This document shows, piece by piece, positions 1-64,000 of a stretch of 64,000 bases of DNA. The translations under genes were made by a program, and so were the position numbers. How positions within the stretch are numbered: the stretch's first letter is position 1; every line of letters starts with the position of its first letter. The notes under the pieces are model-generated. The model was given only the letters and a program-made list of their open reading frames with translations, ran no database searches and was not told the DNA's origin. The stretch is from Acidimicrobiia bacterium (lineage in GTDB: Bacteria > Actinomycetota > Acidimicrobiia > Spongiisociales > Spongiisociaceae), in NCBI GenBank assembly GCA_011523635.1, contig WTGI01000084.1, forward strand, positions 1 through 64,000, in the 5' to 3' direction.

Positions 1-1854
1 TTGCGCGAGATCGCGGCCGAACTGGGCGCCCTGCTCGGCGCCGGCGCCGAGCAGGAGGAGCCGGACGATCGCGCCCCGCCGGCCTTCTGGCAGCGACCGG
101 ATGTGATCACGACCGTCCTGGGGGTGGCGCTGGTACTGGTACTCACCCGCTCGATCATCGCAGAGGGGCTGCCGGCGACCGGATACCTGCTGCCGCTGGC
201 CGAATCGGCCTGGGACACCCTCCGCGCCTATGCCGGGGGATGGCATCCGGGCGGGTTGGGCAGTCCCGAGCCCATGCATCCTTCGATCGGCGCCACCGCC
301 GCCATCCAACTGCTGCTGGGCGGCCGCGGCGGGGCCGCCGGCATTCTCACGGTGGGCGCGGTCGCGTCGGGCGTGGCCGGCATGGTGGCTCTGATCCGCA
401 GGCTCGGCCTCAGCCGCGGGGCGCGCCTGGTGGCCGGGGCGGTGTTCGTAGCCGGATTCCCGGTGCTGTGGCTGGCCGGGCAGGGCTACTGGCCCGGCCT
501 CCTGGCGCTCGGCGGGCTCCCCTGGTCGTTGCTGGGGGTGGCCGGCCCGAACCCGGAGACCGTCCGGGGCTGGACGGGGCGCCTCGCCAGGGTGGGTCTC
601 GCCACCGCCGCCTCGGCCGCCTTCGTCCCGCTTTCGATCGTGATACCCATCCTGTTCGGACTGGTCTGGGCGTCAGTGGCGCGGCGCAGCCGCCCGCTGG
701 TCATCGGAGCGGCCGGGTCGGTGCTCGCTTTCCCCGTGCTGCTGCCGTGGTTGAGCGGCCGCGGGATAGCCGAAGTGCTGGGGAGCGGCGCGCCCTTCCA
801 CCCCGATCCGTCCTGGTGGGTGGCTGCTCCGCTGGTGGTGGCGGGCGCAGCGGCCATGATGGTCGCTCGTAGCCGCCCGCTGTCGGTGGCCGTCACGGGT
901 GCGGCCATCGGATCGGTCGGCTTTCTCGTGGCGCGGGCCGGTTCTGCGGGCGCGGGCCAGGAAACCACGGTCGCCGGCCTGATCGCCACGGCTGCCGGAG
1001 CGGCGCTGGTCGTGGCAGGTGCTCTGGACGCGCCGGCCTCGCTCGGCATCGACGTCTCGCTGCCGCGGACCGCCACCGCTTACGGGGCAATGGTGGCCGC
1101 CATCTTGGTCGGTCTGACCTCCCTGATCGCTGCGCCGGCCGGCCGCATGGGGCTGCCCGACGACCGGTTCGGCACCTTAGCGTTCGCTTCCAGCCGGGCC
1201 GAGGCCCACGGTCCCGACCGGGTGTTGCTGACCGGGCCGCCGGAAACCCTTCCGGGACAGCATCGGGTGCTGCCGGATGGCACGCCCTACCGCCTGATCG
1301 GCGGTGTCCTGGACTACCCGCAGGCCTGGCTCCCCGAAGCGCGCCTGGGAGATACGGCCCTCGAGGAGACCCTGGTCGGGTTGATGGATGGGGAGGAGCT
1401 CCGCCCCGGAGAGTTGCTGGCGCGGTTCGGCATCCGCTGGGTGGCGGTCACCGGTCCCAGCCCGATCGCGGACGCCATGAGCGCGCAGCTGGACATGCGG
1501 CCGCTCGCCGGCCTCTTCGTGGGGGAGCCCGGCGGGGTGTGGGAGAACGATGTGCCTGCCTACCGGGCGGTGACAGATGGAGGGGAGGCGTGGTCGTGGA
1601 CGCCGCCCGACTACGAGGGCCGCCAAGCCGGAGGCTCGGTCCGGATCGCGGAGAACGCCGACCACAGATGGGGCCCGGGCGCCTGGCAGCAGGACGGCTG
1701 GGCCAACCGTGTGCCGGCGGAGGCGGGAGTCGCCACCTTCGGAGGGGTGGGCTCGTTCCGGTTCCAGGCACGGGCGGCCGGCGTCGTGGTGATCCTGCTG
1801 GCGGGCCTGTCGCTGGTGCGGGCCAGGCGTGAGGCCGGGGACCGGCCGGTATGA
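1..1854 (+). CDS. C-terminal part of a GT2-type polytopic membrane protein (5' partial)
   Basis: The reading frame is open from the first base, so the gene probably starts upstream of the window; the TTG at base 1 is unlikely to be the true start. The visible 617 residues contain many hydrophobic segments (from about residue 37 to 380), a soluble stretch near 390-590 and a last membrane helix near 596-610. The pattern, with a W-H-P-G-G-L-G motif at residues 81-87, resembles the C-terminal half of the roughly 1000-residue actinobacterial glycosyltransferase family 2 membrane proteins. The neighbour supports this: the family is commonly followed by DUF5719, and here the stop overlaps the next start as ATGA. 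The catalytic GT2 domain would lie outside the window. A role in cell-envelope glycan assembly is inferred. Confidence 0.6.
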   Translation: MREIAAELGALLGAGAEQEEPDDRAPPAFWQRPDVITTVLGVALVLVLTRSIIAEGLPATGYLLPLAESAWDTLRAYAGGWHPGGLGSPEPMHPSIGATAAIQLLLGGRGGAAGILTVGAVASGVAGMVALIRRLGLSRGARLVAGAVFVAGFPVLWLAGQGYWPGLLALGGLPWSLLGVAGPNPETVRGWTGRLARVGLATAASAAFVPLSIVIPILFGLVWASVARRSRPLVIGAAGSVLAFPVLLPWLSGRGIAEVLGSGAPFHPDPSWWVAAPLVVAGAAAMMVARSRPLSVAVTGAAIGSVGFLVARAGSAGAGQETTVAGLIATAAGAALVVAGALDAPASLGIDVSLPRTATAYGAMVAAILVGLTSLIAAPAGRMGLPDDRFGTLAFASSRAEAHGPDRVLLTGPPETLPGQHRVLPDGTPYRLIGGVLDYPQAWLPEARLGDTALEETLVGLMDGEELRPGELLARFGIRWVAVTGPSPIADAMSAQLDMRPLAGLFVGEPGGVWENDVPAYRAVTDGGEAWSWTPPDYEGRQAGGSVRIAENADHRWGPGAWQQDGWANRVPAEAGVATFGGVGSFRFQARAAGVVVILLAGLSLVRARREAGDRPV

Positions 1855-3158
1855 CCCGCATAATCGGTCTGGCCGTTGCCGTCCTAGCCGTCGTGGTGGC
1901 GACCACGCAACCGGCCCCCGTGCCGCCGGTACCGACCGTGGAGATGACCACGGGCGCGGAGGCGCCGACCGGCAGGGCATCCCATTTCGCCCATTGTCCC
2001 TGGTCGCGTTCCGACAGCCTCCGGAGCTCGGCGTACAGCGTGCTGGGGGAGGGACCGGCGGGCTTCGTCCTTTCCTTCCTCGAGGGCGGCTCGGTGGAGG
2101 ACAGGCTGTCGGGCCGGACCGACGCGGACACGGCGGCCCGGGTCGAGAACCCGCGCCCGGTCGGCGCCAGTTCCGCGATGGTCGAGTTCTCCGGGAACGC
2201 GGGCTCGGTCGGCGTGGTGACCACAGGTGAGGGTCTGCTGGCGGGTGACCTGTGCTCGGGGAGGATCCCGGACTCCTGGCACCTGCCGGGAGGCTCCACG
2301 CTCGAGGGCGAGAGCCTGGTGCTCCGGCTCTTCAACCCCTTCACCGCCGACGCCCGGGTGGACCTCTGGGCATTCAGCGAGTTGGGCATCGAGGCCGGAG
2401 AAGCTCTGGAGGGATTGACGGTTCCGGCTCAGCGCACGCGGGTCGTGGCGCTCGAGGAGTTGCTGCCCGGCCGGGAGTCGCTGTCGGTGATAGTCCGCCC
2501 GGTCGCAGGTTCGGTCATCCCGGCGATGGTGCTCGACACCGGCACGGATGTGGCGGTCTGGCCCGGCTCCGGCGCCGGCGACGGATGGGAGTTCCCGGTA
2601 GCGGGCGCGGTCGGGTTCCGGAGTGACCTGGTAATCACCAATGAAGCCTCGATTCCGGTCAACTTCCTGATCGAGGCGTTCGACGAGTCCGGCGCGCAGC
2701 TGCCCAGCCAGGCGGGCCGTATCGAGGGGCCCGGGCAGGCGCGTGTGTCCTTGGACGGGTTGAGCTCCTCCGGGTTCGGGGTGCGGGTGACCGGCGACGG
2801 ACCCTTCGGCGCGGTCATCGTGGCTCGCTCGGAGGCAGGCGTCGCCGCGACCGTCGGGGCTCGGACCACGGCTACCGGATGGCTGGCGCCGGGCCCGGGG
2901 GTGGTCGGATCCGGGAGCCGACTCAGGCTGCTCAATGCCGGGGTCACCGAGTTGACCGCCACCTACCGGACGCTTACTCCCGAGGGAAGGACCCGTGCCA
3001 ATGTGATCGGGATTCCCCCCAACTCGGTCCGCACCGTCCACATCGCCGCACCGGAGGTCGCCGGCGTCCGGGTCACGGCCGACGGCCCGCTAACGGTGGG
3101 GTGGCTGGCGACCGTGTCCGGCCGGGCGATGTTCTCTGGGGCGATCCCGAGTGGCTGA
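1851..3158 (+). CDS. DUF5719 family secreted/anchored protein
   Basis: 435 residues with an N-terminal hydrophobic segment (residues 4-18) that looks like a signal peptide or anchor, followed by a beta-rich extracellular region of repeated short strands. The early conserved H-C-P-W motif (about residues 47-50) and the position directly after the GT2-type membrane protein match the actinobacterial DUF5719 family. No catalytic motif is visible and the function of the family is unknown; coupling to surface glycan assembly is inferred only from the neighbours. It overlaps the upstream gene by ATGA and the downstream gene by 8 bases, so translation is probably coupled across the operon. Confidence 0.65.
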   Translation: MTRIIGLAVAVLAVVVATTQPAPVPPVPTVEMTTGAEAPTGRASHFAHCPWSRSDSLRSSAYSVLGEGPAGFVLSFLEGGSVEDRLSGRTDADTAARVENPRPVGASSAMVEFSGNAGSVGVVTTGEGLLAGDLCSGRIPDSWHLPGGSTLEGESLVLRLFNPFTADARVDLWAFSELGIEAGEALEGLTVPAQRTRVVALEELLPGRESLSVIVRPVAGSVIPAMVLDTGTDVAVWPGSGAGDGWEFPVAGAVGFRSDLVITNEASIPVNFLIEAFDESGAQLPSQAGRIEGPGQARVSLDGLSSSGFGVRVTGDGPFGAVIVARSEAGVAATVGARTTATGWLAPGPGVVGSGSRLRLLNAGVTELTATYRTLTPEGRTRANVIGIPPNSVRTVHIAAPEVAGVRVTADGPLTVGWLATVSGRAMFSGAIPSG

Positions 3159-3531
3159 GGGCTTCGTGGTTCGGCTGCTGGTGGTCCTGGCGGCGGTAGG
3201 AGCGGTGGCGGCGGTGGCCGTCTTCCGTCCGAAACGGCCCCGGACCCCGCTCTCAGTGGAAGGGAATCTCGACGGCCCCGGCGTCTACCTGTTCACCGCC
3301 GCCGGGTGCGATACTTGCGATGAGGCCCGGCTGGTCTACAGGAAGGTGCTGGGTGAGTCGGGCTTCATCGAGCGGAGCTGGGAGGAGCATTCCGACCTGC
3401 TGGCCCTGGTCGGGGTGGCCGACATACCGTCGGGCGCGGTGGTGGGCGCCGACGGTAGGGAGGTGGCCTCCTTCGCACACATACCGAGGCTGTCGACTCT
3501 CCGGAGGGCGGTCCGGAAGATGAGGGCATGA
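3151..3531 (+). CDS. membrane-anchored thioredoxin-like protein
   Basis: 126 residues from a GTG start that overlaps the DUF5719 gene. One N-terminal membrane segment (about residues 5-20) is followed by a short thioredoxin-like domain: a strand ending in AAGCDTC gives a CxxC at about residues 52-55, and a D-I-P-S-G segment near residue 91 occupies the place of the cis-proline loop. The domain is shorter than a typical thioredoxin. A likely role is thiol-disulfide exchange on the outer face of the membrane, perhaps for a neighbouring envelope protein; the substrate is not evident. Its stop overlaps the next start as ATGA. Confidence 0.6.
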   Translation: MAEGFVVRLLVVLAAVGAVAAVAVFRPKRPRTPLSVEGNLDGPGVYLFTAAGCDTCDEARLVYRKVLGESGFIERSWEEHSDLLALVGVADIPSGAVVGADGREVASFAHIPRLSTLRRAVRKMRA

Positions 3532-6068
3532 CCGGGATCGTTGATCCGGCCGCGCCGATCGAAGACGAGGTCGGATTGCAGGGGTGGTCCACCCGGACCT
3601 CGGCCATCCTGGTGGCCATGGTCTCGCTGGCGACCCTCGTGGCGGTGGCCCCTCACCTGCTGCTGGTCGCCAACACCCCGACGGGCGGCGACATGGGCGC
3701 TCACGTACTCGGCCCCGCCTACCTGCGGGACGTCCTGCTCCCGTCCGGCCGGATCATGGGCTGGTCGAACCACTGGTTCGCCGGGTTCCCGATCTTCTAC
3801 TTCTACTTTCCCCTGCCATCGCTGGTGATCGTGGCCCTCGACTTGGCGCTCCCCTACGGGGTGGCGTTCAAGACGGTGACGGTCGTGGGGCTCGTGGCGC
3901 TCGCTCCGGCCACGTACTTCCTCGTCCGGTCGATGGGTTTCGCCCGTCCGGTTGCCGCGGTGGCCGCGGCGGCGGGAGGCGTCTACGCCTTCATGGAGAC
4001 CCCCACCCCCAACATCTTCGGCGGCACCATCGCCTCCAGCCTGGCCGGGGAGTTCTCGTACTCATGGTCGTTCGCCTTCTCGCTGGTCTACCTGGGGTGC
4101 CTGCTCAGGGCGGTGCACGACGATCGCAAGTACTTCATGGGAGCGGCCGCCGCGCTGGCAGGGACAGCTCTCTGCCACGTGATCCCGACCATGGGCGTGG
4201 TCTTCGCATCGCTCTTCGTGCTGGTGGGTTCGCTGTTCGTGGCGGTGGGTCGCTCAGGATGGTGGGAGCGTCTCCGGACCGGCTCCCGCCGGCAGCGCGC
4301 GGAAGGCGGTCTGTCCTCGCTGGTGGTGCCGGGGACCTGGGCGGTTGGTTTCATGCTGGCTGCGTTCTGGGCGTTACCGCTGGTGATCCGGCTGCGGTAC
4401 ACGACCGAGATGGACTGGCAGCCCCTGGCCGGATTCGACGAACTGGTTCCGGTGGAACTGTGGCCGGTGGCCATCCTGGGCGTGATCGGATTGGTGGTCG
4501 CGTTGCGGAGGACCGGGCGGGCCCTGGGGCCGGCTGCCCTGACGCTGGTGCCGATCCCGGCTTTCTTCCTGCTCGGCCAGGGAGCCAAGCTGTGGAACGG
4601 CCGTGCCCTTCCGCACTGGTTCTTCGGTCTGCACCTCTTCGCCGGCATCGCAGTCGGCCTGCTCGTGGTGGCGGCCTGCCGCCGGTTGCCGGAGCGAACG
4701 CCCACCTGGTGGGTCCAGACCGGCATCGTGGGCACCGTCTTGGTGCTGGTGTTCGGGGCCCGCATAGGGCAACCTGCCTGGGACCTTGAGAACCCGGCCG
4801 GATGGGTCGGGACGTTGCGGCTGGAGCCGCTGGTCGAGCGGATCTCGGGTCCCGACCTGCTGTTGGCGGCTGCGGGAGTCCTGCTGCTGTGGCTGGTCGG
4901 ACGCCGTCCCCGGCCCGCCACCCGAACGGTGCTTCCCGTCCTGGCCTCCGTGGCGATCACGGGAGTCATCTTCGTGGGCGTGGTCACCGAGGAGAACTAC
5001 GTGGGCGCCTGGGCGCGCTGGAACTACCTCGGTTACGAGGGTAAGGCGACCTGGTCGGAGTACGCGGGCGTGATGTCGTCAGTGGGCGCCCTGCCGCCGG
5101 GCCGCGTCCAATGGGAAGCCAACAGCGAGCTCAACAAGTACGGGACCCCTATGGCGCCGATGCTGTTCCCCTACTGGACCGAGGGCACCCATCCCTCGAT
5201 GGAAGGCCTCTATTTCGAGTCCTCGGTGACGACCCCCTTCCATTTCCTGAACGCGTCCGAGTTGAGCACTTCCCCCTCCAACCCGATTCCCGGGCTGGCC
5301 TACCACAACCGTGACATCGATCGAGGCGCCGTGCACATGCGCCTCTTCAACGTGTCCTACTACGTGGCGTACACCGATACGGCGAAGGACCGGGCCGACC
5401 GGCATCCGGACTTCACCTTCGTGGGGGATTCGCCCCCGTTCCGGATCTATTCGCTACCCGAAAGCTCGCTGGTGGAAGCGGCGGTCAACCAGCCCTGGGT
5501 GTTCGAGGAGTCCGGTTCGGGGCTCCTCAACTCCCTCGTGACCACCTTCACCGATGACACCGAGCCGCATTTCGTGGACGTGGCCCTCGACTGGTACGAG
5601 GACATAAGCCTCGTGGACCAATGGATCGTGGCGGACGGTCCCCGTAACTGGGAGCGGATCACCCCCGACCTGGACGGCGCCACCGTCCCGATCGCCGCCG
5701 ACTCGGACGTGGAGGTGTCCGATGTGGTGCTCGAGGACCACCGCGTGGCGTTCTCGACCACCGGCGTGGGGCTTCCCCACCTGATCAAGGTCTCCTACTT
5801 CCCCAACTGGACGGCCTACGGCGCCGAGGGACCGTGGCGGGCCACCCCGGCCTTCATGGTGGTGGTGCCGACCGATCGCGAGGTCGAACTGCGCTTCGAG
5901 AACACCTGGGTGGAGATAGCGGGGTTGGGGTTGACCCTCGCCGGTGCGGTCGTCCTGGTCATCTGGCTGGTCGCTCTCGTACGCCGGCGGATGGTTCCGG
6001 CCGCGCCTCCGCCCGAGGGGCTCCGCGACCCCGCCCTGCGGGGCACCGGCCGATCGGGATACGACTAG
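3528..6068 (+). CDS. large polytopic membrane protein, PTPS-related (GT-C-like) family
   Basis: 846 residues. The first ~470 residues carry ten or more predicted membrane helices. An acidic G-G-D-M-G-A-H motif after the first helix (about residues 52-58) and the following W-x-N-H-W-F-x-G-F-P segment are typical of membrane proteins annotated as 6-pyruvoyl-tetrahydropterin-synthase related, which resemble GT-C glycosyltransferases that use lipid-linked sugars. The C-terminal half (about 480-790) is a large soluble, probably extracytoplasmic domain, closed by one more helix near 795-815 and a basic tail. As last gene of the glycan operon it may be a polyprenyl-phosphate-sugar-dependent transferase, but that is inference. 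Its stop overlaps the convergent gene by four bases. Confidence 0.65.
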   Translation: MTGIVDPAAPIEDEVGLQGWSTRTSAILVAMVSLATLVAVAPHLLLVANTPTGGDMGAHVLGPAYLRDVLLPSGRIMGWSNHWFAGFPIFYFYFPLPSLVIVALDLALPYGVAFKTVTVVGLVALAPATYFLVRSMGFARPVAAVAAAAGGVYAFMETPTPNIFGGTIASSLAGEFSYSWSFAFSLVYLGCLLRAVHDDRKYFMGAAAALAGTALCHVIPTMGVVFASLFVLVGSLFVAVGRSGWWERLRTGSRRQRAEGGLSSLVVPGTWAVGFMLAAFWALPLVIRLRYTTEMDWQPLAGFDELVPVELWPVAILGVIGLVVALRRTGRALGPAALTLVPIPAFFLLGQGAKLWNGRALPHWFFGLHLFAGIAVGLLVVAACRRLPERTPTWWVQTGIVGTVLVLVFGARIGQPAWDLENPAGWVGTLRLEPLVERISGPDLLLAAAGVLLLWLVGRRPRPATRTVLPVLASVAITGVIFVGVVTEENYVGAWARWNYLGYEGKATWSEYAGVMSSVGALPPGRVQWEANSELNKYGTPMAPMLFPYWTEGTHPSMEGLYFESSVTTPFHFLNASELSTSPSNPIPGLAYHNRDIDRGAVHMRLFNVSYYVAYTDTAKDRADRHPDFTFVGDSPPFRIYSLPESSLVEAAVNQPWVFEESGSGLLNSLVTTFTDDTEPHFVDVALDWYEDISLVDQWIVADGPRNWERITPDLDGATVPIAADSDVEVSDVVLEDHRVAFSTTGVGLPHLIKVSYFPNWTAYGAEGPWRATPAFMVVVPTDREVELRFENTWVEIAGLGLTLAGAVVLVIWLVALVRRRMVPAAPPPEGLRDPALRGTGRSGYD

Positions 6069-6769
6069 CCGTTACCCAGGCTGCGGCGCAGCGCGATCAG
6101 TCCCCGGAGGGTGCGCGGGACCCGGCGGAGCAGTGAGGACCGCGCTTCTCTCAACTCCTCCACCGTGATCGGGACCTCGATCATGCGGTACCCGGCCCGC
6201 TCGGCCCGCAGCACCAACTCGGTGTCGAACAGATCCTCGGTGAGGCGCACCCGCGGGAGGAGCGCCTGGACTACCGGAGCCCGGAGCGCCTTGATGCCGT
6301 GGGTGTCGCTCAGCCCGGATCCGACCACGGCCCGGAGCGCCAGGTTGAACACCCGGGTGGCCAGGCGGCGAATCCACGGTCGCCGGTCCTGGGAACCGGG
6401 GTCCCGCTTCGAGGCGATAACGACATCAGCCAAACTGTCGAGCTCCATAATCCTCTGCAGGAATTCTCTGGAGTGGTAGTCGATGTCGAAGACCACCAGC
6501 CACCCCAGGCTCCCGGCGGACTCCATACCGGTGCGGATGGCAAGCCCGTAGTCGGCGCCGTCGATCTGGATCACGTCCAGGCGGGGATCGGAGGCCGCTT
6601 CGGACAAGGCCTCGGCATGGGTGGCGTCGGTCGATCCGTTCTCGACCAGGATGATCCGGTACTGGGGAGTCACCGCCTCCACCTGGCGCCGTATCCGGGC
6701 CAGGGCGGGTCCCATGAAGCCGGCCTCGTTGTGGACCGGGATGATGATGGTGATCTGCGGTGGGGTCAT
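6065..6769 (-). CDS. glycosyltransferase family 2, polyprenyl-phosphate mannosyltransferase-like
   Basis: 234 residues from the ATG at 6769, chosen because ITIIIPVHNEAGF, the canonical GT2 N-terminus, begins at residue 5; an upstream extension to 6871 is basic and unlike the family. Further GT2 features are E-N-G-S-T-D (UDP/GDP-sugar binding), a D-I-D motif in V-V-F-D-I-D near residue 96 in place of DxD, and a D-T-H-G-I-K-A segment. There is no C-terminal membrane helix, as in soluble dolichol/polyprenyl-phosphate mannose synthases. It could make the lipid-linked sugar used by the PTPS-related membrane protein next door, and the adjacent phosphohexomutase could feed the nucleotide-sugar pool; both links are inferred. 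Confidence 0.75.
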   Translation of the reverse strand: MTPPQITIIIPVHNEAGFMGPALARIRRQVEAVTPQYRIILVENGSTDATHAEALSEAASDPRLDVIQIDGADYGLAIRTGMESAGSLGWLVVFDIDYHSREFLQRIMELDSLADVVIASKRDPGSQDRRPWIRRLATRVFNLALRAVVGSGLSDTHGIKALRAPVVQALLPRVRLTEDLFDTELVLRAERAGYRMIEVPITVEELREARSSLLRRVPRTLRGLIALRRSLGNG

Positions 6770-6855
6770 GTTCGTTACCGGGTGCGAGTGTAGGATCGGA
6801 CTCGGCGACCGCCGCAAATGCCTCACTCCACGCCGACCGGGGAGGGCGGTGTTGT

Positions 6856-8277
6856 ATGGCCGCCGAAGCACGCCAGGCCGGCACGCAGGCAGACCAGCAG
6901 TCGGGATATCTCGTGGGAAGCCCTGACCCAGACCCTTTCGACCGAATCTTTCTGGCCTACGACGTCCGGGGTCGGGTGGACAGGGGGGACCTCGACGAGG
7001 AGATCGCCGAACGCATCGGGGTGGGTTTCGCCCGGATCGCGGGCGCGTCGACCGTAGCCCTGGGACGCGACTGCCGGTCCTCGTCGGAGTCGTTGGCGGC
7101 GGCGTTCGGGGAGGGTGTCATGTCGCAGGGGTGCGATGTGACCGACCTGGGCCTGGTTCCCACCGAGGTGGTCTACTACCACTCGGGCATGCACGGAGTT
7201 CCCGCCGCCGTGGTCACCGCGTCCCACAACCCGGCCGGTTACAACGGTCTCAAGTTCTGCCATCGCGGGGCGGCGCCGATCGGGTCGGGCTCGGGACTGG
7301 AGCGGATCCGGGATGCGGCCCGTTCGTGGACCGGGGACTCCCGCGGGGAGGCCGGAGGCGGGGTCACCCGCCACGACGCCCTGCCCGGTTACCTGGAGCA
7401 TGTGTTCGGAATCGTCGATCCCGGGGGAGTCGGGGCGCTTCGGGTGGCGGTGGACGGCGGGAACGGGATGGCCGGGCTGGTGGTCGGCCCGCTCTTCCAG
7501 CAGTTGCCCTCGGTCACCTTGATGGGCCTCTACCTGGAGCCGGACGGTTCCTTCCCCAACCATCCGGCCGACCCCCTGGACCCCGACAACCTCGCCGACC
7601 TGGTCCACCTCGTTCGCGAGCGGGAGGCCGACGTGGGGGTGGCCTTCGACGGGGACGCTGATCGCGCGGTGTTCGTGGACGAGCAGGGGGTTCCTCTCCC
7701 GGGGAGCACCACCACCGCCATCATCGCGGCCTGGTTCCTGGCCCGGCGACCGGGCGCCCGGATCGTCCACAACCTGATCTGTTCCAGGAGCGTGGCCGAG
7801 GCCATCCGGTCGGCCGGGGGAGTGCCGGTCCGGACCCGGGTGGGCCACTCCTTCATCAAGGCGGTCATGGCCGAGCAGGACGCCGCCTTCGGGGGCGAGC
7901 ACTCGGGCCACTACTACTTCGGTGACAACTACGGGGCGGACAGCGCGACCCTGGCCATGCTGGTGTTGCTGACCGTCCTGACCGAGGCCGGCGTACCGCT
8001 GTCGGAGTTGCGGCGCGGCTACGAGCCGTACGCCATGTCGGGGGAGATCAACACCGCGGTTAGCGACCCGGCGGCAGCCATCCGGGCAGTGGCGGCCGCT
8101 TTCGCCGGCGCCTCCGTGGACCATCTCGACGGGCTGACGGTTGATCTAGGTGACAGCTGGTTCAACGTCCGGCCCTCCAACACCGAACCGCTGCTCCGTC
8201 TCAACGCCGAAGCACCCGATACGGGGTCGCTGAACGCACTCGTGGACAGGGTGCGGAGGGTTATTGCTAGTTGTTAG
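6856..8277 (+). CDS. manB: phosphomannomutase/phosphoglucomutase
   Basis: 473 residues from the ATG at 6856. The four hallmark regions of alpha-D-phosphohexomutases are present: the phosphoserine loop TASHNPAGYNG, the Mg-binding loop DGDADR, the sugar-binding G-E-H-S-G-H segment and the C-terminal phosphate-binding R-P-S-N-T-E-P. It should interconvert hexose 6-phosphate and hexose 1-phosphate, feeding GDP-mannose or UDP-glucose synthesis for the envelope glycans encoded beside it. A more upstream in-frame start (6760) would add 32 residues that do not resemble the family. The last codons and the TAG stop lie inside a heptanucleotide repeat array, so the C-terminus I-A-S-C may be repeat-derived. 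Confidence 0.88.
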   Translation: MAAEARQAGTQADQQSGYLVGSPDPDPFDRIFLAYDVRGRVDRGDLDEEIAERIGVGFARIAGASTVALGRDCRSSSESLAAAFGEGVMSQGCDVTDLGLVPTEVVYYHSGMHGVPAAVVTASHNPAGYNGLKFCHRGAAPIGSGSGLERIRDAARSWTGDSRGEAGGGVTRHDALPGYLEHVFGIVDPGGVGALRVAVDGGNGMAGLVVGPLFQQLPSVTLMGLYLEPDGSFPNHPADPLDPDNLADLVHLVREREADVGVAFDGDADRAVFVDEQGVPLPGSTTTAIIAAWFLARRPGARIVHNLICSRSVAEAIRSAGGVPVRTRVGHSFIKAVMAEQDAAFGGEHSGHYYFGDNYGADSATLAMLVLLTVLTEAGVPLSELRRGYEPYAMSGEINTAVSDPAAAIRAVAAAFAGASVDHLDGLTVDLGDSWFNVRPSNTEPLLRLNAEAPDTGSLNALVDRVRRVIASC

Positions 8278-8315
8278 CTTCTAGTTGATAGTAGACGATA
8301 CCGACTACCGACTAT
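8267..8315. repeat. heptanucleotide array (inverted arms), locus a
   Basis: Seven-base units with consensus NTAGTNG run from 8267 (CTAGTTG, TTAGCTT, CTAGTTG, ATAGTAG), followed by units in the opposite sense (ACGATAC, CGACTAC, CGACTAT). The two arms can pair imperfectly. The TAG stop of the phosphohexomutase gene (8275-8277) is inside the array. Related arrays lie at 23374-23474, 29006-29091 and 32551-32683. Confidence 0.7.
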
Positions 8316-8345
8316 CTGTCACAGGGTCCGGATACAACACAGGGC

Positions 8346-9002
8346 ATGGTGTGTGTGGTGTGCGGGTGGTGGAACCCACCGGTAGGAACTCTCTGGAAGG
8401 ATCCGGCGGGGCGGTCGGCGGTATGCCCCGGGTGCCAGGCATCCCTACAGCCCGGCGGCGAGGTCAGGCTCCCGTCGGGCGTGCTGGTGCGCTCGCTGCT
8501 GGTCCACGAAGGCCCGATCCGCAAGGCTGTCCACGCCATGAAGTACCGGGGGGCCGACCGGGTCGCCTGGGGCCTCGCTCCTCTAATGGCCGATCTCCTT
8601 CCCAAGGGCGCGACAGCCGTGGTGCCCGTACCGAGGTCGCTGCCCCGCCGGGCCAGGTTCGGTACCGACCCCGGCAGAGCGCTGGCCACGGCCCTGGCCC
8701 GGACAGCCGTGCTACCCGTGGCGGACGTGCTGCGCGCCCCCGTACTCCATCGGAGCCAGATCCGGTCCAGGCGCCGCGGTGGCCTGCGGTTCCGGTCGGT
8801 GGCGCGGCCGCCCGGGGGAGCGGTGCTGGTGGACGACGTGCTGACCACCGGCGCCACCCTCAGCGCGGCGGCCGGAGCCTGCGGCGGCGCAGTCACGGCG
8901 GCGGTCACCCTCACCCGCTCCCGTCCGGGTGGAGGCGGCAAGTCACTAAGATCGGCTCATGGAGGTCCGGATACGCGGGCGGGGAATCCGGTTGACCGAT
9001 GA
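8346..9002 (+). CDS. comF: ComF family phosphoribosyltransferase-like protein
   Basis: 218 residues. The N-terminus has a C-x2-C ... C-x2-C zinc-ribbon arrangement (residues 3-6 and 27-30). The PRTase fold shows the VVPVPRS strand near residue 97 and the PRPP loop VLVDDVLTTGAT near 160. ComF proteins are linked to DNA uptake in competent bacteria, but are also widespread in non-competent actinobacteria, where their role is unclear. Order comF-hpf-secA is common in actinobacteria. The 3' end overlaps hpf by 44 bases, in a poorly conserved Arg/Gly-rich tail. Confidence 0.8.
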   Translation: MVCVVCGWWNPPVGTLWKDPAGRSAVCPGCQASLQPGGEVRLPSGVLVRSLLVHEGPIRKAVHAMKYRGADRVAWGLAPLMADLLPKGATAVVPVPRSLPRRARFGTDPGRALATALARTAVLPVADVLRAPVLHRSQIRSRRRGGLRFRSVARPPGGAVLVDDVLTTGATLSAAAGACGGAVTAAVTLTRSRPGGGGKSLRSAHGGPDTRAGNPVDR

Positions 9003-9510
9003 GACCCGTGCCCATGCCGTCGGGCGCGTCAACCGGGCGGCCAAGTTCTTCGACCGTTTGAGCGATGTCGACGTGAACGTCGGTAGGGTCAACAGCCATG
9101 ACAGCGATCACCGCTTCCGGGCCGAGATGTCCGCCCGTGCGGCCGGCCAGGTGGTCAGGGCGACGGGCGAGGGTGACACCGTCAGCCGTTCGATCGACGC
9201 CGCATCGGAGCACTTCGAACGCCGGTTGCGCCGCCTCTCCCAGAAGCTCCTCGACCGCCGCCGCCAGCGGCCTAGGCCCGAAGGTCACGCGGTCGGTCGC
9301 CGCGGGCGGTCCGACCGGCCCGACGACCGGCAGACCTCCATCTCACGGGTTCGGCGGTCGGTCGGCAAGCCGATGACTCCCGAGGAGGCGGCCATCGTCA
9401 TGGAGGAGAGGGGAGAGACGGTGCTTCTCTTCTCCAACGTCGAGACGGGGGAGCTCAACGTCATCCACCGGTCAAAGGACGGGCGGCTGGAGTTGATCGA
9501 GCCCGCCTAG
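8959..9510 (+). CDS. hpf: ribosome hibernation promoting factor, long form
   Basis: 183 residues with the two-domain layout of long HPF. Residues 1-95 form the ribosome-binding HPF/YfiA domain (starting EVRIRGRGIRL, with conserved charged helices). A basic linker follows, and residues ~125-183 form the dimerising C-terminal domain, recognised by KPMTPEEAAIVMEE and a V-E-T-G-E-L-N-V-I motif. The protein should dimerise 70S ribosomes into 100S particles under stress or stationary phase. The start codon lies within comF, suggesting coupled translation. The 144 bases to secA hold no gene I can support. Confidence 0.9.
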   Translation: MEVRIRGRGIRLTDETRAHAVGRVNRAAKFFDRLSDVDVNVGRVNSHDSDHRFRAEMSARAAGQVVRATGEGDTVSRSIDAASEHFERRLRRLSQKLLDRRRQRPRPEGHAVGRRGRSDRPDDRQTSISRVRRSVGKPMTPEEAAIVMEERGETVLLFSNVETGELNVIHRSKDGRLELIEPA

Positions 9511-9654
9511 CCGGTCCGCGCCCATCCCCGTGCGCTGAGCCGGTGGCCGCTCCGGCCCGGGGAGGGGTTCACAGACGCTCCGGTGGCGGATAGCATGACC
9601 CCGGCGGGTCGTACTGACGTGTCCTGCTGCCCGATACACGAGAAACGGTGAATC

Positions 9655-12306
9655 ATGTCGCTACTCGGCAAGGTGCTGCGTGCCGGCGAGTCCAAGAACC
9701 TGAAGACCCTCGAAGCCCTGGCGGCGCGGGTCAACCAGATGGAGCCCCTGATGGAGGAGCTCGACGACTCCGCGCTCGCCCAAAAGACCGTCGAGTTCCG
9801 GAGGCGTCTCGAGTCCGGAGAGACGCTGGACGACCTGGAGGTCGAAGCCTTCGCCACGGTCAGGGAGGCCGCCAAGCGGACGCTCGGCCAGCGGCACTAC
9901 GACGTCCAGGTGGTCGGCGCAGGCGCTCTCCACCGGGGCATGATCGCCGAGATGCGGACCGGGGAGGGCAAGACGCTGGTCTCCACCATGCCGGTCTACC
10001 TGAACTCCCTCGGCGGAGCCGGCGTGCATGTCGTGACCGTCAACGACTACCTGGCCGCCCGCGATGCCGAGTGGATGGGGGGCATCTACCGGATGCTGGG
10101 TCTCTCCGTGGGTCTCATCCAGGCAGGCGACGATCCGGCCTCGCGCAAGCCCGCCTACGAGGCTGACGTCACCTACGGCACCAACAACGAGTTCGGATTC
10201 GATTACCTGCGCGACAACATGGCCATGGCCACGCAGCTACGCGTGCAGCGCGGCCATCGCTTCGGCATCGTCGACGAGGTGGACTCGATCCTGGTGGACG
10301 AGGCGCGCACCCCCCTCATCATCTCCGGGCGGGTGGGCGACAACGCTCGCTGGTACCGGGAGTTCGCCCGGCTGGTGCGGGGTCTCCGCGAAGGCGCCCA
10401 CTACGAAGTCGACTACGGCAAGCGGCAGGTGCTGACCACCGAGGAAGGCGTGGCCCAGGTCGAGCGCATGCTGGGCGTGGAGAACATGTACGACCATGCC
10501 GCGGTCGATTTCGTTCACCATCTCGAGCAGGCTCTGCGCGCCAAGGCGCTCTACCAGCGCGATGTCGAGTACCTGGTCTCGCATGGCCAGGTACTGATCG
10601 TCGACGAGTTCACGGGCCGGGTTCTCGAGGGCCGCCGCTACGGGGAAGGCCTCCACCAGGCCATCGAGGCAAAGGAGGGAGTGCGGATCAAGGAGGAGAA
10701 CCAGACCCTGGCGGCGATCACCCTCCAGAACTACTTCCGCCTCTACGACAAGCTGGCCGGGATGACCGGTACTGCCATGACCGAGGCCTCCGAGTTCTCA
10801 CAGATCTACGGGTTAGAGGTCATGGAGGTCCCCACCCATGTCTCGGTGGCGAGGGTCGATCAGCCCGACGTGATCTACAAGACCGAGGACGCCAAGTACC
10901 TGGCGCTGGCTCAGGACATAGAGGAGCGTCACCAGGCGGGCCAGCCGGTGCTGGTGGGCACGGTTTCGATCGAGAAGTCCGAACGCGTGTCGAGGTTGCT
11001 GGCCAGACGGGGGATATCCCACGAGGTCCTGAACGCCAAGCACCACGCCCGGGAGGCCGAGATCATCGCCCAGGCCGGCCGTCCCGGGGCCGTCACGGTG
11101 GCCACCAACATGGCCGGCCGCGGCGTGGACATCCAGCTGGGCGGCAACCCGGAGGGTCTGGCGCGGGCCGCCATACGGAAGCGACCGGACCTGCAGCCGG
11201 GCAGCCCTCCCTGGGAGCGGGAGTACCAGCAGATCCTCGATACCCACCGGGCCGCGACGGAGGAGACGCGGCGGCAGGTGCTGGAGGCCGGGGGCCTCTA
11301 CGTGCTCGGGACCGAGCGCCACGAGAGCCGCCGGATCGACAACCAGCTCCGGGGACGGTCGGGCCGCCAGGGCGACCCGGGTGAGTCCCGGTTCTACCTG
11401 TCCCTCGGCGATGACCTGATGAGGAGGTTCGCCAGCGAGCGGGTCAGCACCATCATGGAGCGTCTCCGGATGCCCGACGAGGTCCCGATCGAGGCGAAGA
11501 TGGTCAGCAAGGCCGTGGAGCGGGCCCAGTCGCAGGTTGAGTCGCAGAACTTCGAGATCCGGAAGAACGTCCTCAAGTACGACGAGGTCATGAACCGCCA
11601 GCGTGAGGTGATCTACGAGTGGCGCGACAGCATCCTTCGCACCCGGGAGAGCCGTGACCTGGTGGTGGGATGGGTGGAGGAGTCGATCGAGGCCACCGTG
11701 CGGGCCGGTCTACCGGACGATGTGCCGCCGGCGGAGTGGGACCTGGACGGGTTGTTCAGGGAGCTCCAGATCCTGTACTCGTCCGATCTCACGCCCGGTG
11801 ACCTGGCGGCGACAGCCAGGTCGGTCGACGAGGTGGTCGAGGCGGTTGCGGATGACGCGGTCCGCCGGTTCGAGGAGCGGGAGGGCGAACTGACGCCCGA
11901 GGTGATGCGCCGCATCGAGCAGGGTCTTGCCCTGTCGATCATCGACAACAAGTGGCGGGACCACCTGTCGGAGATGGACTACCTGCGGGCCGGGATCGGC
12001 CTCAGGGCGATGGGCCAGAGGGATCCCCTGACCGAGTACCGCCGGGAGGGCTACGAGATGTTCAGCTACCTGGTGGACTCCGTGAAGCGTGACACCGCTC
12101 GCTACCTCTACCGGGTGGAGGTGGCGGAGGCCCGTCGCCGGGCTCAACCCCGGGCCCGCGTCACCGCCGGTCCGGGCCCGCGGCGACCCAAGCAGGCGAA
12201 GTCGGCCAAGGTGGGACGGAACGCCCCCTGTCCGTGCGGCTCCGGCCTGAAGGCCAAGCGGTGCTCCAAGACACCCGACTGCATGGCGGCCGCCCGCGCC
12301 CGATAG
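9655..12306 (+). CDS. secA: preprotein translocase ATPase SecA
   Basis: 883 residues, usual for SecA. Walker A is GEGKT at residues 103-107, the DEAD-like D-E-V-D motif is near residue 206, and an M-A-G-R-G-V-D segment and an R-G-R-S-G-R-Q-G-D-P-G helicase motif follow. Residues ~855-875 contain the zinc-binding SEC-C motif (CPCGSGLKAKRC), used by SecA to contact phospholipid and, where present, SecB. It drives Sec-dependent export through SecYEG. With only one copy in the window, SecA1 versus SecA2 is not tested, but length and SEC-C favour the canonical SecA. Confidence 0.97.
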   Translation: MSLLGKVLRAGESKNLKTLEALAARVNQMEPLMEELDDSALAQKTVEFRRRLESGETLDDLEVEAFATVREAAKRTLGQRHYDVQVVGAGALHRGMIAEMRTGEGKTLVSTMPVYLNSLGGAGVHVVTVNDYLAARDAEWMGGIYRMLGLSVGLIQAGDDPASRKPAYEADVTYGTNNEFGFDYLRDNMAMATQLRVQRGHRFGIVDEVDSILVDEARTPLIISGRVGDNARWYREFARLVRGLREGAHYEVDYGKRQVLTTEEGVAQVERMLGVENMYDHAAVDFVHHLEQALRAKALYQRDVEYLVSHGQVLIVDEFTGRVLEGRRYGEGLHQAIEAKEGVRIKEENQTLAAITLQNYFRLYDKLAGMTGTAMTEASEFSQIYGLEVMEVPTHVSVARVDQPDVIYKTEDAKYLALAQDIEERHQAGQPVLVGTVSIEKSERVSRLLARRGISHEVLNAKHHAREAEIIAQAGRPGAVTVATNMAGRGVDIQLGGNPEGLARAAIRKRPDLQPGSPPWEREYQQILDTHRAATEETRRQVLEAGGLYVLGTERHESRRIDNQLRGRSGRQGDPGESRFYLSLGDDLMRRFASERVSTIMERLRMPDEVPIEAKMVSKAVERAQSQVESQNFEIRKNVLKYDEVMNRQREVIYEWRDSILRTRESRDLVVGWVEESIEATVRAGLPDDVPPAEWDLDGLFRELQILYSSDLTPGDLAATARSVDEVVEAVADDAVRRFEEREGELTPEVMRRIEQGLALSIIDNKWRDHLSEMDYLRAGIGLRAMGQRDPLTEYRREGYEMFSYLVDSVKRDTARYLYRVEVAEARRRAQPRARVTAGPGPRRPKQAKSAKVGRNAPCPCGSGLKAKRCSKTPDCMAAARAR

Positions 12307-12365
12307 GAGCCCGCGCGTCGCCCTCCACTGGTACCCGTCCGAGCGGCAAGCGAAGCCGGTCCTAC

Positions 12366-12386
12366 AGGATGGAGAGAATCCATCCT
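12366..12386 (+). terminator. hairpin downstream of secA
   Basis: Perfect 8-bp stem (AGGATGGA with TCCATCCT) and 5-nt loop, 60 bases after the secA stop. There is no T-run behind it, so it may be a 3' stabilising hairpin or a Rho-assisted end rather than a classical intrinsic terminator. An unusually AT-rich patch follows at about 12390-12421. Confidence 0.4.
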
Positions 12387-12566
12387 ACACGTTGGACATA
12401 GACGATAATATGTTATAGATGAGAGCGTTGCGTTTTACTGAAGTGTGGTCTGTCATCGAGATGCTTGATGAGCGCGCGCTTGGCTGCGAGTCGCACCGGT
12501 AGCTCGTCAGCCTGTGTGGGCCTAAAGAGTTAGCCCTGGACGTTGGTGATGCTCAGTCCGTAGTCA

Positions 12567-12890
12567 CTAATTCGGATCCGGTGGCGGCGGTTTCGACCAA
12601 TCTTCGATGCAGCGTTCCGCCATGGGTACCGGGTGGACGGACCTGGTCAGGTCGCTGGGGGATAGGAACACGCTGGCGGGGATCTTCGGATCGAAGGATC
12701 GCAGGTAGCTCGCGCCGTCCTCGTCGAGTCGCCGCCAGGTGCCGGACCAGGCGTACCCGGTCGGACCCACGATGTGGCGGGCCGCCGTGAAGATATCGCG
12801 GGGGAGGTGGCGGGCCCCCTCGCGCCGGGCCGCCCACTCAGCCATGGCGGCTCGGCACTTCCTGCTGATCGCGGCAAGGAGTCGACCCAT
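12567..12890 (-). CDS. hypothetical protein (107 aa)
   Basis: Open frame of 107 residues in an otherwise gene-free 787-base gap, with a basic N-terminal helix, aromatic-rich middle (Y-A-W-S-G-T-W-R-R) and a proline-rich C-terminus. No family is recognised. An internal ATG at residue 16 would give 92 residues. Nothing contradicts coding, but in DNA of this GC content spurious frames of this size are common, and no clear ribosome binding site is seen. The rest of the gap holds the hairpin after secA, an AT-rich patch with a 27-codon frame at 12419-12502, and a degenerate repeat copy at 12988-13079. Confidence 0.35.
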   Translation of the reverse strand: MGRLLAAISRKCRAAMAEWAARREGARHLPRDIFTAARHIVGPTGYAWSGTWRRLDEDGASYLRSFDPKIPASVFLSPSDLTRSVHPVPMAERCIEDWSKPPPPDPN

Positions 12891-12987
12891 ACCAGGATTC
12901 TATCCGGAACGCGTCACCTAGGCAGGCCGTAGCCTCGCGTCGACGGGCCCGGATGGGCGACGCGACGGGCGCTCGGAGTCGGTCCGC

Positions 12988-13079
12988 TCGCCCCTATTGC
13001 TGATGTTCCCTGACCGGCCACGAAGCCGACTCCCGACCGTCCACCGCGCGAATCCCGAATTCATGGAGAATCGGGGCTA
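12988..13079. repeat. degenerate, internally deleted copy of the 205-bp terminal-inverted-repeat element
   Basis: The right end (13062-13079) matches the 18-bp terminal repeat CATGAATAATCGGGGCTA of the full elements at 16 of 18 positions. The left end (12988-13005) matches its reverse complement at about 13 of 18 and is followed by TTCCC as in the copy at 63255. Only ~92 bases separate the outer ends. It ends 14 bases before the prfB start codon. Confidence 0.55.
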
Positions 13080-13093
13080 ACCTCCCCACCGTC

Positions 13094-14240
13094 ATGGACC
13101 GCACTGACCCCCGCCCTCTCATCGACGACCTGCGCGCCCGCCTCTCGGACGCCCGGAGGTTCCTTTGATGTCGACTCCAAGCTCGACGACCTGGTCGAGC
13201 TGAGGGAGCAGGTCTCCCTTCCCGACCTCTGGGACGACCCTGATCGGGCCACCCGCCTGACCCGTCGGTTGGGGCGGATCGAACGCCTGGTGAACCGGGT
13301 GGTGGCCATGGAGGACGACCTGGAGGACGCAGGCATCCTGGTCGACCTGGCCCGGGAGGAAGGCGACGCCGCCACCCTCGACGAGGTGGCTCGCGACCTT
13401 GCCACCACCGAACGACGGATCGCGGTCCTTGAGGAGGAGTCGCTCTACTTCGGCGAGTACGACGACCATGCCGCCATCCTCAGCGTGCACGCCGGCGCCG
13501 GGGGCGTGGACGCCCAGGACTGGGCGGAGATGATGGTCCGCATGTACGTCCGCTACCTGACCGAGCTCGGCTTCGAACACGAGATCGACGACCTCCAGTC
13601 GGGCGAGGAGGCGGGTATCAAATCGGCCACTCTGACGGCCGAGGGTGAGCATGCCTATGCGGTTCTGGAGGCGGAGCGTGGGGTCCATCGACTGGTACGG
13701 ATATCACCCTTCGACTCCAACTCCCGCCGCCATACTTCCTTCGCCGGGGTGGACGTGGTGCCGCTGGTGGAGGACGCCGCCGTCGAGATCAGTCCGGATG
13801 ACCTACGGATCGACACCTACCGTTCCCAGGGCGCCGGTGGCCAGCACGTGAACACCACCGATTCGGCTGTCCGGCTCACCCATCTGCCGACGGGCATCGT
13901 GGTGGCCTGCCAGGCGGAGCGCTCCCAGCTCCAGAACCGGGCCAGGGCCATGGCCCTCCTCAGGGCGAAGCTGGCCGAGTTGGCCCGCGTCCGCCAGCAA
14001 CAGGAACTGGATGAGATTCGCGGGGAGCAGACCGAAGCTGCCTGGGGGCGCCAGATCCGTTCGTACGTCCTCCAGCCCTACCAGCAGGTGAAGGACCTCA
14101 GGACGGGGCTGGAGGTGGGCAACGTCCAGGGCGTGCTGGACGGCGGCCTCGGAAGGCTCACGGAGTCCTACCTGCACTGGCGCCGGGCCAACCGGGAGCG
14201 GCAGGATCGGAGGGACGCCGGGGTTCGCGCCCCCTCCTAA
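13094..14240 (+). CDS. prfB: peptide chain release factor 2 with programmed +1 frameshift
   Basis: The first 24 codons (from ATG 13094) end at an in-frame TGA at 13166-13168. The context is GGAGG, three bases, CTT TGA, the canonical prfB frameshift signal: an internal Shine-Dalgarno sequence, slippery CUU and the RF2-specific stop. Shifting +1 (skipping T13166) joins frame to 13167-14240, giving 381 residues. The product has the RF2 recognition motif SPF (in RISPFDSNS), the GGQ motif (GAGGQHVN) and a coiled N-terminal domain. It releases peptides at UGA and UAA and so autoregulates its own synthesis. The gene precedes ftsE, a frequent actinobacterial order. Confidence 0.95.
13155..13168 (+). 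promoter_or_regulatory. programmed +1 frameshift site of prfB
   Basis: GGAGG (13155-13159) stands three bases before CTT TGA (13163-13168), the same spacing as in the well-studied E. coli prfB site. When RF2 is scarce the ribosome pauses at UGA and slips from CUU to UUU, entering the frame of the main prfB open reading frame. Confidence 0.93.
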
Positions 14241-14316
14241 ACCCTTTGAGTAGTGGGGACCCGTTGGTAGTCTCAGCATCCCGTACGCTTCCGGACTCGG
14301 TGGGACAGGGACGTTC

Positions 14317-15009
14317 ATGATCCGACTGCATAATGTTGCCAAGGTCTACGACGGTGGGGTGGTGGCAGTCCAGGAAGTGAGCATGGACGTTCGCAAGGGG
14401 GAGTTCGTGTTCCTGGTGGGTCCGTCAGGCTCGGGGAAGTCCACGCTGATCCGGATGTGCCTGCGCGAGGAGAAGGTGACCCGGGGCAAGATCTGGGTGG
14501 CCGGCAAGGACATCACCAAGCTGCCCACCTGGCGGGTTCCGTACCTCCGCCGCACCGTCGGAACCATCTTCCAGGACTTCAAGCTGCTGCCCACCAAGAC
14601 CGTGGCCGAGAACGTGGCCTTCGCCCTCAAGGTGACCGGATGCCCGCGCTCCATCGTGCGCCGCCAGGTGAACACAGTGCTGGAACTCGTGGGGCTGTCG
14701 GCCAAGACCGACCGCTACCCGCGGCAGCTGTCCGGAGGCGAGCAGCAACGGGTGTCCATCGCCCGGGCCTTCGTCAACCGGCCGCCGATCCTGCTTGCCG
14801 ATGAGCCGACCGGCAACCTCGACCCAGCCACGTCGGTGGGCATCATGAGGCTGCTAGACCGGATCAACCGCACCGGCACGACCGTGATGATGGCCACCCA
14901 CGACTTCGCCATCGTGGACGCGATGCGCCGCCGCGTGGTCCAGCTCGACCGGGGACGGGTGGTCCGGGACCAGGGCGAGTCGGGTTACGAGTCGTCCGAA
15001 GAGACGTGA
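14317..15009 (+). CDS. ftsE: cell division ATP-binding protein FtsE
   Basis: 230 residues, ABC ATPase. Walker A GPSGSGKS (about residues 36-43), Q-loop in FQDFKLLP, signature LSGGEQQRVSIARAF, Walker B ILLADEPTGNLDP and the switch His in MATHDFAIVD. FtsE pairs with FtsX, whose gene follows with a 4-base overlap (GTGA), and together they regulate septal peptidoglycan hydrolases. Length is normal for the family. Confidence 0.95.
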   Translation: MIRLHNVAKVYDGGVVAVQEVSMDVRKGEFVFLVGPSGSGKSTLIRMCLREEKVTRGKIWVAGKDITKLPTWRVPYLRRTVGTIFQDFKLLPTKTVAENVAFALKVTGCPRSIVRRQVNTVLELVGLSAKTDRYPRQLSGGEQQRVSIARAFVNRPPILLADEPTGNLDPATSVGIMRLLDRINRTGTTVMMATHDFAIVDAMRRRVVQLDRGRVVRDQGESGYESSEET

Positions 15010-15878
15010 GCACCTTTCTCTTTCTGATCGGCGAGGCCTTCGTCAATCTGCGCCGCAATGCCTTGGTGGCGACCGGCGCCGTCCTGGCGGTGTTCGTGTC
15101 CCTGGCGCTGGCGTTCGGCGCGCTGGTGTTCAACGAATTGGTGCGGGTCAACACCCTGCAGTGGCAGCAGGGAGACCACCTGATCATCTTCCTCAAGGAC
15201 GAGGGTGGTCCGGTGGCCCATAGCGAGCTCCTGGCCCAGATCAACGACTATCCCGAGGTGAAGAACGCCTGGTACATGGACAAGGCGGGCGCCTACCAGG
15301 AGTTCCTGGAGATCTACAGCGACCAGCCGGCGCTGGCTGCGACGGTGACGGCGGCCGATCTTCCCGCCTCGATCCGGGTGGAGCTTGAGGACATCTCGAC
15401 CTACCAGGAGGTCCAGTTCCGGTTGGTGGGCCACCCGCTCCTCAGACGCCTATCGGTGTTCAGCGAGGGGATCGAGCGGCTGCTCAGCCTCACCGGAGTG
15501 CTCAACTCCATCGGTTTCGGCCTGGTGGTGCTCATGGGGGCGTCGGCGGTGGTATTGATCGCCAACACCATCCGCATGGCCATCTACGCCCGGCGGGAGG
15601 AGATCGCCATCATGAAGCTGGTGGGCGCCGGCAACTGGTTCATCCGCGTCCCGTTCATCATCGAAGGCGCCACGGTCGGCCTGCTGGGAGGTGGGCTGGC
15701 TGCGGCGGCGGTGTTCGCCAGTCACAACCTGCTGGAGCGAATCCCGACCGACATTCTGATCCGCTTCCAGGTTGACCAGGGGTTCCTGCTGAGCCGGGCC
15801 ATCCTGATCCTTGCCTTCGGCGGTCTGGCGGGATTCATCGGGAGCAGCCTCGGGCTGAGACGCTTCCTGAGGGTATGA
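15006..15878 (+). CDS. ftsX: cell division permease-like protein FtsX
   Basis: 290 residues from a GTG overlapping the ftsE stop. One helix near residues 18-40, a ~110-residue extracytoplasmic domain, then three helices near 165-190, 215-245 and 260-285: the four-helix FtsX topology. FtsEX carries no transport substrate; its outer domain activates a peptidoglycan hydrolase, most likely the M23 protein encoded immediately downstream (stop/start overlap ATGA). Confidence 0.92.
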   Translation: MSTFLFLIGEAFVNLRRNALVATGAVLAVFVSLALAFGALVFNELVRVNTLQWQQGDHLIIFLKDEGGPVAHSELLAQINDYPEVKNAWYMDKAGAYQEFLEIYSDQPALAATVTAADLPASIRVELEDISTYQEVQFRLVGHPLLRRLSVFSEGIERLLSLTGVLNSIGFGLVVLMGASAVVLIANTIRMAIYARREEIAIMKLVGAGNWFIRVPFIIEGATVGLLGGGLAAAAVFASHNLLERIPTDILIRFQVDQGFLLSRAILILAFGGLAGFIGSSLGLRRFLRV

Positions 15879-17086
15879 CCGTGCGCCGGCTGGGGCTGGT
15901 CGGGGGAATGGTGTTGGCCGTGCTGGGGGTATTCGCGGCCGCGCCGATGCTGGTCGAGGCTCAGAACGAGGAGCAGCGTCTCGACCAGGTCGAGCGACAG
16001 ATGTCCGAGTTGGAGCAGCTGATCGAGAGCGCGCAGGCGGAGCGCACGGCGTATGTCGAGCAGATCGAGGAAACGGAAGCCCGCATGGAGGAGCTGAGGG
16101 TTCGACTCTGGGCGGCGGAGGACCAGTTGACCTCGGCGGACGCGGCGTTGGCGGTAAGCCGGGATGCGTTCACGGGACTCAGCCGCCGGGTCAGGTTGAT
16201 GGACGCCGAACTCGCCAAGACCAGGCTGGATCAGCGCGTCACCGGGGAGTCCCTCCGGGAGCGAACGGTCGAGATGTACATGAGCAGCGCGACCGGGATC
16301 AACTCCCTGTTCGCGGGCGCCTGGGATCCGGAGTCCAACTCGATCCGGCTGGAATACTCGCGCCGCCTGCTTGAGGACACGGAGTTGCTGCTGCACTCGC
16401 TCGAGATCCTGGAGCGCCAGGAGGTGACCCGCCAGGAAGAGCTGGTGCGTGAACAGGAGCGCGAAGCAGAGCTGCTCACCCGGCTGGAGGCGGAGCAGGC
16501 CCTGGCCCAGCAGTATCGCGCGGAGGTGGCGTCGGCGCGGGAGCAGCTCGGCGAGGAGTTGATTCGGCAGGAGGAGTTGCTGGCCGAGGTGATCGGCGAG
16601 ATCGAGGACCATGAGGATCACGTGGCCGCCCTGGAGGCCGAGTCCAAGAGGATCGAGCTCGAGATTCTCCGGCGCCAGGTCCGGGAAGGGCGGGCGCCGG
16701 GCGTGCTGGCCTGGCCGGTGGGCGGCGCCCTCACCTCACCTTACGGGTGGCGCATCCATCCCATTTTCGGTGATCGCCGCCTGCACACCGGGATCGACCT
16801 TCGAGGCAGTACCGGGGAGCCCATCCACGCCGCCGCCAACGGCACGGTGATCCTGGCGGGGACCTGGGGAGGTTACGGGCGGACCGTGGTGGTGGACCAC
16901 GGCGGGGGCCTGTCGACGCTCTATGCCCATGCGTCCCGGATCGCGGCGAGCGAGGGCGAGGAAGTGCTGGCCGGCGAGGTGGTGGCGTACGTCGGATGCA
17001 CTGGCTTCTGCACCGGTCCCCACCTGCACTTCGAGGTGCGGGAAGTGGGCAGCCCGGTGGACCCGATGCTCTACCTGCCGAGGTGA
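15875..17086 (+). CDS. coiled-coil M23 peptidase, EnvC/RipC-like partner of FtsEX
   Basis: 403 residues: signal peptide (residues 1-27), long coiled coils (about 28-240), then a LytM/M23 domain (about 270-400). All zinc ligands of an active enzyme are visible: H-x3-D in HTGIDL and HxH in GPHLHFEV, with a further H in LYAHAS. This differs from E. coli EnvC, which lacks active-site residues and only activates amidases; here direct D,D-endopeptidase activity on septal peptidoglycan is more likely. The paired cysteines in GCTGFCTGPH are consistent with an extracellular disulfide. Confidence 0.88.
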   Translation: MTVRRLGLVGGMVLAVLGVFAAAPMLVEAQNEEQRLDQVERQMSELEQLIESAQAERTAYVEQIEETEARMEELRVRLWAAEDQLTSADAALAVSRDAFTGLSRRVRLMDAELAKTRLDQRVTGESLRERTVEMYMSSATGINSLFAGAWDPESNSIRLEYSRRLLEDTELLLHSLEILERQEVTRQEELVREQEREAELLTRLEAEQALAQQYRAEVASAREQLGEELIRQEELLAEVIGEIEDHEDHVAALEAESKRIELEILRRQVREGRAPGVLAWPVGGALTSPYGWRIHPIFGDRRLHTGIDLRGSTGEPIHAAANGTVILAGTWGGYGRTVVVDHGGGLSTLYAHASRIAASEGEEVLAGEVVAYVGCTGFCTGPHLHFEVREVGSPVDPMLYLPR

Positions 17087-17090
17087 GATC

Positions 17091-17570
17091 GTGAACCGTG
17101 AGAAGAAGAAGGCGGGCTCTGTTATCGCCTCCAACCGCCGGGCGCGGTTCGAATACGTGTTCGACGAGGAGTACGAGGCCGGCATCGTGCTGACCGGCTC
17201 CGAGGTGAAGAGCCTGCGAGCGGGCCAGGTCCAGTTGCGAGAGGCCTACGGCCTGGTACGCCGGGGCGAGGTGTGGATGGTGGGGATGCATATCGCTCCC
17301 TACGAGATGGCCCGGCACGGTGGCCACGAGGCCAAGCGGGAGCGCAAGCTGCTACTACACAGCCGGGAGATCGGGCGGATCAACAGCCGCGTCCAGGAGC
17401 GGGGTCTCACCATTGTGCCGATCAGGATGTATTGGAAGAACGGGCGGGTCAAGGTGCTGATCGGGGTCGGCCGGGGGTCCCGTCGCTACGACAAGCGGCA
17501 GAAGCTGAAGGCCCGTGAGATGGAGCGGGAGGCACGCCGGGCCATGTCGGACCGGCGCCGGTCGACGTGA
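17091..17570 (+). CDS. smpB: SsrA-binding protein SmpB
   Basis: 159 residues from GTG 17091, four bases after the preceding stop. Family landmarks: ASNRRARFEYVFDEEYEAG, L-T-G-S-E-V-K-S-L-R, the H-E-A-K-R-E-R-K-L-L-L-H segment and the basic C-terminal tail with K-x-Y-D-K-R. SmpB carries tmRNA to stalled ribosomes; its RNA partner is encoded 69 bases downstream. Confidence 0.96.
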   Translation: MNREKKKAGSVIASNRRARFEYVFDEEYEAGIVLTGSEVKSLRAGQVQLREAYGLVRRGEVWMVGMHIAPYEMARHGGHEAKRERKLLLHSREIGRINSRVQERGLTIVPIRMYWKNGRVKVLIGVGRGSRRYDKRQKLKAREMEREARRAMSDRRRST

Positions 17571-17639
17571 GACTCCCCGTGGGTAGGGGCGAGGCCGCTT
17601 GTCACGGGACGGGTGTACACTGATCGAACAATCTCTATT

Positions 17640-17995
17640 GGGGGTGAACAGGTTTCGACGTCGGTAGTAGAGGTGTCGGAAGCGAGCCGAGGTCACCGGA
17701 GTCCTCGTTAAACAGCCGGTAACAACCATAAGTGCCAAGCCAAACCTTGCACTGGCTGCCTAGAGAAAGGTAGCCCGTCCCCCGGAGGGGTTCCTGCCGT
17801 CTTCGGAGTGGGCGTCGCTTAGCAGGATGGACTCGCCGGGATGCCCGGACCGGAGGGTCGAGATCAATCCGGGTGTAGGGCGGACGGTCACTCGCCGATG
17901 GAGTCCGACCGTCTGAAGGCTCGCCATCGGCTGCGCTCGGAGACGCCGCCACCGAAGTACCGACGGACCGGGGTTCGATTCCCCGCACCTCCACC
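17640..17995 (+). ncRNA. ssrA: transfer-messenger RNA
   Basis: The 5' end GGGGGTG (17640-17646) pairs over seven positions with CACCTCC (17986-17992); the T-arm GGTTCGATTCC lies just before and ACC follows. The conserved 5' stretch GGTGAACAGGTTTCGAC is present. The tag frame is read from GCC 17734 to TAG 17763 and encodes AKPNLALAA, a short tag ending in the usual LALAA degron; AAGT before the resume codon fits the consensus context. The final A of CCA is not encoded. Position next to smpB supports it. Confidence 0.95.
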
Positions 17996-18060
17996 GCGTG
18001 ATTCGATACGTCCCAGCGGGCGTTCGCTATCCGGTGGGCCGCTCATGTTTTGATCGCGCA

Positions 18061-18078
18061 CCACCACGCGAGTGGTGG
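18061..18078 (-). terminator. hairpin between tmRNA and the convergent amidohydrolase gene
   Basis: Perfect 7-bp stem CCACCAC/GTGGTGG with a GCGA loop, lying between two convergent transcription units. No strong T-run on either strand, so a bidirectional end or merely a structured spacer; low certainty. Confidence 0.35.
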
Positions 18079-18092
18079 ACCTCGGTTTGCGA

Positions 18093-19733
18093 TCAGATCC
18101 CGAACTTCCTGCCCTCGAAGACGGTTCCCCAGATGGGGATGTCGCGGAGGGACTCGACACCGACCGTGTAGGGGTCTGCCTCGAGGATGGTGAAGTCTGC
18201 CCGCTTGCCCCAGCGCAGCGATCCGATCTGGTCGTCGAGCCCGAGTACGTACGCGGCGTTGGTGGTGATGGCCCGGATGGCGGCGTCGAGGGAGGCCCGC
18301 TCGTCGGGGCCCATCAGAGCGCCTGACTCCGTTAGCCGGTTGGCGGCGACCCAGGCGTTGTTCAGGGGTTTCGCGGGCGCCATCGGGAAGTCCGAGTGGA
18401 CGGCGAACCGCACTCCTGCTCGTTCCAGCGAGCCGAGTCTGGAGATCTGGGACGCCCGCTCGTGTCCGACCGTGTGGGCGGCGAAGGCCTCCGAGAGTTC
18501 GTAGACGTAGTAGGCGTTGACCGATGCCACGCCCCCGACCGCGGCGATGCGGTCGACCTGTTGCGAACTGGAGATGCCGAAGTGCTCGAAGGTGAAGCGA
18601 TGATCGAAGCGGGGGAGTTCCCGCTGCAGCTTCTCGAGGGTGGCCAGGGCCAGTTCCACGCCGAGGTCTCCGCTGCAATGGACATGGATCCTCAGTCCGG
18701 CATTCCAGAGGACCCTGGCGATCTCCTCGAACCTCTCCGGGGGCGTTATCCACTCGCCGTGGCGACCGTCGAGGTGTCCGGGGGGCTTGAGCATCAACAA
18801 CTCCGCAAAGAACCCGCCGTCGGCGAAGAGCTTAGCGTGGTCGCTGAACCGCAGGCGGTGGGTGTTCCGCTCCGGATACGCCAGCACGCGATCGAGGAAT
18901 TGCCGGTCGGTGCGCGCATCGCCGTCCGGTCCCGCCGTGTAGGGCATCAGCTGGATCCGGAACGGGGTGTCGGGCTGTTCCATCACCGCCAGCAGGTGAG
19001 ACCATTCCTCCTCGAGTCCGTAGAAGCCGAACGCGGCGTCGCCGATGGTCGTGTGTCCACCGCTGTGGATGACCTGGCGCATCCGGTCGAGCCCGCGGCG
19101 GAACCGCTCCGCTTCCAGGATGTAGCTACGGAGGTGGGCTAGCGCCATTTCCAGGCCCGTTTCGAAGAACTTCCCCGTCTCGAGGTCGATCTGGGGATGG
19201 CGGCGCGCAAGCGCCGGATCCAGGTCCATCCACCGCAGGCAGGCGTCGTTCACCACCAGCGAGTGGTAGCCGCGGTGCCAGACCACGATGGGACGAATTG
19301 TCGATACCTCGTTGAGGGCGCTCCGGTCGATGTCGCCGTGCCAGATCGGGTGATGGCCGAACGCGAACAACGGATCACCGGGCGCCAGGTCGGCGTTGAT
19401 CTCGACCAGGCGTGAGCGGAACTGCTGCTCGTCAGGTATGGGTCGAATGTCCTCCCAGGGGAGATCCCAACCCACCGCGGTCGTGAAGTGCATCGGCAAC
19501 AGGATGGCGGCCATGGAGGGATGGAGGTGGGGATCGATGAAGCCCGGCATGATGCACAGGTCTCTGAAGGTGTCGTCCACCTCGTGGCTGTGCGTTTCGA
19601 GCCACGGTCGCATCGTCTCGAGAGTCCCGACCTCGAGGATGCGCCCATCCCTCACCGCCACCGCTTCCGCCACCGGCAGGGACGGTTCCATCGTCCGCAC
19701 CGTTCGGGCGACAAACACAGTTACCTCAGCCAC
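18093..19733 (-). CDS. YtcJ-like amidohydrolase family protein
   Basis: 546 residues with the amidohydrolase 3 layout: N-terminal beta-sandwich strands, a metal-binding HxH in F-I-D-P-H-L-H-P (about residue 67), a large TIM-barrel with H-V-H-C-S-G-D and E-H-F-G motifs, an A-V-H-S-D-F-P segment carrying the late Asp, and a returning sandwich ending G-K-R-A-D-F-T-I-L. Members are metal-dependent hydrolases of amide-like bonds in N-acyl compounds or exoenzyme substrates; the substrate here cannot be told. The next gene on the same strand upstream is a broken amine oxidase, so both may belong to a catabolic pair. Confidence 0.82.
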   Translation of the reverse strand: MAEVTVFVARTVRTMEPSLPVAEAVAVRDGRILEVGTLETMRPWLETHSHEVDDTFRDLCIMPGFIDPHLHPSMAAILLPMHFTTAVGWDLPWEDIRPIPDEQQFRSRLVEINADLAPGDPLFAFGHHPIWHGDIDRSALNEVSTIRPIVVWHRGYHSLVVNDACLRWMDLDPALARRHPQIDLETGKFFETGLEMALAHLRSYILEAERFRRGLDRMRQVIHSGGHTTIGDAAFGFYGLEEEWSHLLAVMEQPDTPFRIQLMPYTAGPDGDARTDRQFLDRVLAYPERNTHRLRFSDHAKLFADGGFFAELLMLKPPGHLDGRHGEWITPPERFEEIARVLWNAGLRIHVHCSGDLGVELALATLEKLQRELPRFDHRFTFEHFGISSSQQVDRIAAVGGVASVNAYYVYELSEAFAAHTVGHERASQISRLGSLERAGVRFAVHSDFPMAPAKPLNNAWVAANRLTESGALMGPDERASLDAAIRAITTNAAYVLGLDDQIGSLRWGKRADFTILEADPYTVGVESLRDIPIWGTVFEGRKFGI

Positions 19734-19833
19734 GGAAGCCTCCCATGCCCTTCAGTTCCGCCAATCCGGAGAGCCTATTTCCTCGGGAGGGCCCGATCGA
19801 CGGGCACGCCAAGACCCGGGCGGGACGAACGGC

Positions 19834-21131
19834 CTAGTCCTCGCTTAGCCGTCGGCCGAGGGCGGCCGCGGTCTCGGCGCCGCTCTCGATGGCGCCGTCC
19901 ATGAACCCGGCCCAGCCCCGGGCCAGGTCCGATCCGGCGAAGTAGAGCCGGCCATGGGGGACCGGGAAGTCGGAGTAGTAGCGCGACAGCTGTCCCGGGC
20001 GGTAGGTCGTCCAGGTCCCCTTGGCGTACGGGTCGGTCGACCAGTTGTGGCCATCGCACATCCGCACGGTCGCTTCCGGGGCGAACTGGCGGATCGCCTG
20101 CTGTACCTGGGCTGGGTCGGTCCCGTCGATCGCCGAATCATCCTCGCCTATGCCCACCAGCAGCCGGCCTCCGTCGAGTTGGCCTGCTCCGAGACCCAGC
20201 AGAGCGGGCCGCCCCAGCCCGAAGCCATGAGGAACTCGGGTACGTCGTCGACCAGCGCATGCAGCTTCGCGGCATGACCTGCCAGCCCTTCTGCGGCGAA
20301 CGCTCTCTTGGGCGAGTCCGCCGGTAAGGGCAACCCGATGTCCTCCCAGGTGTTGACGGGCGTGGCCAGCAGGGCGAAGCGGGCCTTGTGAGTCTCACCG
20401 CCGGTCGTTATCCCCATGACATGGTCGCCCGCGTCGACGATCGAGGCGACCGGCGCCGAGAGCCCGATCTCAGCGCCGCCATCCTGGGCGAGGGCCTCGA
20501 CCAGGCTCGCCGTTCCCTGAGCGAACTTCGTCGCCGGTGCGTCGTCGAGCGTCCACGTCGTGTTGTCGTAGCCGGCCACCCAAGTGAGGACCTGCAGCGC
20601 CGACACCTCGGAGGGATCGCAGCCGAACGCGAACGCGGCCCACATCGAGAGGTACTCGCCGACGTAGAGCTGGTCGGAGAAGGGCGCTACCAACTCGGAG
20701 AAGGGAATGTCCAGATCGTGGAGGTCCGGGCTGTCGAGATCGGATCCGAACGTCACCCGGCGGGACTGGTCGACGATGTGATCGAGGGCCTTGTCCAGAT
20801 CGGGGCGAACGTCAAGGGGTACCGGCTGGTCGTGCCGCGCCAGGCTGCGACCGCCCAGCGATACCCGGAACTCCTGGCCGGCCGGGCTCAGGACGGTAGG
20901 AAGGGAGTAGCGCTGGATCTCCCGGGCGATGTTGAGCTGCGTGCCTTCGTCGAACCACGTGCCGCCCATCTCGGTGTGGTGGTCCGTGTCACCGAAGCGC
21001 TTCCACCATGTCCGCCCTCCGAGCCGGTCCCGTGCCTCGAGCACCAGAACCCGGTACCCGCCATGAGCCAGATCGCGGGCGGCTGTGAGGCCGGCGATGC
21101 CGCCACCGATAACGAGCACATCATGATGCAT
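19834..21131 (-). pseudogene. flavin-containing amine oxidase, interrupted by a frameshift
   Basis: From ATG 21131 (preceded by a GGAGG ribosome site) the first part encodes the FAD-binding N-terminus VLVIGGGIAGLTAARDL and an R-L-G-G-R-T-W motif typical of monoamine oxidases, and runs to a TAG at 20148. The remaining ~110 residues, including the FAD-contact motif Y-F-A-G-S-D-L and a G-F-M-D-G-A-I-E-S-G C-terminus, are in another frame ending at 19834. A single missing base near 20175-20178 would restore one 432-residue protein of normal length. The frame change is not at a recognisable slippery site. Genuine inactivation and a sequencing error are both possible. Confidence 0.75.
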
Positions 21132-21355
21132 GAAGTTCTCCCTCCACCCCGCGGTCGTGTCCGAAGCATACGGCAGCCATGCGACGATCGGCCGATGGCC
21201 GGCGGGGCAGTCGGATGGGCAGGTGATGTCTCTCGTGTGCGACTGCCGTCTCGCCGCGAGTCTCGGACCAGGTACGAGAGGCACGCGCCGCTCGGATGTA
21301 TCGGTATACGGGGGTACGCTGGGGTGGCGATGCGGCGATTGTGGACGGGTGGTTG

Positions 21356-22000
21356 ATGGTTGATCGGCGGATGGCCCGTCTCCGGGAGGAGTACGAGACG
21401 GAGGGGCTCTCCATAGGCGACGCCCACCCGGACCCGGTCCGCCAGTTCGACCGCTGGTTCAACGAGGCCGTCGACGCGGGTGTGCCGCAGGCCAATGCCA
21501 TGACGGTCGCCACCGCTGACGATCGCGGACACCCCTCGGCCCGGGTGGTCCTGCTCAAGGGGTACGACCGGTCCGGGTTCGTGTTCTACACCAACCTCGG
21601 GAGCCGCAAGTCGGAGGAGTTGACGGCCAACCCGCGGGCGGCCCTCTGTTTTCTCTGGCTGGAACTGCACCGCCAGGTCAGGATCGAGGGGCCGGCCGAG
21701 GCCGCCGGCGACACGGAGTCCGACGAGTATTTTGCTTCCCGTCCGCGTGGGGCTCGGATCGCGGCCGCAGCCTCCCCGCAGAGCCGGGTAATACCGGACC
21801 GGACCGCGCTCGAACGCCTGGTGGAGGCCAAGGAAGCCGATTTCGGGGATGGGGAGGTGCCCAGGCCTTCCGATTGGGGAGGGTGGAGGGTCCGACCCGA
21901 ACGGTTCGAGTTCTGGCAGGGCCGGCGCCACCGTCTCCATGACCGGGTCGTCTACCTCGCCGACCGCGACGGATGGCGACGGGTGCGGCTGGCCCCATGA
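21356..22000 (+). CDS. pdxH: pyridoxamine/pyridoxine 5'-phosphate oxidase
   Basis: 214 residues from ATG 21356 (in-frame alternatives at 21296 and 21371). FMN-binding motifs of PdxH are seen: A-R-V-V-L-L-K-G, F-V-F-Y-T-N-L-G-S-R-K, a Q-V-R-I-E-G segment, the S-P-Q-S substrate-loop motif and the C-terminal W-R-V-R-P-E-R-F-E-F-W-Q-G with R-L-H-D-R. It oxidises PNP or PMP to pyridoxal 5'-phosphate, the cofactor of the two class III aminotransferases in this window. The stop overlaps the next start as ATGA. Confidence 0.92.
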   Translation: MVDRRMARLREEYETEGLSIGDAHPDPVRQFDRWFNEAVDAGVPQANAMTVATADDRGHPSARVVLLKGYDRSGFVFYTNLGSRKSEELTANPRAALCFLWLELHRQVRIEGPAEAAGDTESDEYFASRPRGARIAAAASPQSRVIPDRTALERLVEAKEADFGDGEVPRPSDWGGWRVRPERFEFWQGRRHRLHDRVVYLADRDGWRRVRLAP

Positions 22001-22410
22001 TCGCCGCCGATGCCCGCCTCCGGCCGGCGATGGCCAGGGCGATGATCGCCCATGCCGCCGAAGCCAGCCCACGGGAGGCATGCGGCCTGATCGTGTATGA
22101 CGGCGCCGGGTGTCCGGTGCGGCTCTATCCCACCACCAACGTCCACTCCGATCCCGATCGCTTCGAACTGGACCCGGTCGAGCACTTCAGTGTGCTGCGG
22201 GAGGCGGACGAGCATGGGTGGCGGATCGGCGCGGTCTACCACTCCCATCCTCGGGGTCCGGCCCGACCGTCCGCTACGGACCTGGCCGCAGGGATCGATC
22301 CGGAATGGATATCGTTCGTCATCGGACGGAATCGGGCCGCCAAGTGGGTCATCGGGGCCTACAAGATGGCGGACGGGCACGTTATCCCACTGGGCAAAGT
22401 ACCTTCCTGA
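21997..22410 (+). CDS. JAB1/MPN (Mov34) family metallopeptidase, M67
   Basis: 137 residues from the ATG overlapping the pdxH stop. The JAMM zinc motif is complete: an upstream Glu in E-A-C-G-L-I and the H-S-H-P-x6-S-x2-D signature (YHSHPRGPARPSATD). Prokaryotic JAB proteins often trim the C-terminus of ubiquitin-like sulfur carriers such as MoaD/ThiS family proteins used in cysteine or thiamine biosynthesis. In many actinobacteria a ThiS-like carrier and cysteine synthase follow; here they do not, so the substrate is open. Confidence 0.85.
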   Translation: MIAADARLRPAMARAMIAHAAEASPREACGLIVYDGAGCPVRLYPTTNVHSDPDRFELDPVEHFSVLREADEHGWRIGAVYHSHPRGPARPSATDLAAGIDPEWISFVIGRNRAAKWVIGAYKMADGHVIPLGKVPS

Positions 22411-22450
22411 CCGGGCATAATGCGCCGCGCCGCGGCCGTGATCGACCAAG

Positions 22451-23377
22451 ATGAGCACCATGCCGGCGACCTCGAAGGACTTCACGGGCCACGAGCCCGA
22501 TCCGGCCGGATGGTGGGATGACGATCTGGCCGCGTACCTCTCCCGTCTCGAGAGCCAGCGGGGGTTGTCGGAACACACGGTGGCCGCCTACCGGGGTGAT
22601 CTCAGCCAGTTCTTCCGCCATGCCGAGAGCCTGGGCATCGACTCTGCAGCCGGTATCGACCGCACCTCGATCCGGATGTTCCTCGCCCACCTCGACGGCG
22701 AGGGTTACGCCCGACGCTCGGTTGCCCGCAAGATCTCCTCCATCCGGGCGTTCCTTTCGGATGCGGTCCGGCGAGGCGTCCTCAGCGCCAACCCGGCCGA
22801 CGGTATCGCCCGTCCCAAGTCGCGCCGGACCCTTCCCAAGGCCCTCACCCAGCGGGCCGCAACCTCGCTCCTCGAGGCGATCGAAGGGGACGATCCGAAA
22901 TCACTGCGAGACCGGGCGGTACTTGAGACCCTCTATGCCACGGGCTTGCGCGTGTCCGAGCTGGCCTCCCTCACCATGGACGGGACGGTCGGGCTGGATC
23001 GGTTGGTGGTAGCGGGGAAGGGCGGGCGCCATAGGGTGATCCCGCTGGGGGCGGAGGCCCGTATCGCCATCGAACGCTACGTGCGGGCGGGCCGGCCCCT
23101 CCTTCTGGGCGAGCGTCCCACGGACGCCCTGTGGGTTGGCGCCAGGGGAGTGCCCATGAGCCCTCGAACACTTCGTCGGATGGTGCGGGACCGGGCGGGC
23201 ACGTTTCCCCACGCCCTCCGCCACTCCTTCGCCACCCACCTTCTCGAACGGGGGGCCGATCTGACCTCTGTCCAGCAACTGCTCGGACATGTCGAGTTGG
23301 GGACCACCCAGGTCTACACCTCGGTCACCCGCCATCACATGAGGGCCACGTACGAACGTAGCCACCCCCGAGCATAG
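22451..23377 (+). CDS. xerC: tyrosine recombinase XerC
   Basis: 308 residues. N-terminal SAM-like core-binding domain (about 25-110) and C-terminal catalytic domain with the full set of active-site residues: Arg in ATGLRVSEL, Lys in A-G-K-G-G-R-H-R, H-x2-R in [12 protein letters not shown], His in [13 protein letters not shown] and the nucleophile Tyr in V-Y-T-S-V. The partner XerD is not in the window. Assignment to XerC rather than XerD rests on the position before rpsB, the usual actinobacterial place for xerC. The TAG stop lies at the start of a heptanucleotide array. Confidence 0.88.
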
Positions 23378-23474
23378 TTTCTAGTTGTTAGTTTGTAGGT
23401 AGTTGATAGCGACTAACTAATAACAACGGACGACTAGCAACTAGCAGCTAGCAACTAGCAACCAGCAACTAGTA
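23374..23474. repeat. heptanucleotide array (inverted arms), locus b
   Basis: The clearest array. The left arm has units such as ATAGTTT, CTAGTTG, TTAGTTT, GTAGTTG and ATAGCGA; the right arm has CTAGCAA, CTAGCAG, CTAGCAA, CTAGCAA, CCAGCAA and CTAGTAT, reverse complements of the same consensus. The arms face each other, so the RNA or a cruciform could fold into an imperfect hairpin. It begins at the xerC stop codon and ends before the rpsB leader. Confidence 0.85.
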
Positions 23475-23613
23475 TCGAGCCGATTACGCACGTTCACTAC
23501 GGCCTCCCGCGGTCGGGCCAACCAGCTCGGGGAGGTTCGGAAGGCGCCCGGGCAGCCAGCGCGGCGCATCCGAGAAGGGTGGGCGGAGGAAAAACCGAAC
23601 AGAGGAGGCATTG

Positions 23614-24345
23614 TTGTCTGCCGTCACCATGAAGCAGCTGCTCGAGGCCGGAGTCCACTTCGGCCACCAGACCCGGCGCTGGAATCCCAAGATGGCCCCG
23701 TACATCTTCGGAGAGCGCAACGGGATCCACATCATCGACCTGCGCCGGACGCTCGAGGAGGTCCAGAGGGCGCACGCCTTCGTCCAGGACGTGGTCGCCG
23801 AGGGCGGCGGCGTCCTGTTCGTCGGCACCAAGAAGCAGGCCCGGTCCGCCATCGAGGAAGCCGCCCAGCGGGTCGACATGCCGTACGTGAGCTTTCGCTG
23901 GCTGGGTGGCATGCTCACCAACTTCAAGACCATCAACCAGCGCATCTTCTACATGAAGGAGCTGGCAGCCATGGAGACGTCGGGCGATATGGAGCAGCTA
24001 CCGAAGAAGGAACGCCTCCGCCTGCGCCGCGAGTACGCCCATCTCGAGCGGACCCTCGGCGGGGTGGCGGACATGGGCGGGACACCGTCGGCCGTCTTCG
24101 TGGTCGATCTGAACACCGAACACATCGCGGTGCGGGAGGCGGTGAGGTTGAAGATACCCGTCATCGCGCTGGTCGACTCCAACTGCAACCCCGACGACAT
24201 CGATTTCGTCATTCCCGGCAACGACGACGCCATCCGGTCGGCCTCTCTCATCGCTTCGGCGATCGCTGACGCCTGCGTGGCCGGGAAGGAGCAGGCTCTC
24301 GCCGCCGCCGAGGGCAAGACCGAGGAGGACGGCGCCGACAGCTAA
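23614..24345 (+). CDS. rpsB: 30S ribosomal protein S2
   Basis: About 243 residues. The start is read as TTG 23614: AGGAGG at 23603-23608 is five bases away, and the resulting N-terminus [18 protein letters not shown] aligns without gap to the usual S2 start; TTG 23611 is too close to the ribosome site. Hallmarks are [20 protein letters not shown] and [10 protein letters not shown] short acidic tail ends the protein. It forms an operon with tsf, 74 bases downstream. Confidence 0.96.
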
Positions 24346-24419
24346 CGCCGTCACTGCGGACCAGACAGACACCAAGCCATGAACCACCAACAGGAACCTG
24401 AATCGAAGGACGAATAAAG

Positions 24420-25040
24420 ATGCCACAGTTCACAGCCAAGGACGTACAGGCTCTGCGCAAGGCCACCGGGGTCGGCATGATGGACGCCAAGAAGGCCCTG
24501 GTGGAGTGCGACGGGGACATGGACAGGGCCAAGGACCTACTCCGGGAGAAAGGTCTGGCCGACGCCAAGAAGCGGGCCGGGCGGGACGCCAACGAGGGCA
24601 CCGTCGGCTTCTACGTGCACCAGCCCTCCGGTTACCCCACCGTCGGGGTGATCGTGGAGCTGGCGTCGGAGACCGACTTCGTCGCCAAGAGCGACCGGTT
24701 CCAGAAGATGGCCCACGACGTGGCCATGCATATCGCCGCCGCCCAGCCCAAGTGGGTGCGGACCGAGGACGTACCCGGAGAGTTGGTCGACAGGGAGAAG
24801 GAGCTGATCGCCAGGGAGGCGTTGGCCTCGGGCAAGCCCGAGCGGATCGTGGAGCGAATCGTGGAGGGGCGGATCAATTCCTTCTACAAAGACAACGTGC
24901 TCTACGAGCAGGAGTATATCAGGACCGATCAGTACGAAGGCAAGGTCGGGGACATGGTGACCGAACTGGCCGCGTCCATGGGTGAGAACATCGGTGTCCG
25001 GCGGTTCGCCCGCCTGGCCGTGGGTGAGCAGGACACCTAG
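24420..25040 (+). CDS. tsf: elongation factor Ts
   Basis: 206 residues, the short type of EF-Ts. UBA-like N-terminus with L-R-K-A-T-G-V-G-M-M-D-A-K-K-A-L, the EF-Tu contact motif S-E-T-D-F-V-A-K-S and a single core subdomain followed by the conserved V-x2-L-A-A-S-M-G-E-N-I. It exchanges GDP for GTP on EF-Tu. Gene order rpsB-tsf is conserved; pyrH and frr, which usually follow directly, here come after an inserted phosphotriesterase/aminotransferase pair. Confidence 0.96.
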   Translation: MPQFTAKDVQALRKATGVGMMDAKKALVECDGDMDRAKDLLREKGLADAKKRAGRDANEGTVGFYVHQPSGYPTVGVIVELASETDFVAKSDRFQKMAHDVAMHIAAAQPKWVRTEDVPGELVDREKELIAREALASGKPERIVERIVEGRINSFYKDNVLYEQEYIRTDQYEGKVGDMVTELAASMGENIGVRRFARLAVGEQDT

Positions 25041-25059
25041 CGAAGTACGTCGGTGGTGA

Positions 25060-26082
25060 TCATCCGGTGAGAACCCGCCTGGTGTTCTCGATCATGAACC
25101 GGTCCAGGAGCGCGGTGTCCAGGCCCAACGCTTCGATCATCCCGGGAACCACCGAGCGCAGGTAGCCGTAGCCGAATCCCCCGTAGGCGGTCAGCTGCAG
25201 CCGGGTGCAAACGTCGTGGCTTACCAGCAGTTGCCCGGCGTAGCCCTCGTCCGCCAGCCGGCTGAGAGCGGCCAGCCTTTGCGGGTCGGTGGGGAAGTGC
25301 AGGAACCACCCGTGCGGCCACCACGTGCTCCCGAAGAAGTCGAACTCCACGTTGATGCCGCGCGCCAGGGCCCGCCGGTGCCAGGTCAGATCCCGGATGT
25401 CGAAGTCCATGTGGCAGAACACCACCCGTTCCCAGTCGGGCTCGGTCCGGCCGAGCACTTCGAGAGCGTGCTCGGCGAGCGGCACCTCCGTGAGATGCAC
25501 GAACAACGGTGCGCCGGTAGTCCGATGGGCTATGACGGCCGCTTCCAGGGTCTTGAGTTCTCCCGGATGGACCGGGGAGAACAGGCCGATCTCGCCGATC
25601 ACACCGGCCCGGATTCCGGTCTCGCCGATGCCTTCCGTCAGATCGCGGATCATCGGCTCGGCGATGGCCTCCGGCGGCGAGTCGTCGATCAGGCGTCGCG
25701 TCGCGGGCCGCTGCTGGAGGCGCACGTAATGGCCGGTACCGCAAATGATGTTGATCCCGGCCGCTTCGGAGATCCGGGCCAACCCGGCCGGGTCCCGACT
25801 CAGCTCGGGTGGGGTCAGGTCCACGATGGTGTCCACTCCCGCCTGTCGAGCCTTCGCCAGTTCGCCCACCGGATCGGAGGACTCGTCAAGGGTGATCGTG
25901 TTGACGTTGCGCATCATGTCGTTGCGCAGCACCCCGAGCTGGTCCATCGTGATCGGGCGGGTCGCCTCCGGGCCCGTGGCCGGGAATGCGTAGGCCATGG
26001 AGATGAGCACATGCTCGTGGGGCAGCGTGACGCCCAGTTCCGAGCCCTCGATCGGACCCCTCACGGTCATCACCTGCGTCAT
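25060..26082 (-). CDS. phosphotriesterase (aryldialkylphosphatase-related) family hydrolase
   Basis: 340 residues. The binuclear metal site of the family is visible: HxH in L-P-H-E-H near residue 23, a Glu in GVIGEIGL where classical phosphotriesterases carry a carboxylated Lys, His in L-F-V-H-L, His in V-F-C-H-M-D and the Asp in L-L-V-S-H-D. The Glu bridge is typical of the phosphotriesterase-homology group, whose natural substrates are mostly unknown (lactones and esters in characterised relatives). It is divergent from a class III aminotransferase, with ~100 bases of shared regulatory space, and interrupts the usual rpsB-tsf-pyrH-frr run. Confidence 0.82.
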   Translation of the reverse strand: MTQVMTVRGPIEGSELGVTLPHEHVLISMAYAFPATGPEATRPITMDQLGVLRNDMMRNVNTITLDESSDPVGELAKARQAGVDTIVDLTPPELSRDPAGLARISEAAGINIICGTGHYVRLQQRPATRRLIDDSPPEAIAEPMIRDLTEGIGETGIRAGVIGEIGLFSPVHPGELKTLEAAVIAHRTTGAPLFVHLTEVPLAEHALEVLGRTEPDWERVVFCHMDFDIRDLTWHRRALARGINVEFDFFGSTWWPHGWFLHFPTDPQRLAALSRLADEGYAGQLLVSHDVCTRLQLTAYGGFGYGYLRSVVPGMIEALGLDTALLDRFMIENTRRVLTG

Positions 26083-26182
26083 CGACCGCCCAGTCTACGA
26101 GGCATTGCGCACCGGCCAGGAGGATGCACGGATAGGCTGTCGCGAGACCTCGCACCAAAGGCGAACATCCGGGAAGGGTGAT

Positions 26183-27448
26183 ATGACCAGTTTCTGGCAC
26201 GGGTACGCCGACATGAGCCTCGTCCCCGGCAACGAGATCGTGATGAGCCGGGGAGAGGGGGTCTGGATCCATGACACGAACGGCAACCGTTACCTGGACG
26301 CCACGGCCTCCCTCTGGTACTGCAACGTAGGGCACGGTCGCACGGAGATCGCCGAGGCGGTGGCCCGCCAGGTCGCCGATCTGGCCGGCTATTCGACGTT
26401 CGGTTTCACCACCACCCCGCCCACCAGGGAGTTGGCCGACCGGCTGGTGGCGATGGCGCCCATCGACGATGCGGTGGTGTTCATGACCACAGGCGGCAGC
26501 GACGCCATCGAGACCGCCGCCAAACTGATCCGCCGCTACTGGAACGCAGTGGGCCGTCCCGAGAAGCGGATCATCGTGGCCCGAGAGCTGAGCTACCACG
26601 GGATGAACGCCTGGGGTACCGAACTCGGCGGGCTTCCGTCCAACAGCGAGGGCTACGGGGGGCCGCTGGTACCGCATGTGGTCCACGTTCCCACGCATGA
26701 CACATCGGCGGTCGCCGACCTGTTCGAGCGCGAGGGCGGGCGGATCGCCGCCTTCGTGGGTGAGCCGGTGATCGGGTCGGGAGGAGTGGTTCCGCCGGCC
26801 GACGGCTACTGGCCCGAGATCGAGCGGCTGTGCCGTGCTCACGACGTACTGCTGGTGGCCGACGAGGTGATCACCGGATTCGGCCGGGTGGGGCGGGACT
26901 TCGGCGCCCAGCACTACGGGTTCACCCCTGATGTGATCGCATTCGCCAAGGGTGTCACGTCCGGCTACGCGCCCCTGGGCGGGATCCTGGTTTCTCCCCG
27001 GGTACGGGAGCCCTTCTGGAGCGGTCAAGCCATGTTCCGCCACGGATATACCTACTCGGGCCACGCCGCATCCTGCTCGGCCGCCCTGGCCAATCTCGAC
27101 ATCCTCGAGCGGGAGGGCCTGGTGGCGAGGGTCGCCGAACTGGATCCGATCCTCGCTTCGGGTGTGCGGCGCCTGGAGAGCCATCCTGTGGTCGACTCGA
27201 CTCGTGCAGCCGGCCTGCTGGCCGCGGTGGTGCTCTCGGAAGACGCCTTGGAGGAGGATCCGGGCCTGCTCGACGCCGTGGTACGCGCCGCTCTCGAGCG
27301 GGGGATCATCACGATCGGCCTGCGGGGGGCCTACGGCGTCCTCCAGATATCCCCGCCGTTCGTGATAACAGAGTCGGAGATCGACCACATGCTGAGCGGC
27401 CTGGCCGATGCCGTAGCCGAAGTCGCGACCGAGCGGGGGTTCGGCTAG
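26183..27448 (+). CDS. class III pyridoxal-phosphate aminotransferase
   Basis: 421 residues from ATG 26183. Fold-type I features: T-G-G-S-D-A-I-E-T-A phosphate-binding region, D-E-V-I-T-G-F-G-R-V-G cofactor Asp, and the Schiff-base Lys in F-A-K-G-V-T-S-G-Y. The N-terminal F-W-H-G-Y-A-D and the R-G-E-G-V-W-I-H-D region resemble omega-amino acid:pyruvate or diamine aminotransferases. The donor substrate cannot be named. Its last codon and the TAG stop form the outer end of the inverted repeat at 27445. A similar phosphotriesterase-aminotransferase pairing recurs at 61018-63257. Confidence 0.85.
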   Translation: MTSFWHGYADMSLVPGNEIVMSRGEGVWIHDTNGNRYLDATASLWYCNVGHGRTEIAEAVARQVADLAGYSTFGFTTTPPTRELADRLVAMAPIDDAVVFMTTGGSDAIETAAKLIRRYWNAVGRPEKRIIVARELSYHGMNAWGTELGGLPSNSEGYGGPLVPHVVHVPTHDTSAVADLFEREGGRIAAFVGEPVIGSGGVVPPADGYWPEIERLCRAHDVLLVADEVITGFGRVGRDFGAQHYGFTPDVIAFAKGVTSGYAPLGGILVSPRVREPFWSGQAMFRHGYTYSGHAASCSAALANLDILEREGLVARVAELDPILASGVRRLESHPVVDSTRAAGLLAAVVLSEDALEEDPGLLDAVVRAALERGIITIGLRGAYGVLQISPPFVITESEIDHMLSGLADAVAEVATERGFG

Positions 27449-27613
27449 TGGTCTGTCTGCGAAACAACCGGGTGCTCTGGCGGCCATCGGCGTCCCGTCG
27501 CTGCGTTCCGCTTCCTCAACGTACCGCTGCGGGTACGCCTTCGTCAGCGGGCCTTGCGAGGAACACCGCTGCCGACGCCATACCACACCGCCATTCCACA
27601 GACAGACCACTAG
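27445..27613. mobile_element. 169-bp MITE-like element with perfect 15-bp inverted ends
   Basis: CTAGTGGTCTGTCTG (27445-27459) and its exact reverse complement (27599-27613) enclose 139 bases; partial complementarity continues inward. An internal hairpin CGTACC/GGTACG with six-base loop lies at 27520-27537. No open frame of interest is inside. The stop codon of the aminotransferase is part of the left end. A non-autonomous transposable element or a large structured 3' region are the two readings. Confidence 0.6.
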
Positions 27614-27728
27614 GTCGGGTATTTTCGGTCTGTTCCGGGCGGGGCTCGCCTGTGGCAAACTACAGCGTGTGAAAGTTGATTCCCGCAGCGCCAACCCCCT
27701 CGTTCCGGGGTTCCCGGGTTCCCTCTAG

Positions 27729-28439
27729 ATGGCTCCGCCCCGCAGGGTCCTGCTGAAGCTGTCCGGGGAGGCCTTTGCCGATCCCGCGATCGGCTACGGG
27801 ATATCTCCCGAGACGGCGCAGCGGGCGGCGGGCGAGATCGCCGAGGCGCAGAAAGCCGGGCACCAGATCGGGATCGTGGTGGGCGGCGGCAACATCTTCC
27901 GTGGCGTGTCCGCAGCAGCTACCGGCATGGACCCTGCCAACGCCGACTACATGGGCATGCTCGCCACCGTCATCAACGCCCTGGCCCTCCGCGACGCCAT
28001 AGAGGCCCGGGGTGTGGAGTGCCGGGTGCAGTCGGCCATCACGATGCAGCAGCTGGCCGAGCCCTACATTCGCCTGAGGGCCATCCGCCACCTGGAGAAG
28101 GGCCGCTCCGTGATCTTCGCCGCCGGCAGCGGGAATCCGTTCTTCACCACCGACACGGCGGCCGCGCTCCGCGCGGTCGAGATCGGCGCCGAGGTGATGC
28201 TCAAGGCCAGCAAGGTGCAAGGCATCTACTCCGCTGATCCCGAGCTTGATAAGGATGCCCGGCTGCTGGACCGGATCAGTTATATGGACTTCATCAACGC
28301 CGAACTCAAGGTGATGGACACCACCGCCGTCACGATGTGCATGGATCACCGGCTGCCGATCGTGGTGTTCCGCCTGGTCGATCCCGGTAACATCCGCCGG
28401 GCCGTGGAGGGCGAGTCGATCGGTACCCGGGTGTGTTGA
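27729..28439 (+). CDS. pyrH: UMP kinase
   Basis: 236 residues of the amino acid kinase fold: [11 protein letters not shown] at the N-terminus, [10 protein letters not shown] for nucleotide binding, [10 protein letters not shown], and the acceptor-site [12 protein letters not shown]. It phosphorylates UMP to UDP. The start is ATG 27729; the DNA just upstream is the flank of the MITE-like element, so its promoter may have been altered by that insertion. Followed by frr after 27 bases. Confidence 0.95.
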
Positions 28440-28466
28440 ATACCCACCCGGAGAGAGGGTTGACGG

Positions 28467-29009
28467 ATGCTGGATGAACTGCTCGAGGATGCCGCAGAGC
28501 GAATGGCGGCGGCGGTGAAGCACACCCAGAGCGACTTCGCGACGCTCCGCACCGACCGGGCCAGCGGGGCGGTTCTCTCCAGGGTCACGGTCGAGTACTA
28601 CGGCGAGAGGGTGGCCCTCCTGGAGCTCGCCAGGACCGCCAGCCATGAGAACCTGCTGGTGGTGATCCCCCATGACTCGAATGACCTGGTGGCCATCGAA
28701 CGGGCCATCCGCCTGTCGGGCCTCGATCTGAACCCGGCCAGTGACGGGAAGGTTATCCGCCTGGTGTTCCCGCCGCTCACCGAAGAACGGCGGCGCCAGC
28801 TCGTCAAGCTGGCCCGGAGCATGGCTGAGGAGGGCCGGGTCGCGATACGCCACATACGGAGGTCCACCCGTAGCGACCTGGGCGAGGTCGGCGAATCGGA
28901 GGACGAGATCTGGAGGGCCGAGAAGAGACTCCAGCAGGAAACCGACCGCCACATCACCATGACCGACGAACTGCTCGCCAACAAGGAGCGGGAGCTTCTC
29001 AAGATCTAG
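28467..29009 (+). CDS. frr: ribosome recycling factor
   Basis: 180 residues, close to the family norm of ~185. L-R-T-D-R-A-S in the first helix, the hinge V-x-Y-Y-G, the L-V-V-I-P-H-D strand and the long second helical arm with E-x-R-R-Q-L-V-K-L-A-R and the R-x-I-R-R motif. With EF-G it splits post-termination ribosomes. It shares an operon with pyrH. Its stop codon TAG is embedded in the first unit of a heptanucleotide array. Confidence 0.95.
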   Translation: MLDELLEDAAERMAAAVKHTQSDFATLRTDRASGAVLSRVTVEYYGERVALLELARTASHENLLVVIPHDSNDLVAIERAIRLSGLDLNPASDGKVIRLVFPPLTEERRRQLVKLARSMAEEGRVAIRHIRRSTRSDLGEVGESEDEIWRAEKRLQQETDRHITMTDELLANKERELLKI

Positions 29010-29091
29010 TTGCTAGTTTTTGGTTGCTAGTCGGTAGTCGATAGTAATCAAGCTAGACACCAGCAACTACGACCTACAGACTGCAGACTGC
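29006..29091. repeat. heptanucleotide array (inverted arms), locus c
   Basis: Left arm in phase: CTAGTTG, CTAGTTT, TTGGTTG, CTAGTCG, GTAGTCG, ATAGTAA. Right arm in opposite sense: AGCAACT, ACGACCT, ACAGACT, GCAGACT. It starts at the frr stop codon, so frr and cdsA are separated by a 181-base gap largely filled by the array. Confidence 0.8.
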
Positions 29092-29190
29092 GCAGTTCGG
29101 CCTCGCGAGCGCCCTCGATCCCGAATAGCCGCGTGATCGGCCCTGTTAGGGGGTATTCTGGACCGACCTACCCCGAGGAAACGGTTACGC

Positions 29191-30300
29191 ATGGTTGGTG
29201 ATGGCACCGATCCGCCCCCCGAGTTGGACGATGAGGAGGCTGGGGAACAGCCTGCCGACCCCGACGGCTCTCCTCCCGAGTCCGAAGAGTTCACCGACCG
29301 CGACTACATCCGGTCCACCACCCGGGAATACAAGGGCCTGGCCGAAGCGGTAGCCCGGGCCGGCGAGGAGGAGGTCGAGCAGTCGGCGGTGGCGGCCTCG
29401 ATCCCGGGGGTCGGCACCAGCGTGGTCGGTTTCGAGGATGTGACCGGCGTCGAGGAGGAAGACCCGGAGCAGATCGAGCAGATCGACCGGGCCCGCCGTT
29501 CCGAATTGGCGCTCCGGATCGCCACCGGCCTGGCTGCGGTGGCTGTCTTCTTCGGGTCCCTGTATATGGGACCGCTGTGGGTCACCCTGTTCGTCAGCCT
29601 CCTGATCCTGGTCGCGGTGGCGGAGTTCTACCAGGCGGTCCGCCGGGTCGGTTTCACGCCCCTGGCCTTCATCGGCCTTCCCGGGGCGGCGGCGGTCATG
29701 TACGTGGCGTGGGACTCCGGGCCCGCCGCGGTGGGTGGGGTTCTCGCAGCCGTGATCTTGCTGTCGGGCCTGTTCTTCGTGATGGCCGGTCGGAACTATC
29801 CGCTGGCCAACATCGGGGTCACGGTCCTCGGCGTGGCCTGGGCGCCGGTTCTGGCCTCCTTCGCCGTGCCCATCTTCCGGTCCCCCCAAGCGTGGGGCTT
29901 GACGACCGCCCTGGTGGTTTTGACCGCTCTCAACGACATTGCCGCCTTCTCCTACGGACGCACGCTTGGAAAACGCCGCATGGCCCCCAACCTCTCACCC
30001 AACAAGACCGTGGAAGGGTTTCTCGGCGCCACCGTCATCACCGTGCTGGCAGGGGTCGTGATCGGGAGGTTCGGGCTGCTCGAGCCGCTCACCCTTCAAT
30101 CGGGCATAGCGCTGGCCGCGGCCATCAGCGTGTTCGGGCCCATTGGCGACCTGGCCGAGTCGGCGGTGAAGCGGTCGATCGACGTCAAGGACATGGGTAG
30201 CAGCCTGCCCGGCCATGGTGGGGTGCTGGACCGGCTGGACGCCTTCATGTTCGCGATTCCTACCGCCTATCTGGTGTATCTCTGGTTCGGATACCTGTGA
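29191..30300 (+). CDS. cdsA: phosphatidate cytidylyltransferase
   Basis: 369 residues. Residues 1-105 are an acidic, probably cytosolic extension without recognised motif; then about eight membrane helices. The CDP-diglyceride synthase signature is complete near the C-terminus: S-x-V-K-R-x4-K-D-M-G, L-P-G-H-G-G and D-R-L-D, which coordinate Mg and CTP. It makes CDP-diacylglycerol for phospholipid synthesis. The stop overlaps the dxr start as GTGA. Confidence 0.93.
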   Translation: MVGDGTDPPPELDDEEAGEQPADPDGSPPESEEFTDRDYIRSTTREYKGLAEAVARAGEEEVEQSAVAASIPGVGTSVVGFEDVTGVEEEDPEQIEQIDRARRSELALRIATGLAAVAVFFGSLYMGPLWVTLFVSLLILVAVAEFYQAVRRVGFTPLAFIGLPGAAAVMYVAWDSGPAAVGGVLAAVILLSGLFFVMAGRNYPLANIGVTVLGVAWAPVLASFAVPIFRSPQAWGLTTALVVLTALNDIAAFSYGRTLGKRRMAPNLSPNKTVEGFLGATVITVLAGVVIGRFGLLEPLTLQSGIALAAAISVFGPIGDLAESAVKRSIDVKDMGSSLPGHGGVLDRLDAFMFAIPTAYLVYLWFGYL

Positions 30301-31430
30301 GGCCCGTTGTCGTCCTGGGGGCGACGGGGTCGATCGGTCGCCAGACACTCGAAGTAGCGGACCGCCTCGGCGTTCCGGTGGCGGGCCTTGCCGCGCGACG
30401 CGCAGGAGACGACCTGGCTCGGTTGGCCGACCGTTACCCGCAGGCGACCGTGGTGGCGGTAGCACCCGACCCGGACGGCCATGGCCGTTTTCGCCGGGAG
30501 TACGGCACCCGCTACGCCTCGGGTCCCGGCGCGCTGGTGGAGATGGCTCAGCACCCCGCTTCGACGGTGGTGAACGGGGTGGTGGGGTCGGCGGGTCTCG
30601 AATCGTCCATCGCCGCGCTGGAGGCGGGAAACCGGCTTGCTCTGGCCAACAAGGAAAGCCTGGTCGTGGGCGGTGAACTGGTGATGGCAGCCGCCCGCCA
30701 CGGTGAGCTGGTCCCGGTCGATTCGGAGCACTCGGCGCTCTTCCAGTGCATGGTGGGGGAGCGGATTCCCGAGGTTGCCCGCCTAGTGCTGACCGCCTCC
30801 GGCGGCCCCTTTCGAGGCCGGGAGCGGGAACAGTTGGGCCACGTGGGAGTCGATGAGGCTCTGGCCCATCCCACCTGGAACATGGGACCTCGGATAACCA
30901 TCGACTCGGCCACGCTGGTCAACAAGGGCCTGGAGGTGATCGAGGCCCACTTCCTGTTCGGTCTGGCTTTCGAAAAGGTGGACGTAGTGGTACATCCGCA
31001 GAGCATCGTCCACTCGCTGGTGGAGTTCGTGGATGGATCCCTGAAGGCCCATCTGGGTGTCACCGACATGCGGATCCCGATCCAGTACGCACTCTCGTAT
31101 CCGCAACGCGCTCCAGGCAGCTTCCCCCGGTTCGACCTGACACGGTCCGACCTGACCTTCGAGGCGGTCGACCGCGACGCCTTTCCCGCGCTCGACCTCG
31201 CCTACGCCGCAGGACGGGCCGGGGGAACCGTCCCGGCGGCTTTCAACGCGGCTGACGAGGTGGCTGTGGCCGCCTTCCTGGAGGGGCGGATCGGGTTTCT
31301 CGACATTCCCGCCGTGATCGCCGAGGTGCTGGGGGGCCATCAGGCAATGGAGCCGACCTCGATCGAGGTGGTGATCGAAGCCGATCGGGCTGCCCGGAGA
31401 GCCGCTCACGCCGTAGTGGAGCGCCGGTAG
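30297..31430 (+). CDS. dxr: 1-deoxy-D-xylulose 5-phosphate reductoisomerase
   Basis: 377 residues from GTG 30297. NADPH site G-A-T-G-S-I-G-R-Q-T, A-N-K-E-S-L-V, metal/substrate site D-S-E-H-S-A-L-F-Q and T-A-S-G-G-P-F-R, and the N-x2-D/E-region L-V-N-K-G-L-E-V-I-E-A. First committed step of the MEP isoprenoid pathway; ispG of the same pathway is two genes downstream. Translational coupling with cdsA is likely. Confidence 0.95.
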   Translation: MRPVVVLGATGSIGRQTLEVADRLGVPVAGLAARRAGDDLARLADRYPQATVVAVAPDPDGHGRFRREYGTRYASGPGALVEMAQHPASTVVNGVVGSAGLESSIAALEAGNRLALANKESLVVGGELVMAAARHGELVPVDSEHSALFQCMVGERIPEVARLVLTASGGPFRGREREQLGHVGVDEALAHPTWNMGPRITIDSATLVNKGLEVIEAHFLFGLAFEKVDVVVHPQSIVHSLVEFVDGSLKAHLGVTDMRIPIQYALSYPQRAPGSFPRFDLTRSDLTFEAVDRDAFPALDLAYAAGRAGGTVPAAFNAADEVAVAAFLEGRIGFLDIPAVIAEVLGGHQAMEPTSIEVVIEADRAARRAAHAVVERR

Positions 31431-31440
31431 AGGAGAGGTC

Positions 31441-32550
31441 TTGGTCGGCGGAATAATGATGGTGCTGGCCATCTCGGCGTTCATCGTCGTGCACGAGGCC
31501 GGCCATTACTGGGCAGCCCGCGCCACCGGGATGAAGGCCACCGAGTTCTTCCTCGGCTTCGGGCCTCGCCTGTGGTCGTTCCGCCGTGGGGAGACCGAAT
31601 TCGGCGTGAAGGCGCTCCCGTTCGGCGGCTACGTGCGGATCGCGGGCATGACGATCGGCGAGCGGATCGACCCGGCCGACGCGGGGCGCGCGTATCGGGA
31701 CCAGCCCTTCTGGAAGAAGTCGGTGGTGGTCCTTTCCGGGGTGACGCTCAACCTCCTGACCGCGTACCTGCTGCTGTTCGGCCTGTTCTGGTATTCCGGC
31801 ACCGCCGAACTGACCACCGCGGTGGAGAGGGTCAGCCCCGAGATCTCTCCGGGAGTGCCCAGTCCGGCCGCCGTGGCGGGTGTGCTGGACGGAGACGTCA
31901 TGATCGAGATCGACGGCGTGGTCCTGGACGGTTGGGAACAGGCGGTGCAGCTGATAATGAGCCGCCCCGGCGAGACGGTCAACCTGGAGGTCGTTCGCGA
32001 CGGCCGTCCTCGTTCCCTGACGGTCACCCTGGGCTCGTTCCATCCCCAGACCGGTGAGGCAGTGGGTTTCCTAGGCGTTTCGCCCCGGGCCCGACGGGTC
32101 TCGATCGGGCCCGTTACGGCCGCCGGAATGGCGGCCACGGCGGAGTGGGCGATCATCTCGGGCGCACTGGATGCCATAACACGCATCGTTCGACCCGGAT
32201 CGCTGCTCGAGTTGGGCGGCGTGCTGGCCGGGCAGAGCGACGTTCCGGAAGAGATCCGGCCGGTCAGTCCGATCGGCCTGGTCAGGATCGGCAGCCAGGC
32301 GTCGGAGGTGGGCATCGGCAACCTCGTCTTCATCCTGGCGGTCGTGAACGTCACCCTGGCACTGTTCAACAGCGTGCCCCTGTACCCGCTCGACGGCGGG
32401 CATTTCGCGGTGGCGCTCTACGAGAAGGTCACGGGCCGGCGGGTGGACCACCGGAACCTGGTCCCCATCGCCGCTCTGGTGATCCTGTTCATGCTGTTCC
32501 TAGGCCTGGTGGCGATCGTCCTCGACATCGTCAATCCTCTTACTTTGTAG
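31441..32550 (+). CDS. rseP: site-2 family intramembrane zinc metalloprotease
   Basis: 369 residues from TTG 31441, with AGGAGAGG just upstream (ATG 31456 is the alternative). The zinc motif HEAGH is in the first helix (about residues 17-21), a PDZ domain lies at about 125-200, and the second active-site motif is P-L-Y-P-L-D-G-G-H near residue 315. This is the M50 protease that cleaves anti-sigma factors or remnant signal peptides within the membrane (Rip1-like in actinobacteria). Placement between dxr and ispG is the conserved actinobacterial order. Confidence 0.92.
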   Translation: MVGGIMMVLAISAFIVVHEAGHYWAARATGMKATEFFLGFGPRLWSFRRGETEFGVKALPFGGYVRIAGMTIGERIDPADAGRAYRDQPFWKKSVVVLSGVTLNLLTAYLLLFGLFWYSGTAELTTAVERVSPEISPGVPSPAAVAGVLDGDVMIEIDGVVLDGWEQAVQLIMSRPGETVNLEVVRDGRPRSLTVTLGSFHPQTGEAVGFLGVSPRARRVSIGPVTAAGMAATAEWAIISGALDAITRIVRPGSLLELGGVLAGQSDVPEEIRPVSPIGLVRIGSQASEVGIGNLVFILAVVNVTLALFNSVPLYPLDGGHFAVALYEKVTGRRVDHRNLVPIAALVILFMLFLGLVAIVLDIVNPLTL

Positions 32551-32683
32551 ACGAGTAGTGGCCAGTGGCCGGTGGCCAAGTTGCCAGAGGTGACACGGGG
32601 GTGGTCAAGTTCGTCTGGCCCCCGACCTAATCCGTTGCCCCTGTCAGTCCTGAGTCCACTGACCACTGACCACTGACCACTGG
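32551..32683. repeat. heptanucleotide array (inverted arms), locus d
   Basis: Left arm AGTGGCC, AGTGGCC, GGTGGCC from 32557; right arm CCACTGA three times and CCACTGG at 32656-32683. The arms are reverse complements of each other in consensus but use a different heptamer (CAGTGGY) from loci a-c; the shared core is YAGTNG. It starts right after the rseP stop and ends 18 bases before the ispG start. Confidence 0.8.
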
Positions 32684-32701
32684 TAGTAACATGGCGGTCT
32701 G

Positions 32702-33907
32702 ATGGCTCACCGCGAACGAACCAGGCAGATTCACGTGGGTCGCGTGCCGGTTGGGGGTGGCGCTCCGGTCTCGGTTCAGTCGATGACCACCACCAAGACC
32801 GCCGACGTGGACGGCACCCTGGCACAGGTCTATGCGCTGGCCGGGGCCGGCGCCGACATCGTCCGTATCACCTGCAACGATGTAGCCGCTGCCGAGGGGC
32901 TGGCCGAGATCGTTCCCCGCTCGCCGGTGCCGATCATCGCCGACATCCATTACCAGTACCGCCTGGCCCTTGCGGCGCTCGAAGCCGGCGTGCAGGGCTT
33001 GCGACTCAACCCGGGCAACATCCGGAAGCCGGACCAGATCCGGGCGGTGGCTCGTGACGCCAAGGACCGGGGGATCCCCATCCGGGTGGGCGTCAACGCC
33101 GGCAGCCTGGACCGCGATCTGATGAAGCGGTACGGTTCCGCCACGCCCGAGGCGCTGGTGGCGTCGGCGCTCAAGGAGATCGAGTACCTGGCCGAGGAAG
33201 ACTTCCATGACATCAAGATCTCCGTCAAGCACTCCCACGTGCCATCCATGGTCGAGTCCTACCGCCTCCTGGCGGACACAGTCGGCTTCCCCCTCCATCT
33301 CGGTGTCACCGAGGCGGGGCCCCCACCGGGCGGACTGATCAAGTCGGTGGCCGGCATAGCCACCCTGCTGCTCGAAGGCATCGGCGACACCATCCGCTTC
33401 TCGTTGACCGCCGATCCCGTGGAGGAGGCCAGGGCCGGACGGCAGCTCCTCGAGTATCTCGACCTGCGGGAGCGCACCGGGCTCGACCTGATCGCCTGTC
33501 CCAGTTGCGGGCGAGCGGAGGTCGACGTGCTGGAGGTAGCACAAGCTGCTCAGGCCAGGCTGGAGGAGGCCAAGCTTCCCATCCAGGTGGCCGTCATGGG
33601 CTGCGTGGTGAACGGACCCGGAGAGGCACGGGAGGCCGACCTCGGGATCGCTGCCGGACGGGGCCGGGGGCACCTGTTCATCAAGGGCAAGGTGGTGAGG
33701 GTGGTGCCGGAGGACGAGATGGTGGAAGCCTTACTCGACGAGGCCCGCAAGCTGGTTGCCGAGGGCGTGGAGGCCCGGATCGCCGCGGCCGACGATCGGG
33801 CCGCCGACCTGGCCGCCGAGGACCGGCAGGTGCTGATCGACATCCAGGGCGACGCCAATAGGTCCGCAGCCCGCCGCGCCGCGGTAGCCGACGTGGCAGC
33901 TCGGTGA
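32702..33907 (+). CDS. ispG: 4-hydroxy-3-methylbut-2-en-1-yl diphosphate synthase
   Basis: 401 residues. TIM-barrel domain with V-Q-S-M-T-T-T-K-T-A-D and G-L-R-L-N-P-G-N-I at the substrate site, and a C-terminal [4Fe-4S] domain with C-P-S-C-G-R, G-C-V-V-N-G-P-G-E providing the cysteines and Glu ligand. It is the bacterial two-domain type. MEP pathway step after IspF. The C-terminal ~40 residues are Ala/Asp-rich and may be a disordered tail. Confidence 0.95.
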   Translation: MAHRERTRQIHVGRVPVGGGAPVSVQSMTTTKTADVDGTLAQVYALAGAGADIVRITCNDVAAAEGLAEIVPRSPVPIIADIHYQYRLALAALEAGVQGLRLNPGNIRKPDQIRAVARDAKDRGIPIRVGVNAGSLDRDLMKRYGSATPEALVASALKEIEYLAEEDFHDIKISVKHSHVPSMVESYRLLADTVGFPLHLGVTEAGPPPGGLIKSVAGIATLLLEGIGDTIRFSLTADPVEEARAGRQLLEYLDLRERTGLDLIACPSCGRAEVDVLEVAQAAQARLEEAKLPIQVAVMGCVVNGPGEAREADLGIAAGRGRGHLFIKGKVVRVVPEDEMVEALLDEARKLVAEGVEARIAAADDRAADLAAEDRQVLIDIQGDANRSAARRAAVADVAAR

Positions 33908-33942
33908 CGCTCCACGCCTCTGAGTAAAGCGTAGGGGTTCCG

Positions 33943-35640
33943 GTGCGCTGGTCACGTGCGTTCATTCCCACCCTCCGCGACGATCCGGCGGATGCGGTCG
34001 CGGCCAGCCACCGCTTGCTGGTCCGGGGCGGTTTCATCCGCCAGCTCATGGCCGGTTCATATTCGATGCTCCCGCTCGGGATGCGGGTCGCCACCAAGGT
34101 CTCCGACATCATCCGGGAAGAGATGAACGCCATCGGCGGCCAGGAGTTCCTGGCGCCCGTGGTCCATCCAGCGGAGCTGTGGAAGAAGACCGGTCGATGG
34201 GAAGACGTCGAGGGGATCATGGTCAAGTTCGAGGATCGCCGGGGCGCCGACCTCGTGCTGGCCCTGACCCACGAGGAGGTGTTCGCCCACCTCGCCTCGG
34301 AATTGAACTCCTACCGGGAACTACCCCAGCTCTGGTATCACCTCCAGACCAAGTTCCGGGACGAAGCCCGGCCCAAGTCCGGCCTCCTCAGGGTGAGAGA
34401 GTTCATCATGAAGGACTCCTACTCGCTGGACATCGGCCCGGACGGCCTCGACGTCCAGTTCGAGGCCCACCGCGGCGCCTACGACCGGATATTCGCCCGT
34501 CTGGGTCTTGATTCCATCCAGGTGGAGGCCTCCTCCGGCAACATGGGCGGCAGCGACTCCGTGGAGTTCGTGGTGCGCTCGGACACCGGTGAGGACCGCG
34601 TCGCCCTGTGCGGCAACTGCGGATACGCCGCCAATCTGGAGCGGGCTGTCAGCGAACCCGACCAGGTGAAGGACGAGCCTTGGGAGGGCCCGCCCCTGCC
34701 CTTCCCGACTCCGGGAGTTCGCACCATCGCGGCGCTCACCGCTATGGGCCGGTTCGCCGCCGCTCGCCGCCAGATCAAGACCCTCGCCTACTACGTGGGG
34801 GACGAGTTCACGCTGCTGGTGCTGAGGGGCGACCACGACCTCGAAGTCCAGAAGGTGGTGGACTCGGTGGCCGGAGTGGTTCGCCCGGCGACCGAAGGAG
34901 AGATCGTCAAGCGGCTCGGCGCTCATCCCGGGAGCCTCGGGGCAGTAGGCGTGGAGTATCCCGTGATCGCAGATCCGGCCCTTCGGGGGCGCTCCAACAT
35001 GGTGACCGGCGCCAACGAGGACGACGTTCACCTGCGAGGCGTGGACGTGGAGCGCGACCTCCCGGTGGGCAGTTGGCTGGACATGCGTTCGGTGCGGGAG
35101 GGGGAGGCTTGCCGGGGTTGCCCGTCCGGGTCCCTCTCGTTGTCGAGAGTGATCGAAGTGGGTCACATCTTCAAGCTCGGCCTCAAATACAGCGAAGCCC
35201 TCGGGGCCATGGTTCTCGACGAGTCGGGACGGCCCACGCCCATCGTGATGGGTTCCTACGGGATCGGTGTCGGGCGGTCGATGGCTGCTGTCGCGGAGGT
35301 CAGCCACGACGCCAAGGGGATCATCTGGCCCACCTCCGTGGCGCCGTTCGCGGTCGTGATCACCCTCCTCCGACCCGACAACCCGGCAGTAGCAGAGGCG
35401 GGAGAACGCCTCTACCGCGACCTGGACAACGCCGGGATCGAGGTCCTGCTGGACGACCGCAACGAGCGTCCGGGCGTCAAGTTCGCCGATGCCGAGTTGG
35501 TCGGGATTCCCTACCGGCTGACGATAGGCCCCCGGGGTATCGATGCCGGAGAGGCCGAACTGGTGGCCCGCGACGGCTCGCTGGCCGAATCCGTTCCCCT
35601 CGACGAGGTGGTGGAACGGCTTGCCGGGCTGGTGTCATAG
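33943..35640 (+). CDS. proS: prolyl-tRNA synthetase (bacterial type with editing domain)
   Basis: 565 residues from GTG 33943. Class II motifs: motif 2 K-F-R-D-E-x-R-P-K-S-G-L-L-R-V-R-E-F, motif 3 G-S-Y-G-I-G-V-G-R. An insertion (about residues 225-385) between motifs 2 and 3 is the YbaK-like editing domain that clears Ala-tRNA(Pro). The anticodon-binding domain is at the C-terminus (V-V-I-T-L-L-R-P ... L-L-D-D-R-N-E-R-P-G-V-K-F-A-D). Normal length and full domain set. Confidence 0.95.
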   Translation: MRWSRAFIPTLRDDPADAVAASHRLLVRGGFIRQLMAGSYSMLPLGMRVATKVSDIIREEMNAIGGQEFLAPVVHPAELWKKTGRWEDVEGIMVKFEDRRGADLVLALTHEEVFAHLASELNSYRELPQLWYHLQTKFRDEARPKSGLLRVREFIMKDSYSLDIGPDGLDVQFEAHRGAYDRIFARLGLDSIQVEASSGNMGGSDSVEFVVRSDTGEDRVALCGNCGYAANLERAVSEPDQVKDEPWEGPPLPFPTPGVRTIAALTAMGRFAAARRQIKTLAYYVGDEFTLLVLRGDHDLEVQKVVDSVAGVVRPATEGEIVKRLGAHPGSLGAVGVEYPVIADPALRGRSNMVTGANEDDVHLRGVDVERDLPVGSWLDMRSVREGEACRGCPSGSLSLSRVIEVGHIFKLGLKYSEALGAMVLDESGRPTPIVMGSYGIGVGRSMAAVAEVSHDAKGIIWPTSVAPFAVVITLLRPDNPAVAEAGERLYRDLDNAGIEVLLDDRNERPGVKFADAELVGIPYRLTIGPRGIDAGEAELVARDGSLAESVPLDEVVERLAGLVS

Positions 35641-35673
35641 CCCTTCCGCGGCAGTCTCCTTGGGTGGGACAAA

Positions 35674-35682
35674 TGCTATGAT
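35674..35682 (+). promoter_or_regulatory. extended -10 promoter for the rimP-nusA leader
   Basis: TGC-TATGAT (35674-35682) fits an extended -10 element; no good -35 box is seen at normal spacing. It lies 34 bases after the proS stop and would start a leader of ~180 bases that contains the terminator hairpin at 35724 before rimP. Confidence 0.5.
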
Positions 35683-35723
35683 TCACGCGCAGACACTCGA
35701 AGGACGTGACTTTGTGCTACAAG

Positions 35724-35747
35724 GTGGGCGCCCAGCCCGCTTTTTTT
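35724..35747 (+). terminator. intrinsic terminator/attenuator in the rimP leader
   Basis: Six-pair GC-rich stem (35724-35729 with 35735-35740, one G-T wobble), five-base loop, followed by seven T at 35741-35747. It is the only textbook Rho-independent terminator in this 20-kb gene run. Its place downstream of a promoter-like element and 118 bases before rimP suggests either the end of proS messages or a NusA-responsive attenuator. Confidence 0.75.
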
Positions 35748-35864
35748 ATTGTAGAAACCGGCTGGCCGGCGTATTCCTCCGCGTCGAAAGCCCGTCACAC
35801 CACCACGCCACGCGGGGCGAGAGCGCTTTCTCCAGCGACAACCGGCGGCTCGGGGCCGGGGCCC

Positions 35865-36347
35865 ATGAGCATTGAGGAACGGCTTGGAGATCTGTTCGAG
35901 CAGCATCTCTCCGGCCAGGGCCTGGAACTCGACTATCTCCAGGTGGCCGGCAGGGGTCCGCGAATAGTCCGGGTGATCGTCGATCGTGAAGGCGGGGTGG
36001 GGGTCGACCAGTTGGCGGCCGTCTCCCGCTCCCTGTCACGCCAACTCGACCGCCTTGATCCCTTCGAGGGTTCGTATTCGCTGGAGGTGTCGTCGCCGGG
36101 GCTTGAGCGCGCCCTCCACCTTCCCCGTCACTTCCACAAGTCGATCGGCCGGGACGTGACCATCAAGACCAACGTCGAGGTAGCGGGCTCCCGGCACCAT
36201 CGGGGTGTGCTGGAAGCGGCCGATTCGGATGGGTGCTCCGTGCGGGTCGACGGTGAGTCGAGGATGATCGGATACGGACAGATACGGTCGGCGCGGACCC
36301 GGTTCGAGTGGAACAGGCAAGGCCGGGCGACCAGGAAGTCGGGGTAA
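35865..36347 (+). CDS. rimP: ribosome maturation factor RimP
   Basis: 160 residues from ATG 35865; an in-frame extension to 35706 covers the terminator and is not coding. N-terminal domain with the conserved V-D-R-E-G-G-V and the linker S-Y-S-L-E-V-S-S-P-G-L-E-R-A-L, followed by an SH3-like domain. It assists 30S assembly. First gene of the conserved rimP-nusA-infB-rbfA-truB-rpsO-pnp set. Confidence 0.93.
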   Translation: MSIEERLGDLFEQHLSGQGLELDYLQVAGRGPRIVRVIVDREGGVGVDQLAAVSRSLSRQLDRLDPFEGSYSLEVSSPGLERALHLPRHFHKSIGRDVTIKTNVEVAGSRHHRGVLEAADSDGCSVRVDGESRMIGYGQIRSARTRFEWNRQGRATRKSG

Positions 36348-36351
36348 CGGG

Positions 36352-37374
36352 ATGAAGATTGACTACCGGGTCATGGAGGCCCTCGAGATGCTGGAGCGGG
36401 AGCGAGGCATTCCTGTCGACACGATTCTCGCTGCCCTGGCCAACGCTCTCGTGTCGGCCTACAAGCGGACTCCGGGAGCCGCTGAGGAGGCCCGCGTGAC
36501 CATCGAGCCGGACTCCGGCGAGATCATCGTCTACGCCCAGGAGCTCGACGACGACGGAAACGTCATCGAGGAGTGGGAGGACACCTCCACGGACTTCGGT
36601 CGGATCGCCGCCAGCACCGCCAAGCAGGTGATCGCCCAGCAGCTCAGGGAAGCCAAGCGCGAGCAGGTGTTCGACGCCTACGAGGGCCGGGAGGGCGACC
36701 TGGTGACCGGCATGGTGCAGCAGCATGACAACCGTTATACGATTCTCGACCTGGGGAATGCCGAGGCGATGATGCCGGGTTCCGAGCGTATCCCGTACGA
36801 GCGGCTGGAGCGGGGCGCCCGGGCCAAAGCACTGATCATCGAGGTTCGGCGGGAGACCAAGGGTCCGCAGATCGTGGTGTCGCGCTCCCATCCCGACCTG
36901 GTTCGCCGGCTGCTCGAGCTGGCGGTGCCGGAGCTGCTGGACGGAACGGTGAAGATCCGTTCGATAGCCCGGGAAGCGGGCCATCGAACCAAGATCGCCG
37001 TGGTGTCCAATGATCCCAACGTGGATCCGAAGGGCGCTTGCGTAGGGGCCCGTGGCTCCCGGGTACGCAACGTCGTGAACGAGTTGCGGGGCGAGAAGGT
37101 GGACGTGGTGCAATGGCGCGAGGACACGGCCCAATTCATCGCCGAAGCTCTCGGCCCGGCCAAGGTGCGCGACGTGCAGGTTGATGAGGAGGAGAAGTCG
37201 GCGGTGGTGATCGTGAGCGAGCACCAGCTCTCGCTGGCCATCGGTCGGGAAGGTCAAAACGCCCGGTTGGCCACCCGGCTCACGGGCTACCGCATCGACA
37301 TACAGAGCGACTCCAGGTCCCCGCGGCCTTCTCGGGATCGGGGACGCGGTCCGGTCACCGCCGGTGGCCGGTAA
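36352..37374 (+). CDS. nusA: transcription termination/antitermination factor NusA
   Basis: 340 residues: N-terminal RNA polymerase-binding domain (1-110), S1 domain (about 118-185, V-T-G-M-V-Q-Q onward), and two KH domains (about 190-330) with G-A-C-V-G-A-R-G-S-R-V and A-I-G-R-E-G-Q-N-A-R-L. No C-terminal acidic repeats, as in other actinobacteria. The gene for YlxR, usually located between nusA and infB, is absent: only 42 bases separate them. Confidence 0.95.
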   Translation: MKIDYRVMEALEMLERERGIPVDTILAALANALVSAYKRTPGAAEEARVTIEPDSGEIIVYAQELDDDGNVIEEWEDTSTDFGRIAASTAKQVIAQQLREAKREQVFDAYEGREGDLVTGMVQQHDNRYTILDLGNAEAMMPGSERIPYERLERGARAKALIIEVRRETKGPQIVVSRSHPDLVRRLLELAVPELLDGTVKIRSIAREAGHRTKIAVVSNDPNVDPKGACVGARGSRVRNVVNELRGEKVDVVQWREDTAQFIAEALGPAKVRDVQVDEEEKSAVVIVSEHQLSLAIGREGQNARLATRLTGYRIDIQSDSRSPRPSRDRGRGPVTAGGR

Positions 37375-37416
37375 GGGGCGCACCCTCGTGAGGGGACAGC
37401 GGAGGCGTAGGCATCC

Positions 37417-39438
37417 ATGGTGACCAAGCGCATCTACGAGCTTGCCAAGGAGATGGGCCTGGCCTCGCGCGACGTCCTGGCCACGGCACAGGACCTGGGA
37501 CTGCCGGTTACCACCGCCTCCTCCGGGCTGGATCCCGGCGATGCCGAGGCCCTTCGCTCCATGCTCCTGCCCGAGGAGCCGGAGGAGGATGTTGCCGACG
37601 CTGAGCACGCGCCCGACTTGCCGGAGGAGGACTCGCCGCCCGAAGTCGAGGAATCCGAGCCCGACATCGAGGTCATCGTGGTGCCGGCCGGGGTGTCGGT
37701 GCTCGAGATGGCGAGGGCCATGCGCCAGCCCGTGGGAGAGGTCGTCAAGCAGCTGCTGTCGATGGGACTGATGGCGGCCGCCGCCGCACCCGTTCCGCCC
37801 GACGCCATCGAGCCCCTGGGGGAGCACTTCGGGATCATGGTGGAGGTCGAGGAGGGTGCGGAACCGGAGGAGGCCGACGAGCCCCTGGTCAAGCCGAAGA
37901 GGGTGTTCGACGACGATCCCGCCACCCTGGTCGGTCGCCCGCCCGTAGTCACGGTGATGGGGCATGTCGATCATGGCAAGACGACGTTGCTGGACTTCAT
38001 CCGCAACACCAATGTCGTGTCGGGAGAAGCCGGGGGGATCACCCAGCACATCGGCGCGTACCAGGCCACGGTGGACGGCCGTCCGATCACCTTCATCGAC
38101 ACCCCCGGCCATGCCGCCTTCACCGCCATGCGGGCCCGGGGCGCCGAGGTGACCGACATCGTCGTCCTGGTGGTGGCGGCGGACGACGGCGTGATGCCAC
38201 AGACCATCGAAGCGATCAACCACACCATGGCGGCAGACGTGCCGATGATCGTCGCCATCAACAAGATGGATCTTGAGAATGCCGACCCTGTGAGGGTCCG
38301 GGCCATGCTGACCGAGCACGGGATAGTCACGGAAGAACTGGGTGGCGAGGTCGTCTCGGTGGAGGTGTCCGCAACGTCCGGGGACGGTATGGACAACCTT
38401 CTGGAGATGATCGACCTGGTCGCGCAGGTATCGGAGTTCCAAGCCAACCCGAAGGCCCTGGCGTCGGGAGTGGTGATCGAGAGCCACCTCGATCGAGGGC
38501 TGGGTCCGGTAGGTACCGTGATCGTGCAACGGGGAACCTTGAAGAGGGGGAATTCCCTGGTGGCAGGGACGGTGAGCGGCCGGGCCCGCTCCATCATCGA
38601 CCACAAGGGGAGCCGTGTCTCCACAGCGACTCCGTCCACTCCGGTGCTGGTATCGGGATGGACGTCCGTGCCGGCGGCCGGTGACATGTTCGAGGTGGTC
38701 AAGAACGACCGTATAGCCCGTTCCATGGCCTCCGAGCAGGTGGATGCGGTTCGGGCCAGGACGCTCGTCGTGCCCACCGCCCGCGAGCGCCTCGGGCAGT
38801 TGCTGGAGCGTCTGCGGTCCCAGGAGCAGACCGAACTCCTCCTGATCATCAAGGCCGACGCCGATGGTTCGGTGGAGGCGATCCGGGAGGCGGTCGGCCA
38901 GATCGCCCGGGAGGGTGGTCGGGTCAACGTGGTGCATGCCGCGGTGGGCGGCATCAACGAGAACGACATCACACTGGCCGACGCGACCGGCTCGGTGGTG
39001 GTCGGCTTCAACGTCCGTCCCGATCCGAACGCGAGGCGGGCGGCTGCGGCGTCCGGGATCGAAGTGCTGACCTACTCGATCATCTACGAGCTCCTCGACG
39101 ACATGGAGCAGATGCTGGTCGGACGGCTGGCTCCGACCCGAGAGGAGACCCTGGTCGGTGTGGCTCAGGTACGGGCCATCTTCCGCGTGCCCCGCCTGGG
39201 TGCCGTGGCCGGTTGCTACGTGACCGAGGGCAACATCGCGAGAGACGCTAGGGCCCGGGTGGTCCGGGGCGGGAGCGTGGTCTACGACGGTCGGGTGGCG
39301 TCTCTGCGCCGGTTCAAGGAGGATGTGCGCGAGGTGGTGGCCGGATACGAGTGCGGTCTCGGGCTGGAACGCTTTCGGGACGTCAAGGAGGGTGACGTCA
39401 TCGAGACCTACCGCATCGATGAGATCGCAGCCACATGA
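37417..39438 (+). CDS. infB: translation initiation factor IF-2
   Basis: 673 residues. N-terminal helix domain (T-K-R-I-Y-E-L-A-K-E), a short acidic linker (about 55-90), then the IF2-N second domain and the G domain with G1 G-H-V-D-H-G-K-T, G3 D-T-P-G-H and G4 N-K-M-D, followed by domains II, III and the fMet-tRNA-binding domain IV. The protein is markedly shorter than typical actinobacterial IF-2 (900 or more residues) because the long Pro/Gly/Ala-rich N-terminal extension is missing. It positions initiator tRNA on the 30S subunit. Confidence 0.96.
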   Translation: MVTKRIYELAKEMGLASRDVLATAQDLGLPVTTASSGLDPGDAEALRSMLLPEEPEEDVADAEHAPDLPEEDSPPEVEESEPDIEVIVVPAGVSVLEMARAMRQPVGEVVKQLLSMGLMAAAAAPVPPDAIEPLGEHFGIMVEVEEGAEPEEADEPLVKPKRVFDDDPATLVGRPPVVTVMGHVDHGKTTLLDFIRNTNVVSGEAGGITQHIGAYQATVDGRPITFIDTPGHAAFTAMRARGAEVTDIVVLVVAADDGVMPQTIEAINHTMAADVPMIVAINKMDLENADPVRVRAMLTEHGIVTEELGGEVVSVEVSATSGDGMDNLLEMIDLVAQVSEFQANPKALASGVVIESHLDRGLGPVGTVIVQRGTLKRGNSLVAGTVSGRARSIIDHKGSRVSTATPSTPVLVSGWTSVPAAGDMFEVVKNDRIARSMASEQVDAVRARTLVVPTARERLGQLLERLRSQEQTELLLIIKADADGSVEAIREAVGQIAREGGRVNVVHAAVGGINENDITLADATGSVVVGFNVRPDPNARRAAAASGIEVLTYSIIYELLDDMEQMLVGRLAPTREETLVGVAQVRAIFRVPRLGAVAGCYVTEGNIARDARARVVRGGSVVYDGRVASLRRFKEDVREVVAGYECGLGLERFRDVKEGDVIETYRIDEIAAT

Positions 39439-39459
39439 TCGCGCTGACGTGAGTTCCCC

Positions 39460-39762
39460 ATGGCGAGCATGCACGCAGCAGCGCTCCGGGTTGATCTGCG
39501 TTTGCGGGATGTTCATTCGCTGAAGGCCAAGCGGCAGCGCATCGCCCGGCTGTCCGCCAAACTGCGCCGGGCGTTCCCCGTGGCGTTTGCCGAGGTCGAT
39601 CACCATGACCAGTGGCAGCGGACCGCGGTGGGGGTGGGCATCGTCTCGCCGCATGCGACGCAGTTGGAGATGGCGGTCCATTCGGTGTGTCGTTTCTTCG
39701 ATCGGTGGGAGGAGGCCGAAGTGCTGTCGGTCGGGGTTTCCTACCTCGAGGACCCGCCATGA
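39460..39762 (+). CDS. DUF503 (YlxP-like) family protein
   Basis: 100 residues; recognised by the small ferredoxin-like fold of the DUF503 family with V-H-S-L-K-A-K-R-Q-x-I and V-A-F-A-E-V-D-H-H-D-Q-W-Q-R. The family sits between infB and rbfA in many Gram-positive bacteria and is presumed to take part in translation or ribosome assembly, without a defined activity. Confidence 0.85.
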   Translation: MASMHAAALRVDLRLRDVHSLKAKRQRIARLSAKLRRAFPVAFAEVDHHDQWQRTAVGVGIVSPHATQLEMAVHSVCRFFDRWEEAEVLSVGVSYLEDPP

Positions 39763-39775
39763 CGGAGAAGGCGGT

Positions 39776-40126
39776 ATGGGCCTGAGGCTCCGGCGGGTCA
39801 ACGAGATCCTCAGAGAGGTCATCGCCGAGGAGTGCCAGAACCTCAAGGATCCTCGCATCGGGTTCCTGACGGTGACCGGCGTGTCCGCGTCCCCCGATCT
39901 CCGCAAGGCCGAGGTCTATTACACGGTTCTCGGTGACGAGGATGCCGAGGCCCGGACCGCCGAGGCGCTGGCGGCGGCGGCCTCCCGGATCCGCGCCGCG
40001 GTGGGTCCGCAGGTACGGATGAAATACCTCCCGGAGTTGAGGTTCGTTCCCGATCCGGCTGTGGTTCACGCCCGGCGGATCGAGGAGATACTGAGGAACA
40101 TGGACGAGCGAGGCGGGAGCCGGTGA
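39776..40126 (+). CDS. rbfA: ribosome-binding factor A
   Basis: 116 residues from ATG 39776. KH-like fold with R-V-N-E-I-L-R-E-V-I-A-E-E, L-K-D-P-R-I-G-F-L-T-V-T, S-x-D-L-R-K-A-E-V-Y and P-E-L-R-F-V-P-D. It binds the immature 30S subunit near helix 1 of 16S rRNA. The stop overlaps the start of the DHH phosphatase gene. Confidence 0.93.
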   Translation: MGLRLRRVNEILREVIAEECQNLKDPRIGFLTVTGVSASPDLRKAEVYYTVLGDEDAEARTAEALAAAASRIRAAVGPQVRMKYLPELRFVPDPAVVHARRIEEILRNMDERGGSR

Positions 40127-41094
40127 TGCCGGGGGAACGCCGCGGCCTCATGGATGCGGCCCGCGCCGTCCGGCAGGCCGCCACGCTGGTCGCCACGGGC
40201 CATGTCAAACCGGACGGTGATGCCTTGGGGTCTGCCCTGGGTCTGGCGCTGGCGGCCCGGGCTGCGGGCCGCTCGGCGCGAGTCTGCTTCGGCGAGCGCT
40301 TCGTCCCGGGACGGCACTACGGCTTCCTGGATACCCGTCCGGTGGTGGGTCCCGAGGAGGCCGGCGCTCCCGACGTGCTGGTGGCCTTCGACTGCAATGA
40401 CCCGGACCGGCTCGGCGCGGAGTTGGCCCCTGTGGTCGAGGCGGCCGGTACGGTGGTGATGATCGACCATCACGTGGCGGGTCCAGGATTCGGGGACATC
40501 AGGGTGTCCGACCCGGATGCTCCGGCGGCCGCGCTGCTCTGCTACCGCCTGATCAGGCTGATCGGATGGGATGTGCCGGCCGAGGCGGCCACGGCCCTGT
40601 TGCTGGGCCTGGTTACCGACACGGGTCGCTTCCAGTACGGCAACACCAATCCCGAGGTCCTCCGGGCGGCGGCGGAGCTGGTGGAAGCAGGAGCGCGCCC
40701 GGAGGTGATCGGGCAGTCCGTCTACGAGTCGGTGGCGTTCGGGTACCTCGGCGTGGCCGGAACGGTGCTGTCCCGCGCCACGCTCGAGCCGGCTCACGCC
40801 CTCGTCTGGTCCTACGTCACCCAGGACGATCTCGGGCGCCACGGCATCGGGATGGAGGACGCCGACGCCCTGATCGACGACATTCGGGTGGCCCGGGAGG
40901 CCGAGGTGGCGCTGTTGCTCAAGGAGCAGCCCGGCGGGGAGTGGAAGCTGAGCCTGAGATCCCGCCGGCACGTGGATGTCGCCGCCATAGCCGAGACGAT
41001 GGGTGGTGGCGGCCACCACCGGGCCGCCGGATGCTCGTTCTCGGGCACGCGGGACGAAGCGGTCGAAGTCGTCAGGAAACGGCTGGCCGGGTGA
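40123..41094 (+). CDS. nrnA: DHH/DHHA1 phosphoesterase, oligoribonuclease/pAp-phosphatase NrnA type
   Basis: 323 residues from GTG 40123 overlapping the rbfA stop. DHH domain motifs: K-P-D-G-D-A-L-G-S, V-A-F-D-C-N-D, and the D-H-H triad in V-M-I-D-H-H; DHHA1 domain with the substrate motif G-G-G-G-H-H-R-A-A-G. It degrades nanoRNA and cyclic-dinucleotide-derived pGpG/pApA or pAp. Position between rbfA and truB is conserved in Gram-positives. Stop overlaps the truB start as GTGA. Confidence 0.92.
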   Translation: MMPGERRGLMDAARAVRQAATLVATGHVKPDGDALGSALGLALAARAAGRSARVCFGERFVPGRHYGFLDTRPVVGPEEAGAPDVLVAFDCNDPDRLGAELAPVVEAAGTVVMIDHHVAGPGFGDIRVSDPDAPAAALLCYRLIRLIGWDVPAEAATALLLGLVTDTGRFQYGNTNPEVLRAAAELVEAGARPEVIGQSVYESVAFGYLGVAGTVLSRATLEPAHALVWSYVTQDDLGRHGIGMEDADALIDDIRVAREAEVALLLKEQPGGEWKLSLRSRRHVDVAAIAETMGGGGHHRAAGCSFSGTRDEAVEVVRKRLAG

Positions 41095-41972
41095 GTGCCG
41101 GTTCCGGGTTCGTCCTGGTCGACAAGGCCGGCGGGTGGACGTCCCATGATGTGGTGGCCAAGTGTCGCCGGATCCTCGGTATGCGCCGGATCGGGCACGC
41201 AGGCACCCTCGATCCCATGGCGACCGGCCTGCTCGTCCTCGGCATCGGGAGGGCCACCCGGCTGCTCCGCTTCGTCACCGACCTGCCCAAGGAGTACGAG
41301 GCCACGGCCCGCTTCGGCGTGGCCACCGACAGCCTGGACGCCGACGGCAAGGAGACGGCGCGGGTGCCGATGAGCGTCGACCGTGAGGATGTGGTCGGCG
41401 CCCTGGACCGCTTCAGGGGAGAGATCCTCCAGACACCGCCGATGGTGTCGGCGGTGAAGGTGGGCGGCAGGAGGCTGCATGAGCTGGCCAGGCGCGGCGA
41501 GGAGGTGGAACGGCCTCCCCGGAAGGTGAGGGTGCACCGCCTGGATGTGGAGGGTTTCTCGGCCGGGCCGTTCCCGGAGGTCCGCCTCCGGGTGGTCGGA
41601 GGGAGCGGCCTCTACGTCCGGGTACTGGCCGACGACCTGGCCGGGGCCCTCGGCGGGCGGGCCCACCTGACCGCCCTTCGCAGGGTGGCGAGCGGCAGCC
41701 TCCGGGTGGAAGAGGCGTGGACGATCGACCGGTTGGTGCGCCTCGGCGCCGAGGGCCGCCTGGCAGAAGCGGTGCTGGAACCGGCCGCCGCCCTGTCGCA
41801 TCTGCCGTCCGTGAGTGTGGACCACGACAAGGCTGTACGGGTGCGTAGCGGGCAACGACTGCCCTCCCCTCCTGACCTGGACGGGCTGGTTCGGGTGATC
41901 GCGGAGGGGCGTCTGCTGGCCATCTACCGCGCCCGTGACGATCGGCTGGTTCCGGAGGTTGTGCTGGCGTGA
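41091..41972 (+). CDS. truB: tRNA pseudouridine-55 synthase
   Basis: 293 residues from GTG 41091. Catalytic Asp in G-H-A-G-T-L-D-P-M-A-T-G-L-L, K-E-Y-E-A-T strand, P-P-M-V-S-A-V-K segment and G-L-Y-V-R-V-L-A-D-D motif; a PUA-like C-terminal region follows. It makes the universal pseudouridine 55 in the T-loop of tRNAs. Confidence 0.94.
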   Translation: MSAGSGFVLVDKAGGWTSHDVVAKCRRILGMRRIGHAGTLDPMATGLLVLGIGRATRLLRFVTDLPKEYEATARFGVATDSLDADGKETARVPMSVDREDVVGALDRFRGEILQTPPMVSAVKVGGRRLHELARRGEEVERPPRKVRVHRLDVEGFSAGPFPEVRLRVVGGSGLYVRVLADDLAGALGGRAHLTALRRVASGSLRVEEAWTIDRLVRLGAEGRLAEAVLEPAAALSHLPSVSVDHDKAVRVRSGQRLPSPPDLDGLVRVIAEGRLLAIYRARDDRLVPEVVLA

Positions 41973-41982
41973 ATCGGGTCCG

Positions 41983-42900
41983 ATGAAGATCTGGAGGGGC
42001 GATCCACTCGCCTGGGGACCGGGCCCGGATGGCGGGACGGCACTGACCATAGGCGTATTCGACGGCGTCCACCGGGGTCACCGGACGCTGCTGGACGACC
42101 TGGCGGAGCAGGCCGTCCGAGCGGGGGGCCTCGAGACGGTCGTGGTTACGTTCGATGTCCATCCCCGCCGGTTCTTCGATCCGATCCACGGGCCGGCCTT
42201 GCTGGTGACGCTGTCCCGCCGGCTCGAGTTGCTGGAGTCGGCGGGTGCGGACCACGTGGGGGTGCTCCCTTTCGCGGACGTGCGCCACCTCGGTCCCGAG
42301 GACTTCATCCGCCGGGTGGTGTCGGGCGGGTTCAACGCCCGAGCCGTGGTGGTGGGCGAGGGTTTCCGGTACGGGGCCGGTAGAGCCGGAGACGTGGACG
42401 ACCTGGTGGCATCGGGCCATTCCCACGGCTTCCGGGTCGAGGCCATCCGGCTGCAGGACGGTAAGGAAGGGCCGATCTCGTCGTCCACGATCCGTCGCCA
42501 CATAGCGGTGGGTGAGGTAGCGGCTGCGGCCGAGTTGCTCGGCCGGCCTCATGAAGTGCCCGGCCGGCTCGTCACACCTGAGGAGAGAGGGGATGCCTCG
42601 ACCCTGGCCGTGGATGTGGACTGGTCGATGGCGGTGCCCGGATCCGGGGTATACGCAGTGACCCTAGGCGCGGACGACCCCGACAGCCCCGGCGCCTGCG
42701 CCATCGGTGGTGCCGACCGACCGCTCCGGGTCCGCCTGCCGGATCGGTCGACCGGTCCGGCTCCGGGCGACCGCCTGGTCCTGACCTTCCTCGACCGCCT
42801 CCGCCCTTCTCCGCCGGGAGGCAGTGCTCCACCCCGGATCACCCCCGCGGATCTCGCACGAGTACTTCGCCTGAAGGGTGGTTCCTCCCGTCGAGTCTGA
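41983..42900 (+). CDS. ribF: RibF-like FAD synthetase with a degenerate riboflavin kinase domain
   Basis: 305 residues from ATG 41983. The N-terminal adenylyltransferase half is well conserved: GVFDGVHRGH, T-F-D-V-H-P, and I-S-S-S-T-I-R. The C-terminal half aligns as a riboflavin kinase domain (L-L-G-R-P-H-x-V-P-G to P-G-S-G-V-Y-A-V) but the G-x-P-T-A-N ATP/Mg motif is replaced by a D-A-S-T-L-A-V stretch and the catalytic Glu strand by L-R-V-R-L-P. The protein may therefore make FAD from FMN without phosphorylating riboflavin. Gene position after truB is standard. Confidence 0.85.
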   Translation: MKIWRGDPLAWGPGPDGGTALTIGVFDGVHRGHRTLLDDLAEQAVRAGGLETVVVTFDVHPRRFFDPIHGPALLVTLSRRLELLESAGADHVGVLPFADVRHLGPEDFIRRVVSGGFNARAVVVGEGFRYGAGRAGDVDDLVASGHSHGFRVEAIRLQDGKEGPISSSTIRRHIAVGEVAAAAELLGRPHEVPGRLVTPEERGDASTLAVDVDWSMAVPGSGVYAVTLGADDPDSPGACAIGGADRPLRVRLPDRSTGPAPGDRLVLTFLDRLRPSPPGGSAPPRITPADLARVLRLKGGSSRRV

Positions 42901-43023
42901 GCCCGCCTCCGGAGAGTGAGAAACATAGGGGTTGAACTCCGGTGGATATGGGTCCACTATGGCCATCACGGGGCGCACGGGGGACGGCACACACCTGCAA
43001 GCGACATGATTGGATGATTTCAA

Positions 43024-43224
43024 GTGGACGATCGAGACCGCAACGGGCAGCTCTTTCGGGCCTATCTGGCCGTGTTCGAGCTCACCTACCTGCGCATCCT
43101 GCTGGCGTTCCTGCAATTCCAGCGCTGGGCCATGATCACCTTCTACCGCCTGGTGCTCGGGATCGACAAGCGCCCTCCGCCCCGGCCGACGCAGGCGGAG
43201 CTCCGCGAGAGGTACGGGCGGTGA
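43024..43224 (+). CDS. small hydrophobic protein (66 aa)
   Basis: 66 residues from GTG 43024, third codon positions strongly G/C like the neighbours, and a hydrophobic/aromatic stretch (about residues 14-45: F-E-L-T-Y-L-R-I-L-L-A-F-L and W-A-M-I-T-F-Y) that could be a membrane-associated amphipathic helix. No family recognised. No good ribosome site is visible before the GTG. It occupies the gap between ribF and rpsO. Confidence 0.5.
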   Translation: MDDRDRNGQLFRAYLAVFELTYLRILLAFLQFQRWAMITFYRLVLGIDKRPPPRPTQAELRERYGR

Positions 43225-43430
43225 AGCGAGGGGGGCACGCAAAATAGTCCGGTTGGTCTGATAGCCGGCAGCACCCGAGTCGACGGATCGCTGGTCAACC
43301 ACCCCGTCGCTTTCAGCACCTTCCTTGGCAGCTCGCGGCCGGCGCGCACCCGGTCGCCATGGAGGTGCTACACTCCGGCCGGTCCCCACTTCTACATGCC
43401 GGTCCGGTATGTGCTGATCGAGTGAGAGAG

Positions 43431-43688
43431 ATGAAACCGACCCAGGAAATTGTTGCCGAGTTCGGCGCACACGACAGCGACACCGGATCTCCCGAGGTCC
43501 AGGTCGCGCTGCTCTCACAGCGAATCCGTCACCTGACCGATCACCTGCGTGAGCACAAGCATGACCATCACAGCCGCCGAGGTTTGCTGATGATGGTGGG
43601 CAAGCGCAAGCGGCTACTGGACTACCTGCGGACGAACGATGCCGAGCGGTATCGTCGGGTGATCGCCAAGCTCGGATTGCGTCGATAG
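43431..43688 (+). CDS. rpsO: 30S ribosomal protein S15
   Basis: 85 residues from ATG 43431; GTG 43422 would add three residues and give the more usual 88. Conserved [13 protein letters not shown][16 protein letters not shown] and L-L-x-Y-L-R motifs. It binds 16S rRNA helix 22 and 23a. Located before pnp as in most bacteria. Confidence 0.94.
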
Positions 43689-43986
43689 CATCCACGGAGA
43701 TGGTCGCCCACAGCCAACCGGGTCCGGTAGTCAAGAAAGAGGTGGGATGATCGAAGCGCCCCGTATGGCGCTGATCGATGATGACGGCTGATCAGGAAAG
43801 TCCTGCCGGCCAACCAACCACACAAGCAGGCTGGTAACGCTCCGGAGAACGGCGTTGATCAGTTGTCAGTCGCCATCCCTTCATGACGCGGCGCAGCTAC
43901 GAAGCGTCCGGAGGTATGACCACTGGTAATTGACTTCGCCGCTCTCCGAGCGACAGGTGCCTGGGCATAGAAACCAAGGAGAGCAT
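43689..43986 (+). other. rpsO-pnp intergenic leader with hairpins
   Basis: 298 bases with no supported gene. Short hairpins are seen: GCGCC/GGCGC and CAGGA/TCCTG (about 43757-43808). In other bacteria the rpsO-pnp spacer carries a structured leader processed by RNase III and used by PNPase to repress itself; whether this leader does so is inference. AAGGAG at 43976-43981 is the pnp ribosome site. Confidence 0.4.
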
Positions 43987-46452
43987 GTGTCTGAACAAGT
44001 CGTTCGCGGCCTTATAGGTGAAAAAGAGGTCGTGATTTCCACCGGCAAACTCGCCGGTCAAGCAAACGGGGCGGTTCGCGTCTCCATGGGGGAGACGGAA
44101 GTGCTGGTCGCCGCCACCGCCAGCGACAAGCCGCGGGAGGGAGTGAGTTTCTTCCCCCTCACGATCGATGTCGAGGAGCGGATGTACGCGGTGGGCAAGA
44201 TCCCCGGGTCCTTCTTTCGCCGGGAGGGTCGGGCCACCGAGCGGGCCACGCTGAGTGCCCGGCTCATCGACCGGCCCCTCCGCCCGTCCTTCCGTGACGG
44301 GTACCGCAACGACACCCATGTGGTGGCCACCGTGCTCCAGGTGGATGGTGAGACGGCCTATGACGTGCTGGCTCTCAACGGCGCATCTGCGGCCCTGACC
44401 ATCAGCGATCTCCCCTTCGAGGGACCGCTGGGCGGGGTCCGGCTGGGCCTGGGAGAGAACGGGTGGGTGCCGTTCCCCACGTTCAGCGAGTTGGAGGAGT
44501 GCGTGTTCGACCTGGTGGTGGTCGGCAAGCACAACGACTCAGGGGCCGTGGACATCATCATGGTGGAGGCCGGCGCCACCGACGGCGCCCTGGCCCTGAT
44601 CGGAGAGGGTCATGCCCCACCGGACGAGGACGCAGTAGCAGCCGGTCTCGAGGAGGCCAAGGCCTACATCGGGCAGTTGCTCGATCTGCAGGGCGAGCTA
44701 CAGGGACTTACCAATAAGGAAGTCGGGGAGTGGCCGTCGGTCATCGAATACACAGAGGATGTGTACGAGCGGGTGTCGGATCTGGCCGCCGACGGGATCG
44801 CCGAGGTGGTCAGGATTGCTGACAAGGCCGAGCGAGAGTCCGCTGGGGCGGAGTTGGCCGAGCGGGTGGCCGCGGAGTACGGCGTCGATGAAGATGACGC
44901 CGAAACTGCTCGGCAGGTCAAGGCCGCGTTGCGAGCCGCCACCAAGAAGGCGATGCGCCGGCAGATCATCGATGAGGGAATCCGCATGGACGGCCGGGGT
45001 GTCACCGACATCCGGCCGCTGTCCGCCGAGGTCAACGTGTTGACCCGGGCCCACGGATCCGCGCTGTTCACCCGCGGGGAAACGCAGGTGCTGAACGTCC
45101 TCACGCTGGGCATGCCGCGCATGGAGCAGATGCTCGACACCATCAGCAACGAGGAAGCCAAGCGCTACATGCACCACTACAACTTCCCGCCCTACTGCAC
45201 CGGGGAGGCCGGGTTCATGAGGGGACCCAAGCGGCGGGAGATCGGACACGGCGCTCTGGCGGAGAAGGCCCTCCTACCGGTGCTTCCTGCCGATGACGGG
45301 TTCCAATACACGCTCCGGCTGGTCTCGGAGGTGCTCTCGTCCAACGGGTCCTCCTCGATGGCATCGGTCTGCGGCTCCTCGCTCTCCCTTATGGATGCGG
45401 GCGTCAGGATCGCCGATCCGGTGGCCGGTATAGCCATGGGCTTGATCGCCGACGGTGACAACTACGTGACCTTGACAGACATCCTCGGGGCAGAGGACGC
45501 CTTGGGCGACATGGACTTCAAGGTGGCCGGAACCGCAGACGTCATCACCGCCCTCCAGCTCGATATGAAGATCGACGGTCTGCCGGCGGAGGTACTCGCC
45601 GGTGCCCTCATCCAGGCCAAGCAGGCCCGGATGGAGATACTGGATGTGATGATGGAGGCCATCGACGGGCCTCGCGAGGAGATGAAGGAGCATGCTCCCC
45701 GCCTTGAGACCGTCAAGATCCCGGTGGACAAGATCGGCGACATCATCGGTCCCAAGGGAAAGATCATCCGCGAGCTGGAGGCCGAGACCGGCGCCTCGAT
45801 CGAGGTTCAGGATGACGGCACGGTGCTGGTGTCCTCGAGTGACGGCACCTCACTGGCCGACGCCTTGAACCGGGTCAACGAGATCGCCTTCCCGCCGACG
45901 CCCGAAGTGGACAAGCAGTACGAGGGCAAGGTGGTGAGCATCACCGACTTCGGGGCGTTCATCAACATCCTTCCGGGCCGGGACGGCCTCCTCCATATCT
46001 CCAAGTTCGACAGCACCCGCCACGTGCGCCGGGTGGGCGACTACCTGTCCGAGGGTGATCCCCTGACGGTGGTGGTCGACTCCATCGACCGCAACGGCAA
46101 GGTCTCGCTCAAGGTGACGGCCGACCTGGAGCCGAAGCCCGGCGCCAAGGTCGGGGCACCGGGCCAGCCGCGCGATCGGGGTGACCGAGGACCCGGACGG
46201 GGCGGCGGCGGGAGAGGCCCCAATCGGGGTCGCGGACCTCGCCAGGGTCGAGGCGGCGGCCGCCCGCAGGGCCGCGGCGGCAACCGGGGTCGTGGCCAGG
46301 GTGGTCGTGGCCAGGGTGGTCGTGGCCAAGGCGGTCGCGGCCAGGGTGGTCGTGGCCAGGGCGGCGGCGGCAACCGCCGGAGATCAGGCTCGGCAGGCAA
46401 CGGCGGGCGTAGGTTCGCCTCCTTCGAGGACGCCTTCACCGACGGCATCTAG
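43987..46452 (+). CDS. pnp: polyribonucleotide nucleotidyltransferase (PNPase) with RGG-like tail
   Basis: 821 residues from GTG 43987 (AAGGAG five bases upstream). Two RNase PH domains separated by a helical domain, KH domain with I-I-G-P-K-G-K-I-I-R-E, and S1 domain with G-K-V-V-S-I-T-D-F-G-A-F. It degrades RNA 3' to 5' phosphorolytically. The C-terminus (from about residue 733) is an Arg/Gly/Gln-rich tail; residues ~768-792 are five copies of a G-R-G-Q-G unit encoded by a 15-base tandem repeat at 46288-46362. Such tails bind RNA and may promote condensates; that function is inferred. Confidence 0.95.
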   Translation: MSEQVVRGLIGEKEVVISTGKLAGQANGAVRVSMGETEVLVAATASDKPREGVSFFPLTIDVEERMYAVGKIPGSFFRREGRATERATLSARLIDRPLRPSFRDGYRNDTHVVATVLQVDGETAYDVLALNGASAALTISDLPFEGPLGGVRLGLGENGWVPFPTFSELEECVFDLVVVGKHNDSGAVDIIMVEAGATDGALALIGEGHAPPDEDAVAAGLEEAKAYIGQLLDLQGELQGLTNKEVGEWPSVIEYTEDVYERVSDLAADGIAEVVRIADKAERESAGAELAERVAAEYGVDEDDAETARQVKAALRAATKKAMRRQIIDEGIRMDGRGVTDIRPLSAEVNVLTRAHGSALFTRGETQVLNVLTLGMPRMEQMLDTISNEEAKRYMHHYNFPPYCTGEAGFMRGPKRREIGHGALAEKALLPVLPADDGFQYTLRLVSEVLSSNGSSSMASVCGSSLSLMDAGVRIADPVAGIAMGLIADGDNYVTLTDILGAEDALGDMDFKVAGTADVITALQLDMKIDGLPAEVLAGALIQAKQARMEILDVMMEAIDGPREEMKEHAPRLETVKIPVDKIGDIIGPKGKIIRELEAETGASIEVQDDGTVLVSSSDGTSLADALNRVNEIAFPPTPEVDKQYEGKVVSITDFGAFINILPGRDGLLHISKFDSTRHVRRVGDYLSEGDPLTVVVDSIDRNGKVSLKVTADLEPKPGAKVGAPGQPRDRGDRGPGRGGGGRGPNRGRGPRQGRGGGRPQGRGGNRGRGQGGRGQGGRGQGGRGQGGRGQGGGGNRRRSGSAGNGGRRFASFEDAFTDGI
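46288..46362 (+). repeat. 15-base tandem repeat in pnp
   Basis: Five near-identical in-frame units (GGTCGTGGCCAGGGT type) encoding Gly-Arg-Gly-Gln-Gly. Copy number changes would lengthen or shorten the tail by five residues without breaking frame. Confidence 0.85.
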
Positions 46453-46467
46453 CCTTCGCGGAGAGCG

Positions 46468-46496
46468 CCCGGCCCACGCCAGTGACGTGGGCCGGG
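46468..46496 (+). terminator. strong hairpin after pnp
   Basis: Perfect 11-bp GC stem (46468-46478 with 46486-46496) and 7-base loop starting 16 bases after the pnp stop. No T-run follows, so probably a 3' protective hairpin or Rho-assisted terminator closing the pnp transcript. Confidence 0.5.
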
Positions 46497-46536
46497 GCAC
46501 TGTCCATCGACAACCAACCACTGTAGGCTCGGCAGC

Positions 46537-47415
46537 ATGCCGGAACTGTCCGATGTGGTCGTGTATCTGGAGGCCCTCGAACGGTTCGTCGGGGGACGGG
46601 TTCTGGAACGGGCCAGGGTGGTGTCGATCTCGCTCCTCCGCACCTTCGACCCGCCGCTATCCGAAGTGGAGGGCAGGCGGGTGGTCGGGTTCCGCCGCAT
46701 GGGGAAGCGCTTGGTCCTGGAGCTCGAGGACGACCTCTTCATGGTGTTCCACCTGATGATTGCGGGCCGGTTCAGATGGAGGGTTCGCGGCGCGGCCGTA
46801 CCCAGGAAGGTCGGTCACGCCGCGTTCGACTTCCCGAACGGAACGCTGGTACTCACCGAACAGGGCTCCAGGAAGCGGGCCTCGTTGCATGTGCACCGGG
46901 GCGCGGAGGGCCTGGACGAGCATGACCGCGGCGGCCTGGAGCCGCTCGAAGCTGGCCCGGCCGCTTTCGCCGAGGCGCTCAGACGGGAGAACCGGACGCT
47001 CAAGCGGGCGCTGACGGATCCCCGCATCCTCTCGGGTATCGGCAACGCATACTCGGACGAGATACTCCACCGGGCCGGGCTCTCGCCGGTGGTCCTGACC
47101 AGCCGGCTTGACGATCCCACCCTGGAGCGGCTCCGTGAGGCGACCGTCAGCACGCTGACCGAATGGGTGGATCGGATGCGGGACGAGGTGGGTGAAGGGT
47201 TCCCGGACCGGGTCACGGCCTTCCGGCCCGAAATGGCTGTCCATGGCAAGTACGGGCAACCCTGTCCCGTGTGCGGGAGTCCGGTCCGGCGGATCGTGTA
47301 CGCATCGAACGAGACCAACTACTGCGCCGGATGCCAGACGGGGGGCAGGATCCTGGCCGACCGGGCCCTTTCCCGGCTGCTGAAGGACCAGTGGCCCGCC
47401 GCGATCCCCGACTGA
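46537..47415 (+). CDS. Fpg/Nei family DNA glycosylase
   Basis: 292 residues. N-terminal catalytic Pro2 and Glu3 (P-E-L-S-D replaces the usual P-E-L-P-E), Lys in the R-R-M-G-K-R-L-V loop, the helix-two-turn-helix D-P-R-I-L-S-G-I-G-N-A-Y-S-D-E-I, and a C-terminal zinc finger C-P-V-C ... Y-C-A-G-C-Q-T-G-G-R with the Arg that contacts DNA. It should excise oxidised bases and cleave the abasic site. The variant N-terminus marks a distinct subfamily, so the exact base preference is uncertain. Confidence 0.88.
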   Translation: MPELSDVVVYLEALERFVGGRVLERARVVSISLLRTFDPPLSEVEGRRVVGFRRMGKRLVLELEDDLFMVFHLMIAGRFRWRVRGAAVPRKVGHAAFDFPNGTLVLTEQGSRKRASLHVHRGAEGLDEHDRGGLEPLEAGPAAFAEALRRENRTLKRALTDPRILSGIGNAYSDEILHRAGLSPVVLTSRLDDPTLERLREATVSTLTEWVDRMRDEVGEGFPDRVTAFRPEMAVHGKYGQPCPVCGSPVRRIVYASNETNYCAGCQTGGRILADRALSRLLKDQWPAAIPD

Positions 47416-47438
47416 CGGGGACCAGGAGCCTTCCGGGT

Positions 47439-48431
47439 CTAAACCGCGGCAGCCTCGCGGAGTGCTGGGAGAACCTCCCGGCCGAGGAGTTCGATAAGGC
47501 CCTCCTGGTCGACCGAGGCCATCTGGATGGTGACGATGTCGGCGTCGATCGAGCCCAGCAGCGGCAGGTACAGGTCGACGATGTCCTCGGCGCTGGTCGC
47601 CCTTGCGTAGCGTCCGAGTATCTCCTCGCGCGGTAGGTCGTCGGCTCGTTTCCGGAGCGTCATCGGATCGACGGCCTGGAGACGCCCCGGCGCCCGCAGC
47701 CCGCGCCACGAATACAGCGCTTCCCAAGCCTCGTCGTCGCTACCCGCCATGATCGACCAGCGTGAGGTGAGCAGCAGCGGGCGGGGCCTTCCCGCCTCGG
47801 CCGCCGATTTCCGGGCCGGGTCGATGACCCGCTCCAGCGCGACCGCGGGATCCTTCACCGAGACGATTATCCCGTCCGCCTTGCGACCTGCCAGACCGGC
47901 TGTCTTGGGACCGCCCGCCGCCAGGAGGATCGGGACCCGGGATACCGGCGGGGAGTACAGCTTGGCCCGGTCGGTGGTGTAGTACTCGCCGCTGTAGGAG
48001 AGTTTCTCTCCTTCCAGCAGGCGCCTCATGATGTCAAGCGCCTCCGACATCCGGGCCGCGCGCTCCGCGTACTTGGGGAAGTGATATCCCAGCGGGCCCT
48101 CGTTGATGTTCTCGCCGGTGCCCACGCCGAGGTTGAACCGCCCTCCGCTCAAGCGATTGAGGGTGGCGGCGGCCTGGGCCACGATGGCGGGATGGAACCT
48201 CCACAAGGGAGTGGTCACCCCGGTCGTGATCTCGATCCGCTCGGTGGCCTCCGCCACGGCGCCCAGGGTCGAGAAGGAGAATCCGGAGGCCGACGCATCA
48301 TCCACCCAAGGATGGAAGTGTTCCGAAACCACCAACATGTCGAAGCCGGCTTCCTCGGCGAGGACCGCATGGCGGACCACCTGCTCGGGATGCCACTGCT
48401 CGTGGCCGCAGAAGTAGGCGAAGCGTTTCAT
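47439..48431 (-). CDS. F420-dependent LLM-class oxidoreductase (TIGR03557-like)
   Basis: 330 residues with the luciferase-like TIM barrel: H-A-V-L-A-E-E-A-G-F-D near residue 21, S-E-H-F-H-P-W, and the G-R-F-N-L-G-V-G-T-G-E-N-I-N-E motif typical of F420-using enzymes related to F420-dependent glucose-6-phosphate dehydrogenase. The hydride-acceptor F420 is common in actinobacteria. Substrate not evident. It is the last gene of a five-gene minus-strand run beginning at 50419. Confidence 0.82.
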   Translation of the reverse strand: MKRFAYFCGHEQWHPEQVVRHAVLAEEAGFDMLVVSEHFHPWVDDASASGFSFSTLGAVAEATERIEITTGVTTPLWRFHPAIVAQAAATLNRLSGGRFNLGVGTGENINEGPLGYHFPKYAERAARMSEALDIMRRLLEGEKLSYSGEYYTTDRAKLYSPPVSRVPILLAAGGPKTAGLAGRKADGIIVSVKDPAVALERVIDPARKSAAEAGRPRPLLLTSRWSIMAGSDDEAWEALYSWRGLRAPGRLQAVDPMTLRKRADDLPREEILGRYARATSAEDIVDLYLPLLGSIDADIVTIQMASVDQEGLIELLGREVLPALREAAAV

Positions 48432-48461
48432 CGGACCATCTCCGTAGGGTCTGAGTGTCGT

Positions 48462-48569
48462 TCAGGCCGGATTGGGCCAGAGATAGAGCGCCACCATGAT
48501 CCCGAGGAAGATGACCGTGGCCAGAAAGGAGCCCCACCGGCTCCGGCCGTTGTCTGCAGGCGATGCCAT
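48462..48569 (-). CDS. small single-pass membrane protein (35 aa)
   Basis: A 36-codon frame, too short for routine calling, sits between the SCO1664-like gene and the F420 oxidoreductase on the same strand. A polar, basic start (R-S-R-W) is followed by one hydrophobic helix F-L-A-T-V-I-F-L-G-I-M-V-A-L-Y-L-W and a short tail. Positive-inside topology predicts a cytoplasmic N-terminus. Codon use (GC-rich third positions) and tight spacing (49 and 30 bases) support it. Function unknown. Confidence 0.5.
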   Translation of the reverse strand: MASPADNGRSRWGSFLATVIFLGIMVALYLWPNPA

Positions 48570-48618
48570 TGCCGGACAGGATAGACGGAATCGGAGGCCG
48601 GTATCAATCCTCCGGAGC

Positions 48619-49311
48619 TCACCAGAGAGGCCACGGCAAGGGGTGGCGGTCGGTCGGCGGGTGTGGGTGGGTCGGATCGTGGATGAGCGCCTCCACCCGG
48701 GCAGCCAGCGCGTCGGCTTCCTCGTCGCCGAGGAGTTCCTCGGTGCGGGTGTGGAGCCGACTGCCGATTGCCCGCTCGAGCCTCCTGAGGCAATCCACCA
48801 TCGTGTCGGGGAGGGCTTGGCCGGAGAATCCCCACATCACGGTGCGGAGTTTGGGCTCGGCGTGGAGCGCCAGACCGTGATCGATGCACCAGATCCGCCC
48901 CGAGCCGTCGGCGATCACGTGTCCGGCCTTGCGGTCGGCGTTGTTGATCACCAGATCCAGGGTGATGATCGGCCAGAGGCTCGGGTCGGCCTCGTTGATC
49001 AGGGGTGCCGGATCGAACTCCTCGTCCACCTCCACGAAGGCCTGGGCTGAGCCCGGTCCGAACGGCCCGCTGACCGGCACCGTCTCGGGAACGCAATCCA
49101 GCCCCGCCGCTCGGGCCAGCTCGGAGGTCAGCACCTCGCGGGCCGGCAGCGTCCGGCAGTCGAAGTCGTAGAGGGGTCGTTGTCCCTGCTCGGGCTTGTA
49201 GACCACCATCCGGCCCGCACGGGTCACCGCCAACAAGGTTGCGTTGGAAGCGTTCTGGAACCGGCCGATGATCTCGGTGATGTCCCAGTCGTCGCCGGCC
49301 GGGCCGGTCAC
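48619..49311 (-). CDS. SCO1664 family protein (TIGR03843, PI3/4-kinase-like fold)
   Basis: 230 residues from GTG 49311, which overlaps the DUF3090 stop as GTGA; longer frames up to 49386 are not needed. The family resembles lipid/protein kinases: Lys in V-Y-K-P-E near residue 40, a D-L-V-I-N-N-A-D-R-K segment corresponding to the catalytic loop, and I-D-H-G-L for the metal-binding Asp. It is found almost only in actinobacteria, next to DUF3090 and a histidine phosphatase. Kinase activity is predicted from fold, not shown. Confidence 0.85.
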   Translation of the reverse strand: MTGPAGDDWDITEIIGRFQNASNATLLAVTRAGRMVVYKPEQGQRPLYDFDCRTLPAREVLTSELARAAGLDCVPETVPVSGPFGPGSAQAFVEVDEEFDPAPLINEADPSLWPIITLDLVINNADRKAGHVIADGSGRIWCIDHGLALHAEPKLRTVMWGFSGQALPDTMVDCLRRLERAIGSRLHTRTEELLGDEEADALAARVEALIHDPTHPHPPTDRHPLPWPLW

Positions 49312-49820
49312 CCGGGCAGTCGGTGGCCGTTGCCCGACGGGCAGTTGTGCCCCTCGGGGTCCTCGGGCAACAGACACTCCGGGCACTGAGCTCGTCCCGA
49401 GTGAACGGCCCGCAGCGCCATCACCGCTCCCGCTTTGAGTTGCTGCGGTGTGATCGCGAAGGTGGCCCTTTCATCGTCGGCCTGACCCTCCAGCAGCAGG
49501 GTCATCTGCTCGTCCTCTTCGATTCGCATGGCGATGGACATCACCCGGAACAGCACGTCGGTCTCGAGGGTCGGCTCTGGCAGGTCGGCGCCCTGCGCCA
49601 CCAGGTCATCCACCGGCACGTCGTCATCCCATCCCATGTTCGAGATCAAATCCAGGCCTTGCTCGCCGAGCACCGCCGCCTGGGTCTTCTCGAACAGGAA
49701 CCAGGCTCTCTCGTGTTGCGTCTGGACGAACAGGTAGAAGGCCCTCTCGCCTGGCGGGCCGATTGCCCCGACTAGGAAAAGGTCCACCGGTCCGAACTGG
49801 CGGGAGGATGGGCTGTTCAC
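49308..49820 (-). CDS. DUF3090 family protein (TIGR03847)
   Basis: 170 residues. Beta-rich N-terminal part with F-Y-L-F-V-Q-T and a C-terminal C-P-E-C ... H-N-C motif that could hold a metal. Always associated with the SCO1664-like protein and the MSMEG_4193-like phosphatase; all three overlap by four bases here. No known activity. Confidence 0.87.
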   Translation of the reverse strand: MNSPSSRQFGPVDLFLVGAIGPPGERAFYLFVQTQHERAWFLFEKTQAAVLGEQGLDLISNMGWDDDVPVDDLVAQGADLPEPTLETDVLFRVMSIAMRIEEDEQMTLLLEGQADDERATFAITPQQLKAGAVMALRAVHSGRAQCPECLLPEDPEGHNCPSGNGHRLPG

Positions 49821-50419
49821 GCGGACACCCCGGTTGTGTTGATGGAGACCACGGCCGGAGGTTGAGCTCCGTCGATCCTGAGTTCGGAGATCGAGGCGGT
49901 CGAGATCCTCAGCCGCTGGAACAGGTCGAGGGCCTGACCGAGGTAGTGGGCGACTACCAGCTTGATGATGTCCGCGTGGCTCACCGCCACCACCGTCTTT
50001 CCTTCGTGCATCCTGGCGATCCGTTCCACGCTTGCCACCGACCGGTGCTGGGCCTCAGCGAAGGATTCACCGTCAGGGAACCGGAACCGGGAGGGCGTCA
50101 GCTGGACCGATTGCCAGGCATCCAGACGACGCAGCGAGTCGAGGGTCTGCCCGGTCCAGCGGCCGAAGTCCATCTCGGTCAGGCCGGGTTCGACGACGGG
50201 CTGCACATCGTGCGGCCGGGCGACCAGGACCGCCGTCTCCATGGTTCGTTCGATGGGTGAACTGTATACCGCCTCGATGTCCAGCCCGGCCAGCGCTTCG
50301 GCGGCGGCTCGGGCGGCCTGGCGACCCCTGCGATCTAGGGTGACGCCCGGGGCCCGCCCGGTCAGGCGGTCGCCGGTTTCCGGCGTGGGGGCGTGGCGCA
50401 CCAGGAGTATGCGGGTCAT
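49817..50419 (-). CDS. histidine phosphatase, MSMEG_4193 family (TIGR03848)
   Basis: 200 residues from ATG 50419. The catalytic motif is R-H-A-P-T-P-E-T (the family form of RHG), with a second Arg in S-P-I-E-R-T, the acid E-M-D-F-G-R-W and the distal His in A-V-S-H-A-D-I. First gene of the operon; together with the putative kinase SCO1664 it might set a phosphorylation state of a shared partner. Mycothiol ligase, often next in other genomes, is absent here. Confidence 0.87.
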   Translation of the reverse strand: MTRILLVRHAPTPETGDRLTGRAPGVTLDRRGRQAARAAAEALAGLDIEAVYSSPIERTMETAVLVARPHDVQPVVEPGLTEMDFGRWTGQTLDSLRRLDAWQSVQLTPSRFRFPDGESFAEAQHRSVASVERIARMHEGKTVVAVSHADIIKLVVAHYLGQALDLFQRLRISTASISELRIDGAQPPAVVSINTTGVSA

Positions 50420-50825
50420 GTGCACGACTGAATCTAGATCGCTTCGGCGCGCATCGGTAAACGACTTCTCCGGGTGTGGGCCACGAGTGAGGCTCCGGTT
50501 GCCGGAAGCCGGGTGACTGCGCAGCCGAGGCACAAGGCTCGAGAGTGACCGGCGCGGCACGGCGCGCCCCCAACATTCGGCAGTCCTCGGAGCCGGGAGC
50601 CACAGCGAGATTTTTCGCGTTCTCGCCAAGACGGTCTGGATCTGTCACACGTCCCGTATACGTTGCCTATCGCTAAGCACCCACACCGGCCGATGATGTA
50701 GAACCGATCGGAACGGCCGGCCCGAGGGAACATGACAGCTCAATGGAGCGAACAGCCGACTCCCGGCATCCGGCCGGGCATGGCCGACCACGCTCCAACA
50801 GGATGGGTGGTGGCGGGGGAGGGGG

Positions 50826-50848
50826 CCCGGTGCGGAGCACCGGGTTTT
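50826..50848 (+). terminator. strong intrinsic terminator-like hairpin on the plus strand
   Basis: Perfect 8-bp stem CCCGGTGC/GCACCGGG with GGA loop and TTTT behind it (50845-50848). There is no supported gene upstream on the plus strand for several kilobases, so it either ends an unannotated transcript (possible small RNA) or is a remnant. Confidence 0.5.
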
Positions 50849-50886
50849 CGCGAGTTTGCCTCGAATATCGGTTCTTGATGCACAGG

Positions 50887-50990
50887 GCACCATCTATGAC
50901 GTCCTGATCCTTGGGTTCACAGCACCGTGTGGGCGTTCTGATCCTCAGGTTCACAGCACCACAGATGACGCCCTAAGCCTCAGGTTCCGG
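50887..50990. repeat. three tandem ~35-base imperfect repeats
   Basis: Units at 50887-50921, 50922-50955 and 50956-50990, each beginning GCACC and ending in a CTGATCCT-type stretch plus GGTTC. The spacing and divergence resemble the multiple repeat sequences at the ends of IS21-type insertion sequences or an operator array, but no transposase gene is near. Confidence 0.65.
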
Positions 50991-51065
50991 ACCGCGGCTG
51001 GTGAGTTTGGTAGCCCTGGTCTCGGCCAACCGGCGGTCGTAAGGCGGTGGAGACAGTCCGGTCGC

Positions 51066-51758
51066 CTAGGAGTCGAGCAACTTGAGACGCGACAGGGGGG
51101 TGATGTTGGTGGGGAGGTTGTTCCGGACGCTGTTGACCTGGCGGGACACCGGGTACCAGGTCAGCTTGGAGTCGGCTAGCGGACCCATGAGCGGCTCGAC
51201 GGCCCCGGCGGACCGGATGTCCCGGTCCAACCAGAGATCCCAGTGGTCGCGTTCCAGTATCACCGGCATGCGGGTGTGGATCGGAGACAGGCCCTCGTTG
51301 GCGTTGGTCGTGATGATGGCGGCGCTCCGGATCCACTCCCCGGCTTCCGGATCCCTCCAGGCCGCCCAGATACCCGCAAACGCCATCGGGGAGTCGTCGG
51401 CCATCCTCACGAAGTAGGGATGCTTCCCGGCCTCGGTATGGCCCCATTCGAAGAACCCGGTGGCCGGCAGGATGCACCGCTTACGGCGCAGCGAATCCCG
51501 GAAGGCGGGCTTGGTGGCCACGGTCTCGGCCCGGGCGTTGATGTTGAGCGGGCCCCTCCGGTTGGCGGACCAGTGGGGGATCAGGCCCCACCGGAACGAC
51601 CCCAGCTGCCGGGATCCTCTGTGCTCGGCCACGGCGTATACGGGGTCGGTCGGCGCCACGTTGTAGCTGGGTTCGAGACGCTCCGTCATCATGTGGTCCA
51701 CTCCGAAGTAGCCGACCAGATCGTCGGGCTCGGCGTTGATGACGTACCGTCCACACAT
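51066..51758 (-). CDS. SOS response-associated peptidase (SRAP/HMCES/YedK family)
   Basis: 230 residues starting M-C-G-R-Y; Cys2 becomes the N-terminal nucleophile that forms a thiazolidine crosslink with abasic sites in single-stranded DNA. Other active-site residues are visible in N-A-R-A-E-T, the Glu in P-A-T-G-F-F-E-W and His in H-T-R-M-P-V-I-L. It protects abasic sites from strand breakage. Monocistronic here. Confidence 0.92.
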   Translation of the reverse strand: MCGRYVINAEPDDLVGYFGVDHMMTERLEPSYNVAPTDPVYAVAEHRGSRQLGSFRWGLIPHWSANRRGPLNINARAETVATKPAFRDSLRRKRCILPATGFFEWGHTEAGKHPYFVRMADDSPMAFAGIWAAWRDPEAGEWIRSAAIITTNANEGLSPIHTRMPVILERDHWDLWLDRDIRSAGAVEPLMGPLADSKLTWYPVSRQVNSVRNNLPTNITPLSRLKLLDS

Positions 51759-51837
51759 CGGTTGCCCAGGTTACCGGCCACTCGCGCGGTCGCCCCGGCA
51801 AGGCCGATCGAGATGGACCGGTCACTATCCTGTCCCT

Positions 51838-52211
51838 CTGCGGCGAGTTCGCCAGACGGCCGCGGTTGCCCAGGGCAATCGAGGAAAGTCCGGACTCCAC
51901 AGGACAGGGAGCTGGGTAACGCCCAGGCGGGGCGACCCGACGGAAAGTGCCACAGAGACCAGACCGCCGATGGCCCCTTTCGGGGCACAGGCAAGGGTGA
52001 AACGGTGGTGTAAGAGACCACCAGCATCCCGGGAGACCGGGGTGGCTGGTAAACCCCTCCCGGAGCAAGGTCAAGCAGAGGCGTCGGTGGTCCGCCGATC
52101 GAGCCTCGGGTGGACCGCACCGAGGTCTGGCGGTAACGCAGACCCCAGATGGATGGCCGTCGCCCGCTACAGGCGGGTACAGAATCCGGCTTACCGGCGG
52201 GCTCGCCGCAG
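51838..52211 (+). ncRNA. rnpB: RNase P RNA, bacterial class A
   Basis: Helix P1 is CTGCGGCGAG (51838-51847) paired with CTCGCCGCAG (52202-52211). Universally conserved segments are present: GAGGAAAGTCCGGACTCC near 51891, GGTAACGCC-like spacer, ACAGAGACC, and the 3' AGAATCCGGCTTAC near 52181. A TATCCT six bases before P1 may be the -10 element. The ribozyme matures tRNA 5' ends and probably the tmRNA 5' end. Confidence 0.95.
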
Positions 52212-52226
52212 CCCTGTCAGCCGCAC

Positions 52227-52625
52227 CTAGGTCTGGTCGGTGAGGCTGGATCTGCTACCGAACGCGCCGGCTAAGTGGCCGATGATGGCGGCGACCAGCG
52301 CGAATCCCGCCAGGGTCAGCGTGCCGGCCGGACTACCGGTCACCAGGCTGAACGAGGCCACCACCGCGTATACCACCAGCGCCGCCACGGCGCCGTGCAT
52401 GCGGGCGAAGAAGGGTGGAACCAGGCGCCCCGCTACGTAGCCCGCCACATGCTCGCCCCCGAACATGGCTATGGCCAGGACCGCCCAGGTGACGGTGTCG
52501 CCGGTTTCTATGCCGGCACGGGCGCCGAGCCACAGGACGGCCAGGCCGATGAGCCCGGCGAAGACCATGGATAGCAGGCCTGCTACCGCCCCGAGCCCCA
52601 CCGCCACCAGGTTGATCGCTCTCAT
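52227..52625 (-). CDS. hypothetical four-helix membrane protein
   Basis: 132 residues from ATG 52625 (a longer frame reaches 52676). Four hydrophobic helices (about residues 5-30, 38-62, 78-100, 106-126) with few polar residues between; G-G-E-H-V-A-G-Y-V-A-G-R-L in the loop after helix 2. It resembles small actinobacterial integral membrane proteins of unknown role. Convergent with rnpB and divergent from the aquaporin gene. Confidence 0.6.
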   Translation of the reverse strand: MRAINLVAVGLGAVAGLLSMVFAGLIGLAVLWLGARAGIETGDTVTWAVLAIAMFGGEHVAGYVAGRLVPPFFARMHGAVAALVVYAVVASFSLVTGSPAGTLTLAGFALVAAIIGHLAGAFGSRSSLTDQT

Positions 52626-52775
52626 GACCCGGATCGCTGTCCGATCACCGAGCCTGCCTGGATACAACGCTGCCACGCGGGCCGAGCCGGATCCGATGCC
52701 GCGATGAAACGCCGGGGCATGGTGGCAGGTCTAACCTGCGATAAGTAGCTCACTCTCGAACAGGGGAGGCCCGTC

Positions 52776-53417
52776 TTGACTGGTTCACTCAACAAGTACC
52801 TAGCCGAGTTGCTGGGGGCGTTCGTACTGATCGGCGTCGGTTCCATGGCGATCCTCAGCTCGGGCGGAAGCATCGTTGCCATAGCCTTCGGGTTCGGTCT
52901 GGCCCTTCTGATAGCGCTGTACATGTTCGGCTCGGTGTCGGGCGGTCACTACAACCCTGCCGTCACGCTGGCCCAGCTTATCCGGGGTGAGATCACCGGC
53001 GCCGATGCGGTCGGATACATCGTGGCCCAGCTCGCCGGTGCGGTTCTAGCTTCGGGACTGGTGGCCGCCGTGCTGGGCGCCTCTGCGGTCGGAAGGACTG
53101 TGGTGGGGGACGGTTCGGACGTCGGTTCGATCTGGGTTCTGGCGCTCGAGGCACTGTTCACCGCCTTCCTGGTGCTGGTGATCCTCCGAGTCACCTCGGG
53201 CGAGAACGCCACCGCGCCCGTCGTGATCGGTCTGACGCTGGTAGTGATCCACCTGGCGCTGGTCCCCGTTACGGGCGCCTCCGTCAACCCGGTGCGGAGC
53301 CTGGGCCCCGCCATCGTGGCGGCGGACTTCACCGACGCCTGGGCATACATCGTGGGCCCGCTGGTGGGTGGTGCGGTAGCGGTCTACGTGGACCGTTTCA
53401 TCAACACCGAGTCCTGA
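52776..53417 (+). CDS. MIP family channel (aquaporin)
   Basis: 213 residues from TTG 52776 with GGGGAGG six bases upstream. Six membrane helices and two half-helices: first motif H-Y-N-P-A-V-T, second motif G-A-S-V-N-P-V-R-S-L-G-P-A, where NPA is changed to NPV. The His in helix 5 (V-I-H-L-A) and the Arg after the second motif are kept, suggesting a narrow water-type filter. Substrate otherwise unknown. Confidence 0.88.
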   Translation: MTGSLNKYLAELLGAFVLIGVGSMAILSSGGSIVAIAFGFGLALLIALYMFGSVSGGHYNPAVTLAQLIRGEITGADAVGYIVAQLAGAVLASGLVAAVLGASAVGRTVVGDGSDVGSIWVLALEALFTAFLVLVILRVTSGENATAPVVIGLTLVVIHLALVPVTGASVNPVRSLGPAIVAADFTDAWAYIVGPLVGGAVAVYVDRFINTES

Positions 53418-53418
53418 G

Positions 53419-53443
53419 AAAGGCCTTCCTCCTCAGGCCTTTT
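53419..53443 (+). terminator. terminator after the aquaporin gene
   Basis: Perfect 8-bp stem AAAGGCCT/AGGCCTTT with an 8-base loop, two bases after the stop codon; the 3' arm runs into TTTT. A second hairpin follows at once (53446). Confidence 0.6.
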
Positions 53444-53445
53444 GA

Positions 53446-53481
53446 GGTACGGGGTCGGTCACCTTCTCCCGGCCCCGTACC
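53446..53481. promoter_or_regulatory. 13-bp hairpin upstream of trpD
   Basis: GGTACGGGGTCGG pairs with CCGGCCCCGTACC (one G-T wobble), ten-base loop, ~95 bases before the trpD start. It may be a second terminator, acting on the opposite strand too, or part of a trpD leader. No Trp-codon leader peptide is evident. Confidence 0.45.
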
Positions 53482-53576
53482 TTCCGCCTCCACGCCATCC
53501 GTCTCCGGCCGGAGTTCTGGATGCCATGCAGATCCCGCCCGGATCGGGAGGACGGACCGCTGATAAGCTTCGCGCC

Positions 53577-54611
53577 ATGACGGAATTCTCCTGGTCGGAG
53601 GTGCTGGGAACGATCTCCCGGGGCGGCGACCTCAACCGCACCCAGGCCCGCCAGGCCATGCGCCAGGTCATGGGCGGACTCGCCTCCCCAGCCCAGATCG
53701 CCGGCCTGATCGTGGCGCTCCGGATGAAGGGAGAGACGGTCGAGGAGATGGGCGGCCTGGTCGACGGCATGGTGGAGGCGGCGGTCCGGGTCGACCTCGG
53801 CGACGCCGACCCCGTGGACATCGTGGGTACCGGAGGCGATCGTTCCGGTACGTTCAACATCTCCACCACCGCCTCCTTTATAGCGGCCGGCGCCGGCATC
53901 CCGATCGCCAAGCACGGCAACCGGTCGATGTCGTCCAAATGCGGCTCGGCGGACGTGCTGGAGGCCCTTGGGGTGATCATCGACCTGCCGGCAGAGAGGA
54001 ACCGCCGGTTGTTCATGGACACGGGCTACGCGTTCTTCCTGGCGCCGGTCTACCACCCGGCCATGCGGTTCGCCGGGCCGGTTCGCAAGGAACTCGGCAT
54101 TCCCACGGTCTTCAACTTCCTGGGACCGTTGAGCAATCCGGCCGGGGTGCGGAAGTACGCGCTAGGGGTGGCTGACGGGCGCATGGCGGAGCGCATGGTC
54201 CGGGTGCTGAGCCTCCGGGGTTCGGAGCGAGCCCTCGTGTTCCACGGCTCGGACGGTTTGGACGAGCTCACCCTGAGCGGTCCTTCCGTGGTCTGGCAGC
54301 TGGACGGAGGCCAGGTGTCCAGAACCGAGGTTTCGCCCCGAGGGGTGGGTCTGGGACCGGCGCCCGTGACCGATCTCCTGGGGGGAACGGCCGAGGTGAA
54401 CGCAGGCATCACCCGCCGTGTTCTGGAAGGCGAACCGGGTCCCTGCCGGGATGTCACGCTGCTGAACGCGGCGGCCGCCATCGCCGCATCCGGCCGTACG
54501 GACGACCTGGCCGAAGCGGTTGCCATAGCCGCCGAGTCGATCGACAGCGGTTCGGCCGGCGAGGTCCTGGACAGGGTGGTGGCGCGGAGCCGGGAACTGG
54601 CCGCGGGCTGA
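53577..54611 (+). CDS. trpD: anthranilate phosphoribosyltransferase
   Basis: 344 residues from ATG 53577. PRPP-binding G-T-G-G-D-R-S-G-T-F-N-I-S-T, anthranilate-site K-H-G-N-R-S-M-S-S-K-C-G-S-A-D, and D-G-L-D-E-L in the Mg-binding region. It joins anthranilate and PRPP in tryptophan biosynthesis. It stands alone without other trp genes, which is common in actinobacteria. Confidence 0.94.
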   Translation: MTEFSWSEVLGTISRGGDLNRTQARQAMRQVMGGLASPAQIAGLIVALRMKGETVEEMGGLVDGMVEAAVRVDLGDADPVDIVGTGGDRSGTFNISTTASFIAAGAGIPIAKHGNRSMSSKCGSADVLEALGVIIDLPAERNRRLFMDTGYAFFLAPVYHPAMRFAGPVRKELGIPTVFNFLGPLSNPAGVRKYALGVADGRMAERMVRVLSLRGSERALVFHGSDGLDELTLSGPSVVWQLDGGQVSRTEVSPRGVGLGPAPVTDLLGGTAEVNAGITRRVLEGEPGPCRDVTLLNAAAAIAASGRTDDLAEAVAIAAESIDSGSAGEVLDRVVARSRELAAG

Positions 54612-54684
54612 TCCCGCCAATTCACCGGAGATCTTCATCCGGATGGCGCACGTTTACATCCGTCCGATGCTTATCATCCCGGAT

Positions 54685-55434
54685 ATGAGAGGTCGCAATC
54701 GAGTGCTGGCCACCGTCCTGGCCGCCGTGGTCGCCGTGGGGGCGTGCGGAGGCGGCTCGGACGAGCAGGCCACACCCGAACCCGCGGAGCCGGCCACCAC
54801 TTCAGCGGTGACTACGGCCGCGACCACTGCTCCCAGCCCCACCGTTTCAGAGGGTACGTCTGCCGAGTCCCCCACGACCACGGCCGCTGCGACTGCCGAG
54901 ACGACCGTGGCAACGGAACCTGCCGCCACTCCGGAGACGACTGCGGTCACGGAAACTACCTCCGCTCCGGAACCCACCGCTGCTCCACAGACGACCGTGG
55001 CAACGGAACCCGCCTTCGTCCCCGAGGGCCCTCCTATCCCGGCGTTGACGCTGGAACTGGACGACGGGACCACCTTCGTCACGACCGAAGCCACCCGGCC
55101 CGTCCTCTACCTGTTCTGGGCGGAGTGGTGACCGTCATGCCGACGGGAGTTACCCGTCGTCGACTCTGTGGCCGCCGAGTACGCCGGCCAGGTGGACGTG
55201 ATCGCGGTCGCCTGGGCATCGACGTACGACAAGACGGCCTCCGCAGCCCGCGGATTCCTGAGCTCGGGGGCCACCCGCTGGTTGCTGGATGAGGACAATT
55301 CGATCTTCGCCGCCTTCGAGGTGACCTACCAGCCGGTCGGAGTGTTCGCGGTGAGTGGTGTCGAGGTCAACCGCTGGTTCGGTTCCATCCCCGAGCAGGA
55401 GTTCCGCCAAGCAATCACGGACGCCCTGGCGTAG
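54685..55434 (+). CDS. thioredoxin-like lipoprotein with in-frame TGA at the CxxC position: candidate selenoprotein
   Basis: Start ATG 54685 gives a lipoprotein signal with lipobox V-G-A-C (Cys21), then a Thr/Ala/Pro-rich linker (22-115) and a TlpA/thioredoxin-like domain (116-249). The frame is interrupted once, by TGA at 55129-55131, and continues in the same frame to TAG 55432. Around it the protein reads L-Y-L-F-W-A-E-W-[TGA]-P-S-C-R-R-E-L-P, so the TGA replaces the first Cys of the classical W-C-x-x-C. The downstream part is a good thioredoxin fold with a cis-Pro loop (T-Y-Q-P-V-G-V). With selenocysteine the protein would have 249 residues. The alternative is a nonsense mutation or base error. 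Probably an envelope thiol/selenol oxidoreductase. Confidence 0.75.
55129..55159 (+). promoter_or_regulatory. SECIS-like hairpin behind the TGA codon
   Basis: Sixteen bases after the TGA the apical loop AGTTA (55148-55152) is closed by a perfect 7-bp stem CGACGGG/CCCGTCG (55141-55147 with 55153-55159). Bacterial SECIS elements need a stem of a few pairs, a small loop with G in its first two positions and 16-37 bases between UGA and loop; all three hold here. Confidence 0.65.
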
Positions 55435-55636
55435 CCCCAATTATTCATGGATGGGGGTTTGTACGGGTACGGAATGGGAGTTCCGTGTCTTCTGAACTGG
55501 GGTTATGGCCATTGGGCCGCCCGATCTTCCGGCCCGCTTTGGATCACCGCCGGGTGAAGGGTGGCCACTCGCGAATTATGCGGTCCAAGTGGCCTGATCC
55601 AGGTTGGTGTGCTGGGAACATGAATAATCAGGGCTA
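55432..55636 (-). mobile_element. 205-bp MITE-like element, copy 1
   Basis: Terminal inverted repeats TAGCCCCAATTATTCATG (55432-55449) and CATGAATAATCAGGGCTA (55619-55636), two mismatches. The reverse complement aligns along most of its length with the copy at 63255-63460 (for example TTCCCAGCACACCAAC and GGATCAGGCCACTT are shared). No open frame of note. The first three bases are the stop codon of the candidate selenoprotein. Confidence 0.8.
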
Positions 55637-55637
55637 G

Positions 55638-58025
55638 CTACAGGGCGGTGGCGATGGTGAGGGTGTAGGTGCCCGTTCCATCCCCGAAGCTGGTCACCTC
55701 GACGTAGTAGGTGCCTGTGCTCGGCGCCAACCAAATGAGCCGGGATGCTGTCGAGTCGCCGTAGTCGTCGTTACCGTCCAGCCATATGCCGTCGGCGTCG
55801 TATAGGTCGAGTACGGAGTCTTGGAGGGTTCCGAGGGTTAGGTCCAGGTCGTAGAACTCCCCCTCTGTGGCTTCGAAGGCGAAGTAGTCGCCGTCGCCCT
55901 CGTATTCCATCTCGCCCTCGACGGCCATGCCTAGCTCGACGGCTGTTGCGTTTGCTGTCGAATTCGGGTGGTCGTCTGTGATGTCCGAGATGGTGATGGT
56001 GAGGGTGTAGGTGCCGGTGCTCGTGTCGAAGCTGGTCACCTCGACGTAGTAGGTGCCTGTGCTCGGCGCCAACCAAATGAGCCGGGACGCTGTCGAGTCG
56101 CCATAGTCGTCGTTGCCGTCCAGCCAGGTGCCGTCGGCGTCGAGTAGCTCGAGTACGGAGTCCTGGAGGGTTCCGAGGGTCACTTCTATGTCGTAGATTT
56201 CGCCCTCTGTGGCTTGGAAGGCGAAGGAGTCAGCGTCGCCTGCGTATTCCAGTTCTCCTTGGTTGGCCACGTCGAGCTCGACGGCTGTTGCGCCGTCTGC
56301 CGAATTCGGGTGGTCGTCTGTGATGTCCGAGACAGTGATGGTCAGGGTGTAGGCGCCGGTGTCGAAGCCGGTGACTTGGACGTAGTAGCTACCCGTGCTC
56401 GGTGCGTACCAGGTTATGTTGTCGTTGCCGGCCTGTCCGGTCAGCCAGTTGCCGTCGGCGTCGAATATGTCCAGTACCGAGTCCTGGAGGGTTCCGAGGG
56501 TTACGTCCAGTTCGTAGAACTCGCCCTCCGTGGCTTCGAAGGTGAAGAAGTCACGATCGTCTGCATACTCCAACTCGCCCTGGAGGGGCGCACTGACCTC
56601 GACGGCTGTTGCGTTTGCTGTCGAATTCGGGTGGTCGTCTGTGATGTCTGAGATGGTGATGGTGAGGGTGTAGGTGCCGGTGCCGGGTCCGAAGCTGGTG
56701 ACTTCGACGTGGTAGGGGCCGGTGCCGGGTGCTTGCCATATGAGCCGCGATGCTGTCGAGTCGCCGTAGTCGTCGTTACCGGCCAGCGGGTGGCCTTCGG
56801 CGTCGTATAGGTCGAGTACGGAGTCTTCGAGGGTTCCGAGCGCGACGTCCAGTTCGTAGTACTCGCCCTCTGTGGCTTCGAAGGTGAAGAAGTCACGATC
56901 GTCCGCGTACTCCAACTCGCCAGGGACAGACACGCCGATCTCAACCGGTGTCGCCTCCCCGAGCAACTCGTCCGAAGGGAGCGCGTCGGCCGCCGACCAC
57001 GCTAGGTCCGGAACGCAGTCGAACAGGCCGGGGAGGAATTCAAAGAGCCCGAGGTCGTCGGCGGAGCCCGTGAGGAGGCTTGTCCAGTCGGTGTCGGTTA
57101 CCCATTCGCGAAGGCAGGATGCTTCCTCCTCGCTGAGGTCTTCGAGGGTCATGCCGGTTTCCTCGAGCATGGACGAGATGAAAATGTCGGGGGCGCATTC
57201 GATCAGATCGGCGGCGAAGCCCATGAGATCGGAGGGGTCGTCGGCGGAGCCGGTGAGGAGGTTCGTCCAGTCGGTGTCGGTTATCCACTCGCGAAGGCAG
57301 GATGCTTCCTCCTCGCTTAGGTCTTCGAGGGTGAGGCCCGTTTCCTCGAGCATGAGCGAGACGATCAGGTCCCGATTGCAGGCCAAGAACGCGGTGGTGA
57401 CATCCCCTGTCACCTCCGTGTCATCAATCGACAGGGCCAGCATGGTGGCAACCACGTCGAGCCCGGCCACCCACTCGGCCAGGCAGGCCTCCGTGTCCGC
57501 GTCCAATTCGAATGCCTCGTCCTCTCCCATTCCTGCGACCATCGTGGAGAGGAATACGGCTTGGGCGGTCTCAGGCGCGAGGCACGAGAAAATCAAGATC
57601 ACCCACGCCTCCGGTGTCTCTGCCTCCGACATGACCGGCAGGGCCAGCACCGACTCCAAGGTGTCGCCATCGAACGTGTCGCGGACACACTCCTGCTCGG
57701 CTCTGGTAAGAGCGTCGAACACGTCTCCCCATTCGGTGTGGGTGTCCACCCGGAGATCGAAGTCCGAGGTGGCTCCGGTCGTATCGGGTAGGACCGTCGT
57801 CGTGCTGCTCGGCGCGGTTGTCGTGCTGCCCGAAGTCGTTGTTGTTGGAGTAGTAGCAGTAGTGCTTGGAGTCGTTGTCGTGCTGCTTTCGGCTGTGGAG
57901 GTTGACTCCGGCGTCGAGTCGCCCCCGCAACCCGCCAGGGCGATGATGACGGCCAGAGCGCCCAATATCGGGATCCAATGGACACGACGAGGCGTCACCG
58001 ATGACTTCGAAAGACCGCTCGGCAT
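55638..58025 (-). CDS. secreted lipoprotein with four Cys-pair helical repeats and four PPC domains
   Basis: 795 residues. Lipobox A-L-A-G-C (Cys33), Ser/Thr-rich linker (34-85), then four helical repeats with Cys pairs 113/148, 181/216, 243/277 and 303/337, spaced 34-35 residues; repeats 3 and 4 share E-E-A-S-C-L-R-E-W and L-L-T-G-S-A-D-D almost exactly. Residues ~355-795 are four bacterial pre-peptidase C-terminal (PPC) beta-sandwich domains of about 105-110 residues (each with G-E-[LM]-E-Y ... L-x-L-G-T-L-x-D-S-V-L). No peptidase domain is present. It is probably an anchored surface binding or scaffold protein. Confidence 0.8.
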   Translation of the reverse strand: MPSGLSKSSVTPRRVHWIPILGALAVIIALAGCGGDSTPESTSTAESSTTTTPSTTATTPTTTTSGSTTTAPSSTTTVLPDTTGATSDFDLRVDTHTEWGDVFDALTRAEQECVRDTFDGDTLESVLALPVMSEAETPEAWVILIFSCLAPETAQAVFLSTMVAGMGEDEAFELDADTEACLAEWVAGLDVVATMLALSIDDTEVTGDVTTAFLACNRDLIVSLMLEETGLTLEDLSEEEASCLREWITDTDWTNLLTGSADDPSDLMGFAADLIECAPDIFISSMLEETGMTLEDLSEEEASCLREWVTDTDWTSLLTGSADDLGLFEFLPGLFDCVPDLAWSAADALPSDELLGEATPVEIGVSVPGELEYADDRDFFTFEATEGEYYELDVALGTLEDSVLDLYDAEGHPLAGNDDYGDSTASRLIWQAPGTGPYHVEVTSFGPGTGTYTLTITISDITDDHPNSTANATAVEVSAPLQGELEYADDRDFFTFEATEGEFYELDVTLGTLQDSVLDIFDADGNWLTGQAGNDNITWYAPSTGSYYVQVTGFDTGAYTLTITVSDITDDHPNSADGATAVELDVANQGELEYAGDADSFAFQATEGEIYDIEVTLGTLQDSVLELLDADGTWLDGNDDYGDSTASRLIWLAPSTGTYYVEVTSFDTSTGTYTLTITISDITDDHPNSTANATAVELGMAVEGEMEYEGDGDYFAFEATEGEFYDLDLTLGTLQDSVLDLYDADGIWLDGNDDYGDSTASRLIWLAPSTGTYYVEVTSFGDGTGTYTLTIATAL
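55640..57000 (-). repeat. four tandem ~320-base repeats encoding PPC domains
   Basis: Long stretches are nearly identical at the DNA level between copies (for example the segments around 55690-55760, 56040-56110 and 56700-56770). Such similarity indicates recent duplication or gene conversion and could complicate assembly of this stretch. Confidence 0.75.
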
Positions 58026-58174
58026 TCTCGTCTCCTAAGTCTGGCTCGACAGGACACAGGTTAAGTCCCGGGAGCGTGGTAGTGATGCACCGGTCTGTAG
58101 CGGCGTGTCCGGCGGCTCTATGGCCTTCGTGTCGAACCGGTCGAGACACCGGGACACGATGCCGCGGAGCCGGT

Positions 58175-59404
58175 TTACGGTCGAGCTAGGGCGAACCTGA
58201 GCGAGTTGAAGCCGCGCAGGACGAAACGTGGCGGTCGCACCGGTTGCTCGACCAACTCCAGCTCGGGGCAGCGGGTTGCGAGCCGGTCGAGCGCTATGTC
58301 CACCTCGAGGCGGGCCAGGGGCGCGCCCAGGCAATGATGGATTCCCCCGCCGAAGCTGACATGGGTCGGGTCGCCCCTTCCGATCCGGAAGGAGTTCGGG
58401 TCATCGAAGTGGCGGGGGTCGCGGTTGGCACATCCGAGAAGCACGGTCACCTGTTCGTACTGCCCGATCGTCTGCCCGCCGACCTCGTAGCTATCGGCGA
58501 CCACCCATCGGTCGAAGGTCTGGATGGGCGCGTCCCAGCGGAACAGTTCCTCGGCGGCGGTCGCCGGGTCGACTTCGCCGCCGGTGAGGAGACCCCACTG
58601 GTCCGGATGCTGCATCAGTGCCAGCATTCCGTTGGCGAGCGTGTTGACCGAGGCCTCGTGGCCGGCGTTCAGCAGGGTGATGATCATCGACACGATCTGG
58701 GTGTCGGTCAACGTTCCGTCCTCGGTCTTCGCGGAGCACAGGGCGGTGATCATGTCGTCGCGGGGCCGGGCACGCCGCCGGTCCATCAGGTCTCTGCAGT
58801 ACTCGGCGAACTCCTCCGAGGCCGTCACTGCGGCGCGGGTGTCCGCCTCGGTGATGTTGTATTCGTACATCCGGGTGATCCGGCTGGACCAGTCGAGCAT
58901 CTGGCGCCAGTCCTCGGTCGGGGCGCCGAGTAGCTCGGCTATCACCTGGACGGACAGGGGCGCCGCGTAGTCGTTGACCAGATCGAAGCGGCCTCGCTCG
59001 ACGATCGGGTCGAGCAGGCGGTCGGCCAGATCGCCGATGCGCGGTCGCAGGCCGGCTAGCCGCCGCATCGTGAAGGCTGTGGAGACCAGTCGGCGGAGCT
59101 TGGTGTGGTTGGGCGGCTCCAACCACACGAGAGCCCAATGTTCCACCTCGTAATAGGGCTCCAGGCCGTCGCGGAGCGGGGGGAGTCCCCAGGCCTCCCG
59201 GTCCACCGTGGGTTGGTCGATCCGGCCGAGCCGGCGGTCGCGCAAAGCCCGACGGACATCGTCGTGGCGGGTCAGGAACCAGATCGGCCGCTCACCGGCG
59301 CGGCCCGGACCGCGGAAGACCGGTGTCTCCTCGCGGATCCGGTCGAGCACCGGATAGGGGTCGCGGAGGAACTCGGGGTCGTAGGCGTCGAGGACGAACG
59401 TCAT
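58175..59404 (-). CDS. cytochrome P450
   Basis: 409 residues, bacterial class I size. Heme loop F-G-G-G-I-H-H-C-L-G-A-P-L-A-R with the thiolate Cys, E-x-x-R in E-E-L-F-R-W, and I-helix A-G-H-E-A-S, in which the usual oxygen-activating Thr is Ala, as in P450eryF. Ferredoxin partners are not in the window. Part of a catabolic-looking cluster with the amidohydrolase and phosphotriesterase-family genes beside it; substrate unknown. Confidence 0.9.
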   Translation of the reverse strand: MTFVLDAYDPEFLRDPYPVLDRIREETPVFRGPGRAGERPIWFLTRHDDVRRALRDRRLGRIDQPTVDREAWGLPPLRDGLEPYYEVEHWALVWLEPPNHTKLRRLVSTAFTMRRLAGLRPRIGDLADRLLDPIVERGRFDLVNDYAAPLSVQVIAELLGAPTEDWRQMLDWSSRITRMYEYNITEADTRAAVTASEEFAEYCRDLMDRRRARPRDDMITALCSAKTEDGTLTDTQIVSMIITLLNAGHEASVNTLANGMLALMQHPDQWGLLTGGEVDPATAAEELFRWDAPIQTFDRWVVADSYEVGGQTIGQYEQVTVLLGCANRDPRHFDDPNSFRIGRGDPTHVSFGGGIHHCLGAPLARLEVDIALDRLATRCPELELVEQPVRPPRFVLRGFNSLRFALARP

Positions 59405-59463
59405 TGACGAACCGTAACAAACGCGTTGCTCCCGCGGGGTGAACGCGTCGCGTGGAAGGCGGT

Positions 59464-60906
59464 TCAGTCCACGAGTGGCCAGACGGCGTAGGTGGAAGCG
59501 CCGACGCCCGCTTCGAACTCGGCCGCGGCCGCGTCGATCCTCCGGTAGGCCTCTCCGCTGTCGAAGCGGGTGAATACGCCTCCGTCGAGGATGGGCTCCC
59601 CGTCGACGAATACGGTGTCCACGGTGCTGGACGCCCGGAAGTAGACGAGATTGTCCACGGGATCGCGGAACCGGGGGTGCGCCTCCGGTCTGTCCAGCCG
59701 GTGAACAACCAGGTCGGCGCGCTTGCCTACCTCGATCGATCCGATCTCGTCCTCGAGACCCAGCGCCCTCGCGCCATGGAGGGTGGCCATCTCCAGGACG
59801 GTCTCGCCGGTGAGAACCGGCAGCTCACCCCGGAATTCACGGAACCCCACCGCTGCAAGGTAGGCCTGGCGCAGCACGTCCCGGCGTCCGCTGTAGCCAT
59901 CCGAGCCGAGAGCCACAGGGACTCCCTTGGCCAGCATCTCCGGGAAGGACCCGACCCGGATGGCGCCCATGCCCCGCCTGAGAGATGCGGCCGGGCAGTG
60001 CACCACCCGGGTACCGGAGTCGGCGACCAGGTCCACCTCCCGCGCCGACAGATGGTTCATGTGTACGAGGGTCAGGTTCTCGTCCAGGACGCCGATGTCT
60101 GCTAGATGCTCGATGGGGCGGCATCCGTACAGGGCCTCGGAGATCGTCACCTCCTCAGGGTCCCACGACTGGTGCATGATCATCGGGGCCCCGTGTTTGC
60201 GGGCCAGGGCCTGGGCCTGGACCAGCAAATCGTCGGAGCACCGCATGCAGCCGTACATGGTCGCTCCTGCCCGGACCCGGCCGCCGTTGCGGAACGGGTA
60301 GCGGGTCATCTGCTCCTCCAGCCGTTCCACGCACTCCCCGGTCGGAGTCCGCAGTGTTTCCGCCTCTTCGTCGGACATTGCCCCGGCGGAAGTGTCGCGA
60401 CCGGGTACTTGCGGGTTGAAATCGAGCATCCGGTGTCCCGGCACTCCCCGCATCCCGACCTTCTCGATTGCCCGTACGGTCTCCTCCAGGAAGAACGAGC
60501 CGCCGGTGTCGCTGTAGGCGGTGGTGCCGTTGGTCACCATCTCCATGCACGAGAGCAGGGCGCCCAGATGGTCGGCCTCGGCACTGCGGTGTGTGAACAG
60601 CCAGTCGTCCACCGCCTCGTAGTCGGCGTGGTCCTTGGGGGCGATGCCACGGCTGAGTTCGGAGCTGCCGGCATGGACGTGCGCGTCGACCAGTCCTGGA
60701 TGCACGAGTGCTCCCCCCAGGTCGCGGATGGCTGTGGCGTCCGTCCGGAGCGCTAAGGCACGGTCGGGACCCACGTCCGCTATTCGCCCGTTGTCGACGG
60801 CGACCGCCCCGTCGACCAGGATCCGCCGGTTTGGATCCATGGTGATGATGCGACCGTGGCGGAGAAGCAGGTCAACCGGTTTGTCGTTGCTGTTCCCGCG
60901 TTTCAT
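59464..60906 (-). CDS. TRZ/ATZ-type amidohydrolase (chlorohydrolase/deaminase family)
   Basis: 480 residues from ATG 60906 (a longer frame to 61290 is not family-like). Metal-binding HxH in L-V-D-A-H-V-H, a His in M-I-M-H-Q-S-W, H-M-N-H near the fourth ligand and the Asp in A-L-G-S-D-G-Y, with the C-terminal G-K-R-A-D-L-V. Members deaminate or dechlorinate heterocycles or hydrolyse cyclic amides. It is divergent from the phosphotriesterase-family gene with 111 bases between start codons. Confidence 0.82.
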   Translation of the reverse strand: MKRGNSNDKPVDLLLRHGRIITMDPNRRILVDGAVAVDNGRIADVGPDRALALRTDATAIRDLGGALVHPGLVDAHVHAGSSELSRGIAPKDHADYEAVDDWLFTHRSAEADHLGALLSCMEMVTNGTTAYSDTGGSFFLEETVRAIEKVGMRGVPGHRMLDFNPQVPGRDTSAGAMSDEEAETLRTPTGECVERLEEQMTRYPFRNGGRVRAGATMYGCMRCSDDLLVQAQALARKHGAPMIMHQSWDPEEVTISEALYGCRPIEHLADIGVLDENLTLVHMNHLSAREVDLVADSGTRVVHCPAASLRRGMGAIRVGSFPEMLAKGVPVALGSDGYSGRRDVLRQAYLAAVGFREFRGELPVLTGETVLEMATLHGARALGLEDEIGSIEVGKRADLVVHRLDRPEAHPRFRDPVDNLVYFRASSTVDTVFVDGEPILDGGVFTRFDSGEAYRRIDAAAAEFEAGVGASTYAVWPLVD

Positions 60907-61017
60907 GCATCCACCTCCAAGATCCCGGGCCTGTGGCTCCGTCCTCCGGCATGCCACGGCGCTCATCGGCCCGTTAGAGTCCCATTCGGCTCGCGACAGC
61001 CAACTGAGAGGGTTCGG

Positions 61018-61959
61018 ATGAACGACGCCGGAACGGTCATGACGGTACTTGGACCGGTGCCGGCTCACGAACTCGGGTTCACCCTTCCCCACGAGCACAT
61101 CTATTGCACCCTCCGCCATGCCGACTACCGCTACGACGTGGCCGATCAGTTCGTGGACGAGGAGGTGATGGCGGACGAGGTCGGGGCTTTCGCCGAGCTG
61201 GGGGGCGACACTATCTTCGACCTGAGCGTTCCTGACAACGGCCGATCCCCCGAACGGTTGCGAACGTTGTCGGAGCGGACGGGTGTGCACTTCGTCATGG
61301 GCTGCGGCTGGTATCGCGGCAACTACTACCTGCCCGAGGAGCGGATCGACCGTCGACCGGCAAGCGCCCTCGCCGACGAGTTGATCCGGGAGATCACCGA
61401 CGGCGTGGGCGACACCGGGATCCGTCCGGGCGTGATCGGTGAGATCGGATCCGAGAAGGACTGGGTGTCACCCGCCGAGGAAAGGGTGCTGCGGGCCGTC
61501 GCCCGGGCGCACAAGGCCACCGGTCTGGCAATCGGCGCGGTCCACGCCGTCGGACCGGTCGCTCCGGAGCAGCTCACCATCCTCGAGGAGGAGGACGCGG
61601 ACATGACCCGGGTGGCGGTCGCCCACTGCGATGCCTATCCACATCTCCGCTACCTGCTCGGACTCATCGAGAGGGGTGTGTACATCATGTTCGACAACTG
61701 CGGCCAGTACAGGGGACTGGGTCAGTTCGAGAACCGGATCCTCGGTCTCATCGTGGAACTCGTGGACCGTGGCTTCGAGGACCGGCTGATGCTGTCCCAC
61801 GATGTCTGCAAGCTCGGACAGCTGCGGATACACGGCGGTACCGGGTTCGTCTACCTGTCCGAGACGTTCCTGCCGGCACTCTCCGCCAGAGGTGTACCGG
61901 ACGAGACGATCAGGATCATCACCCATGACAACCCCCGGCGCTGGCTGACCGGAGCATGA
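61018..61959 (+). CDS. phosphotriesterase-family hydrolase, second copy
   Basis: 313 residues from ATG 61018. Same metal site as the protein at 25060-26082: L-P-H-E-H, Glu bridge in G-V-I-G-E-I-G, then H-A-V-G, V-A-H-C-D and L-S-H-D. The two proteins are clearly related but far from identical. It is followed by an aminotransferase with ATGA overlap, so the two are co-translated. Likely a lactonase/esterase-type hydrolase acting before the aminotransferase step. Confidence 0.82.
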   Translation: MNDAGTVMTVLGPVPAHELGFTLPHEHIYCTLRHADYRYDVADQFVDEEVMADEVGAFAELGGDTIFDLSVPDNGRSPERLRTLSERTGVHFVMGCGWYRGNYYLPEERIDRRPASALADELIREITDGVGDTGIRPGVIGEIGSEKDWVSPAEERVLRAVARAHKATGLAIGAVHAVGPVAPEQLTILEEEDADMTRVAVAHCDAYPHLRYLLGLIERGVYIMFDNCGQYRGLGQFENRILGLIVELVDRGFEDRLMLSHDVCKLGQLRIHGGTGFVYLSETFLPALSARGVPDETIRIITHDNPRRWLTGA

Positions 61960-63257
61960 GCACCGGCGAGCGCCTCCTGGGCTGGTACCAGGCCGTCGTC
62001 GACGAGTACCGCCGGATCACACCCCGGTCGGCGGCCCTGTTCGTACGCGGCGGAGGGGTCCTCCCGGGTGGCGACACCCGCTACTCGATCACCACCCGCC
62101 CGCATCCTCCCTACTTCGAGCGCGGTGAGGGCCCCTACATTTGGGACGTGGACGGGAACCGCCGGCTCGACCTCAACAACAACTCGACGGCGCTGGTCCA
62201 CGGCCACGCCCATCCGGAGATCGTGGCGGCGGTCCGCTCCCAGGCCCGGTCGGGGACCGCCTGGGGTGGGCACAACCCGATCGAGGTCGATTGGGCGCAG
62301 TTGATCTGTGAACGGGTTCCCTCGATCGAGCGGGTGCGCTTCGCCAACTCGGGCACCGAGGCCAACATGCACATGCTGAAGGTGGCGCGGGCCTTCACCG
62401 GCCGGGATCTCGTCCTCAAGCTGGACGGCGCGTACCACGGGACCTACGACGCTTTCGAGTTCGCAGCCACACAGGACGGCCGCCTAGCGCCCAGCACCGG
62501 GGGAGTGCCCGCCAACCTGTCGGAGAACATCGTCCTGGGCGCCTGGGGCGATACGGATGGTGTCGCCGCTCTGATACGGGAGAACGCCGACCGCCTGGCC
62601 GCGGTGATCCTCACCCCCTTCCGCTCGGCGGGCGGGTTCGCCCATCCTCCCGAGGGCTTCCTGGAGACGTTGAGGGCGGTGACGGCGGACGAGGGAGTGC
62701 TCCTCCTGTTCGACGAGGTCATCTCCCTCCGCCTCGCGATGGGGGGCGCGCAGGACCGCTACGGAGTGGTGCCCGACATGACCGCCCTCGGCAAGCTGAT
62801 CGGGGGCGGCCTCCCGGTGGGCGCCTTCGGGGGGAGGGCCGACATCATGGCGGTGACCGACCCCTTGGGTGACATGAAGGTGGCCCTGGCAGGTACCTTC
62901 AACGCCAACCCGATGACCGCCGCGGCTGGCGTCGCCGGCCTGCGCCTGCTGACGCCTGAGGTCCACGAACGGATCGACTACCTCGGCCGTGGGCTGCGGG
63001 AGGGGTTGTCCGCAGCGGTGGCCGAACGCGAGCTGCCGCTCCGGGTGGAGGGTGGCGGTTCCCTGCTCACCCTGGCCTGCGATCCGGAGGTGACCCGGCC
63101 GGACGTGCTGATGACCGGCCTCAGCCTGGCCTTCGGCAACCGGGGTGTCTTCGGCTTCCCGTTCGTGTCCACCTCCTCGGTGATGGAGGAAGAGCACGTG
63201 GAAGACGTCTTGAAGTCGGCCGCTGCCGTCTTAGACCAGGTGGCAGAGGCTCTCTAG
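61956..63257 (+). CDS. class III aminotransferase, glutamate-1-semialdehyde aminomutase-like
   Basis: 433 residues. P-G-G-D-T-R-Y at residues 37-43, N-S-G-T-E-A-N-M phosphate motif, L-L-F-D-E-V-I-S-L-R cofactor Asp and Schiff-base Lys in A-L-G-K-L-I-G-G-G-L-P-V-G-A-F-G-G. The pattern is that of the HemL-like branch, but its pairing with a hydrolase and absence of other heme genes suggest a catabolic or secondary-metabolic transaminase. The TAG stop is the first triplet of the repeat element copy 2. Confidence 0.85.
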   Translation: MSTGERLLGWYQAVVDEYRRITPRSAALFVRGGGVLPGGDTRYSITTRPHPPYFERGEGPYIWDVDGNRRLDLNNNSTALVHGHAHPEIVAAVRSQARSGTAWGGHNPIEVDWAQLICERVPSIERVRFANSGTEANMHMLKVARAFTGRDLVLKLDGAYHGTYDAFEFAATQDGRLAPSTGGVPANLSENIVLGAWGDTDGVAALIRENADRLAAVILTPFRSAGGFAHPPEGFLETLRAVTADEGVLLLFDEVISLRLAMGGAQDRYGVVPDMTALGKLIGGGLPVGAFGGRADIMAVTDPLGDMKVALAGTFNANPMTAAAGVAGLRLLTPEVHERIDYLGRGLREGLSAAVAERELPLRVEGGGSLLTLACDPEVTRPDVLMTGLSLAFGNRGVFGFPFVSTSSVMEEEHVEDVLKSAAAVLDQVAEAL

Positions 63258-63460
63258 GCCTGATTATTCCTGTTCCCAGCACACCAACGCGGATCAGGCC
63301 ACTTCAACCACATATCTCGCAAGCGGCCACACTCCACCCTGCGGTTGATTCCGCACCGACTGGAAGACGGGGCTATCAGATGGTTGTAACCCCAGGCCAG
63401 GAGCACGAAGGATCCATTCCGGTCACCCGGACAGACCCCCACCATGAATAATCGGGGCTA
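63255..63460 (+). mobile_element. 206-bp MITE-like element, copy 2
   Basis: Ends TAGGCCTGATTATTCCTG (63255-63272) and CATGAATAATCGGGGCTA (63443-63460). Orientation is opposite to copy 1. The 308-base gap to the PIN gene is otherwise empty of supported features. Confidence 0.8.
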
Positions 63461-63565
63461 GGTCGGAGCCCGGTAGCACGCACACCCGATTCCGGGCTCG
63501 GCATGCACCCGGATCGAACCAAGTCAGCCCCAAGCGCTGTGCTGCATGCTCCGTGCCTGTCCGGT

Positions 63566-63994
63566 TCAGGATCGGGCGTCGAGACAATCCGGCGCTGCTC
63601 GGCTCTCCGCCCAGCGCAGGATCTTGCTATCTGAGGTGACCAACCGGCGCCCGGTGAGAATGGCAGCCGCGGTGATGAGTTGGTCGGCCGGGCCGGCATG
63701 AAAGCCGTCCCGTATCTCCAGAGAGCCCGCCAGGACCGACATCTCCGATGTCACGGGTATCTCATGCAGACCCTGGTCCAGCAGGCTGCGGAGCCATAGT
63801 CCGGGATCTTTCCTGAGGTCGATCCTCCCATCCCAGTGGAGCCGCGCTATCTCGAGCATCGAGACGGATGAGAACCTCAGGGAGCCGGCCGAAGCGGCAT
63901 CTTCGATGGCGGTCCTAGCCCTAGGTCCCAGGCTCGGGCTGTCTCGCGACATCCAGAGCAACGCATCCGTATCGAGGATGAGGTTCACATTCAA
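63566..63994 (-). CDS. PIN-domain ribonuclease, VapC-like toxin
   Basis: 142 residues. The acidic PIN residues are seen: Asp in L-I-L-D-T-D-A-L-L-W, Glu in S-M-L-E-I-A-R-L, Asp in G-P-A-D-Q-L-I-T-A-A and the final L-V-T-S-D-S-K-I-L. VapC toxins cut tRNA or rRNA and are paired with an upstream antitoxin; here the upstream side lies beyond the window's right edge, six bases away, so pairing cannot be checked. Confidence 0.8.
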   Translation of the reverse strand: MNVNLILDTDALLWMSRDSPSLGPRARTAIEDAASAGSLRFSSVSMLEIARLHWDGRIDLRKDPGLWLRSLLDQGLHEIPVTSEMSVLAGSLEIRDGFHAGPADQLITAAAILTGRRLVTSDSKILRWAESRAAPDCLDARS

Positions 63995-64000
63995 CGCTGG

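Follow-up and report, generated by a model that had tools for sequence, protein, structure and literature searches.

A conserved rimP-leader-type hairpin follows a candidate promoter upstream of the rimP-nusA-infB operon in an order of Acidimicrobiia

The window that we analyzed, a 64,000-nt stretch of a contig from an uncultured Acidimicrobiia bacterium, carries proS, rimP, nusA, and infB in this order on the forward strand. The proS open reading frame stops at position 35640 and rimP begins at an ATG at 35865. The gap between these two genes holds an extended −10 element, a GGACG motif, a hairpin, and a tract of seven T residues, which are located as follows.

33943 to 35640, + strand: proS (prolyl-tRNA synthetase), an open reading frame with Pfam domains tRNA-synt_2b, HGTP_anticodon, and tRNA_edit; the upstream neighbor, outside the putative switch
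35674 to 35682, + strand: extended −10 element TGCTATGAT, identified from sequence, with a conserved hexamer and without a −35 box
35702 to 35706, + strand: GGACG, at about +13 of the predicted transcript; AA precedes it in the family of the window, giving AAGGAC, which resembles a Shine-Dalgarno (SD) sequence
35706 to 35864, + strand: stop-free frame that runs from GTG 35706 or TTG 35712 across the hairpin and continues into rimP; a possible N-terminal extension, uncertain
35721 to 35743, + strand: terminator stem-loop with a GGGc...gCCC core (the rimP-leader motif), identified by scan, folding, and covariation; the model built on it matches 5′ of rimP in other classes
35741 to 35747, + strand: T7 tract, identified from sequence, with T tails counted in relatives
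35865 to 36347, + strand: rimP, with Pfam domains RimP_N and DUF150_C and the annotated ATG start
36352 to 37374, + strand: nusA, with Pfam domains NusA_N, KH_5, and KH_2; the candidate feedback regulator
37417 to 39438, + strand: infB, an open reading frame identified by inspection of its translation and location

The NusA protein encoded in the window is 98% identical to the nearest named NusA, which comes from an Acidimicrobiia MAG. A Pfam S1 domain was not detected in it at an E-value of 0.001, which perhaps reflects weak detection only. The same window also includes a tmRNA gene (17640 to 17996, + strand) and a class A RNase P RNA gene (51844 to 52209, + strand).

The hairpin has the shape of an intrinsic terminator. 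Its stem is formed by nine base pairs between AAGGTGGGC and GCCCGCTTT, and the core sequence GGGCGCCCAGCCC at positions 35726 to 35738 conforms to the GGGc...gCCC motif. When folded alone, the hairpin has a predicted energy of −13.6 kcal/mol (z = −2.57). A generic terminator scan of positions 30000 to 44000 yielded six sites, among which the leader hairpin has the longest stem, compared with 4.3 ± 2.3 sites in shuffled sequences. Because this count hardly exceeds that of the shuffles, the scan proves nothing alone, and the odds of a chance occurrence were judged instead by uniqueness and conservation. Indeed, the pattern GTGGGC-N(2-12)-GCCCRC-N(0-3)-TTTT has one match in the 3,146,511-base genome, and a reversed control pattern has none. 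A first-pass annotation of this DNA had proposed an intrinsic terminator at this site, and both this single match and the recurrence of the hairpin among relatives described below bear out that assignment. The distance from the T run to the rimP ATG, which the annotation gave as 118 bases, is 117.

A sigma-70 scan of positions 35000 to 36400 returned no two-hexamer promoters, and a −35 box is absent, so the promoter assignment depends on the extended −10 element and its conservation. This element lies where it was originally noted, and the gap between it and the stem, earlier put at about 40 bases, measures 38.

To compare leaders in relatives, as the first-pass annotation had suggested, 59 genomes of the order (including that of the window) were searched with NusA. 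One (G033) gave no NusA match and another (G057) gave a fragment only, leaving 57 readable genomes. A GTGGG-type hairpin is located upstream of nusA in 56 of these 57 genomes, which are related and thus not independent. A hexamer of the form TA[TCA][ACG][ACG]T is found 5′ of the hairpin in 54 of the 57 (counting locus L136, whose hairpin is of another type), compared with 0 to 4 of 56 or 57 in ten control windows of the same loci. Only L016, L018, and L030 lack the hexamer, and among the 53 genomes measured, the −10 element is separated from GTGGG by 24 to 41 nt. This conservation of both the hairpin and the hexamer lifts the site above chance.

The one deviating locus (G046, L136:643-713) retains GGACGC and carries, in the same place, a different hairpin, GGCGCC...GGCGCC followed by TTTT. 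A pattern search recovered the hairpin in 52 of the 57 genomes, missing L017, L027, L114, and L117 in addition to L136. In these four, the hairpin can be seen by eye and a proper T tract is absent, such that its role may be in pausing the polymerase or in binding a factor, and not in termination by itself. Thus, the hairpin may not be a simple terminator everywhere. The T counts for L028, L029, L112, L113, and L132 are too low because the 3′ arm was misparsed.

Selection on the stem was evaluated by aligning 44 leaders out of 55 distinct sequences; the set omits nine near-duplicates, L039, and L136, whose stem differs. Base pairing is maintained in 98.0% of 352 cells, 31 of which are changed on both sides, in pair counts that omit the sole deviating hairpin and derive from rows partly picked by a TGGG...CC pattern that helps to fix those columns. 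None of 500 shuffled alignments reaches the observed pairing, double changes, or covariation score, whereas the observed count of pair types is reached in 123 of the 500. When the stem partners are slid relative to each other, pairing falls to between 37% and 67%. The GGG and CCC segments are present in all 44 rows, where L124 has the variant GGGT...ACCC. Moreover, G-U or U-G pairs occur at four of the eight stem positions, in 4, 12, 13, and 24 of the 44 rows. These wobble pairs would be A-C mismatches in RNA from the opposite strand, which argues that it is the plus-strand RNA that is under selection.

A covariance model was built from the 44 aligned leaders and searched more widely. At an E-value threshold of 0.01, it matches 131 of 296 genomes in the class, comprising 87 from the order and 44 others, with eight listed genomes of the order unmatched; because the model derives from this order, matches within it are partly circular. 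In the phylum, 90 of 296 genomes match. Many of the weak, short matches in both searches are probably due to chance, and the association with rimP was checked at fetched loci only. These are the 58 best model loci, 25 of them from other classes, and rimP is located just downstream in 57; the contig of the remaining one (L184) ends first. Beyond the order, 26 leaders were compared (25 belong to other classes), and 23 of the 26 have the form GTGGG[CT]...CCCAC. A stricter stem pattern matched 7 of 77 loci from named genomes, none of which is from Micromonospora, Nocardioides, or Arthrobacter, so the leader does not occur throughout the phylum.

The hairpin could serve as a plain insulator that ends proS transcripts, with rimP expressed from a later promoter and no regulation involved. 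Such an arrangement would suit a stem that begins 80 bases past the proS stop codon, and, in the window, a promoter could fit into the 117 nt that follow the T tract. However, the −10 hexamer that precedes the hairpin in nearly all genomes is found in only 0 to 3 of 57 when windows offset by 90 to 290 nt downstream are examined. In addition, the T run is separated from the called rimP start by only 10 to 20 nt in 17 of 52 leaders, a count that relies on called starts of which two (L126 and L137) look wrong and five (L022 to L026) are doubtful. Since 10 to 20 nt is too little for a further promoter, rimP transcripts that start at the leader promoter must pass the hairpin. The leader is likewise retained where the upstream gene encodes a class-V aminotransferase (L166; serC by eye) rather than ProS, and where the upstream gene, encoding a C26 peptidase, is divergent (L172). 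The leader therefore belongs to rimP and not to proS, and we consider the insulator, which the first-pass annotation had named as the outcome that would speak against its proposal, to be improbable.

A terminator in this position has a precedent. Naville and Gautheret (2010; PMC2965389) described a rimP-leader consisting of a terminator with a GGGc...gCCC stem and a U stretch 5′ of rimP-nusA-infB, located 4 to 130 nt from the gene and without a visible antiterminator. The leader in the window precedes the same operon, has the same stem motif and U stretch, and lies within this distance range. Judged by these sequence features, the element is the rimP-leader of these authors and hence an attenuator of a known kind. 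It is also similar in that a conserved antiterminator is absent, as judged here by eye. The candidate segments CTTTGT/ACAAGG and CTACAA/TTGTAG do flank the hairpin in the family of the window (the former in only part of it); they appear by eye to be lost in other families. What sets the leader in the window apart is the extended −10 element and GGACG situated a short distance upstream, which do not form part of the rimP-leader as that article characterizes it, and, in the family of the window, a hairpin that lies within a frame open into rimP. GGACG and the in-frame hairpin may be new details. The same article names actinobacteria as a phylum with few predicted intrinsic terminators. No other account of an actinobacterial or mycobacterial rimP leader was found in the open-licence literature.

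An Rfam family, RF01770, shares both its name (rimP) and its operon with this leader, whereas its model has no match in the genome of the window at an E-value of 10, nor in positions 35600 to 35950. The RF01770 model is based mainly on gammaproteobacterial leaders. Searches of the leader for riboswitches, T-boxes, and ribosomal-protein leaders gave no RNA-family match, the nearest being a weak antisense hit to Bp1_162 (19.9 bits versus a cut-off of 50).

The architecture of a promoter element closely followed by a terminator upstream of an operon supports the interpretation that the leader is a transcription attenuator, as the first-pass annotation had proposed. Our preferred reading, to which we assign a probability of roughly 0.6, is that this rimP-leader attenuator mediates feedback by which NusA limits its own operon, where the start, the termination, its partiality, and the effect of NusA are what we infer as follows. 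Transcription would begin near position 35689, about 7 nt after the −10 element. After roughly 30 nt, the GGGc...gCCC hairpin would form, followed by U7. Some polymerases would halt in the T tract, yielding a terminated RNA of about 58 nt, and the remainder would read into rimP-nusA-infB. The NusA protein made from this operon would be the likeliest factor to raise termination, by analogy with published cases, such that abundant NusA would throttle the operon and scarce NusA would relieve it. The lack of an antiterminator common to the families fits a factor that acts on the polymerase or the hairpin, rather than a riboswitch.

The role of NusA in this scheme is putative and drawn from published analogy. 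NusA was named as the best candidate sensor of the rimP-leader, with reference to older work on repression of the operon by NusA (PMC2965389). According to a 2025 review citing Mondal 2016 (PMC12288461), B. subtilis NusA is autoregulated through NusA-stimulated termination in its leader. In both systems, a terminator of the intrinsic type lies in the leader of the operon that contains nusA. The lengths differ: about 180 nt for B. subtilis (PMC2965389) versus about 58 nt to the predicted terminated end here. In E. coli, the metY-rimP-nusA-infB operon has terminators t1 and t2 upstream of rimP, and NusA is said to affect its own operon (PMC6511841). As outlined there, the E. coli operon includes metY and several upstream promoters, whereas in the window there is one short leader after proS. 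Given that the idea of a NusA-responsive attenuator had already been printed for other phyla, the first-pass annotation amounts to the rediscovery of a known attenuator. One feature speaks against a terminator of the NusA-dependent type: these terminators often have interrupted distal U tracts (PMC8060035), whereas the stem in the window is stable and its T7 tract is unbroken.

GGACG is the other sequence shared by many leaders of the order. It is present within 30 nt 5′ of the hairpin in 44 of the 57 genomes, compared with 1 to 8 of 57 in 11 control windows, and it is found 13 to 19 nt after the −10 element in 40 of the 57; in L131, one of the 44, this distance is 5 nt. The 13 genomes that lack it include six of the seven f2 genomes (L131 being the seventh) and genus g4, which has CGACGC instead. 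Outside the order, 1 of 26 leaders (L195) has GGACG and none has GGACGC. The motif could be bound by a protein or could belong to the initially transcribed region. A role as a plain SD sequence was rejected, given that the part common to leaders outside the family of the window is GGACGC(T), with variable preceding bases.

A regulon sharing these elements was also considered and rejected. A search of 12 genomes for the −10 element plus GGACG gave 34 matches, 11 of which are the rimP leader, versus 124 matches for the reversed control. The hairpin pattern matched only the rimP leader, in the genome of the window and, in a stricter form, in 3 of the 12 genomes.

The conservation of both stem and GGACG raises the prospect that the same attenuator responds to another sensor, such as NusG, RimP (mentioned as an alternative sensor in PMC2965389), or a protein that binds GGACG or the GGGC stem. 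The stem sequence is fixed beyond what pairing demands, with four of eight pairs being G-C in 44 of 44 rows (which were partly pattern-picked), GGACG recurs in most genomes of the order, and the hairpins lacking T tracts persist in four genomes. However, direct evidence for such a factor is lacking, and GGACG is missing from so many leaders within and beyond the order that it is not essential to the mechanism. We regard a sensor other than NusA as unlikely.

The open frame that runs through the hairpin in the family of the window suggests another arrangement, one that the first-pass annotation had not raised. An SD sequence (AAGGAC, 35700 to 35705) and a start codon (TTG 35712 or GTG 35706) would place the terminator inside the 5′ part of the coding region. 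A ribosome that initiates promptly would cover the 5′ arm of the hairpin and permit readthrough, whereas slow initiation would allow the hairpin to form and transcription to stop. Within the family, 15 genomes were searched, of which 13 belong to genera g1 to g3 and two (L014 and L015) to g4. All 13 genomes of g1 to g3 lack a stop codon in this frame across the hairpin and into rimP, and the six spacer lengths from the T tract to rimP (117, 114, 120, 105, 93, and 72 nt) are all divisible by three. By a post hoc hand estimate, five independent length changes would all be multiples of three with a chance of about 1/243. The mean SD duplex energy is −8.6 kcal/mol before the TTG codon, compared with −6.2 kcal/mol before the annotated start and a background of −4.2 kcal/mol (standard deviation 3.4).

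Several observations weigh against translation-coupled attenuation. Another forward frame is also open in 10 of the 13 genomes, the frame is absent from g4, and the frame relation varies across other families. Third-position bias is absent from the linker among eight distinct g1 sequences, where 23, 13, and 20 of 38 sites each are variable at the three codon positions, versus 30, 17, and 78 of 159 in rimP. The RimP domain, which begins 12 residues downstream of the annotated ATG, does not need the extension, and in L005, L011, and L012 the annotated start is itself preceded by a good SD sequence. The pattern itself was noticed post hoc. Taken together, these sequence data leave translation through the hairpin in the family of the window a tentative proposition that we judge to be the weaker alternative, a regulatory role for such translation would be more doubtful again, and the translation-coupled attenuator as set out above is unlikely. 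A short leader peptide starting from the GTG of the stem was also considered and rejected, as its frames and stops differ among families.

A broader form of this idea would have the rimP-leader terminator absorbed into the rimP frame, such that the operon senses the capacity for translation initiation in addition to, or instead of, NusA, with GGACG being a further part of the switch across the order. We find this combination rather improbable as well, and retain the rimP-leader attenuator with NusA feedback as the favored reading.

In summary, the observation of a promoter-like element and terminator in this leader is confirmed and its interpretation is partly supported, revealing an element that is ordinary in kind and well conserved. 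The findings place the rimP-leader firmly in one actinobacterial class, and its compact arrangement of a −10 element plus hairpin is seen again at 25 loci from other classes. With a length of about 58 nt, the leader makes NusA feedback testable. If the in-frame reading were true, the hairpin would be coding sequence rather than untranslated region in the family of the window, and an operon that encodes NusA and IF2 (the infB product) would measure translation initiation directly.

Follow-up and report, generated by a model that had tools for sequence, protein, structure and literature searches.

Does an in-frame TGA codon within a lipoprotein gene of an actinobacterium mark a broken gene, or is it read as selenocysteine (Sec)? 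The question is raised by one forward-strand frame of the window, the term used here for the whole 64,000-nucleotide stretch of DNA that was analysed. From 54685 to 55434 (+) this frame encodes 249 residues, ends with TAG (55432-55434) and is interrupted once, by TGA at 55129-55131 (codon 149). The translation agrees with an earlier note on this DNA, which had described one frame broken only by this TGA and flanked by the residues W-x-P-S-C. The active-site stretch reads FWAEWUPSCRRELPVVD, in which FWAEW-U-PSC is the part that flanks the Sec. Of ten TGA codons in the window that lie between long open stretches and close to a Cys codon, only one is surrounded by a recognisable protein family. 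It is very probable that the cell’s own SelA, SelB, SelD and tRNA-Sec decode TGA 55129-55131 as Sec through a SECIS hairpin, and that the product is a TlpA/ResA-like lipoprotein reductase.

Translation, homologues, Pfam and the modelled fold point to a selenoprotein gene for a lipoprotein with a TlpA/ResA-like thioredoxin domain and Sec149. It opens with a signal peptide and the lipobox AVGAC (54685-54747, +), in which the predicted lipidated residue is Cys21 (54745-54747). A lipobox-like motif is found in 89 of the 96 family members, the others being mostly N-masked or cut, and an extracytoplasmic location is predicted from it. The linker that follows (residues 22-112; 54748-55020, +) is rich in Ala, Thr and Pro, variable in length and unconserved among relatives. 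The remainder, residues 113-249 (55021-55431, +), is a thioredoxin-fold domain according to Pfam, AlphaFold2 and Foldseek. It contains the TGA codon as the first position of UxxC and the TGC codon of the resolving cysteine, Cys152 (55138-55140, +), whose column is invariant in the family alignment. There is an alternative in-frame ATG at 54643, 42 bases upstream; cross-species similarity begins at or near the MRGRNR... start.

Both Redoxin (35.4 bits, cut-off 26.6) and Thioredoxin (33.0 bits) match the window protein above their Pfam cut-offs, and AhpC-TSA is also among the families matched. AlphaFold2, supplied with 25 family members, returned a model with a mean pLDDT of 95.7. In this model, the first long helix (38-53) lies at the active-site motif (37-40), and P105, a putative cis-Pro, is invariant. 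Foldseek gave TM scores of 0.85 for Mycobacterium tuberculosis DsbF and 0.89-0.90 for ResA, and the nearest proteins in a profile search were DsbF, pneumococcal thioredoxin-family lipoproteins, and ResA and its relatives. A Glu three residues past Cys152 is nearly invariant in the family; the spacing is that of ResA, where a Glu follows the second Cys by three residues (CEPCKKE). From the motif spacing and the ResA E80Q entries among the structures, we take this residue to sit at the position of the ResA active-site Glu. The family product is predicted to be a lipoprotein with a TlpA/ResA-like thioredoxin domain and the motif WAEWUxxCxxELP. The earlier note had pictured a lipoprotein with a thioredoxin fold, UxxC and a lipobox, and the domain matches, the model and the lipobox counts all agree with it.

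The family shares with ResA, CcmG and TlpA (PDB 1st9, 2f9s, 1kng, 1jfu) the fold (TM 0.81-0.90), the place of the active site and the extracytoplasmic location. It differs from them in having Sec for the attacking Cys, in an identity of 15-20%, in its lipoprotein anchor and long linker, and in being specific to one order. M. tuberculosis DsbF (3ios) and MPT53 (1lu4), actinobacterial secreted proteins of thioredoxin fold, are among the closest structures by both profile and fold. These have Cys, however, and are 24-29% identical; the likeness drawn here is one of sequence profile and fold.

In a UxxC motif, one residue attacks and the other resolves, as in thioredoxin and the TlpA reductases. 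The lipoprotein is most likely an extracytoplasmic thiol-disulfide reductase. It would be tethered by its lipid to the membrane’s outer face, carrying its TlpA/ResA-like domain on a flexible linker. The selenolate of Sec149 would attack disulfides of extracytoplasmic partners, Cys152 would resolve the resulting selenenylsulfide, and a CcdA/DsbD-type membrane protein may then re-reduce the lipoprotein. Redox direction and partner are both drawn from homologues only. An oxidase, an isomerase or a peroxidase in place of a disulfide reductase is rather unlikely, though Redoxin and AhpC-TSA are among the matched families and the top structural match, DsbF, is an extracytoplasmic disulfide protein of actinobacteria. 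On the other side, UxxC retains a resolving Cys beside the reactive residue, WAEWxxxC and the Glu that follows match thioredoxin and ResA-type reductases, and a donor is at hand in the one CcdA/DsbD-like protein of the host genome.

Apocytochrome c or Ccm proteins are candidate partners of the proposed reductase, since the gene adjoins ccm genes in several relatives. In relatives such as those of loci L051 and L073, CcmG-like and CcmI-, CcmH- and CcmF-like proteins are encoded on its other side, convergent with it, and the CcmF motif occurs in 7 of 70 family loci. A CcmF query behind these assignments is approximate over its first dozen residues, and the CcmF domain hits fall well beyond that part. 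Other relatives have an Lgt-like gene and another TlpA at the convergent side. The neighbour counts were built on open frames, antisense ones included, and trpD, Ccm and Lgt-like genes are those checked by motif or Pfam. The gene trpD (53442-54611, +; assigned by Pfam), which lies outside the selenoprotein gene, is directly upstream of it in 48 family loci. In the window, the convergent place is held not by ccm genes but by a PPC-domain lipoprotein. Within the window’s genus, the selenoprotein gene does not stand beside ccm genes; the contig does carry a CcmF-type gene, at a distance of about 48 kb. With ccm genes beside the gene in several relatives and not in the window, a part played close to cytochrome c maturation is possible but weakly supported. 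The wider proposal is doubtful: that the protein is a dedicated Sec-dependent reductant of extracytoplasmic cytochrome c maturation or a similar envelope pathway, that it is a main reason why these Acidimicrobiia keep the Sec machinery, and that its repeated change to Cys is tied to loss of that machinery. Two further loci (L018 and L033) show all or part of the same CcmG-CcmI-CcmH-CcmF-like set, again convergent with the selenoprotein gene. The PPC-domain lipoprotein of the window (55638-58025, -) has repeated PPC (pre-peptidase C-terminal) domains and stands in this position in only some members of the genus.

The host genome is a metagenome-derived draft of 3.15 Mb in 91 contigs, 97% complete. 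It contains one strong tRNA-Sec gene (77 bits), to which ARAGORN assigns the anticodon tca (tRNA-Sec(UCA)). The gene selA scores 428.9 bits against a cut-off of 267.9, and selB (283 bits) adjoins it, with its start overlapping selA. The selD gene (379.5 bits) has an in-frame TGA of its own at the usual Sec site, FSPGGGUASK; a simple fold of selD gave no clean SECIS-like hairpin of the lipoprotein-gene type. With tRNA-Sec, selA, selB and selD all present, the genes for which the earlier note had proposed a search, the cell is equipped for reading UGA as Sec. Two different tRNA-Sec-like genes (about 72 and 55 bits) were seen in each of four other genomes (G016, G036, G050 and G055).

Bacterial SECIS elements have a small apical loop containing G and stand right after the UGA (PMC1088965). 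Beginning 9 nt after the TGA, at 55141-55159 (+), the lipoprotein gene has a hairpin with the stem CGACGGG/CCCGTCG and the loop AGTTA, which is kept in 78 distinct sequences with the loop AGTTA/G. The codons of the stem change in pairs across these 78: Arg CGA goes with Val GTC, Gln CAR with Val GTT, and Leu CTA with Val GTA, and sequences whose protein reads ARELPLL have the stem GCAAGGG with CCCTTGC. In a set of 34 sequences, 87.4% of the cells of the stem pair, against 40-66% in slid controls, and changes on both sides account for 19 cells, against 6.3 in shuffles, with none of 500 shuffles reaching 19. Redrawing synonymous codons in the 78 sequences lowers the mean number of stem pairs from 6.32 of 7 to 4.36 +/- 0.11. 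For the loop Leu, 70 of the 78 use TTR (TTA or TTG), against 12 expected, although CTG and CTC dominate elsewhere. The Cys homologues have CTG, CTC or ATG as the loop codon, and their stem is disrupted. In about 40% of sequences, the outermost pair of the stem does not form. Folded by itself, a single 55-base sequence around the TGA does not exceed shuffles in stability (z -0.99), so that the support for the hairpin comes entirely from comparison between sequences. The conserved hairpin fits a bacterial SECIS on compensatory changes, the synonymous-codon null and decay in the Cys homologues.

Decoding of UGA as Sec competes with termination. It could be supposed that the main product is a truncated lipoprotein lacking the domain, with Sec readthrough in high selenium only, and one report puts recoding in vivo at 30-40% and dependent on selenium (PMC4513850). 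Such a regulated switch is very unlikely here, as the N-terminal half shows no sign of a conserved function and conservation lies in the domain, on both sides of the TGA. Comparison instead argues for UGA 55129-55131 being decoded as Sec by the SelA/SelB/SelD/tRNA-Sec of the cell, directed by the SECIS 9 bases downstream.

Conservation of the codon itself was followed in two ways. Nearly all close relatives in the order have a best homologue with a single in-frame stop; it is a TGA and falls at one and the same alignment position, down to about 35-40% protein identity, which excludes a single nonsense mutation or sequencing error. A motif scan for FWAEW-TGA-xx-C over 84,980 species found 115 DNA stretches, 80 of which were listed. 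Most of these 80 belong to this lipoprotein family; nearly all come from metagenome-assembled genomes (MAGs) that carry the name Acidimicrobiia or Actinomycetota, and a few from ones called Acidobacteria or only “bacterium”; the actinobacterial source proposed in the earlier note is in keeping with these names. The closest named relative among the matches listed is the MAG RHO1_bin_64, with a 99% identical protein; its bin name suggests a sponge as source, so the window probably derives from a sponge-associated member.

In a census of 296 genomes of the class Acidimicrobiia, each at least 90% complete, matches to the family profile above 100 bits occurred in the window’s own order only, whose members are mostly uncultured. 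A close homologue was present in 66 genomes, with TGA at the Sec codon (55129-55131, +, in the window) in 61 and a Cys codon, TGC, in the other five (G041, G140, G159, G196 and G163). The downstream half of the frame is under protein-level conservation, while the linker varies freely. A pseudogene, or an error of sequencing or assembly at codon 149, might be suspected from a TGA that breaks the frame in a metagenome-derived draft of 91 contigs; this is refuted, with hardly any probability left to it, by the same TGA in 61 genomes of many genera and independent assemblies and by the conserved downstream half. The earlier note had likewise judged a chance nonsense mutation improbable, and relatives keep the TGA rather than decaying after it. 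A genome-wide reading of TGA as a sense codon, for example Trp as in table 4, is chemically possible after WAEW and is almost certainly wrong: TGA is also an ordinary stop, ending trpD and several members of the selenoprotein family, the homologues carry Cys and not Trp at this position, and tRNA-Sec, SelA, SelB, SelD and a hairpin after the TGA are all present.

Decoding of codon 149 as Sec is strongly supported by these comparisons and by the distribution of the machinery. A tRNA-Sec was found in 57 of the 61 TGA-form genomes and SelB in the other four (G039, G167, G193 and G194), so that every one shows signs of Sec decoding. Four of the Cys-form genomes (G041, G140, G159 and G196) have neither tRNA-Sec nor SelB, and the association between machinery and codon form is significant (61 TGA against 5 Cys genomes; Fisher’s exact p = 6.9e-6). 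Homologues thus do carry Cys at this codon, mostly in genomes that have lost the Sec machinery. The fifth, G163 (locus L182), is an exception that counts against the link: it keeps both tRNA-Sec and SelB with its Cys form, although neither is present in G140 and G159 of its genus. A Cys form in a Sec-competent genome is a possible intermediate. In the family tree, which was built on few columns and read at well supported forks alone, many forks being weak, the Cys forms are nested within the Sec family at several places. This fits repeated change from Sec to Cys. The Cys forms, mostly in genomes without SelB and tRNA-Sec and with decayed hairpins, amount to a natural experiment from which one can measure what a SECIS within a coding region costs in sequence.

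The earlier note had offered a new selenoprotein, and this stands for the subfamily and not for the kind, because earlier work already lists selenoproteins of the UxxC TlpA/Redoxin-like type (PMC13188914, PMC1088965, PMC2398784). Their prediction dates from 2005-2008 (PMC1088965, PMC2398784), and Table 1 of PMC13188914 includes UxxC entries for a “thiol-disulfide isomerase-like protein” (cd02966), a “Redoxin family protein” (PF08534) and a Prx-like protein (PF00578). The cd02966 and PF08534 selenoproteins are alike in their TlpA/Redoxin-type domain, UxxC and bacterial SECIS after the TGA. The present proteins are set apart from them, going by descriptions, as an order-wide lipoprotein subfamily with Sec in nearly all members and the signature FWAEWUxxC[RQK]RELPV. 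No NCBIfam model reaches its cut-off with the window protein. The ResA-like WAxxUGC family (NF041054, WAxxUGC_long) and the Rcas_1661 thioredoxin-like (seleno)lipoprotein (NF041057) also have a Sec-containing thioredoxin fold, the latter in a lipoprotein; the window protein scores 24.7 bits against a cut-off of 300 for the first, having UPSC and not UGC, and 15 against 190 for the second. A full-text literature search returned no report linking selenoproteins with Acidimicrobiia in substance. The family is apparently a new, order-wide, undescribed subfamily of the already predicted UxxC TlpA/Redoxin selenoproteins, and it would add a well supported, apparently unannotated group to Acidimicrobiia, whose gene is cut or split at the TGA by gene finders.

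Other apparent Sec-containing genes were seen alongside this family. Tandem Sec-containing paralogues of the lipoprotein, two or three side by side, occur at five loci (L059, L060, L080, L087 and L109), and genus g34 shows the same pattern in the class census. Three Acidimicrobiales loci (L066, L071 and L113) encode an apparent selenoprotein that is short, thioredoxin-like and marked by VWFWAEWUxxCRAE. A second selenoprotein candidate lies in the same genome as the window gene (L175; G000:C32:37854-37877, -), in which a Redoxin domain containing WAEWUPTC comes after S-layer-homology (SLH) repeats; a strong hairpin follows its TGA, and homologues occur in L052, L061, L093, L103 and L120.
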